From: Capillimicrobium parvum
GTDB taxonomy: Bacteria; Actinomycetota; Thermoleophilia; Solirubrobacterales; Solirubrobacteraceae
Length of the DNA stretch: 64,000 bases
Direction of reading: 5' to 3'
Assembly: GCF_021172045.1 (NCBI RefSeq)
Contig: NZ_CP087164.1
Location: forward strand, 1,674,001 to 1,738,000
Shown: positions 1-64,000 of the stretch, in pieces
Position numbering within the stretch: the first letter of the stretch is position 1
How the letters are laid out: each line of letters opens with the position of its first letter
Made by a program: the position numbers and the translations under genes
The notes under the pieces: model-generated
The model's input: only the letters and a program-made list of their open reading frames with translations
What the model was told of the DNA's origin: nothing
The model's database searches: none

Positions 1-553
1 CCTCCAGGCCGCCGCCGCAGTGGACGATCGTCTGCTCGCACAGCGCCCCGGCGGTCGAGGCGAACGTGACGTGCGTGCGGACGCTCAGGCAGGACGCCTC
101 GCGGCGCGCGATGCGCGCGTCGCCCGCCATCGCCGCCTCGGCGGCCAGCAGGTGATCGAGCTTCACGTCGACCGAGACGGCGAACGGGTCCTGCGCGCAC
201 GGCGACGCCCAGGTGCCCGTGGCGGGCGTCACGCCGGTCACTGCCGCCGCCCATGCGCGCCGGCCGGCGGCCGGGCGCGGCTGGGCCTCGGCGACCGCGA
301 TCGCGCGGGCGAGCGCGCCGCGCGCGGCGGCGGGCGTCATCTCGGCGGTGGCGGCGAAGCCCCAGGCACCGCCGCTGCGCACCCGGACGCCAACCCCGGC
401 CGACGCCTCCGACTCCAGCCACTCGACGGCGCCGTTGCGCACGCCGATCGCCTCGCTGTCGCGGACGACGACCCGCGCCTCGGCGTGGTCGCACCCGGCG
501 GGGACGACGCCGAGGAGGTCCTGCAGGAGGTCGCGCACGGACACGGCGGTCAT
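1..553 (-). CDS. TldD/PmbA family protein, N-terminal part only
   Basis: The first 184 codons are visible and the frame stays open to base 1, so the gene runs off the window. The ATG at 553-551 follows the TAG stop of the upstream reductase gene (556-554) with no gap, so the two are surely co-transcribed. Near the start are VRNGAVEWLESEA and then VRSGGAWGFAA, the N-terminal signature of the TldD/PmbA (TldE) family. In known systems TldD and TldE form a heterodimeric metalloprotease that trims unfolded peptides and matures some peptide natural products. The metal-binding half lies outside the window, so I cannot tell a catalytic TldD from a TldE. Confidence 0.75.
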   Translation of the reverse strand, partial: MTAVSVRDLLQDLLGVVPAGCDHAEARVVVRDSEAIGVRNGAVEWLESEASAGVGVRVRSGGAWGFAATAEMTPAAARGALARAIAVAEAQPRPAAGRRAWAAAVTGVTPATGTWASPCAQDPFAVSVDVKLDHLLAAEAAMAGDARIARREASCLSVRTHVTFASTAGALCEQTIVHCGGGLE

Positions 554-1543
554 CTACCAGGCGGCCGTGTACAGCGCCAGCAGCTCGTCCGCGTCGGCGG
601 CGGGCGGCGTGAGCTCCAGGCCGTCGGCGCGCCGGGCCGCGGCGGCGGCGATCGCCGGCAGCGCGTCGTGGGGGACGCCGAGGTCGCGGATGCGCTCGGC
701 GCCCGCGTGCCGGGCGAGGTCGGCGGCGACGCCCGCGGCCTCGGCGCCCATCGCCGCCTCGATGCGGCCCAGGCGCTCGGGCGAGCGGCTGCGCAGCGCC
801 TCGACCGTGTGGGGGAGCAGGACGGCGTTCGCCGGTCCGTGGGCGACGCCGGCCTCGCGCACGAGCGTCTGGGCGGCGACGTGGTGCAGGCCGTAGCCCT
901 GGCCGTCGATCGCGTAGCCGGACAGCAGGGCGCCGAGCGCGAGCGCGTCGCGGTCGGGCTCGGCGGTCTCCCACGCGCGGGTGATCAGCCGCGCCGCCTC
1001 GATCGCGGCGAGCGTCGGCACCGGCGAGGCGTGGACCGTGAGCGGACCCTCGATCGCGTGGGCCAGCGCGTTGGCGGCGCTGGCCGCGAGCGGACCGGGC
1101 GGCTGGGACGCCGCCAGGGTCGGGTCGGTGAGGACGATGGACGGGCGCAGCGGCCGCAGGCGCAGGCCGCGGGGCGGCCGGTGCACGCCGGTCATCTCGG
1201 CGGCCGACAGGGTCGTGGGGACGGCGGCGAGCGCGCGGGCGCAGGCCGCGCCGGCGATGCCCTTGCCGACGTCGATGACCCGCCCGCCGCCGAGCGCGAC
1301 GATCAGCAGGCCGGCGGCGTCGCCGAGGCGCTCGAGCAGGTCGCCGGCCGCGTCGTCGACCCGGCCGGCCGGGACGTCATGGCGCTCGCCGGCCGCCTCG
1401 ACGATGGAGGGCGCCGCGGCGGCCGCACGGGGCGTGGTGAGCAGCAGGTAGCCGTCGCCGAGGAGCGAGGGCGCGTCGGCGAGCGCGCCGCGGCCGAAAC
1501 GGATCGTGCGCTCGCCGTCCTGCCAGCGAAAGCTCTCGGTCAT
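554..1543 (-). CDS. Iron-containing alcohol dehydrogenase, maleylacetate reductase-like
   Basis: 329 aa from the ATG at 1543 (MTESFRWQDG); an in-frame start 12 codons upstream is possible but lacks family similarity. The N-terminal half has the dinucleotide-binding GGGRVIDVGKG. The C-terminal half has the metal-ligand region: NALAHAIEGP, then GLHHVAAQTLV, an HG pair and VLLPHTVEAL. The last two follow the pattern of maleylacetate reductases, which reduce maleylacetate to 3-oxoadipate with NAD(P)H in chloroaromatic and resorcinol breakdown. No ring-cleavage gene sits beside it, and its partner here is a TldD-family gene, so the physiological substrate is unknown. Generic Fe-ADH is the alternative. 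Confidence 0.75.
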   Translation of the reverse strand: MTESFRWQDGERTIRFGRGALADAPSLLGDGYLLLTTPRAAAAAPSIVEAAGERHDVPAGRVDDAAGDLLERLGDAAGLLIVALGGGRVIDVGKGIAGAACARALAAVPTTLSAAEMTGVHRPPRGLRLRPLRPSIVLTDPTLAASQPPGPLAASAANALAHAIEGPLTVHASPVPTLAAIEAARLITRAWETAEPDRDALALGALLSGYAIDGQGYGLHHVAAQTLVREAGVAHGPANAVLLPHTVEALRSRSPERLGRIEAAMGAEAAGVAADLARHAGAERIRDLGVPHDALPAIAAAAARRADGLELTPPAADADELLALYTAAW

Positions 1544-1702
1544 CCGGTGCAGTATGCGCGGCGCGCGGCCGGGCCGCACAGCGGCGTTCGGCCGCCCGTG
1601 CCCGCTGAGCGCGCGCAGACGGCCGGACGTGAAGCGATGGCCTGGGGGCGGGACGCCGCGGCCGTCCGGCGGCGGGGCACGCGCCCGCCGCCGGCGGCAA
1701 CG

Positions 1703-2029
1703 TCACGGTCGCGCGAGCGCGACGGCCGGCGAGGGGCGGCGGAGGGAAAGCCGCCGGCGCCGGTTCGTGCTCCCCGGGATGCCCATGAGGCGGGCACGCG
1801 TGCGGAGGAGCTCGACGAGGTCCGCGGTGGGGCGGAAGGGGTCGGCGACGGCCCGATCCTGCTCGACGGCGAGCGCGGCCACGACGTCGCCCTCGACGTC
1901 GGCCACGAGGACCTCGCCCTGCAGCGCGGCGGCGCTGTCGAGAGCGGCGAGGCGCGTCAGCGCGCGCTCGTCCTCGGGGCGCGCCGGCCGGATGACGATG
2001 GTCTCGAGGGTGGTGTGCATGGTGGTCAT
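1703..2029 (-). CDS. Small acetyltransferase-like protein of unknown function, copy 1
   Basis: 108 aa, ATG at 2029. It opens like the first strand-helix unit of a GNAT acetyltransferase (IVIRPARPEDERALTRLAALD) and then has a strand-rich segment ending in AVADPF and VELLRTRARL. It is too short for a complete GNAT fold, whose acetyl-CoA loop is not seen. A clear relative lies at 3111-3425, with matching RLAALD, AVADPF and VELLR blocks, on the far side of the LysR gene. The last 25 residues are arginine-rich with no counterpart in the relative. It is transcribed away from LysR. Function unknown. Confidence 0.55.
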   Translation of the reverse strand: MTTMHTTLETIVIRPARPEDERALTRLAALDSAAALQGEVLVADVEGDVVAALAVEQDRAVADPFRPTADLVELLRTRARLMGIPGSTNRRRRLSLRRPSPAVALARP

Positions 2030-2098
2030 GTCCGGTGCACCTCCTTGGCTTGATCTGCGGGGCTACCGAGAAGACGTCCAAGACGATGCCACCGTGAC

Positions 2099-2140
2099 GT
2101 CATCAGAACAAATGACATTTCGAGCTGGTCGCGATAAGGT
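2099..2140 (+). promoter_or_regulatory. LysR-gene promoter with overlapping inverted repeat
   Basis: GTCAT (2099-2103) and ATGAC (2112-2116) form an inverted repeat containing the T-N11-A spacing typical of LysR-type binding sites (T2103, A2115). The right arm merges into ATGACA (2112-2117), a plausible -35. It is followed after 17 bases by TAAGGT (2135-2140) as -10. The ATG is 6 nt further, so the transcript would start at or next to the start codon. This looks like an autoregulated, leaderless LysR promoter that could also serve the divergent gene at 2029. Confidence 0.5.
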
Positions 2141-2146
2141 GCGCTT

Positions 2147-3085
2147 ATGCTCGACGTCAAGCGCCTCCGGGTGCTCCGTGAGGTCGCCGCCCAGGGCTCG
2201 TTCTCCGGCGCGGCCGAGTCGCTCGCCTACACGCAGTCGGCCATCTCCCAGCAGATCGCCGCCCTCGAACGCGAGGCGGGAACGAAGCTCGTCGAGCGCA
2301 GCGCGCGCGCCGTGCGGCTCACGGAGGCCGGCGAGGCGCTCGTCGGCCACGCGGACGCGATCCTCGCCCGCCTGCAGGCGGCCGAGCGCGACCTCGAGGC
2401 GATCGCGGGCCTGCGCGGCGGCCGTGTCCGCGTGGTCGCGTTCCCGAGCGCCGGCGCGTCGCTCATGCCGATGGCGGTGGCGGCGTTCCGCGAGCGCCAT
2501 CCGGGTGTGGAGCTGATCCTCGAGCCGCGCGAGCCCGACGAGGCGCTCGTGGCGCTGAAGGCGGGGGAGGCGGACGTCGCGGTGACGCTCGAGGCGGGGT
2601 TCGCCCCGATCGAGGACGAGGCGATCGAGACCGTCCACCTCCTCGACGATCCGATGTTCGTCGCGCTGCCGGGCGACCATCCGATGGCGGCCAAGGCGCG
2701 GCTGCGCCTGGAGGATCTTCAGGGCGAGGCGTGGATCCAGGGCACGAGCCGGGCCACGTGCCCGGACACCCGCATCTTCCTGCGCACGTGCGCGGCGTGC
2801 GGGTTCGAGCCGCGGATGGCCTTCCAGTCCGACGACTACGCCGCCATCCAAGGCTTCATCGCGGCCGGCGTGGGCGTCGCGCTGATCCCGGACCTGGCGC
2901 TGACGACGCCGCGCGACGACATCGCGATCCGCACTCTCGTGGGCGTCGCCCCGCGCCGCCGCGTGCTGGCGGCGACGCTCGCGGGGTCGGCGCGCGGTCC
3001 CGCCACCCAGGCGATGGTGGCCATCCTCGAGGAGGTCGGGCGGGGCTGGCAGGCCAGCCGCCACGACCTCCAGCTCGCAAGCTGA
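2147..3085 (+). CDS. LysR-family transcriptional regulator
   Basis: 312 aa. Residues about 1-62 are the winged helix-turn-helix (GSFSGAAESLAYTQSAISQQ), followed by the linker helix. Residues about 90-300 form the periplasmic-binding-like effector domain (VRVVAFPSAGASLMP and GFIAAGVGVALIPDLAL). It would bind DNA as a tetramer and respond to a small ligand. No Shine-Dalgarno precedes the ATG, which fits the leaderless promoter immediately upstream. Its most likely targets are itself and the divergent small gene at 1703-2029. The ligand cannot be read from sequence. Confidence 0.92.
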   Translation: MLDVKRLRVLREVAAQGSFSGAAESLAYTQSAISQQIAALEREAGTKLVERSARAVRLTEAGEALVGHADAILARLQAAERDLEAIAGLRGGRVRVVAFPSAGASLMPMAVAAFRERHPGVELILEPREPDEALVALKAGEADVAVTLEAGFAPIEDEAIETVHLLDDPMFVALPGDHPMAAKARLRLEDLQGEAWIQGTSRATCPDTRIFLRTCAACGFEPRMAFQSDDYAAIQGFIAAGVGVALIPDLALTTPRDDIAIRTLVGVAPRRRVLAATLAGSARGPATQAMVAILEEVGRGWQASRHDLQLAS

Positions 3086-3110
3086 CGCGGCCGCGCCCAC
3101 CGGGCGCGCC

Positions 3111-3425
3111 CTACCGCGCCAGCTGACCCGCGCGCACGCGCAGCAGCTCGACGAACGGCGCGCTGCGCTCGAACGGGTCGGCGACGGCCTCGCCGCCGCG
3201 CAGCCCGACGGCCGCGATCGGCCGGCCGCCGATCTCCGCGATGAGGCGCGGGCCCGCGGGCAGCGGCGCGCCGTCCAGCGCGGCCAGGCGCTCGAGCGCC
3301 GGTTCGCGCAGCTCGGACACACGGATCGTCACCGGCTGGCCGAGGTCGTCGCCGCGTGCACGACGCCGGGCCGGGTCAGCCGGGTGATACGAGCGCGTGG
3401 CGTGATGAAAGAACGACGGGAACAC
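3111..3425 (-). CDS. Small acetyltransferase-like protein of unknown function, copy 2
   Basis: 104 aa from the ATG at 3425; a later start is possible because the first 30 residues are basic and unlike the relative. It shares RLAALDG, AVADPFERS and FVELLRVRAG with the 108-aa protein at 1703-2029 and lacks that protein's arginine-rich tail. Both are on the minus strand, on either side of the LysR gene, so they look like copies of one ancestral gene. It faces the CGNR regulator gene across an 88-bp intergenic region containing a perfect palindrome. No function is assigned. Confidence 0.5.
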   Translation of the reverse strand: MFPSFFHHATRSYHPADPARRRARGDDLGQPVTIRVSELREPALERLAALDGAPLPAGPRLIAEIGGRPIAAVGLRGGEAVADPFERSAPFVELLRVRAGQLAR

Positions 3426-3473
3426 GACGGCCCTCCCCTGATCGCGTCTGCTGTAACTACCAATAGAGAATAG

Positions 3474-3489
3474 CAGGTTAGCTAACCTG
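3474..3489. promoter_or_regulatory. Perfect 16-bp palindrome, candidate operator
   Basis: CAGGTTAGCTAACCTG reads identically on both strands. It lies in an unusually AT-rich patch between the divergent small gene (start 3425) and the CGNR zinc-finger gene (start 3514), 24 bp before that ATG. A perfect palindrome in this position is what a dimeric repressor would bind. The adjacent CGNR protein is the obvious candidate, by autoregulation. Confidence 0.55.
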
Positions 3490-3513
3490 TCACAACGCTA
3501 TGGTGGTGTCACG

Positions 3514-4071
3514 ATGAGCAATGCGGCCCCCGGCGAGCTGGAGATCGTCCGGGCGTTCGTCAACACGTACGACGCCGAGGACGACCGCGAGACGTTCACG
3601 TCTCCCGAGGCGCTCGGCGACTGGCTGCGGGAGCGCGACCTGCTCGGCGGTGAGCGAGCCGCGCCGACCGCCCGCGAGGTCGAGCGCGCCCGCGAGATGC
3701 GCGAGGCGCTGCGCTCGATGCTGCGGGCGAACCACGGCGAGCCGCCCGATCGCGCCGCGGCGGCCGCGGTCGACGCCGCCGCCCGGCGCGCGAAGCTGTC
3801 GGTGCGCTTCGCCGAGGACGGGACCGCGCGGCTGGAGCCGCTGGCCAAGGGCGTGGATGCCGCGCTGGGTCGCGTGCTCGCCCGCGTCGCCGGCGCCCAG
3901 GACGACGGCACGTGGCCGCGGCTGAAGGTCTGTCCCGCCGACGACTGCCAAGCCGCCTTCTACGACAAGTCGCGCAACCGCTCCGCCGTGTGGTGCGACA
4001 TGGCCGTCTGCGGCAACCGCCAGAAGGTCCGCACGTTCCGGGCGCGCGAGCGCAGGAGCCCGTCGAGCTGA
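3514..4071 (+). CDS. CGNR zinc-finger (ABATE-domain) transcriptional regulator
   Basis: 185 aa. The N-terminal part (about 1-130) is the ABATE region, opening with LEIVRAFVNTYD. The C-terminal part is the CGNR zinc finger: CPADDCQAAFYDKSRNRS, then WCDMAVCGNRQK, giving the four cysteines and the family-naming CGNR tetrad. These are stress- or ligand-responsive DNA-binding proteins common in actinomycetes. A TATGGT box lies 9 nt before the ATG. Length is normal for the family. The palindrome at 3474-3489 is probably its operator. Regulated genes are unknown. Confidence 0.88.
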   Translation: MSNAAPGELEIVRAFVNTYDAEDDRETFTSPEALGDWLRERDLLGGERAAPTAREVERAREMREALRSMLRANHGEPPDRAAAAAVDAAARRAKLSVRFAEDGTARLEPLAKGVDAALGRVLARVAGAQDDGTWPRLKVCPADDCQAAFYDKSRNRSAVWCDMAVCGNRQKVRTFRARERRSPSS

Positions 4072-4192
4072 GCTGGGGCCGGGCGAGGGTCGCCGCCAGT
4101 TTCGGGCGCCCGGCGCGTTTGCACGACCATCTACTAGCCTCCCCGGCGCGCCGGTCCGACATCCGGCGCATCGCCAGGCCGAAGGAGCAATC

Positions 4193-5236
4193 GTGCGGGG
4201 GCGTGATCGCTGGATCGAGGGATTGCAGATCCTCGTCGTCGACGACGAGCCCGCCAACGTGCTCGCGCTGCGGGCGCTGCTCGAGAGCTGGCACTTCCAG
4301 CGCGTGGAGACCACGACGGACCCACACGACGCGCTGGCCCGCTGCCGGACGCGCGAGCCGGACCTGCTCATGCTCGACCTCCACATGCCGGGCCTCGACG
4401 GCTTCGGCGTCATGCGGCAGCTGCGGATCGGCAGCCGCCGCTCGCTCTCGCTGCCCGTGCTCGTCCTGACCGCGGACATCACGCCGGACGTCCGCCGCCG
4501 GGCGCTCGACGCCGGGGCGCGCGACTTCCTGACCAAGCCGTTCGACGCCGAGGAGGTCCGCCTGCGCGTGCGCAACCTGCTCGAGATGCGCGAGCTGCAG
4601 CTCCAGCATGCGGCGGTCGAGGCGTCGCTGGAGGCGCGCGTCCGCCAGCGGACCGTCGAGCTCGAGTCGGCGCGGATGGAGATGCTGCAGCGGCTCGCGC
4701 TGGCCGCCGAGTTCCGCGACGACCGCACCGGGGAGCACACGCAGCGCGTCGGCCGCACGGCCCGGGAGCTGGCCTTCCTCATGGGGCTGTCCGACGCGGA
4801 CGGCGAGCAGGTCGGACTCGCCGCGCCGCTGCACGACGTCGGCAAGATCGCGATCTCGGACTCCATCCTGCTCAAGCCCGGGCCGCTCACGCCCCGGGAG
4901 CGCGACGTCATGCAGCGCCACACCCTCGCCGGCGCCCAGATCCTGCGCGGCAGCGGCTCGGAGCTGCTGCGCACGGCCGAGCAGATCGCGCTGACCCACC
5001 ATGAGCGCTGGGACGGTGCCGGCTATCCGCACGGGCTGTGCGGCGAGAAGATCCCCCTCGCCGGCCGGGTCGTCGCGGTCGCCGACGTCTTCGATGCGCT
5101 GACCCACGTCCGCCCGTACAAGCACGCGTGGAGCGTGGACCGGGCGGTCACGACGATCGTCGGGGATCGGGCGTGCCGCTTCGACCCTCAGGTGGTCGAT
5201 GCGTTCACGACGCTGGAGCACCCGGTCCTGCTGTGA
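4193..5236 (+). CDS. Response regulator with HD-GYP cyclic-di-GMP phosphodiesterase output
   Basis: 347 aa from GTG 4193, preceded by GAAGGAG six bases upstream. Residues 11-130 are a receiver domain (ILVVDDEPANV acidic pocket, MLDLHMPGLDG phospho-acceptor Asp, TKPF lysine). A helical linker follows to about residue 165. Residues about 170-340 are an HD-GYP domain with HDVGK and WDGAGYPHGL, both metal-binding signatures intact. Phosphorylation would switch hydrolysis of cyclic di-GMP. No histidine kinase gene is adjacent, so its partner is elsewhere. Its 3' end overlaps the convergent SDR gene by 32 bp. Confidence 0.93.
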   Translation: MRGRDRWIEGLQILVVDDEPANVLALRALLESWHFQRVETTTDPHDALARCRTREPDLLMLDLHMPGLDGFGVMRQLRIGSRRSLSLPVLVLTADITPDVRRRALDAGARDFLTKPFDAEEVRLRVRNLLEMRELQLQHAAVEASLEARVRQRTVELESARMEMLQRLALAAEFRDDRTGEHTQRVGRTARELAFLMGLSDADGEQVGLAAPLHDVGKIAISDSILLKPGPLTPRERDVMQRHTLAGAQILRGSGSELLRTAEQIALTHHERWDGAGYPHGLCGEKIPLAGRVVAVADVFDALTHVRPYKHAWSVDRAVTTIVGDRACRFDPQVVDAFTTLEHPVLL

Positions 5237-6161
5237 CCGGCGGCGCGGTGAGCGCCTCACACGCGTCCCAGAGGGTCCGGCGGTCGGCGGGGTCGTCCCC
5301 GCCCCGGCCCAGCAGGTGCGTGGGCCGCGGGCGGCGGTCCTGCCAGAAGCGCCCGTTGCAGCGCCCGGGCGCCGCGGCGGCCGCCAGCCAGACGATCGTG
5401 TCGGCGCCCTGCTCGGGCGTACGCAGCAACGGTCGGGCGAGGCGGTGAAAGGCGCTCAGCGACTCCGCCAGCCCCGGCGTGTCGACCCACCCGGGGTGCA
5501 TCGCGTGCGTGACCCGCTCGGGGCGATGGAGCGCCCACTCCTCGGCGAGCGCGACCTGCATGCGCTTCGTCCGCGCGTAGGCCGTCGTGCCGTCGTAGCC
5601 GCCGGCGCGGTACTGCAGGTCGTCCACGCGCAGGCGCTGGGCGTACATGCCGCCCGACGACACCCAGATCGTCCGCCCCGCCGGCAGGAGCCGGCTGAGC
5701 AGGTGCGGGCCGAGGACGTGCGTGGCGAACGTCAGCTCGTGGCCCTCGACGGTCTCGATCCGGCGCTCGGGCAGCACGCCGGCGTTGTGCACGAGCACGC
5801 CGAGGTCGGGCACGCGCGCCGCGAACGCGGTGGCGAACGCCCGCACGGAGGCGAGCAGGCTCACGTCGCAGACCTCGAGCTCGAGCTGCGCCCCCGGCAC
5901 CTCCGCCGCGATCTCCGCGAGGGTACGCTCCCCGCGCTCGCGGTTGCGGACGAGCAGGTGGACGCGCGCCCCGAGGCGGGCGAACCCCGTGGCCGCCGCC
6001 GTGCCGATCCCCGACCCGGCGCCGGTGACGAGCGCGCTGCGCCCGGCCAGCGCGTCCGGCGGCGGCGCCTCGAAGCCCGGCCGCCGCAGCGCCCATCCGA
6101 TCCGCGACCAGCCCGGGACGACGAGCCGGTCGAGCGCGGTGTCGAGCGGCCGCGCGAGCAT
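5205..6161 (-). CDS. Short-chain dehydrogenase/reductase, retinol-dehydrogenase-like
   Basis: 318 aa from ATG 6161, which shares one base with the stop of the MarR gene (TGATG), so translation is probably coupled. The Rossmann signature is VTGAGSGIGTAAA near residue 45, with the NAG motif in LVHNAGVLPE and the catalytic Tyr-Lys in TTAYARTKRMQ. About 35 residues precede the Rossmann fold, as in the eukaryote-like DHRS12 group of SDRs. The substrate is probably a hydrophobic alcohol or ketone. Pairing with MarR suggests induction by an aromatic or lipophilic compound. Confidence 0.85.
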   Translation of the reverse strand: MLARPLDTALDRLVVPGWSRIGWALRRPGFEAPPPDALAGRSALVTGAGSGIGTAAATGFARLGARVHLLVRNRERGERTLAEIAAEVPGAQLELEVCDVSLLASVRAFATAFAARVPDLGVLVHNAGVLPERRIETVEGHELTFATHVLGPHLLSRLLPAGRTIWVSSGGMYAQRLRVDDLQYRAGGYDGTTAYARTKRMQVALAEEWALHRPERVTHAMHPGWVDTPGLAESLSAFHRLARPLLRTPEQGADTIVWLAAAAAPGRCNGRFWQDRRPRPTHLLGRGGDDPADRRTLWDACEALTAPPVTAGPGAPAS

Positions 6162-6682
6162 CAGCTCAACGGCCCGGCGGCGTCTGGGCTGTTGCCCTCG
6201 AGCCCGCTCATGAGCCGCAGGCACTTGACGAACAGCGGCCGGTACTCCGGCGGCAGGGGCCGCAGGATCTCGGCCTGCAGCCGTTCGCTGTTGGGCACGA
6301 CGTCGAGCAGCACGTCCTTGCCAGCGTCGGTGATGAAGATCGACCACGCCCGGCGGTCGGCGGCCGAGGGCTGCCGCTCCACCAGACCGCGCGCCATGAG
6401 CCGCGAGAGCATGGCGGTCAGCGTGTTGCGGTCCACCGCGATGGCCTCGGCCAGCTCGGCGACGGTCGCGCCGGGGCGCTGGTAGGCCGCGGCGAGCGCG
6501 GCCATCTGCCGCGGCGTCAGGTCGCCCGACTGCATGATCGTCTCGAACAGCGCCTCGGCCCGGAAGTGCGCCCGCCGCAACACGTGCGAGGTCGTCGACG
6601 TCAGGTCGATCTCGTCCATGATCGCCGACAGGCGGGCATCGCGTTCGGCGCGATCGGCGGCCATGGGCCGCGGCTCGGTCAT
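6161..6682 (-). CDS. MarR-family transcriptional regulator
   Basis: 173 aa. The winged helix-turn-helix covers about residues 55-125 (PRQMAALAAAYQ, then VDRNTLTAMLSRLMARGLV, with wing residues ADRRAWSIFIT). It would act as a dimeric ligand-sensitive repressor. The gene is first in a two-gene unit with the SDR and is divergent from the aspartate-dehydrogenase-like gene, with only 17 bp between the start codons. An ATGGCG inverted repeat there overlaps both starts, so it probably controls both directions. Confidence 0.9.
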   Translation of the reverse strand: MTEPRPMAADRAERDARLSAIMDEIDLTSTTSHVLRRAHFRAEALFETIMQSGDLTPRQMAALAAAYQRPGATVAELAEAIAVDRNTLTAMLSRLMARGLVERQPSAADRRAWSIFITDAGKDVLLDVVPNSERLQAEILRPLPPEYRPLFVKCLRLMSGLEGNSPDAAGPLS

Positions 6683-6701
6683 GGCGTCATGATGGCGCCA
6701 T
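6681..6701. promoter_or_regulatory. Inverted repeat spanning two divergent start codons
   Basis: ATGGCG (6681-6686) and CGCCAT (6696-6701) are inverted arms. The right part is also a perfect 10-bp palindrome, ATGGCGCCAT (6692-6701). The element contains the start codons of both the MarR gene and the aspartate-dehydrogenase-like gene. It is a candidate MarR operator that would block both transcripts. Part of the symmetry could be a by-product of two ATGG starts placed back to back. Confidence 0.35.
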
Positions 6702-7497
6702 GCGAGAGCGCACGCGCGTCGGGATCGCCGGCATGGGCTTCATCGGGCGGCGCGTGTACGACCGCATCGCGGCCGACTCGGGTCTCGGGCTCGACGTCGT
6801 GTGCGTCTGCGACCGGCAGGCGGCGAAGCTGGCGGGATGTCCGCCCGCGATCGTCAAGTCCGATCTCGCCGGGGTGCGCGTCGCGCGCCCTGATCTCGTC
6901 CTCGAGGCGGCCGGGGCCGCGCTGCTGGCCGAGTGGGGCCGGGAGCTCCTGGGCTTCGCCGACCTCCTGCCGCTTTCGGTCGCCGCGCTCGCCGACGACG
7001 GGCTCGAGGCCGCCCTCGGCGCGGCGGCGCAGGCGTCGGGGCACCGGCTGCTGATCCCGCACGGCGCGCTGGTCGGCGTCGACGCGCTGGCCGAGCGCCA
7101 CGGCGCGTGGCGCTCGGTGACCGTCACGTTCACGAAGCACCCGTCGAACATCGAGCTCACCGCGGTCGGGCTGGACCCGGTGGACATCCGCGAGCGCACC
7201 GTCGTCTTCGACGGCCCGGTCCGCGAGATCGCCCGCCGCTTTCCGCGAAACGTCAACGCGATGGTCACCGCCGCGCTGTCGACGGTCGGCCTCGACCGCT
7301 GCCGCGGCATCCTCGTCGCCGACCCCGGGCTCTCGGAGGCGATCGCGGAGGTGCGCGCGGAGGGCGAGGATGGCGGCCTGGTGCAGACCGTCAAGCGGGG
7401 GCCGATCGTGGGCGTCTCCGGCGTCGAGATGGCGGACGCCGTCATGCACTCGATCGTCACGGCGACAGGCGGCGGTGCGGGGCTGCGCTTCGTCTAG
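6700..7497 (+). CDS. Aspartate dehydrogenase-domain (NadX-like) oxidoreductase
   Basis: 265 aa. The NAD(P)-binding motif GIAGMGFIG starts at residue 9, and the C-terminal catalytic domain has PHGALVGVDAL and RFPRNVNAMVTAAL, matching L-aspartate dehydrogenases. The known reaction oxidises aspartate to iminoaspartate, a precursor of quinolinate for NAD synthesis. No nadA or nadC is nearby. Its stop overlaps that of convergent kynureninase by a few bases, so they are not co-transcribed. A related amino-acid dehydrogenase in catabolism is equally possible. Confidence 0.75.
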   Translation: MRERTRVGIAGMGFIGRRVYDRIAADSGLGLDVVCVCDRQAAKLAGCPPAIVKSDLAGVRVARPDLVLEAAGAALLAEWGRELLGFADLLPLSVAALADDGLEAALGAAAQASGHRLLIPHGALVGVDALAERHGAWRSVTVTFTKHPSNIELTAVGLDPVDIRERTVVFDGPVREIARRFPRNVNAMVTAALSTVGLDRCRGILVADPGLSEAIAEVRAEGEDGGLVQTVKRGPIVGVSGVEMADAVMHSIVTATGGGAGLRFV

Positions 7498-8723
7498 AGC
7501 AGCCGGCGGAGGGCGTCGATGCCGTCCCACACGTCGGTGAAGCGGGTGGTCAGCGGCGACAGGCCGAGGCGGAGGAGGTCTGGCGTCCGGAAGTCGGTGA
7601 TGACCCCGTGCCGGGCGAGCCGCGCGCAGAGCTCCCGGGCGCGGGGGTGGGCGAGCGCCACGTGGGCGCCGCGCCGGGCCGGATCGCGTGGCGACGCGAG
7701 CGTGACGCCGAGCGGCGCGAGCACGGCGTCGCACACCTCGATGGCGAACTCGGTGAGCGCGATGCCCTTGGCGCGGATCGCGTCGATCCCGGCCTCGGCG
7801 GACAGGCGGGCGCCCTCCTGGACGGCGACCAGGCCCAGCACCGGGGGCGTGCCCGACAGCATCGAGCGGATCCCGGGCGCGCGCTCGTATCCCGGCGCCA
7901 TGGCGAACGTGTCGTGGCGGCCGATCCAGCCCCAGATCGGCTGGCGCAGCGCCTCCTGGTGCTCGGCACGAACGTAGAGGAACGCGGGGGCCCCGGGACC
8001 GCCGTTGAGGTACTTGTACGTGCAGCCGGCGGCGAGGTCGACGCCCGCCGAGTCGAGCTCGACCGGTACGGAGCCGACCGTATGGCACAGGTCCCACAGG
8101 ACGAGCGCGCCGGCGTCGTGGGCGACGCGGGTGATCGCCGCGACGTCAGCGAGCGCCGCCGAGCGGTACGAGACGTGCGAGAGCAGGACGAGCGCGGTCT
8201 GCGGTCCCACCGCCTCGGCGACCTGGTCGGCGCGCACGGCGTCGATCGGATCGCCGTGGATCCAGCGGACCGTCAGCCCGCGCTGGGCGGCCAGTCCCTC
8301 GAGGACGTAGCGGTCGGTCGGGAAGTTGTCGACGTCGGTGACGATCTCTGTACGGCCGGGCCGCGCGTCGAGCGCGGCGGACCCCAGCTTGAAGAGGCAG
8401 ACCGTCGTCGAGTCCGCCAGCGCCACCTGACCGGGCGCCGCGCCGAGCATCGACGCCCCGATGAGGTCGCCGATCTCCTCGGGGAGGGTCAGCCAGCGCT
8501 CTTCCCAGGAGCGGATGAGGCGCTCGCCCCACTCGTGCTCGATCGCGTGCGCCAGGCGGTCGCGCGTGGCGAGCGGCAGCCGGCCCAGCGAGTTGCCGTC
8601 GAGGTACACGAGCTCCGGGTCGGGCACGAGGAAGCGCTCGCGAAACGAGGCGAGCGGGTCGCTCGCGTCGAGCGCGTCGGCCCGGTCCCGTGCCGGCGCG
8701 GGCGCCGGGTGGGTGGTCGTCAC
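7494..8723 (-). CDS. kynU: Kynureninase
   Basis: 409 aa from GTG 8723, chosen because AAAGAGGAGG precedes it at ideal spacing; upstream codons carry no family similarity. A PLP enzyme that cleaves kynurenine to anthranilate and alanine. Visible features are VYLDGNSLGRLP near the start, the PLP-phosphate region, LLSHVSYRSAA, LWDLCHTVG with the cofactor Asp, the Schiff-base lysine in CTYKYLNGGPG, and IGRHDTFAM. Length is normal. It is divergent from an operon whose fifth gene resembles kynurenine formamidase, which supports a role in tryptophan or kynurenine breakdown. Confidence 0.9.
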   Translation of the reverse strand: MTTTHPAPAPARDRADALDASDPLASFRERFLVPDPELVYLDGNSLGRLPLATRDRLAHAIEHEWGERLIRSWEERWLTLPEEIGDLIGASMLGAAPGQVALADSTTVCLFKLGSAALDARPGRTEIVTDVDNFPTDRYVLEGLAAQRGLTVRWIHGDPIDAVRADQVAEAVGPQTALVLLSHVSYRSAALADVAAITRVAHDAGALVLWDLCHTVGSVPVELDSAGVDLAAGCTYKYLNGGPGAPAFLYVRAEHQEALRQPIWGWIGRHDTFAMAPGYERAPGIRSMLSGTPPVLGLVAVQEGARLSAEAGIDAIRAKGIALTEFAIEVCDAVLAPLGVTLASPRDPARRGAHVALAHPRARELCARLARHGVITDFRTPDLLRLGLSPLTTRFTDVWDGIDALRRLL

Positions 8724-8811
8724 GTGGCCCTCCTCTTTCACTGCGCTCGGAACGATAGGCGCGTTCAGGACAGAAGCGCTGTGTACGTTGTACCTCGTTC
8801 CTTCATCTGGT

Positions 8812-8861
8812 GCAAGTTCTCCCATCAGGTCTTGACACTTGCTTGATGACGAGCGTAAGGT
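8812..8861 (+). promoter_or_regulatory. Promoter of the SDR-permease-P450 operon
   Basis: TTGACA (8832-8837), an 18-bp spacer and TAAGGT (8856-8861) form a good housekeeping promoter reading rightward; the same -10 hexamer precedes the LysR gene at 2147. GCAAGT (8812-8817) and ACTTGC (8837-8842) form an inverted repeat around the -35, a likely regulator site. The predicted start near 8868 lies downstream of earlier in-frame ATG codons, which is why the first gene is started at GTG 8939. Confidence 0.5.
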
Positions 8862-8938
8862 CGCATCGTCTACGTTGCAGTTTGGCGACGGGGAGAAGAC
8901 TGGATGCCGGTCAACGGGACGGAAGGGACGGGAGCGGC

Positions 8939-9763
8939 GTGAGCCTGGGCGCGACACGACTCGCCGACACGAGCACGCCGCAGCGCAGCGTCGACCCGCG
9001 GGCCGCTGGGCTGAGCCGGTTCGCCGGCCGGGTGGCGCTCGTGACCGGCGCGGCGTCGGGCATCGGCGCCGCCACTGCGGCGCGCCTGGCCGCCGAGGGC
9101 GCCCTGGTCTGGCTCGCCGACGTCGACGTGGACGGAAGCGCCGCCCAGGCGAGCAAGCTGCCGGACGCCGTCGCCTGCGCGGTGGACGTCACGGACGCTG
9201 AGGCGGTCGAAGCGCTCGTCGGCCGGGTCGTCGCCACGAGCGGCCGCCTCGACGTGCTCGTCGCCAACGCCGGCGTGACGCTCGACGCGCCGATCTGGGA
9301 CACGTCCCCGGCTGACCTGGCCCGGGTGCTCGACGTCAACGTCGCCGGGGCGTTCGCCTGCGCGGCCGCCGCGCTGCGCCACATGGTCGCCCGCGGATCG
9401 GGCAGCGTCGTCTTCACCGCCTCCGACGCGGGGCTCGTCGGCTGGCCCGGCCAGGCCGCCTACTGCGCGAGCAAGGGTGCGATCGTCGCCCTCACCCGCG
9501 CCGCCGCGCTCGATGCGGCGCCGCACGGTGTGCGCGTCAACTGCGTCTGCCCCGGCTTCACCGACACGCCGCTCGTCGCGCGCTGGATCGCTGGCAGCGA
9601 CGACCCCGAGGCGGCCCGGCGCGAGGTCGCCGCGACGCAACCGCTCGGTCGGGTGGCCGATCCGGCGGAGATCGCCGCGGCCATCGCCTACCTCGCCAGC
9701 GACGAGAGCACGTTCGTCACCGGGATCGCCCTTCCCGTCGACGGTGGGGTGACCGCGCAGTGA
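8939..9763 (+). CDS. SDR-family oxidoreductase, first gene of the operon
   Basis: 274 aa from GTG 8939, downstream of the predicted promoter and preceded by GGAAGGGACGGG. Classical SDR: VTGAASGIGAATAA cofactor loop, NAGV motif, catalytic Ser-Tyr-Lys with YCASKGAI, and a C-terminal VDGGV. The Asp after strand two (WLADVDVD) suggests NAD rather than NADP. The gene after it is a second SDR overlapping by 4 nt. The pair could act on successive hydroxyl groups of one substrate. Specificity cannot be inferred. Confidence 0.87.
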   Translation: MSLGATRLADTSTPQRSVDPRAAGLSRFAGRVALVTGAASGIGAATAARLAAEGALVWLADVDVDGSAAQASKLPDAVACAVDVTDAEAVEALVGRVVATSGRLDVLVANAGVTLDAPIWDTSPADLARVLDVNVAGAFACAAAALRHMVARGSGSVVFTASDAGLVGWPGQAAYCASKGAIVALTRAAALDAAPHGVRVNCVCPGFTDTPLVARWIAGSDDPEAARREVAATQPLGRVADPAEIAAAIAYLASDESTFVTGIALPVDGGVTAQ

Positions 9764-10515
9764 TCGCCCGGAGGATGACCGGTCGCACGGTCATCGTGAC
9801 CGGCGCGGGGCGCGGGATCGGCGCCGCCATCGCCTTCCGCCTGGGGGGCGAGGGCGCGTGGGTCGCCTGCCTCGACGTCGACGGGCAGTCGGCGGAGGCG
9901 ACCGCCGCGGCGCTGCCCCGCGGCGGTCGCTCCTTCGCCGTCGACGTCGGCGACGAGGCCGCGGTCCGCTCGGCGCTCGCGGCCGTCGTCGCGGAGCGCG
10001 GCGCCGTGCACGCCGTGGTCAACAACGCCGGCATCGCGGGGCCCCAGGAGCCCGCCGGGAGCACGGACCTCGCCGCGTGGGAGCAGACGCTGCGCGTCAA
10101 CCTCACCGGCGCCTTCCTCGTGTCCAAGCACGCGCTCGAGCCGCTGCGCCGGACCGACGGGGCGATCGTCAACGTCGCCTCGGCGCTCGCGTTCGTCGGC
10201 CTGCGCGCCGAGTCGGCGTACGGGCCGTCGAAGGCCGGGCTCGTCCAGCTGACGAAGGGCATGGCGCTCGACTACGCGCCGGACGTCCGCGTCAACGCCG
10301 TGTGTCCCGGCGCGGTGCGCACGCCGATGATCGCCTCGGTCGTCGCGCCCGGCGACTCCGAGGCGCTGATGGCGGAGTACGGCCGCATCCACCCGCTGCA
10401 CCGCCGGCTGGCGGCGCCGGAGGAGATCGCCGACGCGGTCCTCTTCCTCGCCTCCGATGACGCCTCGTTCGTCACCGGCACCGCACTGCTCGTCGACGCG
10501 GGACTGACCGCGTGA
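9760..10515 (+). CDS. SDR-family oxidoreductase, second gene of the operon
   Basis: 251 aa from GTG 9760, in a GTGA overlap with the preceding stop; ATG 9775 is a less likely start because it leaves no space for a ribosome site. Signatures are VTGAGRGIGAAIA, VNNAGIAGP, a catalytic Tyr-Lys in AYGPSKAGL and a C-terminal VDAGL. The CLDVDG segment after strand two suggests NAD. It is a different subfamily from the SDR before it, so this is probably not a recent tandem duplication. It is co-transcribed with the APC permease 16 bp downstream. Confidence 0.87.
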   Translation: MIARRMTGRTVIVTGAGRGIGAAIAFRLGGEGAWVACLDVDGQSAEATAAALPRGGRSFAVDVGDEAAVRSALAAVVAERGAVHAVVNNAGIAGPQEPAGSTDLAAWEQTLRVNLTGAFLVSKHALEPLRRTDGAIVNVASALAFVGLRAESAYGPSKAGLVQLTKGMALDYAPDVRVNAVCPGAVRTPMIASVVAPGDSEALMAEYGRIHPLHRRLAAPEEIADAVLFLASDDASFVTGTALLVDAGLTA

Positions 10516-10531
10516 CCCACAAGGAGGAGTC

Positions 10532-12004
10532 ATGACAGACGACGCAACGCAGTCCAGCCGCCTGCGGCCCGGATCGCTCGGGGTCACCGGCATCGTCGTG
10601 CTCTCAGCCGTGCTCATGGGGCCGGCCATCTCGTTGTTCTTCAACACGCCGGTCGTCGCCGGCAATGCCGGGGCCGCCGTGCCCCTCGTCTTCATCCTGG
10701 CGATGGTCGGCGTCCTGCTCACCGCCTGGACCGTCGCCCAATACTCGCGCAAGATCAGCGGGGCCGGCTCCTTCTACGGGTTCATCCAGCGTGCAGCGGG
10801 CGCCCGGCTCGGCTTCATGGCGGGGTGGGCCACCTTCGGCGCGTATCTCGGCGCGGCCATCGGCGGCGCCGCGATCTCAGGCGCGTTCATCTCGGACCTG
10901 CTCGCCCGTCACGCGAGCATCGACATCCCGTGGATCTGGCTCGCCCTGGCGGTCGTCGCGGTCGTGCTGGCCCTGTCGATCATCGGCATCCGCATCTCCG
11001 AGCGCGTCGGGCTCGTGATGCTCGGCATCGAGCTGCTCGCGGTCGCGATCGTCGTCATCGCCATCCTCGTACAGGGCGGCGACGACGGCTTCAGCACGAA
11101 GCCGTTCACGTTCGACGGCGCTCCGAACGGGCTCGACGGCATCCGTCTCGCCATGGTCTTCGGCGTGCTGTCCTTCGTCGGGTTCGAGATCTCGGCGACG
11201 CTCGCGGAGGAGACGCGCGAGCCGCGGCGCAACGTGCCGCGCGCGGTCATCGGCTGCACCCTGGTCGTCGGCCTGCTGTACGTGATCGGCAGCTACGCGG
11301 TCACCATCGGCTACGGCGTCGACAACATCGACCAGCTCGCCAGCGACCCCGCCGCCTTCGACACGCTGACGGCCCGCTACGTCACGTCGGCCTCGGTCAT
11401 CGTCGACCTCATCCTCATCAACGCGCTCATCGGCGCGACGCTGGCGGTGACAAACGGCTTCGCGCGCGTCGCGTTCGCGCTCGGGCGCAACGGCGCGATC
11501 CCCTCCTGGTTCGGCCGGACGAGCGCGCGCTACGCGACGCCGGTCAACGCGCTCGCCGTCTGCGGGCTCATGAGCATCGTGTTCCTCGTGCCGCTGTCGA
11601 TCGACGGCCAGAACGGGCTCACCGCCTACACGTGGGTCTCCACGCCGGCGATCCTCCTGCTGATCCTCGTGTTCATCGCTGCCAACCTGACCGTCGGGCG
11701 CTTCTACTGGACCAAGCACAAGCCGGAGTTCCGCTGGGCCTCCCACGTGCTCGTCCCGGTCCTCGGGGCGCTCGTCATGCTGCTGCCCATCACCGCCCAG
11801 TTCTGGCCGACGCCGCCGTCGCCGCAGGACCGCCTCCCTTGGATCACGCTCGCCTGGCTGGTGATCGGGGTCGTGGTGATGGTCGCCGCCGGAAGCCGGC
11901 TGGCCGGCGCGTTCGACGCGGAGGCCGCATCCGGGGATCCCGGCCCGGACGACGGGCCGCCGGCGGTGGCCGCGGACGACCGGCAGCCTGCGGGGCGGGC
12001 ATGA
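10532..12004 (+). CDS. APC-superfamily amino acid/amine permease
   Basis: 490 aa with AAGGAGG before the ATG. About 12 hydrophobic helices are seen, starting at residue 18 after a short polar N-terminus; the first helix has GVTGIVVLSAVLMGP and helix 6 has VFGVLSFVGFEISATLAEE, the typical APC discontinuous-helix region. The C-terminal 35 residues are acidic and cytoplasmic. It would import an amino acid, amine or related acid by proton symport. Position between SDRs and a formamidase-like cyclase suggests that it brings in the operon's substrate. Ends in an ATGA overlap with the cyclase. Confidence 0.9.
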   Translation: MTDDATQSSRLRPGSLGVTGIVVLSAVLMGPAISLFFNTPVVAGNAGAAVPLVFILAMVGVLLTAWTVAQYSRKISGAGSFYGFIQRAAGARLGFMAGWATFGAYLGAAIGGAAISGAFISDLLARHASIDIPWIWLALAVVAVVLALSIIGIRISERVGLVMLGIELLAVAIVVIAILVQGGDDGFSTKPFTFDGAPNGLDGIRLAMVFGVLSFVGFEISATLAEETREPRRNVPRAVIGCTLVVGLLYVIGSYAVTIGYGVDNIDQLASDPAAFDTLTARYVTSASVIVDLILINALIGATLAVTNGFARVAFALGRNGAIPSWFGRTSARYATPVNALAVCGLMSIVFLVPLSIDGQNGLTAYTWVSTPAILLLILVFIAANLTVGRFYWTKHKPEFRWASHVLVPVLGALVMLLPITAQFWPTPPSPQDRLPWITLAWLVIGVVVMVAAGSRLAGAFDAEAASGDPGPDDGPPAVAADDRQPAGRA

Positions 12005-12738
12005 CCGAGGTGGGCACGGGCAGCCGGCTCGTCGAGCTCGTGGCGGCCGCCGACGTCGTCGACCTCAGCCATCCCCTGGCCGTCGGCGACCCGGTGTTCC
12101 CCGGGCAGCCGGGATTCGACCTCACGCCGGTCGGCGACATCGACGATCCCGACCTCCCGCTGTGCTTCGGACTGATCTCGTTCATGGAGCACGTCGGCAC
12201 GCACATGGACGCGCCGGCGCACGTGATCAAAGGTGGGCGGTACCTCGACGAGATCCCGTTCGCGGCGCTCGCCGGCCCCGCGGTCAAGGTCGACCTGCGC
12301 GAGCAGCGGGGCGACGCGATCGACTTCGACGTCTCGCTCGCGGACCTCGAGCGCTTCGAAGCGCGTCACGGGCGCATCGAAGAGGGGGCGATCGTCTTCC
12401 TGCACACGGGATGGGACGCCCGCTACCGGCAACCGAGCGACTACGTGGTGACAGCCGAGGACGGAACGTGGCACTGGCCGGGGCTGTCGGGCGCCGCCGC
12501 CGACCTGTTCGTCGACCGCCGAGTGCGCGGCGTGGGCATCGACACGATCGGGATGGACGGCGGCCACGTCGCCCTGACCCTCGCGGCGCACCGGGCCGTG
12601 CTCGGATCCGGCGCGTTCATCGTCGAGAACGTGGCGAACCTCGATGCGCTCCCCGCGACCGGTGCGCTGGCGCTCGCCCTCCCGATCAAGACCAGCTTCG
12701 GCTCCGGCGGCCCCACGCGGGTGGTCGGACTCAGGTGA
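12001..12738 (+). CDS. Cyclase-family metal hydrolase, kynurenine-formamidase-like
   Basis: 245 aa; ATG 12001 overlaps the permease stop by 4 nt. The family metal site HVGTHMDAPAHV lies near residue 60, with DLSHPLAVGDPVFPG at the N-terminus and GVGIDTIGMDGG later. The family includes KynB-type formamidases, which hydrolyse N-formylkynurenine, and isatin hydrolases; all use a binuclear metal site. Kynureninase sits at the divergent end of the same locus, so a KynB-like role is attractive, but other amides or lactones are possible. Confidence 0.8.
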   Translation: MTEVGTGSRLVELVAAADVVDLSHPLAVGDPVFPGQPGFDLTPVGDIDDPDLPLCFGLISFMEHVGTHMDAPAHVIKGGRYLDEIPFAALAGPAVKVDLREQRGDAIDFDVSLADLERFEARHGRIEEGAIVFLHTGWDARYRQPSDYVVTAEDGTWHWPGLSGAAADLFVDRRVRGVGIDTIGMDGGHVALTLAAHRAVLGSGAFIVENVANLDALPATGALALALPIKTSFGSGGPTRVVGLR

Positions 12739-12770
12739 GCACATCCACCCCACAGACGGAGCATTGACCC

Positions 12771-14066
12771 GTGGCGTCAGGACACATCTCGGACATCGGC
12801 TGCCGGTTCGACCCGCTCGACCCGAGCCAGGCCGACGGTCGCTACGCGCTCTGGGCCGAAGCGCGCGAGCATGAGCCGGTCTTCTACAGCCCGAAGTACG
12901 ACCTCTGGTTCGTGACGCGCTATCACGATGTCGAGGCGGTGCTCAAGGACGTCTCCGGCTTCTCGAAGTGCGATGACTTCGCGCCCGCCCGTCCGTGGCC
13001 CGAGGAGGTGCAGCGGGAGCTCGACAAGGGCTACTCGTGGCACTACTTCCTCAGCAACAACGATCCGCCGGAGCACACGCCGCTCAAGCGCGTCGTGACC
13101 AAGGCGATGTCGCGGCGTCAGACCGCCGCGATGGAGCCGCGCGTCCGCACGATCGCCCGCGAGCTGATCGACGGGTTCGCGCCTGACGGGATCGCCGAAC
13201 TGGGTGAGAAGCTGGCGTGGCCGTTCCCCGCGCTCGTGGCGTTGGAGCTCCTCGGGTTTCCCGGCGAGGACATGGAGCTGCTCAAGACCTGGGGCGACGA
13301 GTGGGTGCTGCTGTTCTCCGACGCGCCGGTGGAGACGGAGGCGATGGTCGCTGCGGCCGCGCAGTTCGTGGCGTTCCAGAACTACGTGCTGGACCACCTT
13401 CGCGACCGCGAGCGCAGCCCGCGCGAGGATCTCCTCAGCCACCTGGTCCGCGAGCTGCACGCCGACCCGGAGATCAACCTCGCGCTGGAGGACATCGTCA
13501 ACCTCCCGATCCAGGTGATGACGGCCGGACACGTGACGGGCACGCTGCTCCTGCTCGAGGAGCTCACCGAGCTGCTCGACGGTCCGGATCTGATGGCCGA
13601 CGTACGGGCCGACCCCGGCAAGATCCCGGCGCTGGTCGAGGAGGCGCTCCGCTTCGAGCCGCCGGTCCACGGCACGTTCATCCGTGCGCTGGACGACGTC
13701 GAAGTGGGCGGCGTCACGATCCCCGCCGACGCTCGAGTCCTTCTGTCCTACGGGTCGGCCAACCACGATCCGGCGTGCTTCGCCGATCCGGACACGTTCG
13801 CCATCGATCGCCCCGACGTCGATCGCCACCTGGGGTTCGGGAAGGGGACGCACTACTGCTCCGGAGCTCAGCTCGCGCGGCTCGAGCAGCGTGTGGCGCT
13901 CGAGCTCCTGCTCGAGCGCTGTCCCAACCTGCGGCGTGTCGAGGATCGCCCGCCGCAGCGCGTGCGACACATGTGGCTGCGCGGATACGAATCGCTGTGG
14001 GTCCAGTGGGACGCGCCGCCGGCGTCCTCGCCGACAGGGACACCGTCCCCTCGCCGGCGGACATGA
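12771..14066 (+). CDS. Cytochrome P450 with altered I-helix (acid lost)
   Basis: 431 aa, GTG start 32 bp after the cyclase stop. The heme loop is HLGFGKGTHYCSGAQLA with Cys363 as thiolate ligand, and the ExxR helix is EEALRF. The oxygen-activating I-helix reads TAGHVTGT: Thr256 is kept but the acidic residue before it, normally Asp or Glu, is Val255. That change should weaken proton delivery to bound oxygen unless the substrate supplies it. A soluble, class I-type P450 that needs a ferredoxin, but none is encoded in the operon. The next gene is a second, distinct P450. Confidence 0.9.
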   Translation: MASGHISDIGCRFDPLDPSQADGRYALWAEAREHEPVFYSPKYDLWFVTRYHDVEAVLKDVSGFSKCDDFAPARPWPEEVQRELDKGYSWHYFLSNNDPPEHTPLKRVVTKAMSRRQTAAMEPRVRTIARELIDGFAPDGIAELGEKLAWPFPALVALELLGFPGEDMELLKTWGDEWVLLFSDAPVETEAMVAAAAQFVAFQNYVLDHLRDRERSPREDLLSHLVRELHADPEINLALEDIVNLPIQVMTAGHVTGTLLLLEELTELLDGPDLMADVRADPGKIPALVEEALRFEPPVHGTFIRALDDVEVGGVTIPADARVLLSYGSANHDPACFADPDTFAIDRPDVDRHLGFGKGTHYCSGAQLARLEQRVALELLLERCPNLRRVEDRPPQRVRHMWLRGYESLWVQWDAPPASSPTGTPSPRRRT

Positions 14067-14076
14067 GGAGGGTGCG

Positions 14077-15270
14077 ATGGCCGAGACGCGGCTGATCTAC
14101 GATCCCTACGGCGCGCAGGCCCACGCCGACCCGTACCCGATCTACCGGCGCCTGCGCGACGAGGCGCCGCTCTACCACAACCCCGATCGGGGGTTCTGGG
14201 CGGTTTCGCGCTACGACGACGTGGCGATGGTGAGCCGCGATTGGGAGCGCTTCACGGTGACGAAGGGCGTCGACATCGACAACGCCGGCGACCTGCTCGG
14301 TCCCGGGTTCTTCCTCGCCCAGGACCCGCCTGTGCACGGCAAGATGCGCGCGGTCGTCAAGCAGGCGTTCGGCCTGCGGACGATCCGCGACCTCACCGAG
14401 GCGGGCATCCGGCGCGAGGCCGAGGCGCTCGTCGCGGACATCGCGGTGCGACCGGAGGCGGATCTCGCGGTCGACCTCGCCTGGCTGCTGCCGTCACGGG
14501 CGATGGGCGTGCTGCTCGGGTTCCCGCGCGAGGACGCCGACCGGTTGCGCGACCTCGGCATCGCGTTCATGCGCCGCGAGGTCGACCAGACGGTGCCGCC
14601 GGCGAGCTCCGAGGAGGCCGGAATGGCGCTCATGGAGTACTTCGAAGTGATCATCGATGAGCGGCGCCGCGCGCCGCGCGACGACCTGCTCTCGGCGATC
14701 GCCACGGCGACGATCGACGGCGTGCCGCTCGCGGGCGAGGCCCCCGGCATGGCTCTGCTCATCTACGTCGGAGGGTTCGAGAACGTCGGGTGCATGCTCA
14801 CGAACGCGCTGTACTGGCTCGCCCTGCATCCCGACCAGCGAACGTGGCTGGCCGCGAACCCGGACGGCCTGCCGGCGGCGATCGAGGAGGTCCTCCGCTT
14901 CGACGGCCCACAGCAGAGCTTCAAGCGCACGACGACGCAGGCGGTCGAGCTGCACGGCCGGCGGGTGCCGGCCGGAGCGCCGGTCTACGTCCTGTACGGC
15001 GCAGCGAACCGCGACGAGCGCAAGTTCCCCGATGCGGACCGCTTCGACGTGCACCGCACGGGTGGTCGCCAGCTGTCCTTCGGCGACGGCATCCACCACT
15101 GTCTCGGCGCTCCGATGGCCCGCCTCGAGGGCCAGATCGTGCTCGAGACCGTTCTGCGCCGGATGCCGCACTACGAGCTGACGGGTGAGCCCGAGCTCGC
15201 GCCGAGCCACGCGGTGCGCGGCTTTCTGACCATGCCGGTCGCGCCCGCCTGCTCGCCGGCCGCCGCCTGA
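14077..15270 (+). CDS. Cytochrome P450 with altered I-helix (alcohol lost)
   Basis: 397 aa; GAGGAGGG precedes ATG 14077, which is 10 bp after the first P450. The heme loop is LSFGDGIHHCLGAPMA with Cys342, and the ExxR helix is EEVLRF. The I-helix reads VGGFENVG: Glu235 is kept but the conserved Thr is Asn236, followed by Val237. So this enzyme lacks the alcohol of the acid-alcohol pair, while its neighbour lacks the acid. P450s with such changes use substrate-assisted proton delivery or do unusual chemistry. Last gene of the operon. Confidence 0.9.
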   Translation: MAETRLIYDPYGAQAHADPYPIYRRLRDEAPLYHNPDRGFWAVSRYDDVAMVSRDWERFTVTKGVDIDNAGDLLGPGFFLAQDPPVHGKMRAVVKQAFGLRTIRDLTEAGIRREAEALVADIAVRPEADLAVDLAWLLPSRAMGVLLGFPREDADRLRDLGIAFMRREVDQTVPPASSEEAGMALMEYFEVIIDERRRAPRDDLLSAIATATIDGVPLAGEAPGMALLIYVGGFENVGCMLTNALYWLALHPDQRTWLAANPDGLPAAIEEVLRFDGPQQSFKRTTTQAVELHGRRVPAGAPVYVLYGAANRDERKFPDADRFDVHRTGGRQLSFGDGIHHCLGAPMARLEGQIVLETVLRRMPHYELTGEPELAPSHAVRGFLTMPVAPACSPAAA

Positions 15271-15288
15271 CACGCCGCGCGGGCCCGG

Positions 15289-15662
15289 CTATCCCCCGAC
15301 CCGCGCGACGACGGTCGGCGGGTCGAGCGCGCTGGTGTCGCCCAGCGACGGACGGTCGGGCGATCTCGTGAACGCGGCGACGAGCTCCTCGCCGCTGGCC
15401 GCGATCGTCGCCGGGATGGCGGTCCAGGTCAGCGTGGCCCGTCGGCGGATCGCTGCGGGGCGACGCGGCGTGGTCGACCGCCGCGCCGCGCACGCGCGTC
15501 ACCGGCAGCGACACCGTGGAACCCGAGATCGTCGCGGGCGCGACGGCCGCCGGCCGGACGCCGGCGGACCTCAGCGCCGTCGAAGGCGATCGTCGTGGCG
15601 GCCGGGGCGGCGGCCGGCAGGAGCGCGGCGAGAACGGGCGCCGAGAGGGCGGGTGTCAGCAT
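15289..15662 (-). pseudogene. Frameshifted small secreted protein, possibly an HtaA-domain remnant
   Basis: No single open frame covers this 480-bp gap, but successive frames join into one plausible protein. ATG 15662 begins a signal-like stretch (LAALLPAAAPAATTI). A second frame then gives SGSTVSLPVTRVRGAAVD, and a third gives LTWTAIPATIAASGEELV to a TAG at 15291-15289, ending with SALDPPTVVARVGG. The PATIAASGEEL and ALDP pieces resemble the end of HtaA heme-binding domains, which is tentative. At least two frameshifts separate the pieces. It diverges from the secreted repeat gene across two DtxR-like boxes. Confidence 0.4.
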
Positions 15663-15674
15663 GCGGGCCGATCT

Positions 15675-15690
15675 ATTAGGGCACCCTAAT
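15675..15690. promoter_or_regulatory. DtxR/IdeR-like metal box 1
   Basis: ATTAGGG-CA-CCCTAAT is an inverted repeat with 7-bp arms just upstream of the broken secreted gene's ATG (15662). The TTAGG/CCTAA arms match the core of iron-dependent DtxR/IdeR sites in actinomycetes. A second, near-identical site begins 37 bp away. Confidence 0.5.
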
Positions 15691-15711
15691 GCACATGGTA
15701 CGCTTCGCGTT

Positions 15712-15727
15712 GTTAGGTCACCCTAAT
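15712..15727. promoter_or_regulatory. DtxR/IdeR-like metal box 2
   Basis: GTTAGGTCACCCTAAT has the same layout as the first box, with two arm bases changed, and lies 28 bp before the ATG of the secreted repeat protein. Two copies in a single short divergent region suggest metal control of both flanking genes. Confidence 0.5.
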
Positions 15728-15755
15728 AATCCGCTCGTCTGAGAACCGAGGCCCG

Positions 15756-17375
15756 ATGCACCCCACCCGCAGGACCATGCGCCGGCTGGCCGGCGCGCTC
15801 GCCGTCGTCGCGGCCGTGCTGGCCGCGACCGCCACGCCGGCGCTCGCCGCGCCCGCCGTCGCCGTCACGCAGTCGGCGCCCGCCGACGACGGCGTCGTCA
15901 GGCTCAGCGTGACCGGGGCCGGCTTCGCCGCCACGCCGCCCGGCATCTACGTCATGTTCGGGCGCGAGGACGCGCCGATCAGCAGCCAGGGCGCGTTCCA
16001 GACCGCGCAGTACCTCCCGGCGTCCAGCGACACCGGCGCCCGGGCGGACGGCACGTTCGCCACGACACTCGAGGTGCGCCGCGCCTGGACCGAGGGCGAC
16101 GGGCGCGAGACCGACTGCGCCGTCGAGCGCTGCGCCGTCTTCACGGTGAAGGCCGACGGCGTGCCGGACCGCACGCAGGACACGGTGACGCCGATCTTCC
16201 TGCCGGCCCTGGCCGCGACGCCGGTCGCGGACCTCGACCCGGACGAGGCCGACATCCACACCGAGGGCGAGGGCTTCGATCCCGCGGCCAACGGCGGCAA
16301 CGGCTTCTACGTCGCGTTCGGCCCCAGGGGACCGAACTACCACGTCGATGCCTCGCGCTACCAGAAGGTCGTGCAGGTCACGCCGAACCCGGTGACGCCG
16401 ACGATGGTCAAGCTGCAGGCCGACGGGAGCTTCGCGCTCGACCTCGCCGCGGTGAAGGCGCAGTACGCCGTGACGGCGCGCGACGGGACCGTCACCGAGG
16501 TCGACTGCACCGACGAGGCGACGCCGTGCCAGATCCTGACGTTCGCCGCGCGCGGCGGGGCCTATCGAGGGTTCGACACGTTCACGCCGGTGACCTTCGG
16601 CGGCGACCTGGGCCCTGGCCCCGGCCCCGGTCCCGGTCCGGGCACGCCCGCCATCTCGGTGAGCCCCTCGTCCGGCCTGAGCCCGTTCGGCGCGACGACG
16701 ATCGCGGTCACCGGCTCCGGCTTCAGGCCCGCGGAGCCCGGGATCTACGTCGCGTTCGGGCCGGCCGCCGGCACGACGAACGCGGGCGCCTACCAGACCA
16801 CCAAGTGGGTGCACCCGGGCGCTGCCCCGAGTGCGACGCAGGACGTGCTCAGCTCCACCGGCACGTTCTCGACCACGCTGACCATCGGCGCGGCCTACAC
16901 CCACGGGTCCGGCAACCGGGTCGACTGCACGGCGCTGGCCTGCTTCGTGCAGACGTTCGCCGCGCACGGTTCGCCGGACCGCACGCAGGACACGGCGGTG
17001 GCGGTCGGCTTCGCAGGGGCGGCGCCGCCCGCGGCGGGCGCGCCGGTCGCCGCGCTGGCGATGTCGAAGCTGCGCATCGGTGCGCGCGGCCGCCTACGGC
17101 TCGTGCTCACCGCGCCCGGCCGGGTGACGGTGAAGATCGCGCGGCGGGTGAAGGGCCGGGCGGCGTCCGGCCCGGCGTCGGTGGCGAAGAGGGCACGCAC
17201 GCGCTGGGTGCGGGCGAAGACGATCCGCTTCGATGTCGCGCAGGCCGGCCCGGTCGCGCGGACCCTGCGGCTGCGCCGCGGCGAGCGCTACCGCATCGCC
17301 GTCTCCGTGCGCGGGCGCGACGGGGCGGTGGTCAGGGCCAAGCCACGGGTCGTCCGCCTGCGCGCCGCCCGCTGA
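15756..17375 (+). CDS. Secreted three-repeat protein, probably metal-regulated
   Basis: 539 aa. Residues 1-31 are a signal peptide (RRLAGALAVVAAVLAATA, cleavage after ALA). Three related modules of about 110-130 residues follow; each has a GxGF turn, a YVxFG strand, a conserved pair of cysteines (for example VDCTALACFVQTF) and, in the first and last, an RTQDT close. A GPGPGPGPGPG linker lies between modules two and three. The C-terminal 110 residues are basic and strand-rich with no visible sorting signal. Similar modules occur beside HtaA heme-binding proteins in actinomycetes. With two DtxR-like boxes upstream, a heme or iron role is plausible but unproven. Confidence 0.7.
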   Translation: MHPTRRTMRRLAGALAVVAAVLAATATPALAAPAVAVTQSAPADDGVVRLSVTGAGFAATPPGIYVMFGREDAPISSQGAFQTAQYLPASSDTGARADGTFATTLEVRRAWTEGDGRETDCAVERCAVFTVKADGVPDRTQDTVTPIFLPALAATPVADLDPDEADIHTEGEGFDPAANGGNGFYVAFGPRGPNYHVDASRYQKVVQVTPNPVTPTMVKLQADGSFALDLAAVKAQYAVTARDGTVTEVDCTDEATPCQILTFAARGGAYRGFDTFTPVTFGGDLGPGPGPGPGPGTPAISVSPSSGLSPFGATTIAVTGSGFRPAEPGIYVAFGPAAGTTNAGAYQTTKWVHPGAAPSATQDVLSSTGTFSTTLTIGAAYTHGSGNRVDCTALACFVQTFAAHGSPDRTQDTAVAVGFAGAAPPAAGAPVAALAMSKLRIGARGRLRLVLTAPGRVTVKIARRVKGRAASGPASVAKRARTRWVRAKTIRFDVAQAGPVARTLRLRRGERYRIAVSVRGRDGAVVRAKPRVVRLRAAR

Positions 17376-17418
17376 TGCGCGGCGCGGCGCCCCCGGGTCG
17401 CCGTAGGCTCGGGGGCGC

Positions 17419-18294
17419 ATGCGGCCGCCGGACGAACCACCTCCCAAGCCCTCCGCGCGGTGGAAGGAGGCGGCGCGCGCCCGCGCGGAGGCAAGCCGGT
17501 TCCGCGGGCACCTGGCGCGCGCGATCGAGTTCGGGCAGCGCTGCCTCGAGCGCCTCGTCGAGGTCGAGTTCGTCGACCGGTCGATCGCGCTGGCCTCGCT
17601 GAGCTTCACGTCGCTCATCCCGCTGGGCGTCGTGCTCGGCTCGATCTCCCCCGTCAACGGCGCGGACTTCGCCGACGGCATGATCCGCCGCTTCAGGCTC
17701 ACCGGCTCGACCGCCGAGCTCGTCCAGAGCCTGTTCGCGCCGCCGAGCGATGTCCGCCAGACCGTCTCGATCGCCGGCGTCGTGCTCCTGCTCGCCTCGG
17801 CGCTGAGCTTCACCCGCGGGCTGCAGCGCGTCTACGAGCGCAGCTGGCGGCTGCGGTCGCTCGGCGTGCGGGCGACCCCCGCGGGCCTGGCGTGGCTGCT
17901 GGGGGTCGCCATCGTGGTGAGCCTGCTGGTGCCGGTGCGTGCGGCGATCGCCGACGCCACGGGCCCGCTCGTGGCGCTGATCATGGCGCTGGCCACCGCG
18001 TTCATGATCTGGCTGCTGACGCCGTTCGTCCTGCTCTCGCGGCGCGTCCCCTGGCGGGCGCTGGTGCCCACCGGGATCCTCACGGGGATCGGCATGACCG
18101 CCCTCGGCATCGGCTCGGTCATCTACATGCCGCGCGCGATCGAGGAGTCGGCCGACCGCTACGGGTCGATCGGCATCGCGATCGCGCTGGTCTCGTGGCT
18201 GGTCGGCGCGGGGTTCGTGCTCGTGGGCTGCTCGGTCGTGGGCGCCGTGCTCGGCGAGGGGCGGGACGGACCGCCGGCCGCGCCCGCGGCCTGA
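17419..18294 (+). CDS. YihY/BrkB-family inner-membrane protein
   Basis: 291 aa. A charged N-terminus of about 50 residues precedes a first membrane helix (SLSFTSLIPLGVVLGS). At least four more follow, including FTRGLQRVYERSW, typical of the BrkB/YihY family, and a conserved polar loop near VPWRALVPTG. Members are envelope proteins of uncertain role, often misnamed ribonuclease BN. A TAGGCT box lies 9 nt before the ATG. It appears monocistronic and converges on the IclR gene, with 9 bp between the stops. Confidence 0.85.
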   Translation: MRPPDEPPPKPSARWKEAARARAEASRFRGHLARAIEFGQRCLERLVEVEFVDRSIALASLSFTSLIPLGVVLGSISPVNGADFADGMIRRFRLTGSTAELVQSLFAPPSDVRQTVSIAGVVLLLASALSFTRGLQRVYERSWRLRSLGVRATPAGLAWLLGVAIVVSLLVPVRAAIADATGPLVALIMALATAFMIWLLTPFVLLSRRVPWRALVPTGILTGIGMTALGIGSVIYMPRAIEESADRYGSIGIAIALVSWLVGAGFVLVGCSVVGAVLGEGRDGPPAAPAA

Positions 18295-18303
18295 CGGCGC
18301 GCC

Positions 18304-18987
18304 TCAGCCGAGGACGGCTGCGATCGCCGCCGCCGACCGGACGAGCGGGCCCGCGGCGTCCGCCGGGTCGCGGGCATCGGTCCACACCGCGCTGATCGAG
18401 GCCTCCGCCGTTGCGCCGGGCGGGCGGATCGCGGCGCCGATTCCGGTGGCGCCCGGCAGCAGTTCGCTCGTCGACTGTGACCAGCCGCGCTCGCGCGCGA
18501 CCCGGATCGCGTCGCGCTCGCCGGGCCGCGGCTCGAGCGCCGCGAGGATGGCGATCCCCGACGCCGCCTGATCGAGCCGGTGGCGCAGCCCGGTCCGGTA
18601 GGCGACGTGCATGTCGGTGTTGCGCGGCTCGACGACGGCGGCGACGACCGCGTCCTCGCCGTCGCGCACGGTCAGAGCGGTCGTCGCGCCGAGCTCGTCG
18701 GCCAGCCGGCGCAGTTCGGCGACCGCCACCTCCTGCAGGCGCGGGCGCACGCGGCTGGCGAGCTCGATGAGGCCCGCGCCGAGCGTGTGACGGCCGTCGT
18801 CGGCGCGCACGACGAGGCGCTGGTCGACGAGCGGGCCGAGCAGCCGGTAGATCCCGGCGCGGTGCGTGCCCATCGCTGCCGCGAGCTCGGACACCGAGAG
18901 CCCGCCGGGGTGGTCGGCGAGCACGCGCAGGAGCCGGAGGCCCCGTTCGAGGGTCTGCGAGCCGCCGCTGGACGAGCGCTCCGTCAC
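18304..18987 (-). CDS. IclR-family transcriptional regulator
   Basis: 227 aa from GTG 18987 (VTERSSSGGSQTLERGLRLL). Residues about 10-70 are the winged helix-turn-helix (GLSVSELAAAMGTHRAGIYR), and residues 85-225 form a GAF-like effector domain (VAYRTGLRHRLDQAASG). IclR proteins often control aromatic catabolism and are divergent from their targets, as here with the flavin reductase and hydroxylase genes. The intergenic region carries an 11-bp palindrome. The effector is probably 4-hydroxyphenylacetate or a related acid, by context only. Confidence 0.88.
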   Translation of the reverse strand: MTERSSSGGSQTLERGLRLLRVLADHPGGLSVSELAAAMGTHRAGIYRLLGPLVDQRLVVRADDGRHTLGAGLIELASRVRPRLQEVAVAELRRLADELGATTALTVRDGEDAVVAAVVEPRNTDMHVAYRTGLRHRLDQAASGIAILAALEPRPGERDAIRVARERGWSQSTSELLPGATGIGAAIRPPGATAEASISAVWTDARDPADAAGPLVRSAAAIAAVLG

Positions 18988-19020
18988 GCGGGGGACCGTA
19001 CTGCCCCGTCCGCTCGGTGT

Positions 19021-19051
19021 ACAACAGTTGTGCGCAACGAACAGATAGTGT
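19021..19051. promoter_or_regulatory. Palindromic operator and promoter region between IclR and hpaC
   Basis: ACAACAGTTGT (19021-19031) is a perfect 11-bp palindrome, followed at once by a second partial symmetry around TGCGCA. TAGTGT (19046-19051) is a possible -10 for the rightward genes, 12 nt before the ATG. The GTGTACGTTG at 19049-19058 also occurs at 8781-8790, in front of kynureninase. It is the likely binding site for the divergent IclR protein. Confidence 0.45.
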
Positions 19052-19063
19052 ACGTTGCCGGTC

Positions 19064-19603
19064 ATGGGAGAGAGAGCCGGCAAGCCGCGCCGTCCCGTCA
19101 TCGACCCGGAGGCCGCCGCCCGGTCCGGGCTGCGTTCCTGCCTCGGCCGTTTCGCCACCGGCGTCGCGGTCGTCACGTTCGGCGGCCCGGCGGGCCCCGG
19201 CGAGCGCCACGGCATCACCGTCAACTCGTTCACGTCGGTCTCGCTCGACCCGCCGCTCGTGCTCGTCAGCGTCGGCAAGCGCGCGCGCTCGCACGACCTC
19301 CTGCGGGGCCGGGCCTTCACGGTCAACGTGCTCGGCGCCGAGCAGGAGCCCGTCGCCCGCTGCTTCGCGGGTGGCCCCCCGATCGAGCTGTCCTGGATCG
19401 AGGGGGAGCACGCGCCGCGGCTGACCGGCGTCCTCGCCCATCTCGAGTGCACGCCGTGGCGGGCCTACGACGCGGGCGACCACACGCTGTTCCTCGGCGA
19501 GGTCGCCGGCTACGACTTCCGCGACGGCGACGCGCTCGCCTTCCTCACCAGCCGCTTCACCATCCTGGCCGAGGAGCAACTCGGCCACGAGCACCTCATC
19601 TAG
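19064..19603 (+). CDS. hpaC: Flavin reductase partner of the hydroxylase
   Basis: 179 aa from ATG 19064; a TTG nine bases earlier is possible. Flavin-reductase (split-barrel FMN-binding) fold: GRFATGVAVVTF, then the flavin-binding NSFTSVSLDPPLVL, and the H-x-LFLGEV strand near the end. Such proteins reduce FAD or FMN with NAD(P)H and hand it to a separate monooxygenase. The hydroxylase gene starts 14 bp after its stop, so they form the two-component HpaBC-type system. No ribosome site precedes the start, consistent with a short or absent leader. Confidence 0.88.
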   Translation: MGERAGKPRRPVIDPEAAARSGLRSCLGRFATGVAVVTFGGPAGPGERHGITVNSFTSVSLDPPLVLVSVGKRARSHDLLRGRAFTVNVLGAEQEPVARCFAGGPPIELSWIEGEHAPRLTGVLAHLECTPWRAYDAGDHTLFLGEVAGYDFRDGDALAFLTSRFTILAEEQLGHEHLI

Positions 19604-19617
19604 GAGAAACCAGTCAC

Positions 19618-21090
19618 ATGGGCGCACGCACCGGCCAGGAGTACCTCGATCGTCTGTCGAGCCTGAAGACGACGGTCCAGATCGGCGGAGAGACGCTGGA
19701 GGGCGGCATCCCCGACCATCCGGCGTTCCGCAACCTGACGCGCACCTACGCGCGCCTGTACGACCTGCAGCACGCGCCCGAGCACCGCGACGTCATGACC
19801 TACGAGTCGCCGACGAGCGGCGAGCGGGTCGGCACGTCGTTCATGGTCCCGCGCACGCACGAGGACCTGGTCAAGCGCCGGGAGGCGTTCAAGGTCTGGG
19901 CCGACGACAGCCTCGGCACCCTCGGCCGCACCGGCGACTACCTCAACTCCTGCCTCATGGCCCTGTCGGAGGCCGGCGACTGGTTCGCGCAGGCCGATCC
20001 CGCGTTCGCCGGCAACATCAAGCGCTACTACGAGATGGTGCGCGAGCAGGACCTGCTCACCACCCACACGCTCATCCCGCCGCAGGCGAACCGCAGCCAG
20101 GGCGCCGGCCAGCAGATGGGCGGCAAGCTCACCGCGCACATCGTGAGCGAGGACGACAACGGCATCGTCGTGCGCGGCGCGCGCCTGCTCGCCACGATCG
20201 GCCCGACCGCCGACGAGCTGCTGGTCTTCCCGTCGACGGTGCTCAAGGGCAACCCCGAGGACGCGCCGTACTCGTTCGCGTTCGCCATCAACTGCGACGC
20301 ACCCGGCCTGCGCTTCATCTGCCGCGAGTCGATGGACCACGGCCGCAGCCACTTCGACCACCCGCTCGGCTCGCGGTTCGAGGAGATGGACGCGGTGGTC
20401 GTCTTCGACGACGTCCACGTGCCCTACGAGCGCTGCTTCCTGCTCGGCAACCCGCAGATGTGCAACGGCTTCTACGCCGAGACGTCGGCGGCGGTGCACA
20501 TGACCCACCAGGTCACCACCCGGACGATGGCGAAGACCGAGTACCTGCTCGGGCTGATCTCGTGCATGACCGAGGCGATCGGCATCGAGCAGTTCCCGCA
20601 CGTGCAGGCCGACATCGCCGAGGTGATCGTCACCCTCGAGCAGTCGCGCGCGCTCGTCCGCGCCGCGGAGGCGGACGCCGCGCCGAACGCCTACGGCGTG
20701 ATGACCCCGCGCTGGGAGCCGCTGAACGCCAACCGCAACTGGTACCCGAAGACCTACCAGCGCTTCCCGGAGATCCTGCGCAAGCTCGGCGCCAGCGGCC
20801 TGATGGCGCTGCCGACCGAGGCCGACGTCGAAGGCGCCGCCCACGACGACATCGAGGCCTACCTGCAGTCGGCGACGCTCACCGGCGCCGAGCGCGTGCG
20901 GCTGTTCCGCCTGGCGTGGGACACGTGCATCAGCGCGTTCGCCGGCCGTCAGACGCTCTACGAGTACTACTTCTTCGGCGACCCGGTGCGGATGGCGGGC
21001 GCGTTCGTCAACTCGTACGACCGCGAGCCCTACAAGGCACGGGTGCGCGAGTTCCTCGCCCGTGCCGACGAGCCGGTCGCGGCGGCCTGA
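19618..21090 (+). CDS. hpaB: 4-hydroxyphenylacetate 3-monooxygenase, oxygenase component
   Basis: 490 aa from ATG 19618 (TAGGAGAAA upstream). The HpaB/HpaH fold has an N-terminal domain, a middle flavin-binding barrel (HTLIPPQANRSQ and ARLLATIGPTADELLVFP) and a C-terminal helical domain (ISCMTEAIGIEQFPHVQ, ending FFGDPVRMAGAF). It uses reduced FAD and oxygen to add an ortho hydroxyl to a phenol, giving 3,4-dihydroxyphenylacetate from 4-hydroxyphenylacetate. The matching extradiol dioxygenase at 25659 supports this substrate. Followed by a 14-bp-stem hairpin. Confidence 0.9.
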   Translation: MGARTGQEYLDRLSSLKTTVQIGGETLEGGIPDHPAFRNLTRTYARLYDLQHAPEHRDVMTYESPTSGERVGTSFMVPRTHEDLVKRREAFKVWADDSLGTLGRTGDYLNSCLMALSEAGDWFAQADPAFAGNIKRYYEMVREQDLLTTHTLIPPQANRSQGAGQQMGGKLTAHIVSEDDNGIVVRGARLLATIGPTADELLVFPSTVLKGNPEDAPYSFAFAINCDAPGLRFICRESMDHGRSHFDHPLGSRFEEMDAVVVFDDVHVPYERCFLLGNPQMCNGFYAETSAAVHMTHQVTTRTMAKTEYLLGLISCMTEAIGIEQFPHVQADIAEVIVTLEQSRALVRAAEADAAPNAYGVMTPRWEPLNANRNWYPKTYQRFPEILRKLGASGLMALPTEADVEGAAHDDIEAYLQSATLTGAERVRLFRLAWDTCISAFAGRQTLYEYYFFGDPVRMAGAFVNSYDREPYKARVREFLARADEPVAAA

Positions 21091-21092
21091 CC

Positions 21093-21127
21093 TGCGCTTT
21101 GGGTCCGAGAGGTGGACCCAAAGCGCA
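21093..21127. terminator. Strong bidirectional hairpin terminator
   Basis: TGCGCTTTGGGTCC (21093-21106) pairs perfectly with GGACCCAAAGCGCA (21114-21127) around a 7-nt loop. It sits 2 bp after the hpaB stop and 8 bp before the end of the convergent aldolase gene. There is no T run, as usual in such GC-rich genomes. It would end transcripts from both sides. Confidence 0.8.
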
Positions 21128-21135
21128 ACTCGCCG

Positions 21136-22038
21136 TCAGGCGGGGGCGAGCTCGCCGACGTGCGGGCTCCTGGCGAGGAGGGCCAGCACCTTCTGCCGGC
21201 CCGCCTCGCTCAGCGGGGCGAGCGGGATGCGGGCGTGGGCCGAAGGCAGGATCCCCATGCGGTGCATGATCCACTTCGCCGGGACCGGGTTGGTCTCGGC
21301 GAACGCGGCGTCGACGAGCGGGTGCAGGTCGTAGTGCAGCTGCCGCGCCCGCTCGTGGTCGCCCGCGGCGAACGCGTTGTACAGCTCCGCGCACGGCACC
21401 GGCGCGAAGTTGCCGACGCAGCTGAGGTGCCCGGAGCCGCCGAGGCAGAGCATCGGGTAGCAGAGCAGCTCGATCCCGGACAGCGCGATGAAGTCCGTGC
21501 CGCACTCGTCGAGGACGTAGGAGACGTGCTCGAAGTCCTTCGTCGTCTCCTTGATGCCGACGATGTTCTCGTGCGCGCGGCGGAGCCGGCCGACCGTCGC
21601 CGGCGTGATGTCCACCGCGGCGCGGATCGGCACGTTGTAGACGATGATCGGCAGGTCCGGGAACTCGCTCGCCACCTGCGAGTACCACCGGAACAGCCCC
21701 TCCTGCTGCGCACGCCCGTAGTACGGCGTGACGACGAGCGCCGCCGCCGCCCCCAGTCGCGCGGCCTCGGCGGTCAGCTCGAGCGTCTCGTGCATGAGCG
21801 CGCTGCCGGTGCCGGGGAGGAACGGGACGCGCCCGTCGATCGCGCTCGCCGCGGCCCGCATGACCGCGAGGCGCTCCTCGATCGTCTGGGAGGTCGGCTC
21901 GCCGGTCGACCCGCCGACCGAGATCGCGTGCGTGCCCTGCGACAGCTGCCAGTCGATCAGCGGCCCGATCGTGTCGAGGTCGAGCTCGCCGTCGTCGGTG
22001 AACGGGGTGATGAGCGGGGTGATCGCTCCCTTGATCAT
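21136..22038 (-). CDS. Dihydrodipicolinate synthase-family aldolase/lyase
   Basis: 300 aa from ATG 22038 with GGAGG upstream. A (beta/alpha)8 barrel with the family motifs VGGSTGEPTS near residue 45, YNVP (catalytic Tyr) and the Schiff-base lysine in VGIKETTKD. The family includes pyruvate-forming lyases and keto-acid aldolases or dehydratases besides lysine-synthesis DapA. It overlaps the fusion gene upstream by 4 nt within the homoprotocatechuate cluster, so a catabolic role on a pathway oxo-acid is more likely than lysine synthesis. Confidence 0.85.
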   Translation of the reverse strand: MIKGAITPLITPFTDDGELDLDTIGPLIDWQLSQGTHAISVGGSTGEPTSQTIEERLAVMRAAASAIDGRVPFLPGTGSALMHETLELTAEAARLGAAAALVVTPYYGRAQQEGLFRWYSQVASEFPDLPIIVYNVPIRAAVDITPATVGRLRRAHENIVGIKETTKDFEHVSYVLDECGTDFIALSGIELLCYPMLCLGGSGHLSCVGNFAPVPCAELYNAFAAGDHERARQLHYDLHPLVDAAFAETNPVPAKWIMHRMGILPSAHARIPLAPLSEAGRQKVLALLARSPHVGELAPA

Positions 22039-23462
22039 GACTCCTCCTTTGCGGCGCGCCACGCTTCGTATTCGGGCAGCCGATCCTTCGCGAGGGGGTA
22101 CGTGTCACGGACGCTCTCGCCCGCGGTGACGCGCTCGAGGGCCCACTCCTCGCGCCGCTCCTGCTCGAGGGCGTCGAGCGCGACCTCCTCGGCGAGCGCC
22201 GCGGGGATGACCAGCACGCCCTCGGCGTCGCCGACCATCACGTCGCCGGGCATGACGAGCACGCCGGCGCAGGTGACCGGCACGTTGTCCTCGAGCGGGA
22301 AGTGCTTGAGGCCGAGGACCGCGGCGTGCGGCGCCCGGTAGTAGGTGGGCACGTCGAGCTCGCCGAACGACGGCGAGTCGCGGACGCCCCCGTCGGTGAC
22401 GATGCCCGTCGCGCCGCGCCGCAGTGCGCGCATCGCGAGGATGTCGCCGATCGTGCCGGCGCCGGCCTCGTCGCGCGCCTCGATGACCAGGACCTCGTCG
22501 GCGGTCAGGGACTCGATCGTCGCCTTCTGGGCGTTGAGCTCGCCCGTCGCGCTCTGCGCCTTGACGACGTCCTCGCGCATCGCGACGTAGCGCAGCGTGT
22601 GCGCGTAGCCGAGCAGGCGCAGGTCCGGGCGCGCCGGCTTCAGGCCGCCGAGGAACGTGTTGGCGATGCCGCGCTTGCGCAGCTGGACCGTGAGGGTGGC
22701 GGTGGAGACGCTGTTCAGCGCGTGACGCGCCTGCGCCGAGAGCTCGTGCTCGCGGGCGACCGGTGCGTTGTACGCGTCGGCGCGCACCTGCGGGCTGACC
22801 TTCGGCATCGCCCCGTAGTGCGCGAGCTCGGTCTCGGCCTCGGCGATCTCGTTGCGCAGCGTGCCCACGCCGTCGATCTCGACCTCGACGACGTCGCCGG
22901 GCTGGACCGGCTGCGACCCGGCCGGCGTGCCGGTGAGGATGAGGTCGCCCGGCTCGAGCGTCATGAGGCGCGACAGGTCGGCCACGAGCGCGCCGAAGTC
23001 GTAGATGAGGTTCGCGCTGCTGTCCTCCTGCACGGTCTCGCCGTTGACCCGGGTGCGCAGGACGAGCGCGCCGAGGTCCAGTTCGCCGGCCGGGACGAGG
23101 CGCGGGCCGATGGGGGTGAACCCGTCCTGGCCCTTGGCGAGGACGTTCGAGCCGCGGTCGGCCCAGCGGAAGTCGTAGACGCCGAAGTCGTTGGCCGCGG
23201 TGATCCAGCCGACGTGCGCGGCGCCCTCCTGCGGCGTGACGTTGCGCGCGCGGGTACCGATGACCACGCCGATCTCGCCCTCGAGGACCAGCAGCTCGCA
23301 GCCGCGGGGCCGGACGACCGGCGCGCCGTCGCGCGAGATCGACGACGACGGCTTGAGGAAGTAGGAGGGGTGGGCCGGGAACCGGCCGCGCTGCTCGGCG
23401 CGGCTGCGGAAGTTCAGGTGGACGGCGACGATCTTCGGCGGCCGCAGTGACTCGAGGTCCAT
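22035..23462 (-). CDS. FAH-domain isomerase/decarboxylase fused to an RraA-type aldolase
   Basis: 475 aa from ATG 23462; a GTG three codons upstream is possible. Residues about 1-210 are a fumarylacetoacetate-hydrolase-fold domain of the HpaG type (LLVLEGEIGVVIGTRA with metal-binding glutamates, LTGTPAG). Residues about 225-445 are an RraA/HMG-aldolase domain with GTIGDILAMRALRRG and IVTDGGVRDS, so the catalytic Arg-Asp pair is present, and GDAEGVLVIPAALAEEV. One polypeptide could therefore decarboxylate or isomerise the ring-opened acid and then cleave to pyruvate. Divergent from hpaE across 38 bp. Confidence 0.88.
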   Translation of the reverse strand: MDLESLRPPKIVAVHLNFRSRAEQRGRFPAHPSYFLKPSSSISRDGAPVVRPRGCELLVLEGEIGVVIGTRARNVTPQEGAAHVGWITAANDFGVYDFRWADRGSNVLAKGQDGFTPIGPRLVPAGELDLGALVLRTRVNGETVQEDSSANLIYDFGALVADLSRLMTLEPGDLILTGTPAGSQPVQPGDVVEVEIDGVGTLRNEIAEAETELAHYGAMPKVSPQVRADAYNAPVAREHELSAQARHALNSVSTATLTVQLRKRGIANTFLGGLKPARPDLRLLGYAHTLRYVAMREDVVKAQSATGELNAQKATIESLTADEVLVIEARDEAGAGTIGDILAMRALRRGATGIVTDGGVRDSPSFGELDVPTYYRAPHAAVLGLKHFPLEDNVPVTCAGVLVMPGDVMVGDAEGVLVIPAALAEEVALDALEQERREEWALERVTAGESVRDTYPLAKDRLPEYEAWRAAKEES

Positions 23463-23482
23463 GTGGCGCACATTATCGTCTT

Positions 23483-23492
23483 TCGTATACGA
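23483..23492. promoter_or_regulatory. GntR-type operator in the 38-bp divergent promoter
   Basis: TCGTATACGA is a perfect 10-bp palindrome with the GTATAC core common among GntR regulators of the FCD group. It lies between the fusion gene (ATG 23462, leftward) and hpaE (ATG 23501, rightward). TACGAT (23488-23493) can serve as a -10 for hpaE, and GATAAT on the other strand (23477-23472) for the fusion gene. A bound repressor would cover both promoters. The GntR gene at 25000 is the likely partner. Confidence 0.6.
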
Positions 23493-23500
23493 TTGCCGCG

Positions 23501-25000
23501 ATGATCGACACCGAGACGGCGATCCGCGCCCAGCAGCACTACATCGCGGGCGACTTCCGCGACGGCGCCGGGGGCCGGACCTTCACCACGCTGAACCCGA
23601 CGAGCAACGAGGTCATCGCCGAGGTCGCGGCCGGCGACACCGCCGACGTCGACGCCGCCGTCGCCGCGGCGCGCCGCGCGTTCGACGAGGGACTCTGGCC
23701 GCGCATGTCCGCGAAGGAGCGGGCCGTCGTGCTGCGCCGCATCGCGAACCTCATCCGCGAGCACGCGCAGGAGTTCATCGCGCTCGAGTGCCTCGACATC
23801 GGCATGCCGATCGCCCAGATGAAGGGCCTCGCCGCGCGGGCGGCCGAGAACTTCGACTACTTCGCCGGCGTCATCGAGGAGCTGGCGGGCAAGGCGTGGC
23901 AGACCGGCTCGTTCCTGAACTACTCGGTGTTCAAGCCGGTCGGCGTGGCCGGGCTGATCATGCCGTGGAACGCGCCGCTCATGCTCTCGACCTGGCGCAT
24001 CGCGCCCTGCCTGGCCGCGGGCAACACCATCGTCCTCAAGCCCGCCGAGTGGTCGCCGCTGACCGCGACGCGCCTGGCCGAGCTGATGGCCGAGGCGGAG
24101 CTCCCCGAGGGGGTCTTCAACGTCATCCACGGCTTCGGCGAGGCGGCGGGGGCACCGCTGTCCGCGCACCCCGGCGTGAACCTCATCTGCTTCACGGGGG
24201 AGACGACGACCGGCTCGATCATCATGGCCGCGGGCTCGCCGACGCTGAAGCGCACGTCGTTCGAGCTGGGCGGCAAGTCGCCGGTCGTGGTCTTCGACGA
24301 CGCCGGCGCGGACTTCGAGCGCCTCGTCGACGCGGTCGTCTTCCAGATCTTCTCCATGAACGGCCAGCGCTGCACGGCCGGCTCGCGGCTGCTCGTGCAG
24401 GAGGGCCTCTACGAGCGGCTGGTCGAGGCGGTGGCGGCGCGGGCGCGCAACATCCGCGTCGGCGACCCGTTCGACGCGCAGACCGAGCTCGGCCCCCTCA
24501 TCCGGCCCGAGCACCACGAGCGCGTGCTCGGCTACATCGCCGGGGCGCGCGAGGCCGGCGCGCGCATCCTCGCCGGCGGCGACCGTCCGGCGCACCTGCC
24601 CGACGGCAACTACCTCGCCGCGACCGTCATCGCCGACGTCAGCGAGGACATGAAGGTCTTCCAGGAGGAGATCTTCGGTCCCGTGCTCGTCGCGATGCCG
24701 TTCACCGACGAGGGCGAGGCCGTCCGGCTCGCCAACGCGACGAAGTACGGCCTGGCCGCGTACGTCTGGACCAACGACCTCACGCGCGCGCACCGCGTCG
24801 CGCAGTCCATCGACACCGGTCTGTGCTGGGTGAACTCCCAGAACGTCCGCGACCTGCGCACGCCGTTCGGCGGCGTCAAGGGCAGCGGGATCGGCCGCGA
24901 GGGCGGCGAGTACTCGTTCGAGTTCTACTGCGACCAGGAGACCATCCACGTCGCGCTCGGCACGCCGCACGTCCCCCGGCTGGGACTGGGCGGCGGCTGA
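23501..25000 (+). CDS. hpaE: 5-carboxymethyl-2-hydroxymuconate semialdehyde dehydrogenase-like ALDH
   Basis: 499 aa, ATG 23501. Full-length NAD(P) aldehyde dehydrogenase with IMPWNAPLMLSTWRIAP, the glutamate in FELGGKSPVV, the nucleophilic cysteine in NGQRCTAGSRLL and a C-terminal TPFGGVKGSGIGREGG. The HpaE group oxidises the semialdehyde from homoprotocatechuate cleavage to the diacid; presence of HpaD and the fusion protein in the same locus supports this reaction. It overlaps the GntR gene by one base (TGATG), so dehydrogenase, regulator and dioxygenase form one unit. Confidence 0.88.
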   Translation: MIDTETAIRAQQHYIAGDFRDGAGGRTFTTLNPTSNEVIAEVAAGDTADVDAAVAAARRAFDEGLWPRMSAKERAVVLRRIANLIREHAQEFIALECLDIGMPIAQMKGLAARAAENFDYFAGVIEELAGKAWQTGSFLNYSVFKPVGVAGLIMPWNAPLMLSTWRIAPCLAAGNTIVLKPAEWSPLTATRLAELMAEAELPEGVFNVIHGFGEAAGAPLSAHPGVNLICFTGETTTGSIIMAAGSPTLKRTSFELGGKSPVVVFDDAGADFERLVDAVVFQIFSMNGQRCTAGSRLLVQEGLYERLVEAVAARARNIRVGDPFDAQTELGPLIRPEHHERVLGYIAGAREAGARILAGGDRPAHLPDGNYLAATVIADVSEDMKVFQEEIFGPVLVAMPFTDEGEAVRLANATKYGLAAYVWTNDLTRAHRVAQSIDTGLCWVNSQNVRDLRTPFGGVKGSGIGREGGEYSFEFYCDQETIHVALGTPHVPRLGLGGG

Positions 25001-25662
25001 TGACGGTCGCGCCGAGCAAGCTGGAGCGCACGTACTCGCTGCTGCGCGGGCGGATCCTCGAGGGCGTCTACGGGCCGGGCCACCGGCTCGTGATCGACGC
25101 CCTCGCCCGCGAGCTCGGTGTCAGCCAGATGCCGGTGCGCGAGGCGATCCGCCGCCTCGAGGCCGAGGGCTGGGTCGCCTACGTGCGCAACCAGGGCTTC
25201 CAGGTCGCGCCGATCGACGCCGCCTCCTGGACCGAGGCGACCGCGACGCTCGCTGTCCTCGAGGGCTACGCGACCGCGCTCGCCGCCCCGCACATCACCG
25301 CCGGCGACCTCGCCCGGATGGCCGAGCTCAACGCCCGCATGCTCGCGGCGATCGAGGAGCTCGACGTGCTGGAGATCTCGAAGGCCAACCAGGCCTTCCA
25401 CCAGGTCATCTACGACCGCTGTCCCAACGGCCATCTGCGTCGCGAGCTCGAGACGATCCAGGAACGGCTGAACACGCTGCGCAGCTCGATCTTCATGTTC
25501 ATCCCCACGCGTGGGCGCGCGTCGCTGGCCGAGCACGAGGCGCTGATGGAGCGCATCGAGCGCGGGGCCGACCCGATCGCGATCGAGATGGTCGCGCGCG
25601 AGCACAAGATGCACACGGTGGCCGCGTACCAGCAGCGCCTGAACGACGAGGAGACGTCATGA
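25000..25662 (+). CDS. GntR-family (FCD) transcriptional regulator
   Basis: 220 aa, ATG 25000. Residues about 8-75 are the GntR winged helix (ELGVSQMPVREAIRRLEAEGWV); residues about 85-215 are the all-helical FCD ligand domain, with likely metal-binding histidines in HQVIYDRC, EHEALMERI and EHKMHTVAAY. It is sandwiched between hpaE and hpaD with 1-nt and 4-nt overlaps, so it is made with the enzymes it probably controls. The GTATAC palindrome at 23483-23492 is its best candidate site. Confidence 0.9.
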   Translation: MTVAPSKLERTYSLLRGRILEGVYGPGHRLVIDALARELGVSQMPVREAIRRLEAEGWVAYVRNQGFQVAPIDAASWTEATATLAVLEGYATALAAPHITAGDLARMAELNARMLAAIEELDVLEISKANQAFHQVIYDRCPNGHLRRELETIQERLNTLRSSIFMFIPTRGRASLAEHEALMERIERGADPIAIEMVAREHKMHTVAAYQQRLNDEETS

Positions 25663-26672
25663 GCCGGGTCCAAGAGCTGATCGGCGAGGTCAAGCGCCCG
25701 CCGTTCGACATCATGCGCGCGGCGCACGTGGAGCTCGTCGTGCGCGACCTCGACGCGTCGCTGCACTTCTACGACGAGCTGCTCGGGATGATCGTCACCG
25801 AGCGCACCGCCGAGGCCGCGTACCTGCGCGGGTGGGAGGAGTACCTGCATCACAGCCTGGTGCTGCGCGTGGGCGACGAGCCGGCGATCGACCACGTCTC
25901 CTTCCGGGTGGCGGGCGACGCGGACCTCGACGTCATCGCCGCGGACTTCGAGCGCCGCGGCTGCCCGGTCCGCGAGCACACCGGCGAGCCCGGCCAGGGC
26001 CGCGCCATCCGCGTCCAGGATCCGCTCGGCTTCCCGCTCGAGTTCTTCCACGACATGGACCGCGTCGACAGCAACACGCAGGCGTTCCACCTGCAGCGCG
26101 GCGCGCCGATCCTGCGCTTCGACCACCTGAACTTCCACTCACCGGACCCGGAGGCGGCGTTCCGGTTCTGGCAGGAGCTCGGCTTCCGCGCGACCGAGTA
26201 CATCTCGACCGACGGTGAGGACGAGAAGCTCACCGGCGCGTGGCTGCGCCGCAAGCCGACCGTGCACGACGTCGCGCTCACCGCCGGTACCGGCCCGCGC
26301 CTGCACCACTTCGCGATGTGGCTGGCCGAGCCGAGCAGCGTGCTGCGCGTGTGCGATCAGCTCGCGGCCGGCGGCTGGGTCGAGGCGATCGAGCGCGGCC
26401 CGGGGCGCCACGGCGTCTCGAACGCCTTCTTCGTGTACCTGCGCGACCCCGACGGCCATCGCATCGAGCTGTACACCTGCGACTACTACACCGGCGACCC
26501 GGACCACCCGCCGAAGCGCTGGAGCGTGACCGATCCGCGGTGCCGGTCGTTCTGGGGCACGCGCGCGCCGGACCGCTGGTACGAGGAGTCCTCGGTGGTG
26601 CTCGACCTCGACGGCCGAGTCGTCGAGACCCGCGCCGCGGGCGTCGACGAGCGCACGGAGATCATGGCCTGA
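25659..26672 (+). CDS. hpaD: Homoprotocatechuate (3,4-dihydroxyphenylacetate) 2,3-dioxygenase
   Basis: 337 aa, ATG 25659 in an ATGA overlap. Type I extradiol dioxygenase with two vicinal-oxygen-chelate halves. The C-terminal half has the metal ligands His156 (FDHLNF), His217 (LHHFAMW) and Glu270 (HRIELYT), and the second-sphere His203 (TVHDVALTAG). The ERGPGRHGVSNAF and YYTGDPDHPP blocks closely match the Mn- and Fe-dependent homoprotocatechuate enzymes of Arthrobacter and Brevibacterium. It opens the ring next to the hydroxyls to give 5-carboxymethyl-2-hydroxymuconate semialdehyde. Confidence 0.93.
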   Translation: MSRVQELIGEVKRPPFDIMRAAHVELVVRDLDASLHFYDELLGMIVTERTAEAAYLRGWEEYLHHSLVLRVGDEPAIDHVSFRVAGDADLDVIAADFERRGCPVREHTGEPGQGRAIRVQDPLGFPLEFFHDMDRVDSNTQAFHLQRGAPILRFDHLNFHSPDPEAAFRFWQELGFRATEYISTDGEDEKLTGAWLRRKPTVHDVALTAGTGPRLHHFAMWLAEPSSVLRVCDQLAAGGWVEAIERGPGRHGVSNAFFVYLRDPDGHRIELYTCDYYTGDPDHPPKRWSVTDPRCRSFWGTRAPDRWYEESSVVLDLDGRVVETRAAGVDERTEIMA

Positions 26673-27432
26673 GCGGCGGTCGGCGCAGAGGCGCGAGCGC
26701 GTCGCGCGCGCCGCGCCCGAGCCACGTCAGGTCAGAGCCCATCAGCACGAGGTTGACCCCGGCCTCGAGCCAGTCCGCCGCGTCGTCGGGACCGAACGCG
26801 AAGATGCCGGTGCGCCGCGCCGCCGCGCGGGCGCGCTCGAGGACGCCCGCGATCGTCTCGCGCATCTCCGGGCCCGCCGGGTCGTTGAGGCCCATCGACG
26901 AGGCGAGGTCGGTCGGCCCGACGAACAGCAGGTCGACCCCCTCCACGGCCAGCAGGTCGTCCAGGCGCTGCACCGCCGCCCAGGTCTCGACCTGGATCGC
27001 CAGCAGCAGCTCGTCGTTCGCGCGCTGCCGATAGTCGAGGACGCCTGCGCCGTAACGCGCCGCGCGCGACGGTCCGATGCCGCGCCGGCCCAGCGGCGGG
27101 TAGCGCGCCGCGTCGACCGCGGCCGCCGCTTCGGCGCCGGACTCGACCCGCGGCACCACGATGCCGGCCGCGCCCGTGTCGAGCGCCGTGGCGATCGCCA
27201 CCGGGTCGTTGCCGGCCACCCGCACGAGCGCCGAGGCGGAGCCGCCGCGCTCGGTCGCCGCGACGAGCCGCTCGATCGTCTCGATGCCCATCGCGCCGTG
27301 CTCGCCGTCGATGCACACCGCGTCGAAGCCGAGCGCGCCCAGCACCTCGCACGCGGCAGGATCGCGCAGGCCCGCGAACGTGCCGACGAGCTGCTCGCCC
27401 GCCTCGAGCCGGGCGCGCACGTCGCCGCTCAC
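26662..27432 (-). CDS. HpcH/HpaI-family aldolase
   Basis: 256 aa from GTG 27432, in a GTGA overlap with the stop of the hydroxy-acid oxidase gene. Class II pyruvate aldolase signatures: CIDGEHGAMGIETIERLV, VRVAGNDPVAIATALDTGA, VPRVESG and VGPTDLASSMGL. In homoprotocatechuate breakdown HpaI splits 4-hydroxy-2-oxoheptanedioate to pyruvate and succinate semialdehyde. Its tail overlaps convergent hpaD by 11 bp, so it is in the locus but in a different transcript, together with the FMN oxidase. Confidence 0.87.
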   Translation of the reverse strand: MSGDVRARLEAGEQLVGTFAGLRDPAACEVLGALGFDAVCIDGEHGAMGIETIERLVAATERGGSASALVRVAGNDPVAIATALDTGAAGIVVPRVESGAEAAAAVDAARYPPLGRRGIGPSRAARYGAGVLDYRQRANDELLLAIQVETWAAVQRLDDLLAVEGVDLLFVGPTDLASSMGLNDPAGPEMRETIAGVLERARAAARRTGIFAFGPDDAADWLEAGVNLVLMGSDLTWLGRGARDALAPLRRPPLRP

Positions 27433-28490
27433 CACGTCGCTCCGATCAGCACATGCTCCTGCCCCACGTCGTCGGGCGACGTGCAGCCGAGCAGCGTGAG
27501 GCCCTGCTCGATCTCCGCCCGCAGCAGCTCGAGCACGCGGGCGACGCCCGCCTCGCCCGCCGCCGCCAGCGCATAGATCACCGGCCGGCCGACCATCACC
27601 GCCCGTGCGCCGAGCGCCAGGGCGGCGAGCACGTCCGTCCCGCGCCGCACCCCGCTGTCGAGCAGCACCTCGGCGCGCCCGGCGACCGCTTCCACCACCG
27701 CGGCCAGCACCTCGAGCGGCGCCGGCGTGCCGTCGAGCTGGCGGCCGCCGTGATTGGAGACCACGATCCCGGCGACGCCGTGCTCGCAGGCCAGCGCCGC
27801 GTCGGCGGGGGAGAGGATGCCCTTGAGGACGAGCGGCAGGCGCGTCAGGCCGGCGATGCGCTCGAACGTGCTCCAGCTGAGCGTCACGTCCACCTGAACG
27901 TGGAGGTCGGCGGGCGTGCGTCCGCCGCACACCGGGACCTCCAGCGTGTCCGGGAAGGCGAACCCGGCGCGCAGCGCGCGCTCGCGCCGCGGGACGACTC
28001 CACTGTCGACGGTCAGCACGATCGCTTCGGCGCCGCACGCCTCGGCCTGCTCGACGACGCCGCGCGTCAGCCCGTGGTCGCGCCAGGAGTAGAGCTGCTG
28101 CCACCACGGCCCGCCCGCGGCGGCGACGTCGGCCGGCGCGCACGTCGAGATGTTCGACAGACACAGCGTGGTGCCGCCCGCCGCCGCGGCGCGCGCGGTC
28201 GCGCATTCGCCCTCGGGATGCACCGCCCGCTGGATCCCCATCGGGGCGACCACGACGGGCATCGCCGCCGGCCGCCCCAGGACGGTCGTGGCGGTGGTGG
28301 CCGCACCGACGTCGACGAGCACGCGCGGCACGAGCCGGCAGCGCTCGAACGCTGCGCGGTTGCGCCGCAGCGTCACCTCGTCGCCCGCGCCGCCGGCCAG
28401 GAAGGCGAACGTCGCTGGGTCGAGCACGTCGCGCGCACACGCCTCGACGTCGTGGAGGTTCAGGAACTCGGCGTCTCGGACCTCGGCCAT
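27429..28490 (-). CDS. FMN-dependent alpha-hydroxy-acid oxidase/dehydrogenase
   Basis: 353 aa, ATG 28490. The FMN barrel has VVVAPMGIQRAVHPEGE, QLYSWRDHGLT, LPLVLKGILSPADA, the catalytic His in SNHGGRQLDGTPAP and FMN-phosphate contacts in LLDSGVRRGTDV. The family covers lactate oxidase, glycolate oxidase and mandelate dehydrogenase. Beside an HpaI-type aldolase it could oxidise a 2-hydroxy acid such as mandelate or hydroxymandelate feeding the aromatic routes. The loop insert that distinguishes membrane mandelate dehydrogenases is not obvious, so a soluble oxidase is favoured. Confidence 0.85.
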   Translation of the reverse strand: MAEVRDAEFLNLHDVEACARDVLDPATFAFLAGGAGDEVTLRRNRAAFERCRLVPRVLVDVGAATTATTVLGRPAAMPVVVAPMGIQRAVHPEGECATARAAAAGGTTLCLSNISTCAPADVAAAGGPWWQQLYSWRDHGLTRGVVEQAEACGAEAIVLTVDSGVVPRRERALRAGFAFPDTLEVPVCGGRTPADLHVQVDVTLSWSTFERIAGLTRLPLVLKGILSPADAALACEHGVAGIVVSNHGGRQLDGTPAPLEVLAAVVEAVAGRAEVLLDSGVRRGTDVLAALALGARAVMVGRPVIYALAAAGEAGVARVLELLRAEIEQGLTLLGCTSPDDVGQEHVLIGATW

Positions 28491-28506
28491 GGCGCGTAGT
28501 TTGTCA

Positions 28507-28529
28507 ATTTGTCTGCTCTATGGTCAAAT
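28507..28529. promoter_or_regulatory. AT-rich inverted repeat in the divergent promoter
   Basis: ATTTG (28507-28511) and CAAAT (28525-28529) are inverted arms in a 37-bp intergenic stretch that is much richer in A and T than its surroundings; TTTGTC also occurs twice in a row. The right arm is part of GGTCAAAT (28522-28529), an octamer repeated at 32987-32994 in front of the extradiol dioxygenase at 33082. It is a candidate site for the GntR protein encoded at 31075. Confidence 0.4.
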
Positions 28530-29619
28530 GAATCGCGTGCTGGTCGACGCCGACGTCCACAACACCCTCGCCACGAACGACCTCCTGCTGCCCTACCTGC
28601 CGCAACGGTGGGCACGCCACGTCGAGCGCTTCGGCGTCCGCCATCCCGACTCCATCGGCTTCTTCGCCACCCGCCCGCGGAACTTCGCGGCCCGCACCGA
28701 CGCGTGGCCGCCGGGCGGTGGCGTGCCCGGCGGCGACCTCGCCTTCATGCAGGAGCAGCTGCTGGACCGCTGGGGCGTCGACGCCGCGATCCTCAACCCG
28801 ATCAACCAGACGACGATCGGCGCGCAGCCCGGCGAGCTGAGCGCCGTCCTGAGCCGGGCGCTGAACGACTGGACGCTGGCCGAGTGGATCGACCGCGACG
28901 ACCGCCTCTTCGGCGCGATCTGCGTCCCATGCGAGGACGCCGCGCTCGCCGCGGACGAGGTACGTCGCCTCGGCACTCACCCGCGCTTCGTGCAGGTGCT
29001 CGTCAACGTGCGCACGCGCGAGCCGCTCGGCTCCCGCCGCACCTGGCCGCTGCTCGAGGCCGCGGCCGAGATGGGCCTCCCGCTGTCCATCCACGTCGGT
29101 GGCCACGGCGGCAACACGATCACCGGAACGGGCTGGCCGTCGTACTACTTCGAGGACCACGCCGGCTACCCTCAGGCGTTCCAGGCGCAGCTCATCAGCC
29201 TCGTCTTCGAGGGCGCCTTCGAGCGCTTCCCGAATCTGAAGGTCGTCCTTCAGGAGGGCGGGTTCGCCTGGCTGCCGTGGCTCATGTGGCGTATGGACGA
29301 CGCGTGGCGCCTGCTCGGCGACGAGGTGCCGCACCTGCGTCGAGCGCCGTCGGAGGTCGTGCGCGAGCACCTGTGGTTCACGACCCAGCCGATGGAGGAG
29401 CCCGAGCGGCCCGAGTTCTTCGCCGAGGTCTGGGAGGACCTCGACATGGAGACCCACGCGCTGTTCGCCACGGACTATCCGCACTGGGACTTCGACGCGC
29501 CCGACCAGGCGCTCCCGCGCGTCCTCGGCGCGCAGGCGCGCGAGCGGATCCTCGGCACCAACGCCCGCGACCTCTATCCGAAGCTCGCGCCCGCGCTGGC
29601 GCAGGTGGCGGCGCGGTGA
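28528..29619 (+). CDS. Amidohydrolase-2 family (ACMSD-like) protein, first of two
   Basis: 363 aa, ATG 28528. Metal-binding DADVH at residue 9, LSIHVGGHGG in the middle of the barrel and a C-terminal ATDYPHWDFD with the last metal ligand. This is the pattern of the ACMSD/resorcylate-decarboxylase group, which decarboxylates or hydrolyses aromatic and ring-opened acids. It overlaps the next amidohydrolase by 4 nt, then a Rieske protein and a GntR regulator, each also by 4 nt. Its substrate is probably an aromatic acid intermediate. Confidence 0.82.
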   Translation: MNRVLVDADVHNTLATNDLLLPYLPQRWARHVERFGVRHPDSIGFFATRPRNFAARTDAWPPGGGVPGGDLAFMQEQLLDRWGVDAAILNPINQTTIGAQPGELSAVLSRALNDWTLAEWIDRDDRLFGAICVPCEDAALAADEVRRLGTHPRFVQVLVNVRTREPLGSRRTWPLLEAAAEMGLPLSIHVGGHGGNTITGTGWPSYYFEDHAGYPQAFQAQLISLVFEGAFERFPNLKVVLQEGGFAWLPWLMWRMDDAWRLLGDEVPHLRRAPSEVVREHLWFTTQPMEEPERPEFFAEVWEDLDMETHALFATDYPHWDFDAPDQALPRVLGAQARERILGTNARDLYPKLAPALAQVAAR

Positions 29620-30641
29620 CCGCCCCGGTCGACAGCGACGTCCACGCCGCGCCGCCCGCGGTGGCCGAGCTGCGCCCGTACCTCGGCGACTACTGGCGCT
29701 CCTACGTCGACGAGTGCGGGTTCGCCGGCCCCGCCGGGCTCGCGGTGGCCACGCCGCCGAACGCGCCGACGGCGGGCGTGCCCGGCGGCGGGGCGACGCT
29801 CGAGGCGCTCGGGCAGCACCTGTCTTCGCTCGGCGCCTCCCACGGCGTGCTGCACTGCCCGTACGGTCTGGAGGGCCTGCGCAACCTGGAGTTCGCGAGC
29901 GCGCTGGCGACGGCGGTCAACGACTGGCTGGCGGACCAGTGGCTCGACCACGACGACCGGCTGCGCGCGACGCTGCTCGTCAAGGCCGAGGACGCGCCCG
30001 GGGCCGTCGCGGAGATCGAGCGCCGCGCCGCCGACCCTCGCTTCGTCGGCGTCCTGCTGCCCGCCCGCTCGGACCGGCCGTACGGCCAGCGCGCGTACTT
30101 CCCCGTTTTCGAGGCGGCGGCCGCGCACGGGCTGCCCGTCGTGCTGCACTTCGGCGGCTGCACCGGCAACCCGCCCACGCCGGTCGGCTGGCCGACGTAC
30201 TACATCGAGGAGTACGTCGGCATGGTCCACGCGTTCGAGGCGCAGCTGACGAGCCTCGTCGCGGAGGGCGTGCTGCAGCGCTTGGCGGACCTGCGGATCG
30301 TCCTGGCCGAGAGCGGCTTCACGTGGCTGCCCTCGATCATGTGGCGCCTGGACAAGGAGTGGAAGGGGCTGCGGCGCGAGATCCCGTGGGTGACGACCGC
30401 GCCGTCGGCACTCATCCGCCGGCAGGTGCGCGCGACCGTCCAGCCGGTCGACGGGCCCGGCGACCCGGCCCGCCTGCGCCGGGCCGTCGAGCAACTCGGC
30501 AGCGAGGAGATGCTGCTGTTCGCCAGTGACCATCCCCACCGCCACGCCCAGCACTTCGAGGAGGCGCTCGCGGGCGTGCTCGAGCCCGAGCACGAGCGGG
30601 CGATCCTGCGCGGCAACGCCGTCGAGGTGTTCGGCCTGTGA
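29616..30641 (+). CDS. Amidohydrolase-2 family protein, second of two
   Basis: 341 aa from GTG 29616 in a GTGA overlap. DSDVHAA carries the first metal ligands, LHFGGCTGNPP the barrel histidine and ASDHPHRHAQ the last Asp. GWPTYYIEE, FEAQLTSLV and SGFTWLPSIMWR are shared in pattern with the preceding protein, so the two are diverged paralogues. They may form a heteromer or act on successive substrates. The active-site residues look complete in both copies. Confidence 0.8.
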   Translation: MTAPVDSDVHAAPPAVAELRPYLGDYWRSYVDECGFAGPAGLAVATPPNAPTAGVPGGGATLEALGQHLSSLGASHGVLHCPYGLEGLRNLEFASALATAVNDWLADQWLDHDDRLRATLLVKAEDAPGAVAEIERRAADPRFVGVLLPARSDRPYGQRAYFPVFEAAAAHGLPVVLHFGGCTGNPPTPVGWPTYYIEEYVGMVHAFEAQLTSLVAEGVLQRLADLRIVLAESGFTWLPSIMWRLDKEWKGLRREIPWVTTAPSALIRRQVRATVQPVDGPGDPARLRRAVEQLGSEEMLLFASDHPHRHAQHFEEALAGVLEPEHERAILRGNAVEVFGL

Positions 30642-31078
30642 GCGCGCGGCGCTACGTCGTCGCCACCGAGGACGAGATCCCGCCGGGCGCGCGCAAGATC
30701 GTGACGATCGAGCGCCGCGAGATCGGCATCTTCAACGTCGACGGCGAGTACTTCGCGCTGCGCAACCGCTGCCCGCACCAGGGCGCCGCGCTGTGCGAGG
30801 GGCACGTCCTGCCGGCGCTGGAGTCCAGCGGGCCGGGCGACCAGCGACTGGCGTCCGGCCGCCTGCTGCAGTGCCCGTGGCACGGCTGGGAGTTCGACGT
30901 GCGCTCCGGACAGAGCTGGTGCGAGCCCGATCGGATGCGCGTTCGCGCGTATCCCGTCGGCGTGGTCGACGCCGGCGAGGCGAGCGGTTTTCCCGGCCTC
31001 GTCCCGGGACCGCACGTCGCCGAGACGTATCCGGTCCGCGTCGAGGCGCGCCGCGTCGTCGTGGACCTCGGCGGGTGA
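30638..31078 (+). CDS. Rieske [2Fe-2S] protein
   Basis: 146 aa, GTG start in a 4-nt overlap. Rieske cluster motifs CPHQGAALC and CPWHGWEFDV are complete, separated by a stretch of about 40 residues, longer than in a minimal ferredoxin. There is no signal peptide or membrane helix, so it is cytosolic. Such proteins pass electrons to oxygenases or act as a domain of them. No oxygenase alpha subunit lies in this operon, so what it serves is open; the extradiol enzyme at 33082 needs no ferredoxin for turnover. Confidence 0.85.
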   Translation: MSARRYVVATEDEIPPGARKIVTIERREIGIFNVDGEYFALRNRCPHQGAALCEGHVLPALESSGPGDQRLASGRLLQCPWHGWEFDVRSGQSWCEPDRMRVRAYPVGVVDAGEASGFPGLVPGPHVAETYPVRVEARRVVVDLGG

Positions 31079-31806
31079 GCGCGTCCGTGGCGGACGCCCG
31101 CCTGGATGCCTTCCAGCCGCTGCGCGTCCAGCGCGCGGGCGACGACGTCCTCGCCGTCCTCGTCGACGCCATCCGCGGCGGCCTGTACCGGCCGGGCGAC
31201 CACCTGCCGACGCAGGTCGAGCTCGCCGCCCAGCTCGGTGTCAGCCGCGGCGTCGTGCGCGAGGCGATGATGGCGCTGCGCCGTGCCGGGGTCGTGTCGG
31301 TGCGGCGCGGGCGCGGCGGCACGGTGGTCGCGTCGCTCGAGCACCTCGACGACGTCCTCGTCCAGATCCGCGGGCAGACGCGCGAGACGCTGCGGACGGT
31401 GCTCGAGGCGCGCCGCGTGCTGGAGTCCGCGGCGGCGCTGCTGGCGGCGAAGCGGGCCAAGCGCTCGGACTGGCGCGAGCTGCGCGCACTCGCCGGGCAG
31501 CTCGAGGCGCTCTCGGAGGATCCCGCGCTGTTCGTGCGCACCGACGCGGCGTTCCACGTCGCGATCGCGCGCCTGTCGGGCAACGCGCTGCTCGAGCGGT
31601 TCCTGCGCGAGACGTTCGACGAGGTCATCGCGACCACGGCGCGCCTGCCGGTCGGCCGGATCTCGACGACCGAAGCGATCGCGATGCAGCACGATCTGCT
31701 CGTGGCGCTCGAGAGTCGCGACGCTTCGGCGATCGCCGGCGCGGTCGACGACCATCTCGCGCCACTCGAGCGCGCGCTGGTGGGCCGCCGCCTGAGCGCG
31801 GTCTAG
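31075..31806 (+). CDS. GntR-family (FadR-type) transcriptional regulator
   Basis: 243 aa from GTG 31075, overlapping the Rieske stop by 4 nt. The winged helix is at about residues 25-85 (LAAQLGVSRGVVREAMMALRRAG, wing VRRGRGGTVV). The FCD helical domain follows to residue 235, with candidate metal ligands in FHVAIARLSGN and HLAPLERAL. As the last gene of the amidohydrolase-Rieske unit it is likely an autoregulator of the promoter at 28491-28527. Its stop overlaps the convergent lipase-like gene by 4 nt. Confidence 0.88.
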   Translation: MSASVADARLDAFQPLRVQRAGDDVLAVLVDAIRGGLYRPGDHLPTQVELAAQLGVSRGVVREAMMALRRAGVVSVRRGRGGTVVASLEHLDDVLVQIRGQTRETLRTVLEARRVLESAAALLAAKRAKRSDWRELRALAGQLEALSEDPALFVRTDAAFHVAIARLSGNALLERFLRETFDEVIATTARLPVGRISTTEAIAMQHDLLVALESRDASAIAGAVDDHLAPLERALVGRRLSAV

Positions 31807-32948
31807 CCGGCGTAGGCGCGGATCTGGTCGCCGACCAGCCGCACGAGGTCGCCGAGCGCGATGTTCGCGTCGACGAGGTGCAGTCCCCACGTGGGGTCGG
31901 GCGACGGGCGCAGGACAGGCGCGCCGCCGACTCCGACGATCTGCAGGACGCTCGCGCCGTTCGCGCGTGAGCAGTGCGCGCGGTAGGCGCCGGGGACCGA
32001 GATCCACGGCGTCGAGGCCGACAGCACCGGCATGCCGAGCACCGAAGTCGCCGTGGCGATCGTCGTGCCCGGCGCGAACGGGACGGAGGGGAGGATCGTG
32101 TCGACCGGCGCCGATCCGCCGCGCAGCGCGGCGGGGTTCGTGCACAGGACCTGCAGGCGGCCCGGGGGCGCCCCGGCGGGCGCCGTGCGCAGGATCCCGC
32201 TCGAGCGTCCGAACACCGCGTTCGGCGGGACGGGCTGGTCGAACGTCGAGAACGCGATGACACAGCCGGTCTGCGTGCGCGCCCGGCACGCCGGCACGTG
32301 GCGGAAGTCGCCCCCGTCGTCGCGGCCCCGGCGCACGGTCACGTTCGAGCCGAGCAGGATCGCGGAGACGAGCCGCCGCCGGACGCGCGGATGCCGGTCG
32401 ATCTCGTCGTGGACGAGCCGGGTGAGCATCGCGCTGCCCTGCGAGTGCCCGATCAGCACGACGCCGCGACCGTGGTTGTGGTGGGCGAGGTAATCGCGCC
32501 ACCCGGCGCGCACGCTGCGGTACGCGGTCCGCGACGCCGGGCCGAGCGTCGCCGGGTCGGCCGCGATCGCCCGCAGCGTGAGCTGGCGGTACATCGGCGC
32601 CCACACCCGGCAGACCTGCGAGTAGCGCGCCGCCTGGTAGAGCGCGATCGAGCGCTGCTGGGGGTCGATCGCCAGCGTTGCGTTCAGCCCGGGCTGGTCG
32701 CTGACCGTGGGGTAGACGTAGAAGCAGTCGACGCTCCGGTCGCGCGCCTGCCGGGGCTGGGTCACGCCGGTCTGGCGCCCGTCCGGCGCGAACGTCGTCG
32801 TGCCGAGGCCCGGGGTGCACGGGTCGTTCGCGATCCCGGGCCGGCACAGCCACGTCGTCTTCGCGGTCGCGGCCGGCAGCGCGGCCGGAAGCGCGGCCGG
32901 CAGCGCCGCCACGCCGGCGAGGAGCACGGTCAGGACGCGGCGGCGCAC
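31803..32948 (-). CDS. Secreted DUF3089-family lipase-like protein
   Basis: 381 aa from GTG 32948. The signal peptide carries a small direct repeat (PAALPAALPAATA). The mature part is an alpha/beta-hydrolase-like domain of the DUF3089 group, with DCFYVYPTVSDQP, the nucleophile elbow GHSQGS (Ser in GxSxG) and HLVDANIALGDL near the end. It probably hydrolyses an extracellular ester or lipid. TAGCCT lies 7 nt before the GTG, suggesting a leaderless message. It is not obviously linked to the aromatic operons on either side. Confidence 0.8.
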   Translation of the reverse strand: MRRRVLTVLLAGVAALPAALPAALPAATAKTTWLCRPGIANDPCTPGLGTTTFAPDGRQTGVTQPRQARDRSVDCFYVYPTVSDQPGLNATLAIDPQQRSIALYQAARYSQVCRVWAPMYRQLTLRAIAADPATLGPASRTAYRSVRAGWRDYLAHHNHGRGVVLIGHSQGSAMLTRLVHDEIDRHPRVRRRLVSAILLGSNVTVRRGRDDGGDFRHVPACRARTQTGCVIAFSTFDQPVPPNAVFGRSSGILRTAPAGAPPGRLQVLCTNPAALRGGSAPVDTILPSVPFAPGTTIATATSVLGMPVLSASTPWISVPGAYRAHCSRANGASVLQIVGVGGAPVLRPSPDPTWGLHLVDANIALGDLVRLVGDQIRAYAG

Positions 32949-32986
32949 GGCGGGCAGGCTACCGCCCCGCCTCCACGGGGCGAGAC

Positions 32987-33009
32987 GGTCAAATTAGAAC
33001 GAAGCTTCG
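32987..33009. promoter_or_regulatory. Shared octamer and palindrome before the extradiol gene
   Basis: GGTCAAAT (32987-32994) matches the octamer at 28522-28529 upstream of the amidohydrolase operon. CGAAGCTTCG (33000-33009) is a perfect 10-bp palindrome. Both lie in the 133-bp gap between the lipase-like gene and the dioxygenase gene. Co-regulation of the two aromatic units by one GntR protein is possible. Confidence 0.35.
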
Positions 33010-33081
33010 GCTTCACTTTCTGGTGCCGGATCGGTACGGTCGCCCTCGAGGCGCGTCGATCGACCGAGGAGAGAGCCCGCA

Positions 33082-34098
33082 ATGTCCCATCGTCTGCTGT
33101 CGCACCTGGCGCACGTCGAGCTGCTGACCACCGACCTCGACGCATCCGTCGGGTTCGCCGTCGACGCGCTCGGGCTGGACGTCGTGCGGGAGGACGGCGA
33201 CTCCGTCAGCCTGCGCTGCTGGGGCGACTTCTACTCGCACAGCCTCGTCCTGACCGCCGCCGACGCGCCCGGCCTCGGCCACGCCGCCTGGCGGACGGAC
33301 GGTCCGGAGCAGCTCGACGAGGCGGTCGCGAAGATCGAGGCCGCGGGCACGCAGGGCGAGTGGATCGAGTCCTCGGCCGGGCACGGGCGGGCGTACCGCT
33401 TCGAGGGGCCGGGCGGCCACGCGAACGAGGTCTTCTGGGAGGTCGAGCGCGCGGTGGCGCCCGCGGGCGAGGAATCGCCGTATCCCGACCGCCCCCAGCG
33501 CACGGGCGGGCACGGCATCGGCGTGCGCCTGATCGACCACGTCACCGTCACCACCCCCAGCGTCAGGGACGCGAGCGCCTGGTACCGCGACGTGCTCGGC
33601 TTCCGCACGATGGCCTACATCGAGCCGGCGCCCGGCGCGCCGTGGATCTTCAGCGTCAACACGACGAACGAGAAGTCCCACGACCTCGGGCTCGTCGCGG
33701 ACTTCGAGGGCCGGCGCGGGCGCCACCATCACCTCGCGTTCTGGGTGGAGACCAACCACGACCTGGTCCGGGGCGCCTCGTTCCTCATCGAGCACGGCCA
33801 CGCCATCGACTACGGCCCCGGCCAGCACGGCATCGGCGAGCAGAACTACCTCTACTTCCGCGATCCGGCCGGGCTGCGCTACGAGCTCAACTCGGGCGGC
33901 TACCGCAACTACGTGCCCGACTGGGAGCCGGCGCGCTGGGGCATCGAGGACGGGCCGAACAACTCCTACCGCACCGAGGTCGCCATGCCGGCCGTGCACA
34001 TGGTCGCGATCCCGCCCGGGGTCGCCGGCTCCATGGAGACCCCGGCCGCGGCGCCCGCCGCGGCCGGCTCGCCCGAGGACTCCCTGTCCCGGCTGTAG
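33082..34098 (+). CDS. Catechol 2,3-dioxygenase-type extradiol dioxygenase
   Basis: 338 aa, ATG 33082 after GAGGAGAGAG. Two vicinal-oxygen-chelate halves; the C-terminal half has the Fe(II) ligands in IDHVTVTTP, HHHLAFWVE and YELNSGGYRNY, with the second-sphere tyrosine in NYLYFRDPAG. It opens a catechol ring next to the hydroxyls. It differs clearly from the homoprotocatechuate enzyme at 25659, so a second catechol substrate is handled here. The last 35 residues are Ala/Pro-rich and outside the fold. A cupin gene follows 10 bp after. Confidence 0.87.
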   Translation: MSHRLLSHLAHVELLTTDLDASVGFAVDALGLDVVREDGDSVSLRCWGDFYSHSLVLTAADAPGLGHAAWRTDGPEQLDEAVAKIEAAGTQGEWIESSAGHGRAYRFEGPGGHANEVFWEVERAVAPAGEESPYPDRPQRTGGHGIGVRLIDHVTVTTPSVRDASAWYRDVLGFRTMAYIEPAPGAPWIFSVNTTNEKSHDLGLVADFEGRRGRHHHLAFWVETNHDLVRGASFLIEHGHAIDYGPGQHGIGEQNYLYFRDPAGLRYELNSGGYRNYVPDWEPARWGIEDGPNNSYRTEVAMPAVHMVAIPPGVAGSMETPAAAPAAAGSPEDSLSRL

Positions 34099-34108
34099 GC
34101 CCCGCGCC

Positions 34109-34633
34109 GTGGACGCCGCGTCGATGCACACCCGCCGGGTCATCACCGGGCACGACGCCGAGGGGCGCGCGATCGTCGTCGCCGACGAGGCGGTGCCCGG
34201 CGCCGGCCTGGCCGAGGACGACGGCCGCACCGACGCCGTCTTCTTCAACCTGTGGGCGACGCACGAGATGCCGGTCGACAACTCCGGCGCGGCGCTCGAG
34301 CGCCAGCGTGCCGGCAGCGCGACGACGATCCTCGGCACCGGCCGCGGATCCGTGCTGCGCATCGGCGTGCTCGCGCCCGGGGTGCGGTCGCCGATGCACC
34401 GCACGCAGAGCCTCGACTACGGGATCCTGCTCGAGGGCGAGTGCGACCTCGAGCTCGACGGCGGCGACGTCCGCACCCTGACGGCCGGCGACGTCGTCGT
34501 GCAGCGCGGCACGAACCACGTCTGGCACAACCGCAGCGACGCGCCGTGCCGCTTCGCCTGGATCCTGCTCGACGCCGAGCCGGTCACCGTCGACGGCCAG
34601 GAGCTCGGCGCGAGCTGGACGCACGGATCCTGA
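34109..34633 (+). CDS. Cupin-domain protein
   Basis: 174 aa from GTG 34109; ATG 34124 is an alternative. One double-stranded beta-helix domain: first motif around MHRTQSLDYGILLEGE, second motif QRGTNHVWHNRSD. The last 20 residues read VTVDGQELGASWT. Proteins of this shape often bind a metal and act on, or sense, ring-cleavage products. The 10-bp gap after the extradiol gene makes them an operon. No catalytic function can be assigned. Confidence 0.75.
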   Translation: MDAASMHTRRVITGHDAEGRAIVVADEAVPGAGLAEDDGRTDAVFFNLWATHEMPVDNSGAALERQRAGSATTILGTGRGSVLRIGVLAPGVRSPMHRTQSLDYGILLEGECDLELDGGDVRTLTAGDVVVQRGTNHVWHNRSDAPCRFAWILLDAEPVTVDGQELGASWTHGS

Positions 34634-34655
34634 CCATCCGCGTAGCCTGCCGGCG

Positions 34656-35984
34656 GTGACGAAGCGAGGGTTCTCGCTGGGCCTGGGGGGCCTCGCACTG
34701 GTCGCGCTGGTCGTGCGGCTGGTCTACGCGCTGGCGATCGCGCCGGACCTGCCCGCGCGCGGCGACACGCTGCTCTACCACCTCCTCGCCAACGGCATCG
34801 CCGACGGCGACGGCTATGCGCGCCCGTTCTCCGAGCTCATGACCGGGGCACCGGTGCCGACGGCGTCGTACCCGCCGCTGTACCCGCTGTACCTGTCGGT
34901 CTTCTCGTTCGCCGGCCTCGACTCGCTGGACGCGCATCGCGCCGTGTCCTGCCTGCTCGGCCCGGTCGCCGTCGTGCTCGTCGGGCTGGTCGGCCGACGG
35001 CTCGCAGGGCCGCGCGCCGGGCTCATCGCCGCGGCGCTCGCCGCCGTGTACCCGCAGCTCGTGATGGTCGACGGCACGGTGATCACCGAGGCGCTGTACG
35101 CGCCGCTCATCGCGCTGATCCTGCTGCTCGGCTACCGGCTGCTCGACGGCGGCGGCGGGCTGTGGATCGCGGCGGGGCTCGGCGCCGCGATCGGGCTGGC
35201 GACGCTGACGCGCACGGAGGCGATCGGGCTCGTGGTGCTGCTCGCCGTGCCGCTGTGCGTCGCCGCCGCACGCCGGCGCAGCGACCCGCCCGCGCGCATC
35301 CGCGACGCGCTGCGCCCCGCCCTGCCGCTGGCCGGCGTGGCGGTCGCCGCGACGGTGCTCGTGCTCGTGCCGTGGGTCGTGCGCAACGCGATCACCCTCG
35401 ACAGGGCGGTCGTGTTCACCACGAACAGCGGGCACACGGCGGCCGCCACCGTATGCGACGACACGTTCCGCGGCGGCAGCCCCTACCTGGGCTTCGTGCG
35501 CCACCAGTGCGCGCTGACCGGGCCGTGCGCCGCGATCGCCGACGAGCTCGACCAGGCGGCGTGCCAGCGCGACGCGGCGTGGCGCTACATGCGCGATCAC
35601 CGAGGCCGGGTGCCGGTCGTCCTCGCCGTCCGCGTCCTGCGCGTCTGGGAGCTCTACCGCTACCAGGACGATCTCGGCTACGGCGAGCTGTGGAGCCGCT
35701 CGATCCCCGTGGCCAAGGCGGGACTCGTCATGTACGCGCTGATGCTGCTGCTGGCGGTCGGCGGCATCGTGCGGCTGCGGCGGGCGCGCGTCCCGGTCTG
35801 GCCGCTGCTCATGCTCGCGGTGCTCGTGTCGCTGTCGGCGGCGATGACGTTCGGCTTCAGCCGCTACCGCCTCGCCGCCGAGATCCCGCTCGTGCTGCTC
35901 GCCGGGGCGGGCCTCGACCGGGGCGTCGCCGCGCTCGGCGCGCGCCGCCGCCGGCGCCTCGCCGCCCAACCCGCGCCCGCGTGA
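34656..35984 (+). CDS. Membrane glycosyltransferase of the ArnT/PMT (GT-C) type
   Basis: 442 aa from GTG 34656, with TAGCCT 7 nt upstream. About ten membrane helices; the first extracytoplasmic loop has an acidic residue in RGDTLLYH, followed by SYPPLYPLYLS, a motif of the dolichyl-phosphate-mannose and ArnT-like families. It would move a sugar from a polyprenyl-phosphate donor to an acceptor outside the membrane. The C-terminal tail is Arg/Ala-rich. It stands alone between catabolic and housekeeping genes. Confidence 0.8.
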   Translation: MTKRGFSLGLGGLALVALVVRLVYALAIAPDLPARGDTLLYHLLANGIADGDGYARPFSELMTGAPVPTASYPPLYPLYLSVFSFAGLDSLDAHRAVSCLLGPVAVVLVGLVGRRLAGPRAGLIAAALAAVYPQLVMVDGTVITEALYAPLIALILLLGYRLLDGGGGLWIAAGLGAAIGLATLTRTEAIGLVVLLAVPLCVAAARRRSDPPARIRDALRPALPLAGVAVAATVLVLVPWVVRNAITLDRAVVFTTNSGHTAAATVCDDTFRGGSPYLGFVRHQCALTGPCAAIADELDQAACQRDAAWRYMRDHRGRVPVVLAVRVLRVWELYRYQDDLGYGELWSRSIPVAKAGLVMYALMLLLAVGGIVRLRRARVPVWPLLMLAVLVSLSAAMTFGFSRYRLAAEIPLVLLAGAGLDRGVAALGARRRRRLAAQPAPA

Positions 35985-36007
35985 AGGCGAGCGGTCCCGG
36001 GCCCCGC

Positions 36008-37045
36008 TCAGCGCACGAGCTCGGCGCCGGCGACCAGCGCCTCGAGCTTCGCGTAGGCGACGTCGCGAGGCAGGTACTTCATGCCGCAGTCCGGCGCCGC
36101 GACGAGCCGGCCGGCGGGGATGCGCTCCAGCGCGGTGCCCAGCCGCCGGGCGACGGCGCCGGGCGTCTCCACCTCGTCGGTGTCGAGGGCCAGCACGCCG
36201 AGCACCACCGTCTTGGCGGCGAGCGCGTCGAGGCTCGCCGGGTCCAGGCCGGGCTGGGCGGCCTCGATCGAGACCTGGTCGACGGGCGTCGCGGCGAGCA
36301 GGTCGAGCGACCGGTATCCCGGCGGCCGGCCGGCGACGAACTGCGGGTAGCCGAAGCAGACGTGCACGCACGTCGTGCCCGGCGCATCCGCGAGCGCCCG
36401 ATCGAGCGTCTCGACGGCGAGGCGCTGCGCCGCCTCGGGACGCGACTCCAGCCACGGCTCGTCGAGCTGCACGACGTCGGCGCCCGCGGCGAAGAGATCG
36501 GCGATCTCCTCACGGGCGGCGTCCGCGTAGGCGAGCGCGAGCGCCCGCTCGTCGCCGTAGAAGTCGTCCTGGGTCTGCTGGGACATCGTGAACGGCCCCG
36601 GCATGGTGATCTTCACCGGCCGGGAGGTGTGCGCGCACACGAAGGCCACGTCGCGGACCTGGATCGGCTGGGTCCGCCGGATCGGGCCGACCACCCTCGG
36701 CACGGACGCGGGCGTTCCGGCGCGGCTGAGGATCGTGCCGGGGTCGTCGACGTCGACGCCCTCGAGGGCGGTGGCGAAGCGGTTGGAGTAGCTCTCGCGC
36801 CGGATCTCCCCGTCGGTGACGACGTCCAGGCCGGCGCGTTCCTGGTCGCGGACGGCGAGCACGGTCGCGTCGTCCTGCGCCTCCTGCAGGTACCGCGGGT
36901 CGACGCGCCACAGCTCCCGTGCGCGGACGCGCGGGGGCAGGCGCTCGCGCAGCGCCGCGCGGTCGATGAGCCAGTCCGGCTGCGGGTAGGAGCCGACCAG
37001 GCTCGTGGCGAGGGCGGGGCGCGGGAGCGGGTGCGGGCGCGGCAT
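36008..37045 (-). CDS. Cobalamin-independent methionine synthase (MetE C-terminal)-like protein
   Basis: 345 aa from ATG 37045; the 13 codons before it are basic and unlike the family. Resembles the catalytic C-terminal half of MetE: SLVGSYPQPDW, TDGEIRRES, VQLDEPWLES, VHVCFGYP with His and Cys zinc ligands, and the final zinc cysteine in PDCGMKYLP. The N-terminal MetE half is absent, as in short archaeal-type methyltransferases. The methyl donor is uncertain and may not be methyltetrahydrofolate. Divergent from the DNA ligase gene with 38 bp between the starts. Confidence 0.83.
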   Translation of the reverse strand: MPRPHPLPRPALATSLVGSYPQPDWLIDRAALRERLPPRVRARELWRVDPRYLQEAQDDATVLAVRDQERAGLDVVTDGEIRRESYSNRFATALEGVDVDDPGTILSRAGTPASVPRVVGPIRRTQPIQVRDVAFVCAHTSRPVKITMPGPFTMSQQTQDDFYGDERALALAYADAAREEIADLFAAGADVVQLDEPWLESRPEAAQRLAVETLDRALADAPGTTCVHVCFGYPQFVAGRPPGYRSLDLLAATPVDQVSIEAAQPGLDPASLDALAAKTVVLGVLALDTDEVETPGAVARRLGTALERIPAGRLVAAPDCGMKYLPRDVAYAKLEALVAGAELVR

Positions 37046-37083
37046 CGCTCGCGAGCGTAACGGCCGGCGGGTAGCGTGCGGCA

Positions 37084-38085
37084 ATGCCGAGCGCCGCCGC
37101 CGATCCCTTCGCCGCCCTCTCCGACGACGAGCGCATGCGGCTGCGGCCCGAGCCGCTGCCCGAGCGGGTCTCGCTCATGAAGGCGGTCCTCACCGACGAC
37201 CGCTTCTCCGACCCGGCGTGGGTGTACGAGCGCAAGCTCGACGGCATCCGGTGCGCGGCCATCCGCGGCACGGCCGGGGTGCGGCTGCTGTCGCGCAACG
37301 ACCTCAACCTCAACGGACGGTTTCCGGAGGTCGCGGCGGCGCTCGAGGCCGACGGCGGCAGCGACGTCGTCCTCGACGGCGAGGTCGTCGCGCTCGCCGG
37401 CGGGCAGACGAGCTTCGAACGGCTGCAGCAGCGCGGCGAGCGTCCGGTCGCGGTCTACTACTACGTCTTCGACCTCCTGCACCTCGCCGGGCAGGACGTC
37501 ACCGCGCTGGGGCTGCGCGCGCGCAAGTCGCTGCTGCGCCACGCCGTGACGTACTCCGGGCCGATCCGGCTGACCGCACACCGCAACCGCGACGGCGAGG
37601 CGATGTACGCGGAGGCGTGCCGGAAGGGCTGGGAGGGCGTGATCGCCAAGCGCGCCGACGCTCCCTACACCCACGGGCGGTCGCGGGACTGGCTGAAGTT
37701 CAAGTGCTCGGCCGAGCAGGAGCTCGTCATCGGCGGCTATACGGCGCCGAAGGGCAGCCGCACCGACCTCGGCGCGCTGCTCGTCGGCCACTTCGAGGAG
37801 GGCCGGCTGCGCTACGCGGGCAAGGTCGGGACCGGCTTCACCCGGGAGACGCTGCGCGACCTCGCCGGCCGCCTGGAGCCCCTGCGCCGGGACGGCTCGC
37901 CGTTCGCCGACGAGGTCAAGGAGCGCCACGTGACGTGGGTCGAGCCGCGGCTCGTGGCCGAGATCGGCTTCAGCGAGTGGACGCGCGACGGACGCCTGCG
38001 CCATCCGCGCTTCCTCGGCCTGCGCGACGACAAGCCGGCCGAGCAGGTCGTGCGAGAGCGCCCGGGAACGGTGCAGCCCGGCTGA
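37084..38085 (+). CDS. ATP-dependent DNA ligase (LigD ligase domain only)
   Basis: 333 aa, ATG 37084, TAGCGT exactly 6 nt upstream. The adenylation motif YERKLDGIR has the nucleophilic Lys51; YVFDLLHL, EGVIAKR and WLKFKC give motifs III, IV and V, and the OB fold follows from about residue 215. There is no polymerase or nuclease domain, so this is a stand-alone ligase similar to the ligase part of bacterial NHEJ LigD. No ku gene is in the window. A role in stress or stationary-phase DNA repair is likely. Confidence 0.88.
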   Translation: MPSAAADPFAALSDDERMRLRPEPLPERVSLMKAVLTDDRFSDPAWVYERKLDGIRCAAIRGTAGVRLLSRNDLNLNGRFPEVAAALEADGGSDVVLDGEVVALAGGQTSFERLQQRGERPVAVYYYVFDLLHLAGQDVTALGLRARKSLLRHAVTYSGPIRLTAHRNRDGEAMYAEACRKGWEGVIAKRADAPYTHGRSRDWLKFKCSAEQELVIGGYTAPKGSRTDLGALLVGHFEEGRLRYAGKVGTGFTRETLRDLAGRLEPLRRDGSPFADEVKERHVTWVEPRLVAEIGFSEWTRDGRLRHPRFLGLRDDKPAEQVVRERPGTVQPG

Positions 38086-38109
38086 GGGCGTGGCCCGCTC
38101 CGGCCTCGC

Positions 38110-38460
38110 TCACGCGTCGGGGTCGACGTGGTCGGCCTGCTCGCGCTGCGTGGTCGCCGCGGCCTGCTCGCGCTCCGCCGCTTCGCGGCGCTTGTCGGCG
38201 CGGGCCTGGGCCTCCCGGGCCCGCCGCGCGTGCTGCTCGGCCACCTCGCGCTCGGCCTGCGCGCGCGCCTGGTCGTCCTGCGCCTCCTCGAGATGGCGCT
38301 CCGCGCTGGTCTCGTGCCGCTCGGCCTGCGCGCGCCGGGCGCGCGACTCGACCCGTCCCTGCGCCGCGCGTTGCACCTGTCGCCGGCGCAGCGCCACCAG
38401 CGCGAGCGCCACGAGGACGACGACCACGACGACGATCACCACGATGAGCCAGGTTTCCAT
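38110..38460 (-). CDS. Single-pass membrane protein with charged coiled coil
   Basis: 116 aa, ATG 38460. Residues 4-25 are one hydrophobic helix (LIVVIVVVVVVLVALALV); the rest is a cytoplasmic, Ala/Arg/Glu/Gln-rich helix with heptad character up to residue 110. No known domain. It is divergent from the PRC-barrel gene at 38518, with 57 bp between the starts. Composition alone could give such a frame in GC-rich DNA, but the clean membrane helix and start support a real gene. Confidence 0.6.
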   Translation of the reverse strand: METWLIVVIVVVVVVLVALALVALRRRQVQRAAQGRVESRARRAQAERHETSAERHLEEAQDDQARAQAEREVAEQHARRAREAQARADKRREAAEREQAAATTQREQADHVDPDA

Positions 38461-38480
38461 GACGGCTCCTTACCCAGGTC

Positions 38481-38507
38481 GTTTGCCGCTGACGCCCGGC
38501 GGGGTAG
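38481..38507 (+). promoter_or_regulatory. SigB-like promoter of the 195-aa PRC-barrel gene
   Basis: GTTTGC (38481-38486), a 15-bp spacer and GGGTAG (38502-38507) resemble general-stress (SigB/SigF) promoters, whose consensus is GTTT then GGGTA. The ATG follows 10 nt after the -10, so the leader would be minimal. Confidence 0.4.
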
Positions 38508-38517
38508 CGAATGGTCC

Positions 38518-39105
38518 ATGCCGCCGCTTGACGTCGACACCGTGCTGGACTGGCGCGGGCGCACCGTCCGCGACGCCGAGGGCGAGAAGCTCGGCATCCT
38601 GGGCGACATCCTGCTCGACCGGGAGACCGACCTGCCGGCGTGGGCCGGCGTGCGCACCGGCCTGTTCGGCCGCCACGAGTCCTACTTCCCGCTGGAGGGC
38701 GCGACGGAGGCCGACGGCGACGTCCGCCTCCCCTACACCGCACAGCAGGTCAAGGACGCGCCGCACGTCGACCCCGACGTCACGCTGTCGGCCGAGGACG
38801 AGGAGCGGATGTACGAGCACTACGGGCAGGGCTCCGGCGCGGCGATGGTGCGCTCGGAGGAGGAGGTCTCGCTCGGTGAGGTGCAACGGCGCCCGGTCGA
38901 GCGCGTGCGCCTGCGCAAGGTGACGGTCACGGAGAACGTCGAGCAGACGATCCCGGTCCGGCGCGAGGTCGTCCAGCTCGAGCACGAGCCGCCGCCGGAG
39001 GGCCGGATCGAGTCGGTCGAGGACGCCGGCGAGGCTCCCGCGCCCGAGTCGGTCGAGGACGCCGGCGAGGCTCCCGCGCCCGGCTCGGGCGAGCGGCCTT
39101 CCTAG
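38518..39105 (+). CDS. PRC-barrel/DUF2382 stress-type protein, short form
   Basis: 195 aa. Residues about 5-75 are a PRC-barrel (WRGRTVRDAEGEKLGILGDI). Residues about 115-165 are a DUF2382 segment (VERVRLRKVTVTENVEQTI, VRREVVQLEHE). The tail repeats ESVEDAGEAPAP twice, encoded by a 36-bp tandem duplication (39009-39080 region). DUF2382 proteins are linked to desiccation and oxidative stress but biochemically undefined. A paralogue with a longer charged region lies at 40704, on the other side of the phosphatase gene. Confidence 0.82.
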   Translation: MPPLDVDTVLDWRGRTVRDAEGEKLGILGDILLDRETDLPAWAGVRTGLFGRHESYFPLEGATEADGDVRLPYTAQQVKDAPHVDPDVTLSAEDEERMYEHYGQGSGAAMVRSEEEVSLGEVQRRPVERVRLRKVTVTENVEQTIPVRREVVQLEHEPPPEGRIESVEDAGEAPAPESVEDAGEAPAPGSGERPS

Positions 39106-39109
39106 CGAG

Positions 39110-40558
39110 CTAGTAGTCGACGGCCAGGACGACGATCGTCGCGTCGTCCTCGAGCGGCTCGGTCCAGCACTCGGTCACCGCCTGCTGGATCGCCATGGCC
39201 GTCGCCGCCGCGGTCGGCGCCTCGGCCCGGCCCACGGCGCGGCCCACGCCGTCCAGGCCGAACGTGCCGCCGCCCTTCACGGATCGCTCCGTCACCCCGT
39301 CGGTGACGAGCACGAGCCGCTCGCCGTGCTCGAGCCGCGCCGCCGACACCTCGATCTCCGGTGGCGCGTCGCCGCTGCCGAGCGGCGCGTGCACCGGTCC
39401 GTCGAGCGCGTGCATCGCCCCGTCGGCGCCCACGACCTGCGCGGGCGGGTGGCCGCAGTTGATCCAGGCGAGCGTCCCCGTCGGCGCGTGCCAGCGGGCG
39501 AGGACGGCGGACAGGACCCGGTCGGGCCCGCCCAGCGTGCGCGCCACCTCGTCGATGGCCAGCGCGGCATCGACGAGGTCGCGGCCGCTGCGGCGCGCCG
39601 CCCGCAGCGCACCGAGGGCGGCCGCGCCGAAGCCCGCCGCGCTCGGGCCCCTGCCGGCCGCGTCGGCGATCGCCACCCATGCGCCGTCGCGGTTCTCGGA
39701 GAAGTCGAACCAGTCCCCGCCGACCTCGTACGTGGGCAGCAGGCCGCCGGCGAGCTGGGCGCCGGTGACGCGGGCGATGCGCGGCGGCAGCAGGTGGTGC
39801 TGCACCTCGGCGGCGGCCGAGGTGGGCTTGTGGCGCCGCGCGGTCTCGACGAGATCGGTGTAGTCGTTGGCCAGCTCGAGGGCGAGCGCGCCCTGCTTGG
39901 CGATGTCGTCGAGCGAGACGAGCGGCACGCCCACGCAGACCAACAGTCCGAGCACGCGGCCGCGCAGCCACAGGGGCACCGCGACGCAGCGGGGGAGGCG
40001 CTCCTTCAGCCGGCCGTAGAAGCTCGGCAGACCCTCCGGCACGATCTCGGGCCCCAGCGCGGGCGGAGCCGGGAGCCGCTCGGGGAAGTCCTCCGATCCG
40101 GCGAGCCGCACGAGCTGGGAGCCGTCGATGTCGACGACGTACAGGGCCACGGCGACCCCGGCGGCCCGGCGCGCCTCGGCGACGAGCTGGTCGGCGATGA
40201 GATGCGGCGGCACCTCGTCGAGGATGTGCGTGACCTCGAGCGGCAGCGGGCGGTCGCGGCCGAGCCTGCCGGGCGCCTGGTAGGGCAGGGTCGCGACGGT
40301 ACCGGGATCGCCCGGAGCCGCCGGCGGGACCGGGTCGGGCGGGCGCTCGCGGTCGAGCGCGTCCTCGAGCAGCTCACGGGAGGCGAAGTGCCGGTAGAGC
40401 GTCGAGCGCCCCACGCCGGCCGCGGCGGCGATCTGGGCCATGCTGGTGCGGCGGTCCCCGCGCAGGGCGGCCGCCGCGTCCAGGATGCGTTCCCGGCTCG
40501 CCAGCGCGTCGGCGCGCAGCGCGTTCAGGGGATCATCGGCCGGCCGCGGGTCCGCCAT
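39110..40558 (-). CDS. TetR-type HTH fused to GAF and SpoIIE/PP2C phosphatase
   Basis: 482 aa, ATG 40558. Residues about 20-68 are a TetR-style DNA-binding domain (RTSMAQIAAAAGVGRSTLYRHFASRELLEDAL). A GAF-like sensor follows (about 105-235). Residues about 255-480 are a SpoIIE-type serine phosphatase with VGGDWFDF, IADAAGRG, INCGHPPAQVV, LVTDGVTE and DDATIVVLAV, so the metal-binding aspartates are present. SpoIIE-type phosphatases normally control anti-sigma-factor antagonists. A TetR HTH on the same chain is unusual. Its neighbours on both sides are DUF2382 stress proteins. Confidence 0.88.
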   Translation of the reverse strand: MADPRPADDPLNALRADALASRERILDAAAALRGDRRTSMAQIAAAAGVGRSTLYRHFASRELLEDALDRERPPDPVPPAAPGDPGTVATLPYQAPGRLGRDRPLPLEVTHILDEVPPHLIADQLVAEARRAAGVAVALYVVDIDGSQLVRLAGSEDFPERLPAPPALGPEIVPEGLPSFYGRLKERLPRCVAVPLWLRGRVLGLLVCVGVPLVSLDDIAKQGALALELANDYTDLVETARRHKPTSAAAEVQHHLLPPRIARVTGAQLAGGLLPTYEVGGDWFDFSENRDGAWVAIADAAGRGPSAAGFGAAALGALRAARRSGRDLVDAALAIDEVARTLGGPDRVLSAVLARWHAPTGTLAWINCGHPPAQVVGADGAMHALDGPVHAPLGSGDAPPEIEVSAARLEHGERLVLVTDGVTERSVKGGGTFGLDGVGRAVGRAEAPTAAATAMAIQQAVTECWTEPLEDDATIVVLAVDY

Positions 40559-40624
40559 TCCTCAAACGGTAGGCGTCGGACATGTCTGGCGCCGAACCGG
40601 GACACATTCCGACTCAGTGGCCCC

Positions 40625-40649
40625 GTTTCGACCCATGCTTCTCGGATAA
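40625..40649 (+). promoter_or_regulatory. SigB-like promoter of the 281-aa PRC-barrel gene
   Basis: GTTTCG (40625-40630), a 13-bp spacer and GGATAA (40644-40649) match the GTTT/GGGTA layout of alternative stress-sigma promoters. The gene's own ribosome site (GGAGGGA) and ATG lie 54 bp downstream. It is in the 145-bp gap between divergent phosphatase and DUF2382 genes. Confidence 0.45.
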
Positions 40650-40703
40650 CCGGGACAGATGAGGGGTGCTAGACGCACCCGTGTTCCATTTCGGGAGGGA
40701 ACG

Positions 40704-41549
40704 ATGACCGAGGTCACCGCCACCTACAACTTCACGGACCGCACGCTGCTCGACCGCGACGGCGAGAAGATCGGCAAGGTCGACGAGCTCTACGTCGACC
40801 GCGAGGGCGGCCGGCCCGAATGGGCGCTGGTGCACTCCGGGCTGTTCGGCATGCGCAAGACGTTCGTCCCGCTGCGAGGCGCGAGCCCGGACGGCGAGGA
40901 CGTCCGCCTGCCCATCGAGAAGGCGCAGGTCAAGGATGCGCCGCACATCGATCCCGACGGGCAGCTCAGCGACGCCGAGGAGCGCCAGCTGTTCGAGCAC
41001 TACGGCGTGCCGTACACCGACGCGGGCTCGACCACCGCGAAGGGCGCGCCCCGCACGGGCCGCACCGGCGCCGGCCGCGACGACGATCGCCGGTTCGAGC
41101 GCACCGGCAAGGACCGCGGGACGGTCGGCCGCGACACCTCTGGCCCGAACACCGACGAGGCGATGACGCGCTCCGAGGAGGAGATGCACGTCGGCAAGGA
41201 GCGCGTCGAGAGCGGTCATGCCCGGCTGCGCAAGTACGTCGTGACCGAGCAGGTCAACCAGACCGTGCCCGTGAAGCGCGAGGAGGTTCGCATCGAGCGC
41301 GAGCCGATCACCGACGCCAACGTCGACCGCGCCACCGACGGGCCGGCGATTTCCGAGGAGCAGCACGACGTCGTCCTCCACGAGGAGCGGCCGGTCGTCG
41401 AGAAGAAGGTCGTGCCCAAGGAGCGCGTGCGCCTGGAGACCGACACGGTCACCGAGGACCGCGACGTCTCCGGCGAGGTGCGCAAGGAGCGCATCGAGGG
41501 CGACGTCGAGGGCGACGCCGGGAAGCGCGGGAAGCGCGGGACGCGATAG
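40704..41549 (+). CDS. PRC-barrel/DUF2382 stress-type protein, long form
   Basis: 281 aa from ATG 40704, preceded by GGGAGGGA. Residues about 8-95 are the PRC-barrel (LLDRDGEKIGKVDELYV); a Gly/Arg/Asp-rich linker follows. Residues about 150-275 carry DUF2382 repeats with alternating acidic and basic strands (ARLRKYVVTEQVNQTV, VKREEVRIERE, ERPVVEKKVV). It aligns with the shorter protein at 38518 over both domains. A SigB-like promoter sits upstream. Probably a soluble stress protein; molecular role unknown. Confidence 0.85.
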   Translation: MTEVTATYNFTDRTLLDRDGEKIGKVDELYVDREGGRPEWALVHSGLFGMRKTFVPLRGASPDGEDVRLPIEKAQVKDAPHIDPDGQLSDAEERQLFEHYGVPYTDAGSTTAKGAPRTGRTGAGRDDDRRFERTGKDRGTVGRDTSGPNTDEAMTRSEEEMHVGKERVESGHARLRKYVVTEQVNQTVPVKREEVRIEREPITDANVDRATDGPAISEEQHDVVLHEERPVVEKKVVPKERVRLETDTVTEDRDVSGEVRKERIEGDVEGDAGKRGKRGTR

Positions 41550-41629
41550 GCCGCGGCGGGCGCCACGTCCCGCTGTCCGCAACCGGTGCGCGGGGCGTGC
41601 AAGGCGCCCCGCGCGGGTAGCGAGCGGGC

Positions 41630-41920
41630 ATGAGCCGCAAACAAGGGGCACGAGCCGGCGTGGTGGCATTCCTCGCGGCGGCGGCAGGAGCGGTCGGCTG
41701 GGGGCTGTGGCGAACGCGCGGGCGCGGAGCCCGGGCGCACGAGCCGGCGGAATGGGCGTGCGAGTGCGGGCAGCGCTTCCGCTTCAGCGGCGCCGGCCGC
41801 CACCGTGTCTACTGGACCGAGGGCGCCCCGGCGCACGAGCCCGTCGTCGGCGACCGCTGCCCGTCGTGTGACCGCCCGCTGCCCGGCGGGCGCGAGGCCG
41901 TCGTGCCGGCGATGGACTGA
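41630..41920 (+). CDS. Small membrane-anchored zinc-ribbon-like protein
   Basis: 96 aa, ATG 41630, preceded by GGGTAG 9 nt upstream. Residues 8-27 form one membrane helix (AGVVAFLAAAAGAVGWGLW). The soluble part has two cysteine pairs, CECGQRF and CPSCDRP, spaced 32 residues apart, consistent with a small zinc ribbon. No family name is assigned. The last 13 codons and the stop lie in the first unit of a 50/52-bp tandem duplication that continues downstream. Confidence 0.55.
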   Translation: MSRKQGARAGVVAFLAAAAGAVGWGLWRTRGRGARAHEPAEWACECGQRFRFSGAGRHRVYWTEGAPAHEPVVGDRCPSCDRPLPGGREAVVPAMD

Positions 41921-41993
41921 CCCACGCCCTACCCGGCGGGGCGCAAGGCGGTTCGTGCCGGCGATGGACTGACCCACGCCCTACCCGGCGGGG
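41882..41993. repeat. Tandem duplication of about 52 bp over a gene end
   Basis: Units 41882-41931 (50 bp) and 41932-41983 (52 bp) both start CCCGGCGGG and share an identical 41-bp core (41901-41941 and 41953-41993, which runs into a third CCCGGCGGGG). The first unit encodes the C-terminus and stop codon of the zinc-ribbon protein; the second is non-coding and carries two extra bases. Replication slippage is the simplest origin. Confidence 0.85.
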
Positions 41994-42022
41994 CCCGGGG
42001 CGGCGGTGGATAGATTGCCCGC

Positions 42023-43201
42023 GTGACCGCGGTGGCCCGTTCGCACGTCCGGCCGCTGTATGCCGCCGGGTTCGTCACCGCCTTCGGGGCGCACGGCATC
42101 GCCGCGAACCTGGCGCAGGTCACGCTGGGCGGCACCGGCTCGCTGTTGTACCTCGGGCTGCTGCTCGCCCTCTACGACGGCGCCGAGGTGGTGCTGAAGC
42201 CGGTGTTCGGCTCGCTCGCCGACCGGGTCGGTGCTCGGCCCGTGCTGCTGGGCGGGCTCGCCATGTTCGCCGCCGCGTCGGGGGCGTTCGCCGTGGCCGC
42301 GGACACGCGGTGGGTCTGGCTGGCCCGGCTGGCGCAGGGCGCATCGGCGTCGGCGTTCTCGCCCGCGGCCGGGTCGCTCGTGGCCCGTCTGACGCCCGCG
42401 GGAGGGCACGGCCGCGCCTTCGGGTCCTACGGGTCGTTCAAGAGCATCGGCTATGCCCTGGGCCCGGTCCTCGGCGGGGTGATCGTGGCGATCGGCGGCC
42501 TGCGCTCGCTGTTCGCGGTCATGGCCGTGCTCGCCGCGGTCGTCGCCGTGTGGGCGCTCGCCACCGTCCCGGTGGTGCCGCCGCTGCCGCGGGCGCGCCA
42601 GACCCTCGCCGACCTGGCCCGCCGCCTGGCCGACCGGAGCTTCCTGCATCCGACGGCCGCGCTGGCCGCGGCGACGGCCGCGCTCTCGGTCGGGGTCGGC
42701 TTCCTGCCCGTGTCGGGGGCCGCCGCCGGCCTCGGCCCCGTCGTCACCGGCGCGGCCGTCTCGCTGCTCGCGGTGACGGCGGCGCTCGTGCAGCCGCAGG
42801 CCGGCCGGGCGCTCGACGCCGGTCGCCTGCGCCCGTGGGCGGGCACGGCGGCGGGGCTCGGCATCGCGGGCGCCGGCCTGGCGGTCGCGATGCTGCCCGG
42901 ACCGGCCGCCGTCCTCGGCGCCGCGGTGGGCATCGGCTGCGGCACCGGGCTGATCACCCCGCTCGCGTTCGCCACGCTGGCCGGCGCCACCCCTCCGGAG
43001 CGCATGGGCCAGACCATGGGAGCCGCCGAGTTGGGGCGCGAGCTCGGCGACGCCGGCGGCCCGCTGCTGGTCGGGGCGATCGCCGTGGCCGGGACGCTCG
43101 CCCTCGGCTACGGCGCGCTGGCGCTGCTGCTCATCGTGGTGCCGCTCGCGTCCGTGGCCGGTGCGGCCGTGCGGTCCGTGGGGGGTTCGGTTCGGTCGTA
43201 G
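42023..43201 (+). CDS. Major facilitator superfamily transporter
   Basis: 392 aa from GTG 42023, with TAGATT exactly 6 nt before. Twelve hydrophobic helices in two halves. The loop-2 signature is FGSLADRVGARPVLL, and helix 5 reads SFKSIGYALGPVLGGVI. It lacks the long extension of the 14-helix group. Drug or small-metabolite efflux is most likely. It stands alone upstream of the metal-sensing csoR gene, with 91 bp between, so a shared function is only a possibility. Confidence 0.88.
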   Translation: MTAVARSHVRPLYAAGFVTAFGAHGIAANLAQVTLGGTGSLLYLGLLLALYDGAEVVLKPVFGSLADRVGARPVLLGGLAMFAAASGAFAVAADTRWVWLARLAQGASASAFSPAAGSLVARLTPAGGHGRAFGSYGSFKSIGYALGPVLGGVIVAIGGLRSLFAVMAVLAAVVAVWALATVPVVPPLPRARQTLADLARRLADRSFLHPTAALAAATAALSVGVGFLPVSGAAAGLGPVVTGAAVSLLAVTAALVQPQAGRALDAGRLRPWAGTAAGLGIAGAGLAVAMLPGPAAVLGAAVGIGCGTGLITPLAFATLAGATPPERMGQTMGAAELGRELGDAGGPLLVGAIAVAGTLALGYGALALLLIVVPLASVAGAAVRSVGGSVRS

Positions 43202-43229
43202 CGGAGGCGGAGGGAACGGACGCGCGGGC

Positions 43230-43246
43230 ATACCCCCAGCCTGTAT
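43230..43246 (+). promoter_or_regulatory. Possible CsoR site before csoR
   Basis: ATACCCCCAGCCTGTAT has the ATACCCCC half-site of copper-sensing CsoR operators, but the right arm lacks the matching G run. It lies 46 bp before the csoR ATG. A degenerate autoregulatory site is possible. Confidence 0.25.
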
Positions 43247-43292
43247 CCCTCGGCGAGGTGGTTCGTCCGCGGCTCCCGGCTATCATCGGGGC

Positions 43293-43592
43293 ATGGCCAC
43301 GGAGGCGGCGACCACCCGCGGATACTCGGCGACGAAGGATCAGCTGCAGAAGCGGCTGCGGCGTATCGAAGGCCAGGTTCGCGGCATCGAGAAGATGATC
43401 GACGAGGACCGGTACTGCATCGACGTGCTCACCCAGATCAGCGCGATCCAGGCGGCGCTCGACAAGGTGGCGCTCGGCCTGCTCGACGGCCACGCCCGCC
43501 ACTGCGTCGTCGGTGGACAGACCGAAGGCGAGCCGGAGGAGCTCACCGACGAGTTGATGGCGGCGGTCGCCCGCCTCATGCGCCGCGGCTGA
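43293..43592 (+). CDS. csoR: CsoR/RcnR-family metal-sensing repressor
   Basis: 99 aa, ATG 43293 with TATCAT 6 nt upstream. An all-helical DUF156 protein. The Cu(I)-type ligand set is present: Cys in YCIDVLTQI, then His and Cys in HARHC. The opening DQLQKRLRRIEGQVRGIEKM is the family's DNA-contacting helix. The X-C-H-C pattern fits copper sensing better than nickel or formaldehyde sensing. No copper ATPase or chaperone gene is adjacent. Confidence 0.88.
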   Translation: MATEAATTRGYSATKDQLQKRLRRIEGQVRGIEKMIDEDRYCIDVLTQISAIQAALDKVALGLLDGHARHCVVGGQTEGEPEELTDELMAAVARLMRRG

Positions 43593-43619
43593 GCGCCGCA
43601 GGGAGCGTCCCCTCGCCGA

Positions 43620-43642
43620 CGCCCGGCGTTGCACGTCGGGCG
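43620..43642 (+). terminator. Hairpin after csoR
   Basis: A 10-bp stem (43620-43629 with 43633-43642, one G-T pair) closes a 3-nt loop, 28 bp after the csoR stop. GC-rich, without a T run. It is a likely terminator. Confidence 0.5.
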
Positions 43643-43781
43643 CCGATGGAGCATCATGCAGGGACGGCGGCGTGAGACGTCGCCGGCGCGCTACGACAAA
43701 AGACCGTAGTCCGATCCATGGAGCCGCGCTTTGCCGGCGCAGCTCCGGCAGGTGTCGTCCGGACCGCGGAGGTTGGCCAGG

Positions 43782-44306
43782 GTGGAGTTGTCGATTGTCG
43801 TAGGGAATCCGAAGCCGCAGTCGCGCACGCTGGCCGTGGCGGCGGCGGTGGCCGAACGCGTCGCCGGGGCGTCGGGAGCGACGGTCGCCCGGACCGTCGA
43901 CCTGTGCGACCACGCCGACGATCTGTTCCGGTGGCCGCACGAGGGGCTGGCGGCGATCAACGACGCGGTGGCGGCGAGCGACTTCGTCGTCTTCGCGTCG
44001 CCGACGTACAAGGCGGCGTACACGGGCCTGCTGAAGGCGTTCCTCGACCGCTACCCCAACAACGGGCTGGCCGGCGTGACGGCGATCCCGGTCATGACGG
44101 GCGGGTCGCCGACGCATGCGATGGCGGTCGACACGTCGCTGCGGCCGGTGCTCGTCGAGCTCGGCGCGTCGCTGCCGACGCGCGGCCTCTTCTTCGTGAT
44201 GACGCAGATGCCGGAGCTCGAGACGGTGGTCGACGAGTGGGCGGCCCAGAACCTGACGGGGCCGGCGGTGCTCGGCCCGATGACCCGAGGGACGGTGGAA
44301 GGATGA
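43782..44306 (+). CDS. NADPH-dependent FMN reductase (SsuE/MsuE type)
   Basis: 174 aa from GTG 43782; GGAGG lies 9 bases upstream and the fold starts at once (LSIVVGNPKPQSRT). Flavodoxin-like protein with the FMN-phosphate loop GNPKPQSRT and the ASPTYKAAYTGLLKAFLD segment. It would supply reduced FMN to a monooxygenase, typically in organosulfonate or similar use. The next gene, joined by an ATGA overlap, is a second flavin reductase of a different fold. No monooxygenase is adjacent, so the acceptor is unknown. Confidence 0.85.
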   Translation: MELSIVVGNPKPQSRTLAVAAAVAERVAGASGATVARTVDLCDHADDLFRWPHEGLAAINDAVAASDFVVFASPTYKAAYTGLLKAFLDRYPNNGLAGVTAIPVMTGGSPTHAMAVDTSLRPVLVELGASLPTRGLFFVMTQMPELETVVDEWAAQNLTGPAVLGPMTRGTVEG

Positions 44307-44806
44307 CGACGACGGACATGGTTGACATCGACCCCGGGCGCTTCCGCCAGGTGCTGGCGCACCTGCCGACGGGCGTGACGGTCATCTCCGCGCACGGCGC
44401 CGACGCCCCGATCGGGATGGCGGCGAACTCGGTGACGTCGGTCTCGCTGGACCCGCCGCTGATCCTGGTCTGTCCGGCGAAGTCCTCGTCGACGTGGCCG
44501 AAGATCCGCGCGGCCGGCGCGTTCTGCGTGAACGTGATGGCCGGCCATCACGAGCAGGTCACGCGCCAGTTCGCGGCCAAGGAGGCGGACCGCTTCAAGG
44601 GGATCGACCACACGCACCGCCCGACCGGGCCGGCGCTGTGCGACGCCGTCGCCTGGATCGAGTGCACGCTCGAGGACGAGCACGACGCGGGCGACCACAC
44701 GATCGTCGTCGCCCGGGTGGTGGCCATCGAGGCGGTACCCGACGCCGAGCCGCTCGTGTTCTTCCGCGGCAGCTACGGGTCGTTCCGGGCGCCGGACCCG
44801 TCCTAG
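44303..44806 (+). CDS. Flavin reductase domain protein
   Basis: 167 aa, ATG 44303 overlapping the SsuE-like stop. Split-barrel flavin reductase with RQVLAHLPTGVTVIS, the flavin-contact SVTSVSLDPPLILVC and HDAGDHTIVVARV near the end. It is related to the HpaC-type protein at 19064 but not a close copy. Two flavin reductases of unrelated folds translated together is an odd pairing; one may act as a flavin carrier or oxidoreductase instead. Confidence 0.85.
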   Translation: MTTTDMVDIDPGRFRQVLAHLPTGVTVISAHGADAPIGMAANSVTSVSLDPPLILVCPAKSSSTWPKIRAAGAFCVNVMAGHHEQVTRQFAAKEADRFKGIDHTHRPTGPALCDAVAWIECTLEDEHDAGDHTIVVARVVAIEAVPDAEPLVFFRGSYGSFRAPDPS

Positions 44807-44848
44807 CTCCCTCGCGGCTCAGCCGGTGGTCAGCGCCCGACGAGGCAC

Positions 44849-46240
44849 CTACGCCACCCCTGCGGCGGCGCTCGCGAGCCCCATGTGGGTTCCGGCGCCG
44901 GCGAGCACGTCGGCGAGCCGGGCGACGATGTCGTCGATGAGCTGCCGGTCGCTGATGAGCGGCGGCGCGATCTGCAGGACCGCGTCCCCGCGGTCGTCGG
45001 CGCGGGCGATGAGCCCGGCGTCGAGCAGCCGGCCGGGCAGGAAGCCGCGCAGGAGGCGGTCGCGCTCGGCCTGGTCGAAGCGCGTGTTCGCCTCGTCCTT
45101 GACGAGCTCCATCGCCCAGAAGAACCCGGCGCCGCGCACGTCGCCGACGACGGGCAGGTCCCGCAGCGTGCCCAGCCGCTCGGCCAGGTAGGGCTCGAGC
45201 GCGCGCACGTTGTCGAGGATGCCGTCGCGCTCGAAGATCTCCATGTTCTTCAGCGCGATCGCGGCGCTGACCGGGTGCCCGCCGAAGGTGATGCCGTGGC
45301 GGACGACGCCGCCCGCGTCGACGATCGGGTCGACGACACGGTCGGCGGCGAGCACCGCGCCCATCGGAGCGTAGGCCGACGTCAGGCCCTTGGCGATGCT
45401 GACGAGGTCCGGGACGACGCCCTCACGGGCGATGCCGAACCACTCCCCGAGGCGCCCGCAGCCGGTGATGACCTCGTCGGCCATGAGCAGCGCGCCGTGG
45501 CGGTCGGCCAGCGCGCGCAGACCGCGCCAGTAGCCGGGGGGTGCGACGAGGCAGCCGCCGGCGTTCTGAACGGGTTCGGCGATGATCAGCGCGACCTCGT
45601 CGGGACCGGCCGTCTGGATCGCCGCCTCGACCTCGGCGAGCAGCCGCGCGCAGAACGCGCCGGCATCGTCGCCGTCGGGCGCGCGGAACGCGTTGGTGTT
45701 CGACACGTGCGTCACATCGATCGGGGCTTGGCCGAACGGCTCCTTGAAGCGCGGCACGCCGGTGAACGACAGCGCGCCGAGGGTGACCCCGTGGTAGGCG
45801 ATGTCGCGCGCGATCGCCTTCGTGCGCTGCGGCTGGCCGATCGCGTGGAAGTGCTCGCGCACGATCTTCCAGGCCGCCTCGACCGCCTCGGAGCCGCCGC
45901 ACGTGAAGAAGACGCGGTTGAGGCCGTCGGGCGCGACGTCCGCGAGCCGATCGGCCAGCTCGATCGCTGGCGGGTGGGCGGTTGCCCAGTTCGTGTTGAA
46001 CGGCAGCGTCGTGAGCTGTGCCGCGGCGGCGGCCGCCATCTCCTCGCCGTAGCTGTAGCCGATCTGCGCGCAGAACAGGCTCGACAGCGCGTCGATGTGG
46101 CGCCGGCCCTTCGTGTCGAAGACGTAGGGGCCCTCGCCGCGCTCGAGCACGAGCAGGTCGTCGACCTGCTGCTTGGAGAAGTGCAGCAGCAGGTGCTCGC
46201 CGGCGGTCGCCTGCAGCTCGTCGTGCGTCATGCCGCCCAT
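44849..46240 (-). CDS. Class III omega-aminotransferase
   Basis: 463 aa from ATG 46240; ATG 46231 would give a neat 4-nt overlap with the dehydrogenase stop and is equally possible. PLP fold type I with FTCGGSEAVEAAWK, YHGVTLGALSF, the cofactor Asp in LMADEVITGCGRLG and the Schiff-base Lys in VSIAKGLTSAYAPMG. It belongs to the beta-alanine/omega-amino-acid:pyruvate group. With the coupled CoA-acylating dehydrogenase it would turn an omega-amino acid into an acyl-CoA via the semialdehyde. Confidence 0.9.
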   Translation of the reverse strand: MGGMTHDELQATAGEHLLLHFSKQQVDDLLVLERGEGPYVFDTKGRRHIDALSSLFCAQIGYSYGEEMAAAAAAQLTTLPFNTNWATAHPPAIELADRLADVAPDGLNRVFFTCGGSEAVEAAWKIVREHFHAIGQPQRTKAIARDIAYHGVTLGALSFTGVPRFKEPFGQAPIDVTHVSNTNAFRAPDGDDAGAFCARLLAEVEAAIQTAGPDEVALIIAEPVQNAGGCLVAPPGYWRGLRALADRHGALLMADEVITGCGRLGEWFGIAREGVVPDLVSIAKGLTSAYAPMGAVLAADRVVDPIVDAGGVVRHGITFGGHPVSAAIALKNMEIFERDGILDNVRALEPYLAERLGTLRDLPVVGDVRGAGFFWAMELVKDEANTRFDQAERDRLLRGFLPGRLLDAGLIARADDRGDAVLQIAPPLISDRQLIDDIVARLADVLAGAGTHMGLASAAAGVA

Positions 46241-47712
46241 CGGGTGGTCACCACCTTCTTGCGCGTGTAGAACTCGACCGCGTCGCGGCCGTTGGCATGG
46301 AGGTCCCCGTCGATGGAGTCCTTCCAGCCGGAGAACGGAAACCAGGCCACGGGCGCGGCCACGCCGACGTTGACGCCGACCATGCCGGCCTGCACGCCGT
46401 ATCGGTACGCGCGGGCCGCGCCGCCGGACTCCGTGAAGATCACCGACGCGTTGCCGTAGCGGCCGGCGTTGACGAGGTCGATCGCCTCGTCGAGGTCCGC
46501 GGCGCGCACCAGGGTGAGCACCGGCCCGAACAGCTCCTCCTCGATCGCGCGGTGCCCGGCCGGGACGTCGTCGAGGATCGTCGGGCCGAGCAGGCACCCG
46601 CCCGGGCCGGGGTCGCCGCGCCCGTCGAGGACCACGGTGGCCCCGTCGGCCGCGGCCTGCTCGATGTCGGCGACGAGGCGGGCGTGGGCGGCCGGATCGA
46701 CGACGGGGCACACGTCGGTGTCCGGGTCCAGGCCCGGGCCGGTGCGCAGCCGCGCGGCCGCCTCGACGATGCGGTCGCGCGCCGCGTCCTGCTCGGCGCG
46801 GGTGCCCACGAGGACGGCGATCGAGCCCGCGAGGCACCGCTGGCCCGCGGCACCGAACGCCGAGCCCATCACGCCGCCGGCCATGAGCTCCGGGTCGGCG
46901 TCGGGCATGACGACCATCGAGTTCTTCGCGCCGCCGAGCGCCTGCACGCGCTTGCCGCTCGCGATCGCGCGCTCGGCCACGTACCGGGCGGTGCGCGCCG
47001 ACCCGACGAACGAGACCGCGTCCACGCCGGGGTGGTCGAGCAGGGCGTTGACCGCGTCGTGGGCGCCGTGGACGAGGTTGATCAGGCCCGTCGGGAACGC
47101 GTCGACCGACGCGGCGAGCTCGACGATTCGCTCGCCGGGCAGCGGGTCCTGCTCCGACGGCTTGAGGACGAACGCGTTGCCGGCCGCCACCGCGTAGGGC
47201 AGGAACCAGAGCGGGATCATCGCCGGGAAGTTGAACGGGGTGATCGCCGCGACCACGCCGACCGGCTGGCGGATCATCTCGACGTCGACGCCGGTCGCGA
47301 CGCCCTCGAGGTTCTCGCCCTTGAGCAGGTGCGGCATGGCGGTCGCCGCCTCGCAAGACTCGATCCCGCGGCCGACCTCGGCGGCCGCGTCGGCGAGCGT
47401 CTTGCCCATGTCGCGGCTGACGAGCTCGGCGAGCTCGTCGTGGTGGGCGTTCAGCACCTCGCGCAGGGCCATCACCGCGCGGGCGCGCTGCAGCGGCGAG
47501 GTCGCGCGCCACGTCGCGGCGGCAGCGCGCGCGGCGGTCACCGCGCCGTCCACGTCGGCGGCGGTCGACAGCGGCACGCGGGCGAGCAGTTCGCCGGTGG
47601 CCGGGTCGCGATCCTCGAGCGAGTCGGTCGCGGCCGACGGCGTCCAGGCGCCGCCCACGAAGTTGGCGAGCATGCGGGTGTCGGTCGGGCGCGGGACGGT
47701 GTCGGCGGTCAT
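46228..47712 (-). CDS. mmsA: CoA-acylating methylmalonate/malonate-semialdehyde dehydrogenase
   Basis: 494 aa from ATG 47712. MmsA-type signature TPFNFPAMIPLWFLPYA (ordinary aldehyde dehydrogenases have PWN there), GVDAVSFVGSARTARY, the catalytic Cys in GQRCLAGS, and PFSGWKDS near the end. It oxidises malonate or methylmalonate semialdehyde to acetyl- or propionyl-CoA. The transaminase gene is translated just after it. PucR-type control upstream suggests use in beta-alanine or pyrimidine breakdown. Confidence 0.9.
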   Translation of the reverse strand: MTADTVPRPTDTRMLANFVGGAWTPSAATDSLEDRDPATGELLARVPLSTAADVDGAVTAARAAAATWRATSPLQRARAVMALREVLNAHHDELAELVSRDMGKTLADAAAEVGRGIESCEAATAMPHLLKGENLEGVATGVDVEMIRQPVGVVAAITPFNFPAMIPLWFLPYAVAAGNAFVLKPSEQDPLPGERIVELAASVDAFPTGLINLVHGAHDAVNALLDHPGVDAVSFVGSARTARYVAERAIASGKRVQALGGAKNSMVVMPDADPELMAGGVMGSAFGAAGQRCLAGSIAVLVGTRAEQDAARDRIVEAAARLRTGPGLDPDTDVCPVVDPAAHARLVADIEQAAADGATVVLDGRGDPGPGGCLLGPTILDDVPAGHRAIEEELFGPVLTLVRAADLDEAIDLVNAGRYGNASVIFTESGGAARAYRYGVQAGMVGVNVGVAAPVAWFPFSGWKDSIDGDLHANGRDAVEFYTRKKVVTTRWAA

Positions 47713-47794
47713 GGACGACAGGCTGGCGGTCCGGGCGGGGCGTGGGCAACGGGGCGAACCGTGTGCGCTCGATCGCGCCGACGCGACAGAGTGT

Positions 47795-47869
47795 CTAGTG
47801 GCCCCCGCAAACGTGGCATCCGAAAGCGGGGCGCATCTCGAGCACAACGTTCCCGGGAAGACCCACTAG
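47795..47869. repeat. 75-nt element bounded by inverted CTAGTGG repeats
   Basis: CTAGTGG (47795-47801) and CCACTAG (47863-47869) bracket 61 nt that contain further symmetry: CCCCGC (47803-47808) with GCGGGG (47826-47831), and the perfect palindrome TTCCCGGGAA (47850-47859). The right end overlaps the pucR stop codon. It lies in the 153-bp gap between pucR and mmsA, which are on the same strand. It could be a REP- or MITE-like unit, an RNA structure or an attenuator; only one copy is in the window. Confidence 0.55.
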
Positions 47870-49527
47870 CCCCGGCCCGGCCGGCCGGCGCCGCGGACGT
47901 GGCGGCGGGCCGCGATCGCCAGCTGCAGCGCGAGCAGCGTCTCCGCATCGGACAGGTCGCGCCCGAGGACCCGCTCGAGCCGGGCGATGCGGTCGTAGAG
48001 CGCCTGGCGGTTGAGATGCAGCGCCCGCGCGGTCTCCGCCTTGCGGCCGCCGTGCGCGCACAGCGTCTCGAGCGTCGGCATCAGCGGATGCCGGCTGCGG
48101 GCGTCGTGCTCGAGGACGGGTCCGAGGACGAGCTCGACGAAGCGGCGCAGGTCCTCGCCGCCGCCCAGGCGCCAGAGCAGGCGCTCGAGCGGCATCGCGG
48201 TCGCGTCGTGCCATGGGCGCGGGGGCAGGTCCGCCGCCACCGCACACGCCTCGACGGCGTCGCGCAGCCCGTCGCGCAGCGCCCGCCATCCCCCGGCGGC
48301 GCCGGCGGCCACGACCGCGTCGGGGACCGCGTGCCGGCGCGCCGCCTCCCTGATGGCGCCCGCAGCACGCTCCGCGGTCGCGTCACGGTCGGGGGCGCCG
48401 CGCAGTCCGAGCACGACGAGGAGGTCGCCCCGCTCCGGATCCACGCCGACCAGCGCGGGCACGCCGAGCCCGGCGATCTCGCGTTCGAGGTCGCGCAGCG
48501 CGGCGGTCCACGAGCCGCGCGCCCCGGCGGTCCGGGCGGCCTCGCCGTCCTCGGGCTCGGCGAGCCGGGCGGCGAGCGGCAGGAGCACCGCGGCATCGCG
48601 CGGGGCGAAGCCCATCGCGCGCGCCCGGGCCTCCGCAAGCGCCGGATCGATGCCGCCGTCGGCGATCCGGGTCAGCAGGTCGCCGCGCCCGAGGGCGAGC
48701 AGCTCGGCCTCCTGGCGCGTGCGCAGGAACGCCATCCCGACGATGCCCGCGGCGCGGCCGATCGCCAGCGGGGCGAACGCGTCGAGCGGCGTGTCGACCG
48801 GCAGCGCGACGAGCCGCCCGGCGCTCCGCGCGCCGTCCCCGGGTACCGCGGCGACGACCCCGACGTCGGCGGCCTCGGCGCGCGAGCGGACCCACGCGGC
48901 GACGGGATCGGCGTCCGGACCGGCCTCCCGCGGCGCCGCGAAGGCCAGCAGGCGGCCGTCGCCGGTCTCGAGGAAGACCGGGTTGCCCAGCGTGTCGGCG
49001 AGGAGCGCGAGCACCTCCGGCACCCCGTCGCCCTGCAGCATCGCCGCCGTGAAACGCTGGTGCAGGTCCTCTGCCCGGCGCAGGAGGTCGTAGTCGTGGT
49101 TGATGATCTCGGTGTGGATGGCCTCGGTGACCGCGACGAAGCGGACCTGGGCGTGCAGCTCGACGAGCGGGAGCCCGCGGCGTTCGGCCTCTCCGACGAG
49201 CGCGGCCGGGAGCCGGCCGGCGAACGTCTCGCCGAGCTCGATCACCAGCCCGGCGACCTCGCGCCCCGCGAGGGCGGCCACGAAACGGCGCTGCTGCTCC
49301 GCGCGCGAGCCGATGCCCATGCCGGTCGTCAGCAGCAGCTCGCCTCCACGCAGCATGGCGGCGATGTCCGGCACCTCCCCGGCGTGGACCCAGCGGATCG
49401 GCCGGTCGAGTGCGGCGGCGCCGGCGACGACGGTCGGCAGCCCGCGGTGCAGCTCCGGCAGCGCGAGCGCCGAACGCACGGTGATTCGCGAGAGCGGCAC
49501 GGGGCCGTGTTGCGTGACGCTGCGCAT
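47866..49527 (-). CDS. PucR-family transcriptional regulator
   Basis: 553 aa from ATG 49527. Residues about 20-140 are the purine-catabolism (PucR N-terminal) domain (WVHAGEVPDIAAMLRGGELLLTTG is its core). A central region with GAF- and GGDEF-like character follows to about 480. The C-terminal helix-turn-helix is GRKAETARALHLNRQALYDRIARL. Such regulators control purine, amine and amino-acid catabolism. Located directly upstream of mmsA and the transaminase, it is probably their activator. The unusual inverted repeat lies at its stop codon. Confidence 0.9.
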   Translation of the reverse strand: MRSVTQHGPVPLSRITVRSALALPELHRGLPTVVAGAAALDRPIRWVHAGEVPDIAAMLRGGELLLTTGMGIGSRAEQQRRFVAALAGREVAGLVIELGETFAGRLPAALVGEAERRGLPLVELHAQVRFVAVTEAIHTEIINHDYDLLRRAEDLHQRFTAAMLQGDGVPEVLALLADTLGNPVFLETGDGRLLAFAAPREAGPDADPVAAWVRSRAEAADVGVVAAVPGDGARSAGRLVALPVDTPLDAFAPLAIGRAAGIVGMAFLRTRQEAELLALGRGDLLTRIADGGIDPALAEARARAMGFAPRDAAVLLPLAARLAEPEDGEAARTAGARGSWTAALRDLEREIAGLGVPALVGVDPERGDLLVVLGLRGAPDRDATAERAAGAIREAARRHAVPDAVVAAGAAGGWRALRDGLRDAVEACAVAADLPPRPWHDATAMPLERLLWRLGGGEDLRRFVELVLGPVLEHDARSRHPLMPTLETLCAHGGRKAETARALHLNRQALYDRIARLERVLGRDLSDAETLLALQLAIAARRHVRGAGRPGRG

Positions 49528-49652
49528 GGCGGCGTGGGCAGTATCGCCTCTGGGCGGCGATCGACCGGCCCCCGCCGACCGGGCGCTTCGCGAGCTGACG
49601 CAGCGTCGCAACCGCCATGCCGGCGTGCGCGCCCCGCTGTTACGCTCGCGCG

Positions 49653-51281
49653 ATGGATGCCTACGACGGCATCGTCGTGGGCGGGGGCCACAACGGCCTT
49701 GTCGCCGCGATCGAGCTGGCGCGCGCCGGATGGCGCATACTGATCCTCGAGCAGGGTGAGCGGCTCGGCGGCGCGGTGATGAGCGCCGAGATCACCCGCC
49801 CCGGCTTCGTCCACGACCTGTACTCGACGAACCAGAACACGTTTCGCGGGGGCCTCGTCTACGGCGTGCTCGGCGAGGACCTCGAGCGCCATGGGCTGCG
49901 CTACGCGACCACCGACAAGCCGTTCGCCAACGCATTCCCCGGCGGCCGGGTCCTCAAGGTCTACCAGGACGCGGAGCGCACGCTGGCCGGACTTCGCGAG
50001 CACGATCCCGGCGACGCGGACGGTTGGCTCGAGCTGAAGGAGCTGTTCGATCGGCTGAGCCCGGCCATCTTCGAGCTGTACGGCTCGGCGCTCCCGTCGT
50101 GGGCCGCCGCCATGGCCGCCGGCCGCGCGCTGCGCCGCCTCGGCGTGAAGGGCGCGGCGGAGGGCGCGCAGCTCCTGCTGTCGTCGACCCGCGAGCTCGG
50201 CGACCTCTACATGTCCAGCCCCGAGGCGAAGGCGCTGCTCGCCACCTGGGGCATGCACCCCGACTTCGGCCCCGACGTGTCGGCCGGGGCGATGTTCCCC
50301 TTCGTCGAGGTCTTCTCCGACGCGGCCGCCGGCATGTCGATCGTCGAGGGCGGCGCCTCGCGGATGATCGACGCGCTGGCCGCCGTGCTGGCCGACCACG
50401 GCGGCGCGGCGAGGACCGGCGCGGCGGTGCGCCGCATCCTCACCGACGGGGACCGCGCGACCGGCGTCGAGCTCGAATCCGGCGAGCGGATCGGCGCGAC
50501 GCGGGCCGTGGTGGCGAGCGTCACGCCGACCGCGCTCTACGGTCGCCTGCTCGAGGGCGGGCCCGTCCGCGAGTCGTTGCGCCGGGAAGCAGCCCGCTAC
50601 CGCTACGGCCCGGGGACGATGATGGTCCACGTCGCGCTCAGCGCACCGCCCGCGTGGGCCGCCGGCGGCGACCTCGGCGAGTTCGCCTACGTGCACATCG
50701 CGCCCTACGTGGCCGATCTGGCCGACACGTACACGGCCGCGAGCAACGGCCTGCTGCCCAGCAGCCCGCTGCTGATCGTCGGCCAGAGCAGCGCCGTCGA
50801 CCCTTCCCGCGCCCCGGCCGGCCGGGCCGTTCTGTGGGTGCAGGTCCGTGCGCTGCCGGCGCGGATCCGCGGCGACGCGGCGGGCGAGATCACCGCGAGC
50901 GACTGGCGAGAGGCCGCCGAGCCCTACGCCGACCGGGTGATCGCCAAGCTCGCCGAGTACGCCCCGGGCATCGACGAGCTCATCCTCGATCGCGCCGTCC
51001 TGACCCCGGCCGACCTCGAGGCACACGATCCGAACCTCGTCGGCGGCGACAGCGTCGCCGGAAGCCACCACCTGCGCCAGAACTTCGCGTTTCGACCACT
51101 GCGCAGCACGCCGGGCTACAGGACCCCGGTCGAAGGTCTGTACATGACCGGAGCGGCGACCTGGCCGGGTGGGGGCGTCACCGGCCTCTCGGGCCACCTC
51201 GCGGCCCAGACGGTGCTCGGCGGCAGCACGCTCTCCGCCCGCGCGGCATCCATCAGGCGCAGGCTCGCCGGCGGGAAGTGA
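49653..51281 (+). CDS. Phytoene-desaturase-like FAD oxidoreductase
   Basis: 542 aa, ATG 49653 with TACGCT 6 nt before. The FAD-binding motif VVGGGHNGLVAAIELARAG is at residue 8, followed by GGAVMSAEITRPGF. The C-terminal FAD contact is YMTGAATWPGGGVTGLSGH. It belongs to the carotenoid-desaturase/PYROXD2-like group, which desaturates or isomerises long hydrophobic chains. No carotenoid gene is nearby, so lipid or xenobiotic oxidation is as likely. Divergent from pucR. Confidence 0.85.
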   Translation: MDAYDGIVVGGGHNGLVAAIELARAGWRILILEQGERLGGAVMSAEITRPGFVHDLYSTNQNTFRGGLVYGVLGEDLERHGLRYATTDKPFANAFPGGRVLKVYQDAERTLAGLREHDPGDADGWLELKELFDRLSPAIFELYGSALPSWAAAMAAGRALRRLGVKGAAEGAQLLLSSTRELGDLYMSSPEAKALLATWGMHPDFGPDVSAGAMFPFVEVFSDAAAGMSIVEGGASRMIDALAAVLADHGGAARTGAAVRRILTDGDRATGVELESGERIGATRAVVASVTPTALYGRLLEGGPVRESLRREAARYRYGPGTMMVHVALSAPPAWAAGGDLGEFAYVHIAPYVADLADTYTAASNGLLPSSPLLIVGQSSAVDPSRAPAGRAVLWVQVRALPARIRGDAAGEITASDWREAAEPYADRVIAKLAEYAPGIDELILDRAVLTPADLEAHDPNLVGGDSVAGSHHLRQNFAFRPLRSTPGYRTPVEGLYMTGAATWPGGGVTGLSGHLAAQTVLGGSTLSARAASIRRRLAGGK

Positions 51282-51377
51282 CGCGAGCCCGGAGTGTTTC
51301 GATCTGCTGGTCGTCGCCGGGGGCGAGGGCGGCAAGACGCTGCCCGCCACCGGCAAAGTGACAGATGTCCGTCGCGA

Positions 51378-52202
51378 TCAGTGACCATGGCTCTCGGGGT
51401 CGCGCGCCGGCGGGCGGCCCTCGTCGAGGCGGCCCATGACGGCGAGGTCGTCGCGACTCAGCGCGAAGTCGAACAGTTCGATGTTCTGCGCGATGCGGGC
51501 GGGGTCGGAGGAACGTGCGGTGAAGGCGAGTCCGAGCTCGACATGCCAGCGCAGGATGATCTGGGCGGGCGTGCGGCGGTGGCGTTCGGCGAGCTCGACG
51601 ACGATCGGGTGGCGCAGGAGGCGGCCGTCGCGGCCCAGTGGGCCCCACGCCTCGGTCGCGATCCCGCGGGCCGCGTGGTAGGCGCGCAGCTCCTCCCGCG
51701 GGAGCGTCGGGTCCAGTTCGACCTGGTTGACCTCGGGCGGCACGCCGGTCTCGGCGATGAGCCGGTCGATGTGGGCGGGCAGGAAGTTCGAGACGCCGAT
51801 CGCGCGGACACGTCCCTCGTCGCGCAGCGCGATGAGGCCGTGCCAGGCGTCGACGTAGCGGTCCAGCCAGGGGTTGGGCCAGTGGATGAGGAACAGATCG
51901 AGGTGGTCGGTGCCGAGGCGGCGCAGCGCGTTGTCACACGCGCGCGCGACGAGGTCCCGGCCCTGCCACCGCGCGTTGAACTTCGTCGACAGGAAGATGT
52001 CCTCGCGCGGCACGCCGCTGTCGCGGACCGCCCGGCCGACGTCCCGTTCGTTGGCGTACTGCTCGGACGTGTCGATCAGGCGGTAGCCGGCCGCCAGCGC
52101 GTGGTGCACCGCGGCACGGGCCTCGTCGCCGGTCAGCGGCCAGGTGCCGAGCCCGACCAGCGGCATCTCGACGCCGGAGGCGAGCGTCAGCCGGCCGTTC
52201 AC
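51378..52202 (-). CDS. Aldo/keto reductase
   Basis: 274 aa from GTG 52202 in a GTGA overlap with the aldolase stop. (beta/alpha)8 NADPH enzyme with the catalytic tetrad visible: Asp and Tyr in IDTSEQYANE, Lys in FLSTKFN and His in LFLIHWPNP. NADPH contacts include GVSNFLP and FTARSSDPARIAQN. It resembles the 2,5-diketo-gluconate reductase branch. As the last gene of the ring-hydroxylating dioxygenase unit it may reduce an aldehyde from side-chain or ring cleavage. Confidence 0.88.
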   Translation of the reverse strand: MNGRLTLASGVEMPLVGLGTWPLTGDEARAAVHHALAAGYRLIDTSEQYANERDVGRAVRDSGVPREDIFLSTKFNARWQGRDLVARACDNALRRLGTDHLDLFLIHWPNPWLDRYVDAWHGLIALRDEGRVRAIGVSNFLPAHIDRLIAETGVPPEVNQVELDPTLPREELRAYHAARGIATEAWGPLGRDGRLLRHPIVVELAERHRRTPAQIILRWHVELGLAFTARSSDPARIAQNIELFDFALSRDDLAVMGRLDEGRPPARDPESHGH

Positions 52203-52942
52203 AGCGACGGTCGCAGGAGACCGGCTTCGAGCTCGGCGGCCATCGCTTGCCAGACGAAGCGGTCGTTGAACGCCGAGCCGAGGTCCGGCAGCTCGGCGAG
52301 GTCGCGCGCGTCGAGCTCGGGCGGCTGCGCCCCGAGGCGGGCGAGCTCGACGCTGACGGCGAGCAGGACGTTCAGGTTGACCGCGAGGACGGTGGCCTGC
52401 TCGACCGTCTGGGCGGCGACGGTGATGCCGTGGCCGAGCAGGATGCAGACGGGGCGGTCGCCCATCGCGTCGAGCATCTCCGCGGCGAGGTCGCGCCTCG
52501 TGATGAGCACCGAGCGCGGATAGACCGGCACGCCGTCGACCGCCAGACGCAGCGCCGGGATGTTGAACGCGCCGAACACCGGGCGGGGCGGCGGCTGGGC
52601 CAGCCCGCACAGCAGCGCCGCGGGCGGATGGGCGTGCACGACCGCCCCGACGTCGGGGCGCGCGCGCATGAGCTCGGTGTGGATCGGCAGCTCCTTGGGC
52701 GCGGAGAAGCCGGTCGGCAGGTCGACCGGCCGGCCGTCGAGGTCCACGCGCCACACGTCGCCAGGGTCGCTGAGCGCGAGTCCGCGCTCGTCCTCGCCGC
52801 GGCAGCGGACGACAAGCTCGTCCTCGGCGACGCGGGCCGAGACGTGGCCGAGGATCCCCTCGACGAGGCCCTTGGCGGCGAGGATGCGGCAGGCGGTCGC
52901 GACCGTCGCCCGCAGCGACGGCCCGTCGTCGTTGACGATCAC
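52199..52942 (-). CDS. Class II aldolase/adducin-family protein
   Basis: 247 aa from GTG 52942. Zinc-binding residues are visible: the His pair in VVHAHPPAALL and the later His in LLGHGITVAAQTVEQA. KELPIHTELMRARPD matches the substrate-binding region. Members cleave sugar phosphates or decarboxylate aromatic acids; in degradation operons some act as decarboxylases of dihydroxy-acid intermediates. It overlaps both neighbours by 4 nt, so it is certainly part of the dioxygenase operon. Confidence 0.87.
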   Translation of the reverse strand: MIVNDDGPSLRATVATACRILAAKGLVEGILGHVSARVAEDELVVRCRGEDERGLALSDPGDVWRVDLDGRPVDLPTGFSAPKELPIHTELMRARPDVGAVVHAHPPAALLCGLAQPPPRPVFGAFNIPALRLAVDGVPVYPRSVLITRRDLAAEMLDAMGDRPVCILLGHGITVAAQTVEQATVLAVNLNVLLAVSVELARLGAQPPELDARDLAELPDLGSAFNDRFVWQAMAAELEAGLLRPSL

Positions 52943-53172
52943 TGCTCGGCCTCGCCTTCCGGGCCGAACGGGGTCTTCAGCAGCTCCGAGAACAGCTCGT
53001 GCGACTGCCAGGTGAGCACCTCGAGCTCGACCGGATCCAGCCGGATGCCGTAGCCGAGCTTCGGCGCGACGATCTCCAGCCGGACGCCCTGGCGCGTGTG
53101 GACCTTGCGCACCTGGACGGTCGCGTACTCGTTGGCCAGCTCGATCGGCTCGCTGCCGGGGAGGTCGTCCAT
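52939..53172 (-). CDS. Small conserved protein of the dioxygenase operon
   Basis: 77 aa from ATG 53172 (a GTG one codon earlier is possible). It opens MDDLPGSEPIELANEYATV and reads VRKVHTRQGVRLEI, then RLDPVELEVLTWQS, with no cysteine or metal motif. It is joined to the beta-subunit gene by a TGATG overlap and to the aldolase gene by GTGA. Small proteins of this kind occur between dioxygenase subunit and dehydrogenase genes in some actinomycetes, sometimes labelled dihydrodiol dehydrogenase, though it is far too short for that. Function unknown. Confidence 0.7.
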   Translation of the reverse strand: MDDLPGSEPIELANEYATVQVRKVHTRQGVRLEIVAPKLGYGIRLDPVELEVLTWQSHELFSELLKTPFGPEGEAEQ

Positions 53173-53705
53173 CACAGGAAGACCGCGAGGTTCTGGGTGC
53201 GCAGGACGGACTCGTCGAGCAGCACGGTCCGGCGCGCGAGCCGAAGCGCGCCGTTCTCGCGGCGCAGCACGTCCGTGCGCCCGCCGGAGAGGAGGTCGTG
53301 GTCGTGGATGTCGCCGCGGCTGCGGAACAGCAGGATGTTGCTGCGCACGACCAGCTCGCCGGCGGCGTCGCCCTCCCACGCCCGCACGTTCGTGACGAAC
53401 CGGCGGGTCCGCGACGGCGGATCCTCGGCCCACGCGTGCTCCGTGTCGAAGCGGGCGACGCGCTTGCCCAGGGAGTAGCGGTCCTCGTCGAAGTGCGCCA
53501 TGTCTTCGAGGGCGCTGTCGTCGAGCGAGTGTGCCGACGTGATCCGGACGGGGACGAGGTAGCGGACGTCCTGCGTGAGCATGTCCAGCCACTCGTGGTG
53601 GCGGCGCTCGTCGAGTTCCTCTGCCTCGCGGTAGAGGAACTCGAGGACGTCGTCGTACGTGTCGCTGCCATAGCTGATCGCGATGCGGTTGGCGGTGGTC
53701 TCCAT
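53172..53705 (-). CDS. Aromatic-ring-hydroxylating dioxygenase, beta subunit
   Basis: 177 aa, ATG 53705. NTF2-like fold with EFLYREAEELDERRHHEWLDML at the N-terminus, VPVRITSAHS in the middle and RTVLLDESVLRTQNLAVFL at the end, all typical of small subunits such as those of biphenyl and benzoate dioxygenases. It is structural, forming the alpha3-beta3 hexamer. It starts 4 bp after the alpha gene stop. Length is normal. Confidence 0.92.
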   Translation of the reverse strand: METTANRIAISYGSDTYDDVLEFLYREAEELDERRHHEWLDMLTQDVRYLVPVRITSAHSLDDSALEDMAHFDEDRYSLGKRVARFDTEHAWAEDPPSRTRRFVTNVRAWEGDAAGELVVRSNILLFRSRGDIHDHDLLSGGRTDVLRRENGALRLARRTVLLDESVLRTQNLAVFL

Positions 53706-53709
53706 GGCC

Positions 53710-55074
53710 TCAGTCCAGGGTCGCGACGCGCGCCGACCGGCCGTTGCCCTCCGCGGCGATCGCGCCCTCCATGAGGTCGCACCACTGCGACAGCAGCTCG
53801 CGCTGGTTGTACTCGCCGAAGCCGGTGTACGCGCGGCCCGGAGCCGGCCAGTCGATGGGCTCGGTGACGGTCCGCCCGTCGCGCAGCAGCCCCATGCGGC
53901 TGTGCAGGTTCAGGCGCTCGGCCATCTGCCCGCGCGCCATCTGCGTGATCGAGGTCCAGTTCTCCACGTCGTCCTGCTCGAACATGCCCGACGAGCCAAA
54001 GCACATCAGGTACGCCTTGTAGGACGCGCCCTTGTACCAGTCCGGCGCCTGGCGATCGACCGCGAACCAGGAGTACACCTCGGTCTCGGTCGCGCTGACC
54101 GGCTGCCACAGGCGGATCGAGATGAACGGGACGACGAGCCCCTCGGCGTTCACGATCGGCCAGTTGTGGACGAAGCTCAGGTTGGGCAGCGTCGTCGCGG
54201 CCGAGGGCATGAAGCCCGCGTCGCCGACCATCGAGCGGTGCTCGGCCGGCCAGCTGGCGGTCATCCGGTCGATCATCTCGTCCGGATAGCCGATGCCGCG
54301 CAGGTTCTCGCGGAAGTCGCCGGCCGACATCTTGTAGGTCGTCCCGCCGCCGCTCCCGGCGAACCACAACGCGCCTTCCTTGCGCTTCTTCGCCTTCGGG
54401 GCGGAGAAGAGGTCGATCTCCACGATGCTCGCGTGGGTGTGGGGCGTGTGGTAGGTGTCGCCGGCGAAGTTCTCCGCGCCGATCTTCCAATTGGCCTTCA
54501 CGCGGAAGCGCTGCGGGCCGCGGACCTCGGCGCCCTGCGGGCTCTGGCGGAAGTAGAAGTCGACGTAGAAGCGGAAGCCGCCGAGGAAGTCCTCGAGATC
54601 GGGCGCGTCCTCGTCGAGCGAGGCGAAGATCAGGCCGTCGTAGGCGGCGACGCGCGGCGCCGGCAGCAGCGACACCCCGCGGCGGCGCAACCCCGCCTCG
54701 CCGCCGTAGGCGTCGCCGTGGAACGGCACCCCGGTCAGCTCGCCCGAGTTCTTGTACGTCCACGCGTGGTACGGGCAGCGGAAGTGCGAGGTGTTGCCTG
54801 CCTCGGACCGGCAGACCTGCATCCCGCGGTGCAGGCACATGTTGAACAGCACGCGGATCTCGCCGGTCTCGTCGCGCGTGACGATGAACGAGTCGTCGAC
54901 GATCCGCCGCACGACGTAGTCGCCGGGCTCCGGGATCTCCGACTCGTGCGCCATGAACATCCATGCCTTCGCGAAGACGTGGCGCTTCTCGGCCTCGAAG
55001 ATCTCCGGATCGCTGTAGATGCGGGCCGGGATCATGCCGCGCCGGACGTCGTCGAGGATCGCCTGCAGGCTCAT
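53710..55074 (-). CDS. Aromatic-ring-hydroxylating dioxygenase, alpha subunit
   Basis: 454 aa, ATG 55074. Rieske ligands Cys80/His82 (NMCLHRGMQ) and Cys100/His103 (CPYHAWTY). The mononuclear iron site is in FAGDTYHTPHTH, with His209 and His214 plus the bridging Asp206. Full length. It adds both atoms of oxygen to an aromatic ring, giving a cis-diol. The operon continues beta subunit, 77-aa protein, class II aldolase and aldo/keto reductase. No ferredoxin, reductase or cis-diol dehydrogenase gene is present, so electrons come from elsewhere. Confidence 0.93.
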   Translation of the reverse strand: MSLQAILDDVRRGMIPARIYSDPEIFEAEKRHVFAKAWMFMAHESEIPEPGDYVVRRIVDDSFIVTRDETGEIRVLFNMCLHRGMQVCRSEAGNTSHFRCPYHAWTYKNSGELTGVPFHGDAYGGEAGLRRRGVSLLPAPRVAAYDGLIFASLDEDAPDLEDFLGGFRFYVDFYFRQSPQGAEVRGPQRFRVKANWKIGAENFAGDTYHTPHTHASIVEIDLFSAPKAKKRKEGALWFAGSGGGTTYKMSAGDFRENLRGIGYPDEMIDRMTASWPAEHRSMVGDAGFMPSAATTLPNLSFVHNWPIVNAEGLVVPFISIRLWQPVSATETEVYSWFAVDRQAPDWYKGASYKAYLMCFGSSGMFEQDDVENWTSITQMARGQMAERLNLHSRMGLLRDGRTVTEPIDWPAPGRAYTGFGEYNQRELLSQWCDLMEGAIAAEGNGRSARVATLD

Positions 55075-55116
55075 CGCGTCGATTCAAGCCGACGCTCTGC
55101 CATAGGACAAATACGC

Positions 55117-55130
55117 ATCTGCGCACAGAT
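55117..55130. promoter_or_regulatory. Candidate LysR site in the divergent dioxygenase promoter
   Basis: ATCTGCGCACAGAT has 5-bp inverted arms (ATCTG/CAGAT) around a CGCA centre. It lies between the dioxygenase alpha gene (start 55074) and the LysR gene (start 55174). TAGTGT (55159-55164), 9 nt before the LysR ATG, may be its -10. Confidence 0.45.
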
Positions 55131-55173
55131 CGCGCGTGAACCGGCTATGGATCGGGCGTAGTGTTCGCCGGGC

Positions 55174-56115
55174 ATGGCGGTCGACCTGCGGATCAGCCTG
55201 AAGAAGCTGGAGATTCTCGACCTGGTGGTCCAGCTGGGCGGCGTGGGCCGCGCCGCGGAGCACCTGTTCGTCGCGCAGCCGGTGGTCACGGCGCACATCC
55301 GGTCGCTCGAGGAGCGCCTCGGGGCCAAGCTCTTCTACCGGGAGGGCCGGCAGCTGCACCTGACCGAGGCCGGTCGAGCGGTGCACGAGTGGGCGGACGA
55401 GGTGCTGACCCGGACCCGCGAGCTCGAGCGCCACCTCGACGGCCTCTCCGGCGGCAAACAGGGCACCGTCGTGCTGGCCGCCAGCATGTCGGTGGGCAGC
55501 TATCGCCTGCCCGACGTGCTCACCGCGTTCGGCGCGGCGCACCCGCAGGCCCGGTTGCGCATGAGCGTGTCGGACACCGAGCACGCCGTCGAGGACACGC
55601 GGGCGGGTGCCGTGGACTTTGCGGTCGTGGTCTCCGACACGCTGCGCGAAATGCCCGGCATGGAGGCCGAGCACGTCGGTGACGACGAGATCGTGCTCGT
55701 GACCGCTCCCAGCGGCGAGCCGGCGGGGGATGCGATCCCGGCGCGGGGGTTGTCGGCGCTGCGGTTCGTCGACGCGCCCGAGGGCATCGTGCGACGCACG
55801 TTCGTCGACCGCCAGCTGCGGCGCCTGGGCGTGCCGGAGCGTGACGTCGTGCTCGAGTTCGGCCATCCCGAGGCGATGAAGCGCGCGGTCCGTGCCGGGC
55901 AGGGCGCGGCAATGCTGTTCCGCAGCGCCGTGGCCGACGAGCTCGCGCTCGGACTGCTGCGCGAGGTGCGCGTCGAGGGGGTCGAGGTCACCGTGCCGAT
56001 CTACCTCGTGCACCGCAAGGGCAAGACCTTCTCGCCCCTGCACCGGGAGCTCATCGCCCAGATCGGCGCGGCGCTCTCACGCCGTGAGACGGACGTTCCG
56101 TCAGCCTCTTGCTGA
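55174..56115 (+). CDS. LysR-family regulator of the dioxygenase operon
   Basis: 313 aa, ATG 55174. Winged helix at residues about 5-65 (GGVGRAAEHLFVAQPVVTAH) and effector-binding domain from about 95 (VVLAASMSVGSYRLP). The sequence family resembles CbbR/CysL-like regulators. It is divergent from the dioxygenase genes, with a 99-bp region between, the standard arrangement for a substrate-responsive activator. Unlike the LysR at 2147 it has no TANNNT box at 6 nt. Confidence 0.9.
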   Translation: MAVDLRISLKKLEILDLVVQLGGVGRAAEHLFVAQPVVTAHIRSLEERLGAKLFYREGRQLHLTEAGRAVHEWADEVLTRTRELERHLDGLSGGKQGTVVLAASMSVGSYRLPDVLTAFGAAHPQARLRMSVSDTEHAVEDTRAGAVDFAVVVSDTLREMPGMEAEHVGDDEIVLVTAPSGEPAGDAIPARGLSALRFVDAPEGIVRRTFVDRQLRRLGVPERDVVLEFGHPEAMKRAVRAGQGAAMLFRSAVADELALGLLREVRVEGVEVTVPIYLVHRKGKTFSPLHRELIAQIGAALSRRETDVPSASC

Positions 56116-56200
56116 ACGGACGTTCAAGTTCAAGCCGGAGTGGGGCGCCAAGGGTGACGGTCCGGGCCGGCCGGCGGTCGTCAACACGACGTGCAGACGG

Positions 56201-57268
56201 CTACCGATCGGCCGGCTGGAGGATCACCTTCAGCTCGTCGGCGCCGCGGACGAGACTCGCGAACACCTCCGGCGCGCTGTCGAAGCCGGTGCGGCGGGTG
56301 ATCAGCGCCTCGACGTCGAGGCGCCCATCGGCGATGAGGCCGAGCGCGTCGGAGAAGTCCCGGCTCGTGTAGACGTAGGAGCCGCGCAGCTGCAGTTCGC
56401 GCACGACGACCTGGTCGACGGGCAGGGGGACGTCCTCGCCGAAGAGGGCGACCACGACGACCACCCCGCCGGGCCGGCAGAGCGCGAGCGCCTCGGCGAC
56501 CACGTCCGGCGCGGCGGCGGCGATCACGAGGACGTCGAACCCGCTGCCCCCGGAGACGCGACGGCCGGCGGCGGCGAGGTCGTCCTCACGGGCGTGGACG
56601 GCGTGCGCGCCGGCCAGGCGCCCGGCCATCTCGAGGTTGAACGGCTTGATGTCGGTGACGAGCGGTGCGCCCGCGCCGAGCTCGCGGGCGATCATCGCGA
56701 CGAGCGTGCCGATCGAGCCCGCGCCGATGACGGCCAGCCGCGTGCCGGCGCCGACCCCGCCGACGCGACACGCGCGCAGGGCCACGGCCGCGGGCTCGAC
56801 GAGCGCACCCGCCTCGAAGCTCACGTTGCCGGGGACCCGGTACAGCAGGGCGGCGGGCGCGACGATCCAGTCGCTGAACGTCCCGGCCCAGCCGACGCCG
56901 GGCACCCGGCGGTCGGTGCACAGGTTCGTCTCGCCGCGGCCGCACGGCTCGCACGATCCGCACGCGACGAGCGGCAGGAGCGCCACGCGGTCCCCGGGCG
57001 TCAGGTTCGTGACGCCGGGCCCCAGCGCCTCGACCACGCCGGAGACCTCGTGGCCGAGCACGACGGGCGGCACGCGGAACGGGTGGTGCCCGCGGTAGGT
57101 CGACAGGTCCGAGCCGCAGATCCCGCCCGCCCGCACGGCGACGCGGACCTCCCCGGGGCCGGGCTCCGGGACGGGCATCGCCGCCAGCTCGATCTCCTCG
57201 GGGGCGGTGAGCAGGACGGCCTGCATGGTCGGCGGGGGCACGCTCACGTCGGTGACGGATCCTGTCAC
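56201..57268 (-). CDS. Zinc-dependent medium-chain alcohol dehydrogenase
   Basis: 355 aa from GTG 57268, in a GTGA overlap with the aminotransferase stop. Catalytic zinc residues CGSD and GHEVSGVVE; the structural zinc lobe is complete with four cysteines (CGSCEPCGRGETNLC). The Rossmann motif is VIGAGSIGTLVAMIA. It belongs to the threonine/sorbitol dehydrogenase branch. Coupling to a class V aminotransferase suggests oxidation of an amino alcohol or sugar alcohol. The specific substrate is unknown. Confidence 0.88.
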   Translation of the reverse strand: MTGSVTDVSVPPPTMQAVLLTAPEEIELAAMPVPEPGPGEVRVAVRAGGICGSDLSTYRGHHPFRVPPVVLGHEVSGVVEALGPGVTNLTPGDRVALLPLVACGSCEPCGRGETNLCTDRRVPGVGWAGTFSDWIVAPAALLYRVPGNVSFEAGALVEPAAVALRACRVGGVGAGTRLAVIGAGSIGTLVAMIARELGAGAPLVTDIKPFNLEMAGRLAGAHAVHAREDDLAAAGRRVSGGSGFDVLVIAAAAPDVVAEALALCRPGGVVVVVALFGEDVPLPVDQVVVRELQLRGSYVYTSRDFSDALGLIADGRLDVEALITRRTGFDSAPEVFASLVRGADELKVILQPADR

Positions 57269-58500
57269 GGCGCGGCGCCCAGGGCGGCGACCGCGTCGAC
57301 CAGCCGGTCGACCTCGGCGGCGGTGTTGTAGAGCACGATGCTCGCGCGGACCGCGCCGCCGGTCTCGACCAGGCCGAGGCGGCGCATGAGCTCGTAGGCG
57401 TAGTTGTCCCCGGCCCACACGGCGATGCCCTGCTCGGACAGGCGGCTCGCGACCGCGCCGGGCGCATGGCCGTCGACCAGGAACGAGACGGTCGAGGTGC
57501 GCCGGCGCGGTGACCCGAGCAGGCGGACGCCCTCGATCGCCGACAGCCCCGCGACGAGTCGCTCGAGCAGCCCCTGCAGGCGGCCCTCGACCGCGGTGAA
57601 CGCGGCCAGCAGGCGGGTGCGGCGATCGCCGGCGGCGTCGGTGAGCCCCGCCAGCCAGTCCACGGCGGCGCGGACCCCGGCCAGCAGCTCGAACGGCGGC
57701 GTCCCGCGCTCGAACCGGCCCGGCCCCGCGTCGGGCGCCGGCACGAGCTTCGCCGGCCGCAGGCGTTCGAGCAGCACCGGATCGGCGATCACCGCGCCGG
57801 TGTGGGGGCCGCAGAACTTGTAGGACGAGCAGGCGTAGAGGTCGGCGCCGAGCTGCGCCACGTCGGTCGGGACGTGCGGGGTGGCGTGCACGCCGTCGAC
57901 GTACGTCAGTGCGCCCACGGCATGAGCGGCGTCGGCGATCGCGCGGACGCCGGGTCGCGTGCCGATCGCGTTGGACGCGGCGGTGACGGCGACCAGGCGC
58001 GTGCGCTCCGACAGGACGCGCTGCACGGCCTCGGCGGGCAGCTCGCCGGTCTCGGCGTCGAAGTCCGCCACCCGCACCGTCGCGCCGGCGCGCTCGGCGG
58101 CCAGCCGCCACGGCCGGACGTTCGCGTCGTGGTCGAGCGACGTGACGACCACCTCGTCCCCCCGACCCCAGGTGCGCGAGATCGCGTCGGCGAGGTGGAA
58201 CGTGAGCGTCGTCATGTTCGGGCCGAGCACGACGCCCTCGGGCGCGCCGCCCACGAGGTCCGCGATCGCCGACCGGGCTTCCGCGACGACCTCGCTGCTC
58301 GTGCGCGAGGCGGCGAACGCGCCGCCCTGGTTCGCCATCGCCGTGCGCAGGGCCTCGGCGACCGCTTGCACGACCGCGACGGGCACCTGCGTGCCGGCCG
58401 CGCCGTCGAGCGCCGCGACGTCCGGCGACAGGGCCGGGAAGTGCGCGCGCACCTCGTCGACGGGCATGAGCCGTGGCGCCGGCGGCGGGATGGTGCTCAT
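57265..58500 (-). CDS. Class V aminotransferase, cysteine-desulfurase-like
   Basis: 411 aa from ATG 58500. PLP fold type I with LDGAAGTQVPVAVVQA, the cofactor Asp and His in TYVDGVHATPHVP and the Schiff-base Lys in ACSSYKFCGPHTG. A cysteine at the desulfurase position is not evident, and the RFERGTPPFELLAG segment fits the isopenicillin-epimerase-like or SelA-like subgroup, which does lyase or epimerase chemistry. It is first in a two-gene operon with the zinc dehydrogenase, divergent from the large fusion gene. Confidence 0.85.
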   Translation of the reverse strand: MSTIPPPAPRLMPVDEVRAHFPALSPDVAALDGAAGTQVPVAVVQAVAEALRTAMANQGGAFAASRTSSEVVAEARSAIADLVGGAPEGVVLGPNMTTLTFHLADAISRTWGRGDEVVVTSLDHDANVRPWRLAAERAGATVRVADFDAETGELPAEAVQRVLSERTRLVAVTAASNAIGTRPGVRAIADAAHAVGALTYVDGVHATPHVPTDVAQLGADLYACSSYKFCGPHTGAVIADPVLLERLRPAKLVPAPDAGPGRFERGTPPFELLAGVRAAVDWLAGLTDAAGDRRTRLLAAFTAVEGRLQGLLERLVAGLSAIEGVRLLGSPRRRTSTVSFLVDGHAPGAVASRLSEQGIAVWAGDNYAYELMRRLGLVETGGAVRASIVLYNTAAEVDRLVDAVAALGAAP

Positions 58501-58638
58501 GGCGCACCATCCTGCGGGCCCGGCGCCGCGGTCGCAAGCCGGACCGGCCGTCCGCCGCCCGCGGGAGCGTGCCGGTATCGTGCCGCGGCGCCGTCGTCCG
58601 GCCCGGGCGGGTGCGTGGCCCGGAAGCTCGCAGCGAAC

Positions 58639-61113
58639 ATGAACCCCGACGCCCAAGCCATCCCTGCCCTCGACTCGCTCGGCGTCGTCGCCGATGCGGT
58701 GGCCCGCACGGACGAGACCCTGTCGCTCGCGGCGCGCCATCTCGACCCCTCGCTGGTCGACGTGCTGCGGATCCTCGGCTTCGACAAGGAGTTCCGGTCG
58801 GCGCAGGGGTCGTATCTCTACGACGAGGCCGGCCACGGGTACCTCGACCTCCACACCGGCGAGGGCTTCGCCAGCCTGGGCCACAACCATCCCGACGTCC
58901 GCGACGTCCTGCGCGCCACGGTCGACTCAGATCTCGCCGACGGCGTCCAGATGCACTACTCGGCCCTGGCGGGGATGCTCGCCGAGGCGCTGGCGCAGCG
59001 GCTGCCGCCCGGGCTCGACGCGGTGTTCTTCGCCAGCACGGGCGCGGAAGCCGTCGACTCGGCGATGAAGTTCGCGCGCGCCGCGACGCGCCGGCCGCGG
59101 TTGATCTCGTGCGACAGCAGCTTCCACGGGGTCACGCTGGGGCCGCTCTCGATGGTCGGCGACGAGTTCTTCAAGGAGGGGTTCGGCCCGCTGCTGCCGG
59201 GCTGCGATCGCGTGCCGTTCGGCGACCTCGCGCGCCTGGAGGCCGAGCTGCGCCACAAGGACGTCGCCGCCTTCTTCGTCGAGCCCATCCAGGGCCGGAT
59301 GGTGTCGCTGCCGCCCGCCGGCTATCTGCAGGCGGCACAGGAGCTGTGCCGGCGCTACGGGACGCTGTTCGTCGTCGACGAGATCCAGACCGGGCTCGGG
59401 CGGACCGGCAGGTGGTTCGCCCTCGAGCACTGGGGGCTGGAGCCGGACTTCGTGCTCGTCGGCAAGGCGCTCAGCGGCGGCTACATGCCCGTCGCCGCGA
59501 TGGTCACGAGGCGGGAGATCTACCAGAAGGCCGTGGGGACGCTCGAGCGCTCCTACGTGCACCAGTCGACCTACGGGCGCAACCGCCTGTCGATGGCGGC
59601 GGGGCTGGCGACGATGCGCATCATCGAGCGCGATCGGCTCATCGAGAACGCCGCCGCCATGAGCACCGTGCTGAGCGACGGGCTCGCCGAGCTGCAGGGC
59701 CGCTACGACATGATCCGGGAGGTCCGCGCCAGCGGGCTGATGATCGGCATCGAGCTGCAGCCGCCGAGCTCCCGCGCCGCACGGCTGAGCGTGCGCATGA
59801 TCCGCATGGCGAGCGAGGGGCTCTTCCCGCAGCTGGTCGTCATCCCGCTGCACCGCGACCACCGCGTGATCACGATGGCGGCCGGCAAGAACGACGTGAT
59901 CAAGCTCCTGCCGCCGCTGACCCTCTCGGAGCCGGAGGCCAGGACCTTCCTCGGCGCGCTCGACGTTGTGCTCGCCGATTGCTCGGGCGCCGCGGGCAAG
60001 AACTGGGCGGTCGTGCGCGACATCGCCACCGCCACCCTGCGCCGCCGTGACGCGCCCGGCGCTCCGGTCGCCGAGAAGGTGCGCTTCCGCGGCACCGCCG
60101 TCGACCCGTCGCGGGACGACGTCTGCCTCATCACGGGTGCGTCCGGGTTCATCGGCGGGCACCTGGCTCAGCGGCTCGTGCAGGAGGGCCACCAGGTCCG
60201 CTGCCTCGTGCGCGAGAGCAGCGACACGTCGCTGCTCGAGGAGCTCGGCGTCGAGATCGCGGTCGGCGACCTGACGAACGCGCGCTCGGTGGCCGGTGCC
60301 GCGGAGGGCTGCCGCTACGTGCTGCACTGCGGCGCCCAGGTCTCCGACTGGGCCACCGTCGACGAGATCGTCCGGGTCAACGTCGAGGGCACGCGGAACG
60401 TGCTCGAGGCCTCCGTCGACGCCTCCGTGCAGCGCTTCGTGCACTTCAGCACCACGGACGTCTACGGCTATCCCGGCTGCGCCGCGGTCGACGAGACGTT
60501 CGCCCCGACGCGCTTTCGCAACTGGTACTCGCAGACGAAGCTGGCGGCCGAGGCCGAGGTCCGGCGCGTCGACGACACCGGGGCGATCGACGCCGTCATC
60601 CTGCGCCCCGCGACGGTCTACGGACCGCGCTCGACGGACGTCGTCGGCGAGATCGCGCGGGCGATCCGCGGCGGCAACATGGTGCTCGTCGGCGGCGGTC
60701 GCGCCGTGGCCGGCCTCTGCTACGTCGAGAACCTCATGGATGCCGCGGTCCTCGCGCTCCGGGAGACCGCCGCGAGCGGCCACGCCTTCAACGTCAGCGA
60801 CGGCCTCGACGTCACGTGGCGGGAGTTCACCGAGGGCCTGGCCAGCGGGCTCGGCTGCTCGCGCGTCCGGTGGAGCGTCCCGTACTGGCTGGCCAGCGGC
60901 ATCGGCTACTCGTTCGAGCACGGCTACCGGTTCCTGCGCACGACGACGCGGCTGCGCACGACGCCGCTGCTGTCGCGCCAGGCCGTGCACGTGATGGGCA
61001 TCGACCAGGACTTCAGCAACCGCAAGGCGCGGGAGGTGCTCGGCTGGCAGCCCCGGGTCGACTATCCGGGCGGCCTCGAGGCGACCGTCGCCTGGCTTCG
61101 CGCCGGCGACTGA
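58639..61113 (+). CDS. Class III aminotransferase fused to an NAD-dependent epimerase/3beta-HSD domain
   Basis: 824 aa from ATG 58639; GTG 58612 is an alternative. Residues about 30-450 are a class III aminotransferase (ASTGAEAVDSAMKF, VVDEIQTGLGRTGRW, Schiff-base Lys in LVGKALSGGYMP). Residues about 490-820 are an extended SDR (CLITGASGFIGGHLAQRL, HFSTTDVYG, catalytic Tyr-Lys in WYSQTKLAAE). The joint is a charged linker near ATLRRRDAPGAPVAEK. No stop or frameshift lies between. One chain could oxidise an alcohol and aminate the resulting ketone. The natural substrate is unknown. Confidence 0.88.
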   Translation: MNPDAQAIPALDSLGVVADAVARTDETLSLAARHLDPSLVDVLRILGFDKEFRSAQGSYLYDEAGHGYLDLHTGEGFASLGHNHPDVRDVLRATVDSDLADGVQMHYSALAGMLAEALAQRLPPGLDAVFFASTGAEAVDSAMKFARAATRRPRLISCDSSFHGVTLGPLSMVGDEFFKEGFGPLLPGCDRVPFGDLARLEAELRHKDVAAFFVEPIQGRMVSLPPAGYLQAAQELCRRYGTLFVVDEIQTGLGRTGRWFALEHWGLEPDFVLVGKALSGGYMPVAAMVTRREIYQKAVGTLERSYVHQSTYGRNRLSMAAGLATMRIIERDRLIENAAAMSTVLSDGLAELQGRYDMIREVRASGLMIGIELQPPSSRAARLSVRMIRMASEGLFPQLVVIPLHRDHRVITMAAGKNDVIKLLPPLTLSEPEARTFLGALDVVLADCSGAAGKNWAVVRDIATATLRRRDAPGAPVAEKVRFRGTAVDPSRDDVCLITGASGFIGGHLAQRLVQEGHQVRCLVRESSDTSLLEELGVEIAVGDLTNARSVAGAAEGCRYVLHCGAQVSDWATVDEIVRVNVEGTRNVLEASVDASVQRFVHFSTTDVYGYPGCAAVDETFAPTRFRNWYSQTKLAAEAEVRRVDDTGAIDAVILRPATVYGPRSTDVVGEIARAIRGGNMVLVGGGRAVAGLCYVENLMDAAVLALRETAASGHAFNVSDGLDVTWREFTEGLASGLGCSRVRWSVPYWLASGIGYSFEHGYRFLRTTTRLRTTPLLSRQAVHVMGIDQDFSNRKAREVLGWQPRVDYPGGLEATVAWLRAGD

Positions 61114-61197
61114 GGGGATCGCGCAGGCGGCCGGCCTTGCAACGCGTCGCGGAGAGGAAGAACATCAGGCCAACCAGCGACGACGGGAGGCCACAAA

Positions 61198-61560
61198 ATG
61201 GCCGGTGTGCAGTCACGGGACTTCGGCTCGCCTGACGAGACGCGGACCCCGGACAAGACGCGGGTGGACCTGGTGCGCATGGGCGGTACGACCGTCGGCC
61301 GGTTCACGTTCGAGCCGGGATGGCGGTGGTCGGAGTGCATCAAGCCCGTCGCCGGCACGGACAGCTGCAACGCGCGGCACGTCGGCATCGTCCACTCCGG
61401 CCGGTTGGGCGTGAGGCATGACGACGGAACCGAGCTCGACCTCAATGCGGGCGACGCGTACGTCATCGAGCCGGGCCATGACGCCTGGGTCATCGGTGAC
61501 GAGCGCTTCGTCGCGTTCGAGTTCGAGTCGCGCGCGGCCGAGGAGTACGCCAAGGGCTGA
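61198..61560 (+). CDS. Small cupin-domain protein
   Basis: 120 aa, ATG 61198. One cupin fold: GRFTFEPGWRWSECIKP, ARHVGIVHSGRLGVRHDDG and DAYVIEPGHDAWVIGDE. The first motif carries few histidines, so metal binding is uncertain. It lies 84 bp after the fusion gene and 106 bp before the F420-type oxidoreductase gene on the same strand, without overlaps. Possibly a ligand sensor or small isomerase. Confidence 0.75.
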   Translation: MAGVQSRDFGSPDETRTPDKTRVDLVRMGGTTVGRFTFEPGWRWSECIKPVAGTDSCNARHVGIVHSGRLGVRHDDGTELDLNAGDAYVIEPGHDAWVIGDERFVAFEFESRAAEEYAKG

Positions 61561-61666
61561 TCGGCCCGGCTCGGTCGCATCGGCGCCCCGCCGCGCGACC
61601 CACGCCGCCATGTCGCAATAGGGTCCCGCGGATGCCTGATCGAACGGTCGCGGAGGCTCGTGTCGG

Positions 61667-62719
61667 ATGAGCGCTGCGCCGACCCTCGACGTCAGCGTGA
61701 TGTTCCACCCCGACCGCGCGATCGGTGAGACCGCCGAGCTGGCCGCCGAGGTCGAGCGCCTGGGGTTGGCGGGCGTGTGGCTCGGCGACTCGCAGAGCAT
61801 CTTCCGCGACGTGTTCACGGCGCTCACGCTCGTCGCGGAGCGCACCTCGCGCATCGCGCTCGGCGTCGGCGTCACGAACACGGTGTCGAGGCATCCGGCG
61901 GTGATCGCGGGCGCGATCGGATCGGTCGCCGAGCACGCCGCCGGGCGCACCGTCCTGCTCGGCATCGGGACGGGCGAGACCGCCGTCGAGTCGCTGGGGC
62001 GCAAGCCGGCCACGATCGCGCGCATGGAGGAGGTGGCGCGGGCGGTACGGGGGCTGAACGCGGGGGAGACGGTGACCTACGAGGGCGCCGAGATCACCCA
62101 GGACTGGCCGGCCCCGCGCGTGCCGATCGTCTTCGCGTCGACCGGGCCCCGATCGCTGCGCGCCGCGGGACGCACCGCCGACGGCGTGTACCTCAAGCTC
62201 GGGGTCGACCCCGACGTCCTGCGCTACGCCGTGTCGAACCTCGCCGCCGGCCGGGCCGAAGGGGGGCGGACCCTCGACGGCTTCCGCGTGGCCGCGATGG
62301 TGCCGGTGGCCGTCGACGACGATCCGGCGGTCGCGCGCGACGAGGTCCGCGGGTTCGCCGCGGCGATCGCGCGCGCCGCGGCCCGGGCGATCCCGCCCGA
62401 GGACCTGCCGCAGGAGATCGCGGCGACGATCGCCGAGCTCGAGCGCGTCTCCTCGGTGGCGCGCGGGCGCCAGAGCTACGTGCAGTGGCTGCACAGCCCG
62501 GAGTACGCGCGGATGATCCCCGACGCGATCGTCGACCGGTTCGCGATCGCCGGGACGGCGGCTCAGGTCGCCGGCCGGATCGCGGGCCTGGGCGCCGCGG
62601 GGGTCACCGAGGTGATCGCCCCGCTCGCGATGCCCGATCCCCGGCCGGCGCTGGGGAGGATCGGGGCCGGGGTCATGCCGCTGCTCGCGGCGACGCATCC
62701 GGGCGGCCGCCGAGCCTGA
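61667..62719 (+). CDS. Luciferase-like (LLM) F420-dependent oxidoreductase
   Basis: 350 aa, ATG 61667 with CGGAGG upstream. TIM-barrel LLM protein of the methylene-tetrahydromethanopterin reductase-like class: VERLGLAGVWLGDSQ, RIALGVGVTNTVSRHPAV, LLGIGTGETAVESLG and IVFASTGPRSLRAAGR. Members use F420 or FMN to transfer hydride to alcohols, aldehydes or nitro compounds. It sits beside the mycofactocin locus, and mycofactocin and F420 are both alternative redox carriers in actinomycetes, so a functional link is plausible. Confidence 0.85.
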   Translation: MSAAPTLDVSVMFHPDRAIGETAELAAEVERLGLAGVWLGDSQSIFRDVFTALTLVAERTSRIALGVGVTNTVSRHPAVIAGAIGSVAEHAAGRTVLLGIGTGETAVESLGRKPATIARMEEVARAVRGLNAGETVTYEGAEITQDWPAPRVPIVFASTGPRSLRAAGRTADGVYLKLGVDPDVLRYAVSNLAAGRAEGGRTLDGFRVAAMVPVAVDDDPAVARDEVRGFAAAIARAAARAIPPEDLPQEIAATIAELERVSSVARGRQSYVQWLHSPEYARMIPDAIVDRFAIAGTAAQVAGRIAGLGAAGVTEVIAPLAMPDPRPALGRIGAGVMPLLAATHPGGRRA

Positions 62720-62740
62720 CCTTCGCCGGGCCGGCCGGCG

Positions 62741-63343
62741 TCATCGCGAGCTCGACGTGCTGAATCCGCCGGCGAGTGCGCGGTAGCCGGCGTCGATCGT
62801 GGCGGCGAGGTCGCGTGATGGGTCGTCGACCCAGACGACGAAGGCGGCCATGGAGGTGCCGAGGGCGGCGTGGGCGATCGTCTGGGGGAGGTGGTCGTCG
62901 GGGTGCTGGGCGAGGCGGTGGGCGGCGAAGTCGGCGATGACGCGTCGCCATGCTTCGTATCGGAGCATGGAGTGGGCTTGGAGGGCGGAGACGGTCGTGA
63001 TCAGCGTCATACGGATGCGCAGGTCGGGGAGCTGGTCGTCGGGGTAGGTGTTGGATGCGACGACCGCGTGGCGCAGCGTGGTCATGAGCGGCTCGTCGGT
63101 GGGTCGGGCGGCGAGCTCGGCGCGGAGCCGTTCGCAGACGAGCTCGAAGTCGCCCCAGACGGTGTCGTTCTTGGAGGAGAAGTAGCGAAACAGGGTGCGG
63201 CGGCCGACGCCGACGGCGCGGGCGATGTCGTCGATCGTCGTCTCGTCGAAGCCTTGGCGGGCGAAGAGGTCCAGGGCGATGCGGGCGACCTCCTCACGGG
63301 TGGTGCTCGCGGGGCGGCCTCGGGTGGGGTTGATTTGTGGCAC
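62741..63343 (-). CDS. mftR: Mycofactocin system TetR-family regulator
   Basis: 200 aa, ATG 63343. TetR HTH at residues about 15-62 (DETTIDDIARAVGVGRRTLFRYFSSKNDTVWGDF), which is the characteristic opening of MftR proteins. The ligand domain follows with MRMTLITTVSAL-like helices and VVWVDDPSRDL. It is divergent from mftA, with 57 bp between the starts. MftR is known to repress the mycofactocin genes and to respond to long-chain acyl-CoA in mycobacteria. Confidence 0.88.
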   Translation of the reverse strand: MPQINPTRGRPASTTREEVARIALDLFARQGFDETTIDDIARAVGVGRRTLFRYFSSKNDTVWGDFELVCERLRAELAARPTDEPLMTTLRHAVVASNTYPDDQLPDLRIRMTLITTVSALQAHSMLRYEAWRRVIADFAAHRLAQHPDDHLPQTIAHAALGTSMAAFVVWVDDPSRDLAATIDAGYRALAGGFSTSSSR

Positions 63344-63400
63344 GGGGTGCGGTAATTATTCCGGGACTGCCGACACAAGCGACGAGCAGGAGAGGTTCGC
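63344..63400. promoter_or_regulatory. Divergent mftR-mftA promoter region
   Basis: The 57-bp gap holds GGTAATTATTCC (63351-63362), an AT-rich near-palindrome that stands out from its GC-rich surroundings and is the best candidate MftR operator. GCAGGAGAGG (63386-63395) is the ribosome site of mftA. Confidence 0.45.
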
Positions 63401-63541
63401 ATGGATCAGGTTGTGGTGGACGAGCGTCCCGTCGAGCAGATGGAGGAGGCGGCCTCGGTCGAGCAGGCCGAGCCGGTCCTCGTCGAGGACGATCTGTTGA
63501 TCGAGGACGTGTCGATCGACGGCATGTGCGGCGTGTACTGA
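63401..63541 (+). CDS. mftA: Mycofactocin precursor peptide
   Basis: 46 aa, ATG 63401 with AGGAGAGG 5 bases upstream. The acidic leader is rich in Glu, Asp and Val and ends EDVSIDGMCGVY, the invariant C-terminus of mycofactocin precursors. The radical-SAM enzyme MftC decarboxylates and cross-links the final Val-Tyr pair, and later enzymes convert it to a redox cofactor used by certain SDR dehydrogenases. It is short enough to be missed by ordinary gene finding. mftB starts 2 bp after its stop. Confidence 0.97.
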   Translation: MDQVVVDERPVEQMEEAASVEQAEPVLVEDDLLIEDVSIDGMCGVY

Positions 63542-63543
63542 TC

Positions 63544-63825
63544 ATGGTCGCGTTCGACGCCGAGCGGCCGTGGCGTCTGGGACGGCAGGTGGCGCTGCGG
63601 CCGGAGCCGTTCGGCGCCCTCGCATATCACTTCGGGACGCGGCGGCTGTCGTTCCTCAAGAGCCCGGCGCTGGTCGGGCTGGTGGAGTCGCTCGAGCGCC
63701 ACGACAGCGCTCGGGAGGCCGTGGCCGCGGCCGGGGTATCCGATTGCGAGGTGCCGGTCTACGAGAAGGCGCTGGCCCGGCTGGCGGACACGGGGATGAT
63801 CGAGCGGAGGGGGGCGGCGGCATGA
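63544..63825 (+). CDS. mftB: Mycofactocin precursor-recognition chaperone
   Basis: 93 aa, ATG 63544. Compact winged-helix-like RiPP recognition element: RLGRQVALRPEPFGALAYHFGTRRL, then SFLKSPALVGLVESL and a final LARLADTGMIERR. MftB binds the MftA leader and presents it to MftC. The spacing (2 bp after mftA, 4-nt overlap with mftC) is the standard order of mycofactocin loci. Confidence 0.93.
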   Translation: MVAFDAERPWRLGRQVALRPEPFGALAYHFGTRRLSFLKSPALVGLVESLERHDSAREAVAAAGVSDCEVPVYEKALARLADTGMIERRGAAA

Positions 63826-64000
63826 GCGCGACGATCGCGCCGAAGCGGCTGGTCGAGCATTTCGAGGCCGGGCTCGATGCGCCGATCTGCCTGACGTGGG
63901 AGCTGACGTACGCGTGCAACCTGGCCTGTGTGCACTGCCTGTCGAGCTCGGGGCGCCGCGATCCGCGCGAGCTGTCGACCGCGGAGTGCAAGCGGGTGAT
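63822..64000 (+). CDS. mftC: Mycofactocin radical SAM maturase, start only
   Basis: ATG 63822 overlaps the mftB stop by 4 nt; 59 full codons are visible before the window ends. The radical-SAM cluster motif is seen in WELTYACNLACVHCLSSSG (CxxxCxxC), followed by RRDPRELSTAEC. MftC oxidatively decarboxylates the terminal tyrosine of MftA and forms the Val-Tyr bond. The C-terminal SPASM domain and the remaining mft genes lie beyond the window. Confidence 0.95.
   Translation, partial: MSATIAPKRLVEHFEAGLDAPICLTWELTYACNLACVHCLSSSGRRDPRELSTAECKRV

Follow-up and report, generated by a model that had tools for sequence, protein, structure and literature searches.

The acid-alcohol pair of the I helix is the textbook proton-delivery pair of cytochromes P450. 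In the GC-rich genome of Capillimicrobium parvum, two adjacent P450 genes each lack a different half of this pair, which raises the question of whether the two losses belong together or whether the genes only share a neighborhood. We analyzed these genes, here called P450-1 and P450-2, within a 64,000-nucleotide stretch of the genome (the window) and followed their relatives and neighbors through other genomes and solved structures.

Motifs and fold of the two P450s

P450-1 (positions 12771 to 14066 of the window, plus strand, 432 codons including the stop) is followed on the same strand by P450-2 (14077 to 15270, plus strand, 398 codons including the stop). The stop codon of the first gene ends at 14066 and the ATG of the second is at 14077, leaving a gap of 10 bp. 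The I-helix core of P450-1 reads AGHVTG (A252, G253, H254, V255, T256, G257), with V255 (codon gtg) at the acid place and T256 kept; that of P450-2 reads GGFENV (G232, G233, F234, E235, N236, V237), with E235 kept and N236 (codon aac) at the threonine place. The canonical pair, D or E followed by T or S, is absent in both, being V-T in P450-1 and E-N in P450-2. The heme loops (FGKGTHYCSG in P450-1 and FGDGIHHCLG in P450-2) both fit the pattern FxxGxxxCxG with its cysteine, and the ExxR motifs are intact as EALR and EVLR, respectively. Spacing, cores, heme loops, and ExxR motifs all agree with what an earlier note on this DNA had read from the letters.

Both proteins belong to the P450 superfamily, scoring 94.4 bits (P450-1) and 70.2 bits (P450-2) against the Pfam p450 model PF00067 (cut-off, 22.8). 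In HMMER alignments against solved P450s, both cores line up with the canonical AGx(E/D)T segment with no alignment slip, which upholds the view that a different half of the pair is broken in each gene. Modeling of the I helices, which the earlier note had proposed, placed both cores within a long helix (residues 239 to 270 in P450-1 and 219 to 250 in P450-2). The AlphaFold models are modest (pLDDT 64.0 and pTM 0.67 for P450-1; pLDDT 61.1 and pTM 0.61 for P450-2) and, built on 3-row alignments, too weak for active-site geometry. Foldseek searches with both models returned ordinary bacterial P450s, confirming the P450 fold and nothing beyond it. Every match to TxtE, CYP119, and the other NCBIfam P450 names was far below cut-off, which leaves both proteins outside any named subfamily.

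The kynureninase-linked operon and its conservation

The P450 genes lie in a run of same-strand genes next to a kynureninase. The kynureninase gene (7494 to 8957, minus strand, start codon unsure) is divergent from SDR 1 (8810 to 9763, plus strand, start codon also unsure, with the SDR domain beginning at about 9017). SDR 2 (9760 to 10515), an APC-type amino-acid permease (10532 to 12004), and a Cyclase-family metal hydrolase of PF04199 (12001 to 12738) follow on the plus strand ahead of P450-1. The presence of two SDRs in the operon, stated in the earlier note, is borne out, and a second genome retains both alongside P450-1. This genome, G382, comes from another family of the same order (78% complete, about 340 contigs). 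Its 10.7-kb contig C332 repeats the minus-strand kynureninase (55% identity, clipped by the contig end) and the plus-strand SDR 1 (68%), SDR 2 (68%), permease (64%), and P450-1 (68%). When 232 genomes of the order were searched, the same two, the host and G382, had P450-1 at an identity of at least 60% and the permease at E <= 1e-90.

The G382 operon has neither the cyclase nor a second P450; the gene directly after P450-1 encodes a CoA ligase of the benzoate-CoA-ligase family (TIGR02262, 383.8 bits; cut-off, 375.25). Judged by gene order in this one comparison of the two genomes with the operon, the conserved unit is kynureninase, SDR, SDR, permease, and P450-1, with one P450 and not two. The cyclase and P450-2 would be either an extra in the host lineage or a loss in that of G382. 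No treatment of a kynureninase-SDR-P450 operon was found by title and abstract in the literature among the matches listed, which is weak evidence of absence. The ligase gene of G382 is accompanied by a convergent PaaX-type regulator, a pairing (at 5663 to 8205 of L069) that points to a benzoate-type end product.

The kynureninase scored 268.7 bits against TIGR01814 (cut-off, 246.4) and is the sole match of the genome to this model. Its closest solved counterpart is PDB 1qz9 (333.6 bits), the P. fluorescens enzyme. The alignment with 1qz9 retains an SW and a GT stretch, which may correspond to W64, G281, and T282, the residues setting L-kynurenine specificity. A tryptophan 2,3-dioxygenase gene lies elsewhere in the genome, about 0.8 Mb from the operon, so the kynureninase may serve plain tryptophan breakdown. 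The SDR-SDR-permease-P450 partners are not known as members of the textbook tryptophan operon. They could then form an unrelated aromatic-catabolism unit that is merely divergent from a kynureninase working from tryptophan 2,3-dioxygenase to anthranilate. That the genome has a single kynureninase along with the dioxygenase fits this explanation, as do HpaB-, HpaI-, HpaG-, HpaE-, and HpaD-type genes nearby at 19.6 to 26.7 kb. However, the kynureninase keeps its place beside SDR 1 in another family of the order, and HpaB and FAH queries had no match on the operon contig of G382; we consider a chance neighborhood unlikely, if still to be reckoned with. The genes at 19600 to 26672 of the window are of the 4-hydroxyphenylacetate meta-cleavage type, with HpaB-1, HpaE, and HpaD matches above their cut-offs and a FAH/HpaG-like gene. 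The aldolase among them scores best against HpaI, below the cut-off of that model, yet exceeds the DapA cut-off.

With a kynureninase close by, two roles were considered for the cyclase. Its nearest solved relative is isatin hydrolase A (PDB 5nnb, 123.1 bits), with which it shares the metal motif HxGTHxDxPxH. For isatin hydrolase, the motif is described as HxG[T/A]HxDxPxH, along with tryptophan residues that stack the substrate (PMC6117287). The cyclase carries the motif as HVGTHMDAPAH, but in an alignment mapped by eye, the isatin-site tryptophans named there face L, F, and V, and an isatin role is weakened accordingly. A role as kynurenine formamidase is weakened by the score (TIGR03035, 53 bits against a cut-off of 223.05). 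PF04199 genes seem often to lie near P450s. Of 8 matches in the host genome, one besides that of the window is 18 nt before a P450, and two more stand about 1.3 kb and about 3 kb away from P450 matches; in genome G563, a P450 with the core AGHVTV converges on a PF04199 gene. These loci are at 1208078 to 1210396, 4738527 to 4741602, and about 41554 to 45415 of host contig G000:C1 (L145, L146, and L144) and at 8494 to 10611 of L119.

The earlier note had inferred that P450-1 and P450-2 use polar substrates that assist in oxygen activation, perhaps one after the other on one molecule together with the two SDRs; on this reading they are a matched pair, with the substrate completing each broken acid-alcohol pair. 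The 10-bp spacing on one strand, the loss of different halves, and the shared run with two SDRs all favor such a partnership. Conservation does not: the operon of G382 includes P450-1, yet the next gene there is the CoA ligase. Nor does G382 appear in the set of 5 genomes whose P450-2 matches reach E <= 1e-66 within a 399-genome sample, which we take to equal the class sample that includes G382. Asparagine at the alcohol place was found in none of nine P450-2 relatives (37 to 44% identity), whose cores are AGTHTT, AATDTV, ASSGTT, AGYETT, AGTATV, AGYETS, AGVETT, and, in two cases, AGNETT; no relative confirms a conserved role for N236. With about 30% identity between them and places in separate parts of a 57-row tree, P450-1 and P450-2 do not look coevolved. 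We regard the matched pair as improbable. Another P450 tandem was seen in genome G015 (C13, about 8486 to 11005; L074), with the canonical cores AAHETT and ASHETT and 36 to 38% identity to P450-1.

Broken acid-alcohol pairs in relatives and solved P450s

The acid place varies among the closest relatives of P450-1. Its syntenic orthologue in G382 (67 to 68% identity) has the core AGHATG, with alanine at the acid place, whereas a second G382 homologue (60%) on another contig, outside the operon, keeps the acid as AGHETG; no kynureninase or SDR relative was found on the contig of the latter. Five relatives from other genomes (38 to 44%) read AGHVTV. Copies of at least 60% identity are rare: G382 is the sole other genome with one among the 232 of the order (a third genome matches at 38%), and the class sample of 399 genomes again gave only the host and G382. 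In a phylum sample of 396 genomes the best foreign match was 42%, and a contig scan of named genomes gave a single relative, at 31%. On plasmids, the best identities among the matches listed were 37.8% for P450-1 and 39.7% for P450-2, and all matching records were below 60% (2 of the 25 listed for P450-1 and 4 of the 25 listed for P450-2 were fetched).

P450-1 pairs with the AGHATG operon copy both in the 57-row tree (99/94), where the AGHETG copy stands beside them, and in a 21-row tree (92/89). The 21-row tree unites the AGHVTV clade with that of P450-1 at 79/93, a placement that is not firm, and in the 57-row tree the two clades sit at a fork without resolution; the acid may have been lost once or twice. 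Six P450s missed by the heme pattern (L105, L108, L111, and L116 of the host genome, plus L078 and L081) were read separately and are not in the trees. On comparison of P450-1 with relatives that have V, A, or E at the acid place, no clear replacement carboxylate was found. The pair E263-E264 is not put forward as a substitute: it occurs in both acid-less operon copies and is absent from the E copy, but it is missing in the AGHVTV copies too and lies about two turns further along.

Deviating pairs are not rare. The 24 P450 matches of the host genome merge to 21 genes, 15 of which keep D or E plus T or S (L108, counted here, has serine in place of threonine). The other six are P450-1, P450-2, one AGINTT, two GGMQEP, and L111, the alignment of which is unsure. 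Among 57 distinct aligned P450s, a sample chosen largely by similarity to P450-1 and P450-2, 16 deviate; valine stands at the acid place in 8 and asparagine at the alcohol place in 1, P450-2 itself. These alignments indicate that deviation is ordinary variation and that the acid loss of P450-1 is shared by its relatives. In the two GGMQEP proteins (L113 and L115; G000:C1:3835600-3839000 and 4611500-4615000), Gln-Glu replaces the acid-alcohol pair, and they group together (100/98).

By sequence comparison, both kinds of loss are also already known from solved P450s. TbtJ1 (PDB 5vws; 34% identity in the Foldseek search with the P450-1 model), which we take to belong to a thiopeptide antibiotic context, has the core AGHLTT and, like P450-1, an aliphatic residue at the acid place with the threonine kept. 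It differs in having leucine instead of valine and a second threonine right after the pair, where P450-1 has glycine. CYP107X1 (PDB 7wex), among the listed structure matches of P450-2, shares Glu-Asn in its core AGYENT, as compared by sequence alone, but has threonine after the asparagine where P450-2 has valine. CYP107P2 (AGHEAT) is another solved P450 with a single loss, keeping the acid and having alanine at the alcohol place.

P450 families, including CYP176, are by convention drawn at about 40% sequence identity, and P450cin (CYP176A1) was absent among the best 60 matches listed for P450-2 against solved structures. The GGFENV core of P450-2 has the acid-Asn arrangement of P450cin, a likeness of working and not of family membership; P450-1 does not have it. 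P450cin, known here by description, keeps the acid and has asparagine where threonine is usual (PMC8398027), but its acid is aspartate (D241), not glutamate, and its substrate is a terpene. According to that paper, Asn242 steers selectivity and is no functional substitute for threonine, and cineole hydroxylation is about 80% coupled (PMC8398027). Given that coupling and the similar losses in solved P450s, losing half of the pair need not mean unusual chemistry, which the earlier note had named, along with reliance on the substrate, for enzymes lacking part of it.

It is very unlikely that one or both P450s use H2O2 in the manner of peroxygenases and have no need of the pair. Such enzymes are a known class without it: PMC9366932 lists peroxygenases alongside P450cin and P450eryF as exceptions, and PMC5818669 describes Arg-Pro in place of the pair in CYP152 peroxygenases. 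But Arg-Pro is absent from both proteins, with their V-T and E-N; each keeps one half of the pair, and the heme loops are usual. The same kinds of single loss are found in solved P450s not filed as peroxygenases, which we take to use O2.

Sequencing or assembly error, which the earlier note would have suspected from canonical orthologues, is extremely improbable, and P450-1 shows no sign of it: V/E (gtg/gag) and N/T (aac/acc) are one base apart each, and N236 of P450-2 is confirmed by no near relative, but the genome is a single contig, the P450-1 orthologue (AGHATG) and five relatives (AGHVTV) also lack the acid, and AGYENT occurs in a solved P450.

The observation of the earlier note is thus confirmed and its interpretation partly supported, with the matched-pair idea as the weak part. 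Since both pair losses are already known in other solved enzymes, the kynureninase-linked operon is the more useful lead.

Possible roles of P450-1 and P450-2

Our preferred, tentative reading is that a rare amino-acid catabolic operon has P450-1 as a constant member that does not need the I-helix acid, with P450-2 a separate addition that has a substrate-orienting asparagine. The comparisons establish motifs, homology, synteny, and co-occurrence; from these we infer, as follows, which reactions take place, on what class of substrate, and by which proton route. The permease would import an amino acid, possibly of the kynurenine or aryl-butyrate type; P450-1 and the two SDRs would oxidize it or a precursor; and kynureninase cleavage would end the route with alanine and an anthranilate-type acid. 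P450-1 would act as a normal monooxygenase that depends on O2 and ferredoxin (the latter is an assumption, since the operon shows no ferredoxin gene). Instead of an I-helix carboxylate, T256 and ordered water would probably deliver the second proton, perhaps together with polar substrate groups. In P450-2, the glutamate could still relay protons, and N236 most likely orients the substrate, by analogy with Asn242 of P450cin. Substrate-assisted oxygen activation is possible in these broken-pair P450s.

A more specific and doubtful proposal is that the operon is a dioxygenase-independent entry into the kynureninase reaction. After import, a 2-amino-4-aryl(or alkyl)butanoate would be hydroxylated by P450-1 at its gamma carbon, and an SDR would turn the alcohol into the gamma-ketone that kynureninase needs. 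Cleavage would then give alanine and an aryl acid, to be taken up by a CoA ligase as in G382. If the ammonium or carboxylate of the substrate supplied the proton, this would account for the decay of the acid to V and A within the operon copies and for its retention as E outside. The V, A, and E variants within one small clade, with E outside the operon, offer a natural test of the roles of acid and alcohol. If a P450 and an SDR do make kynurenine-type gamma-keto amino acids, the operon would open a new way into aromatic amino-acid catabolism.
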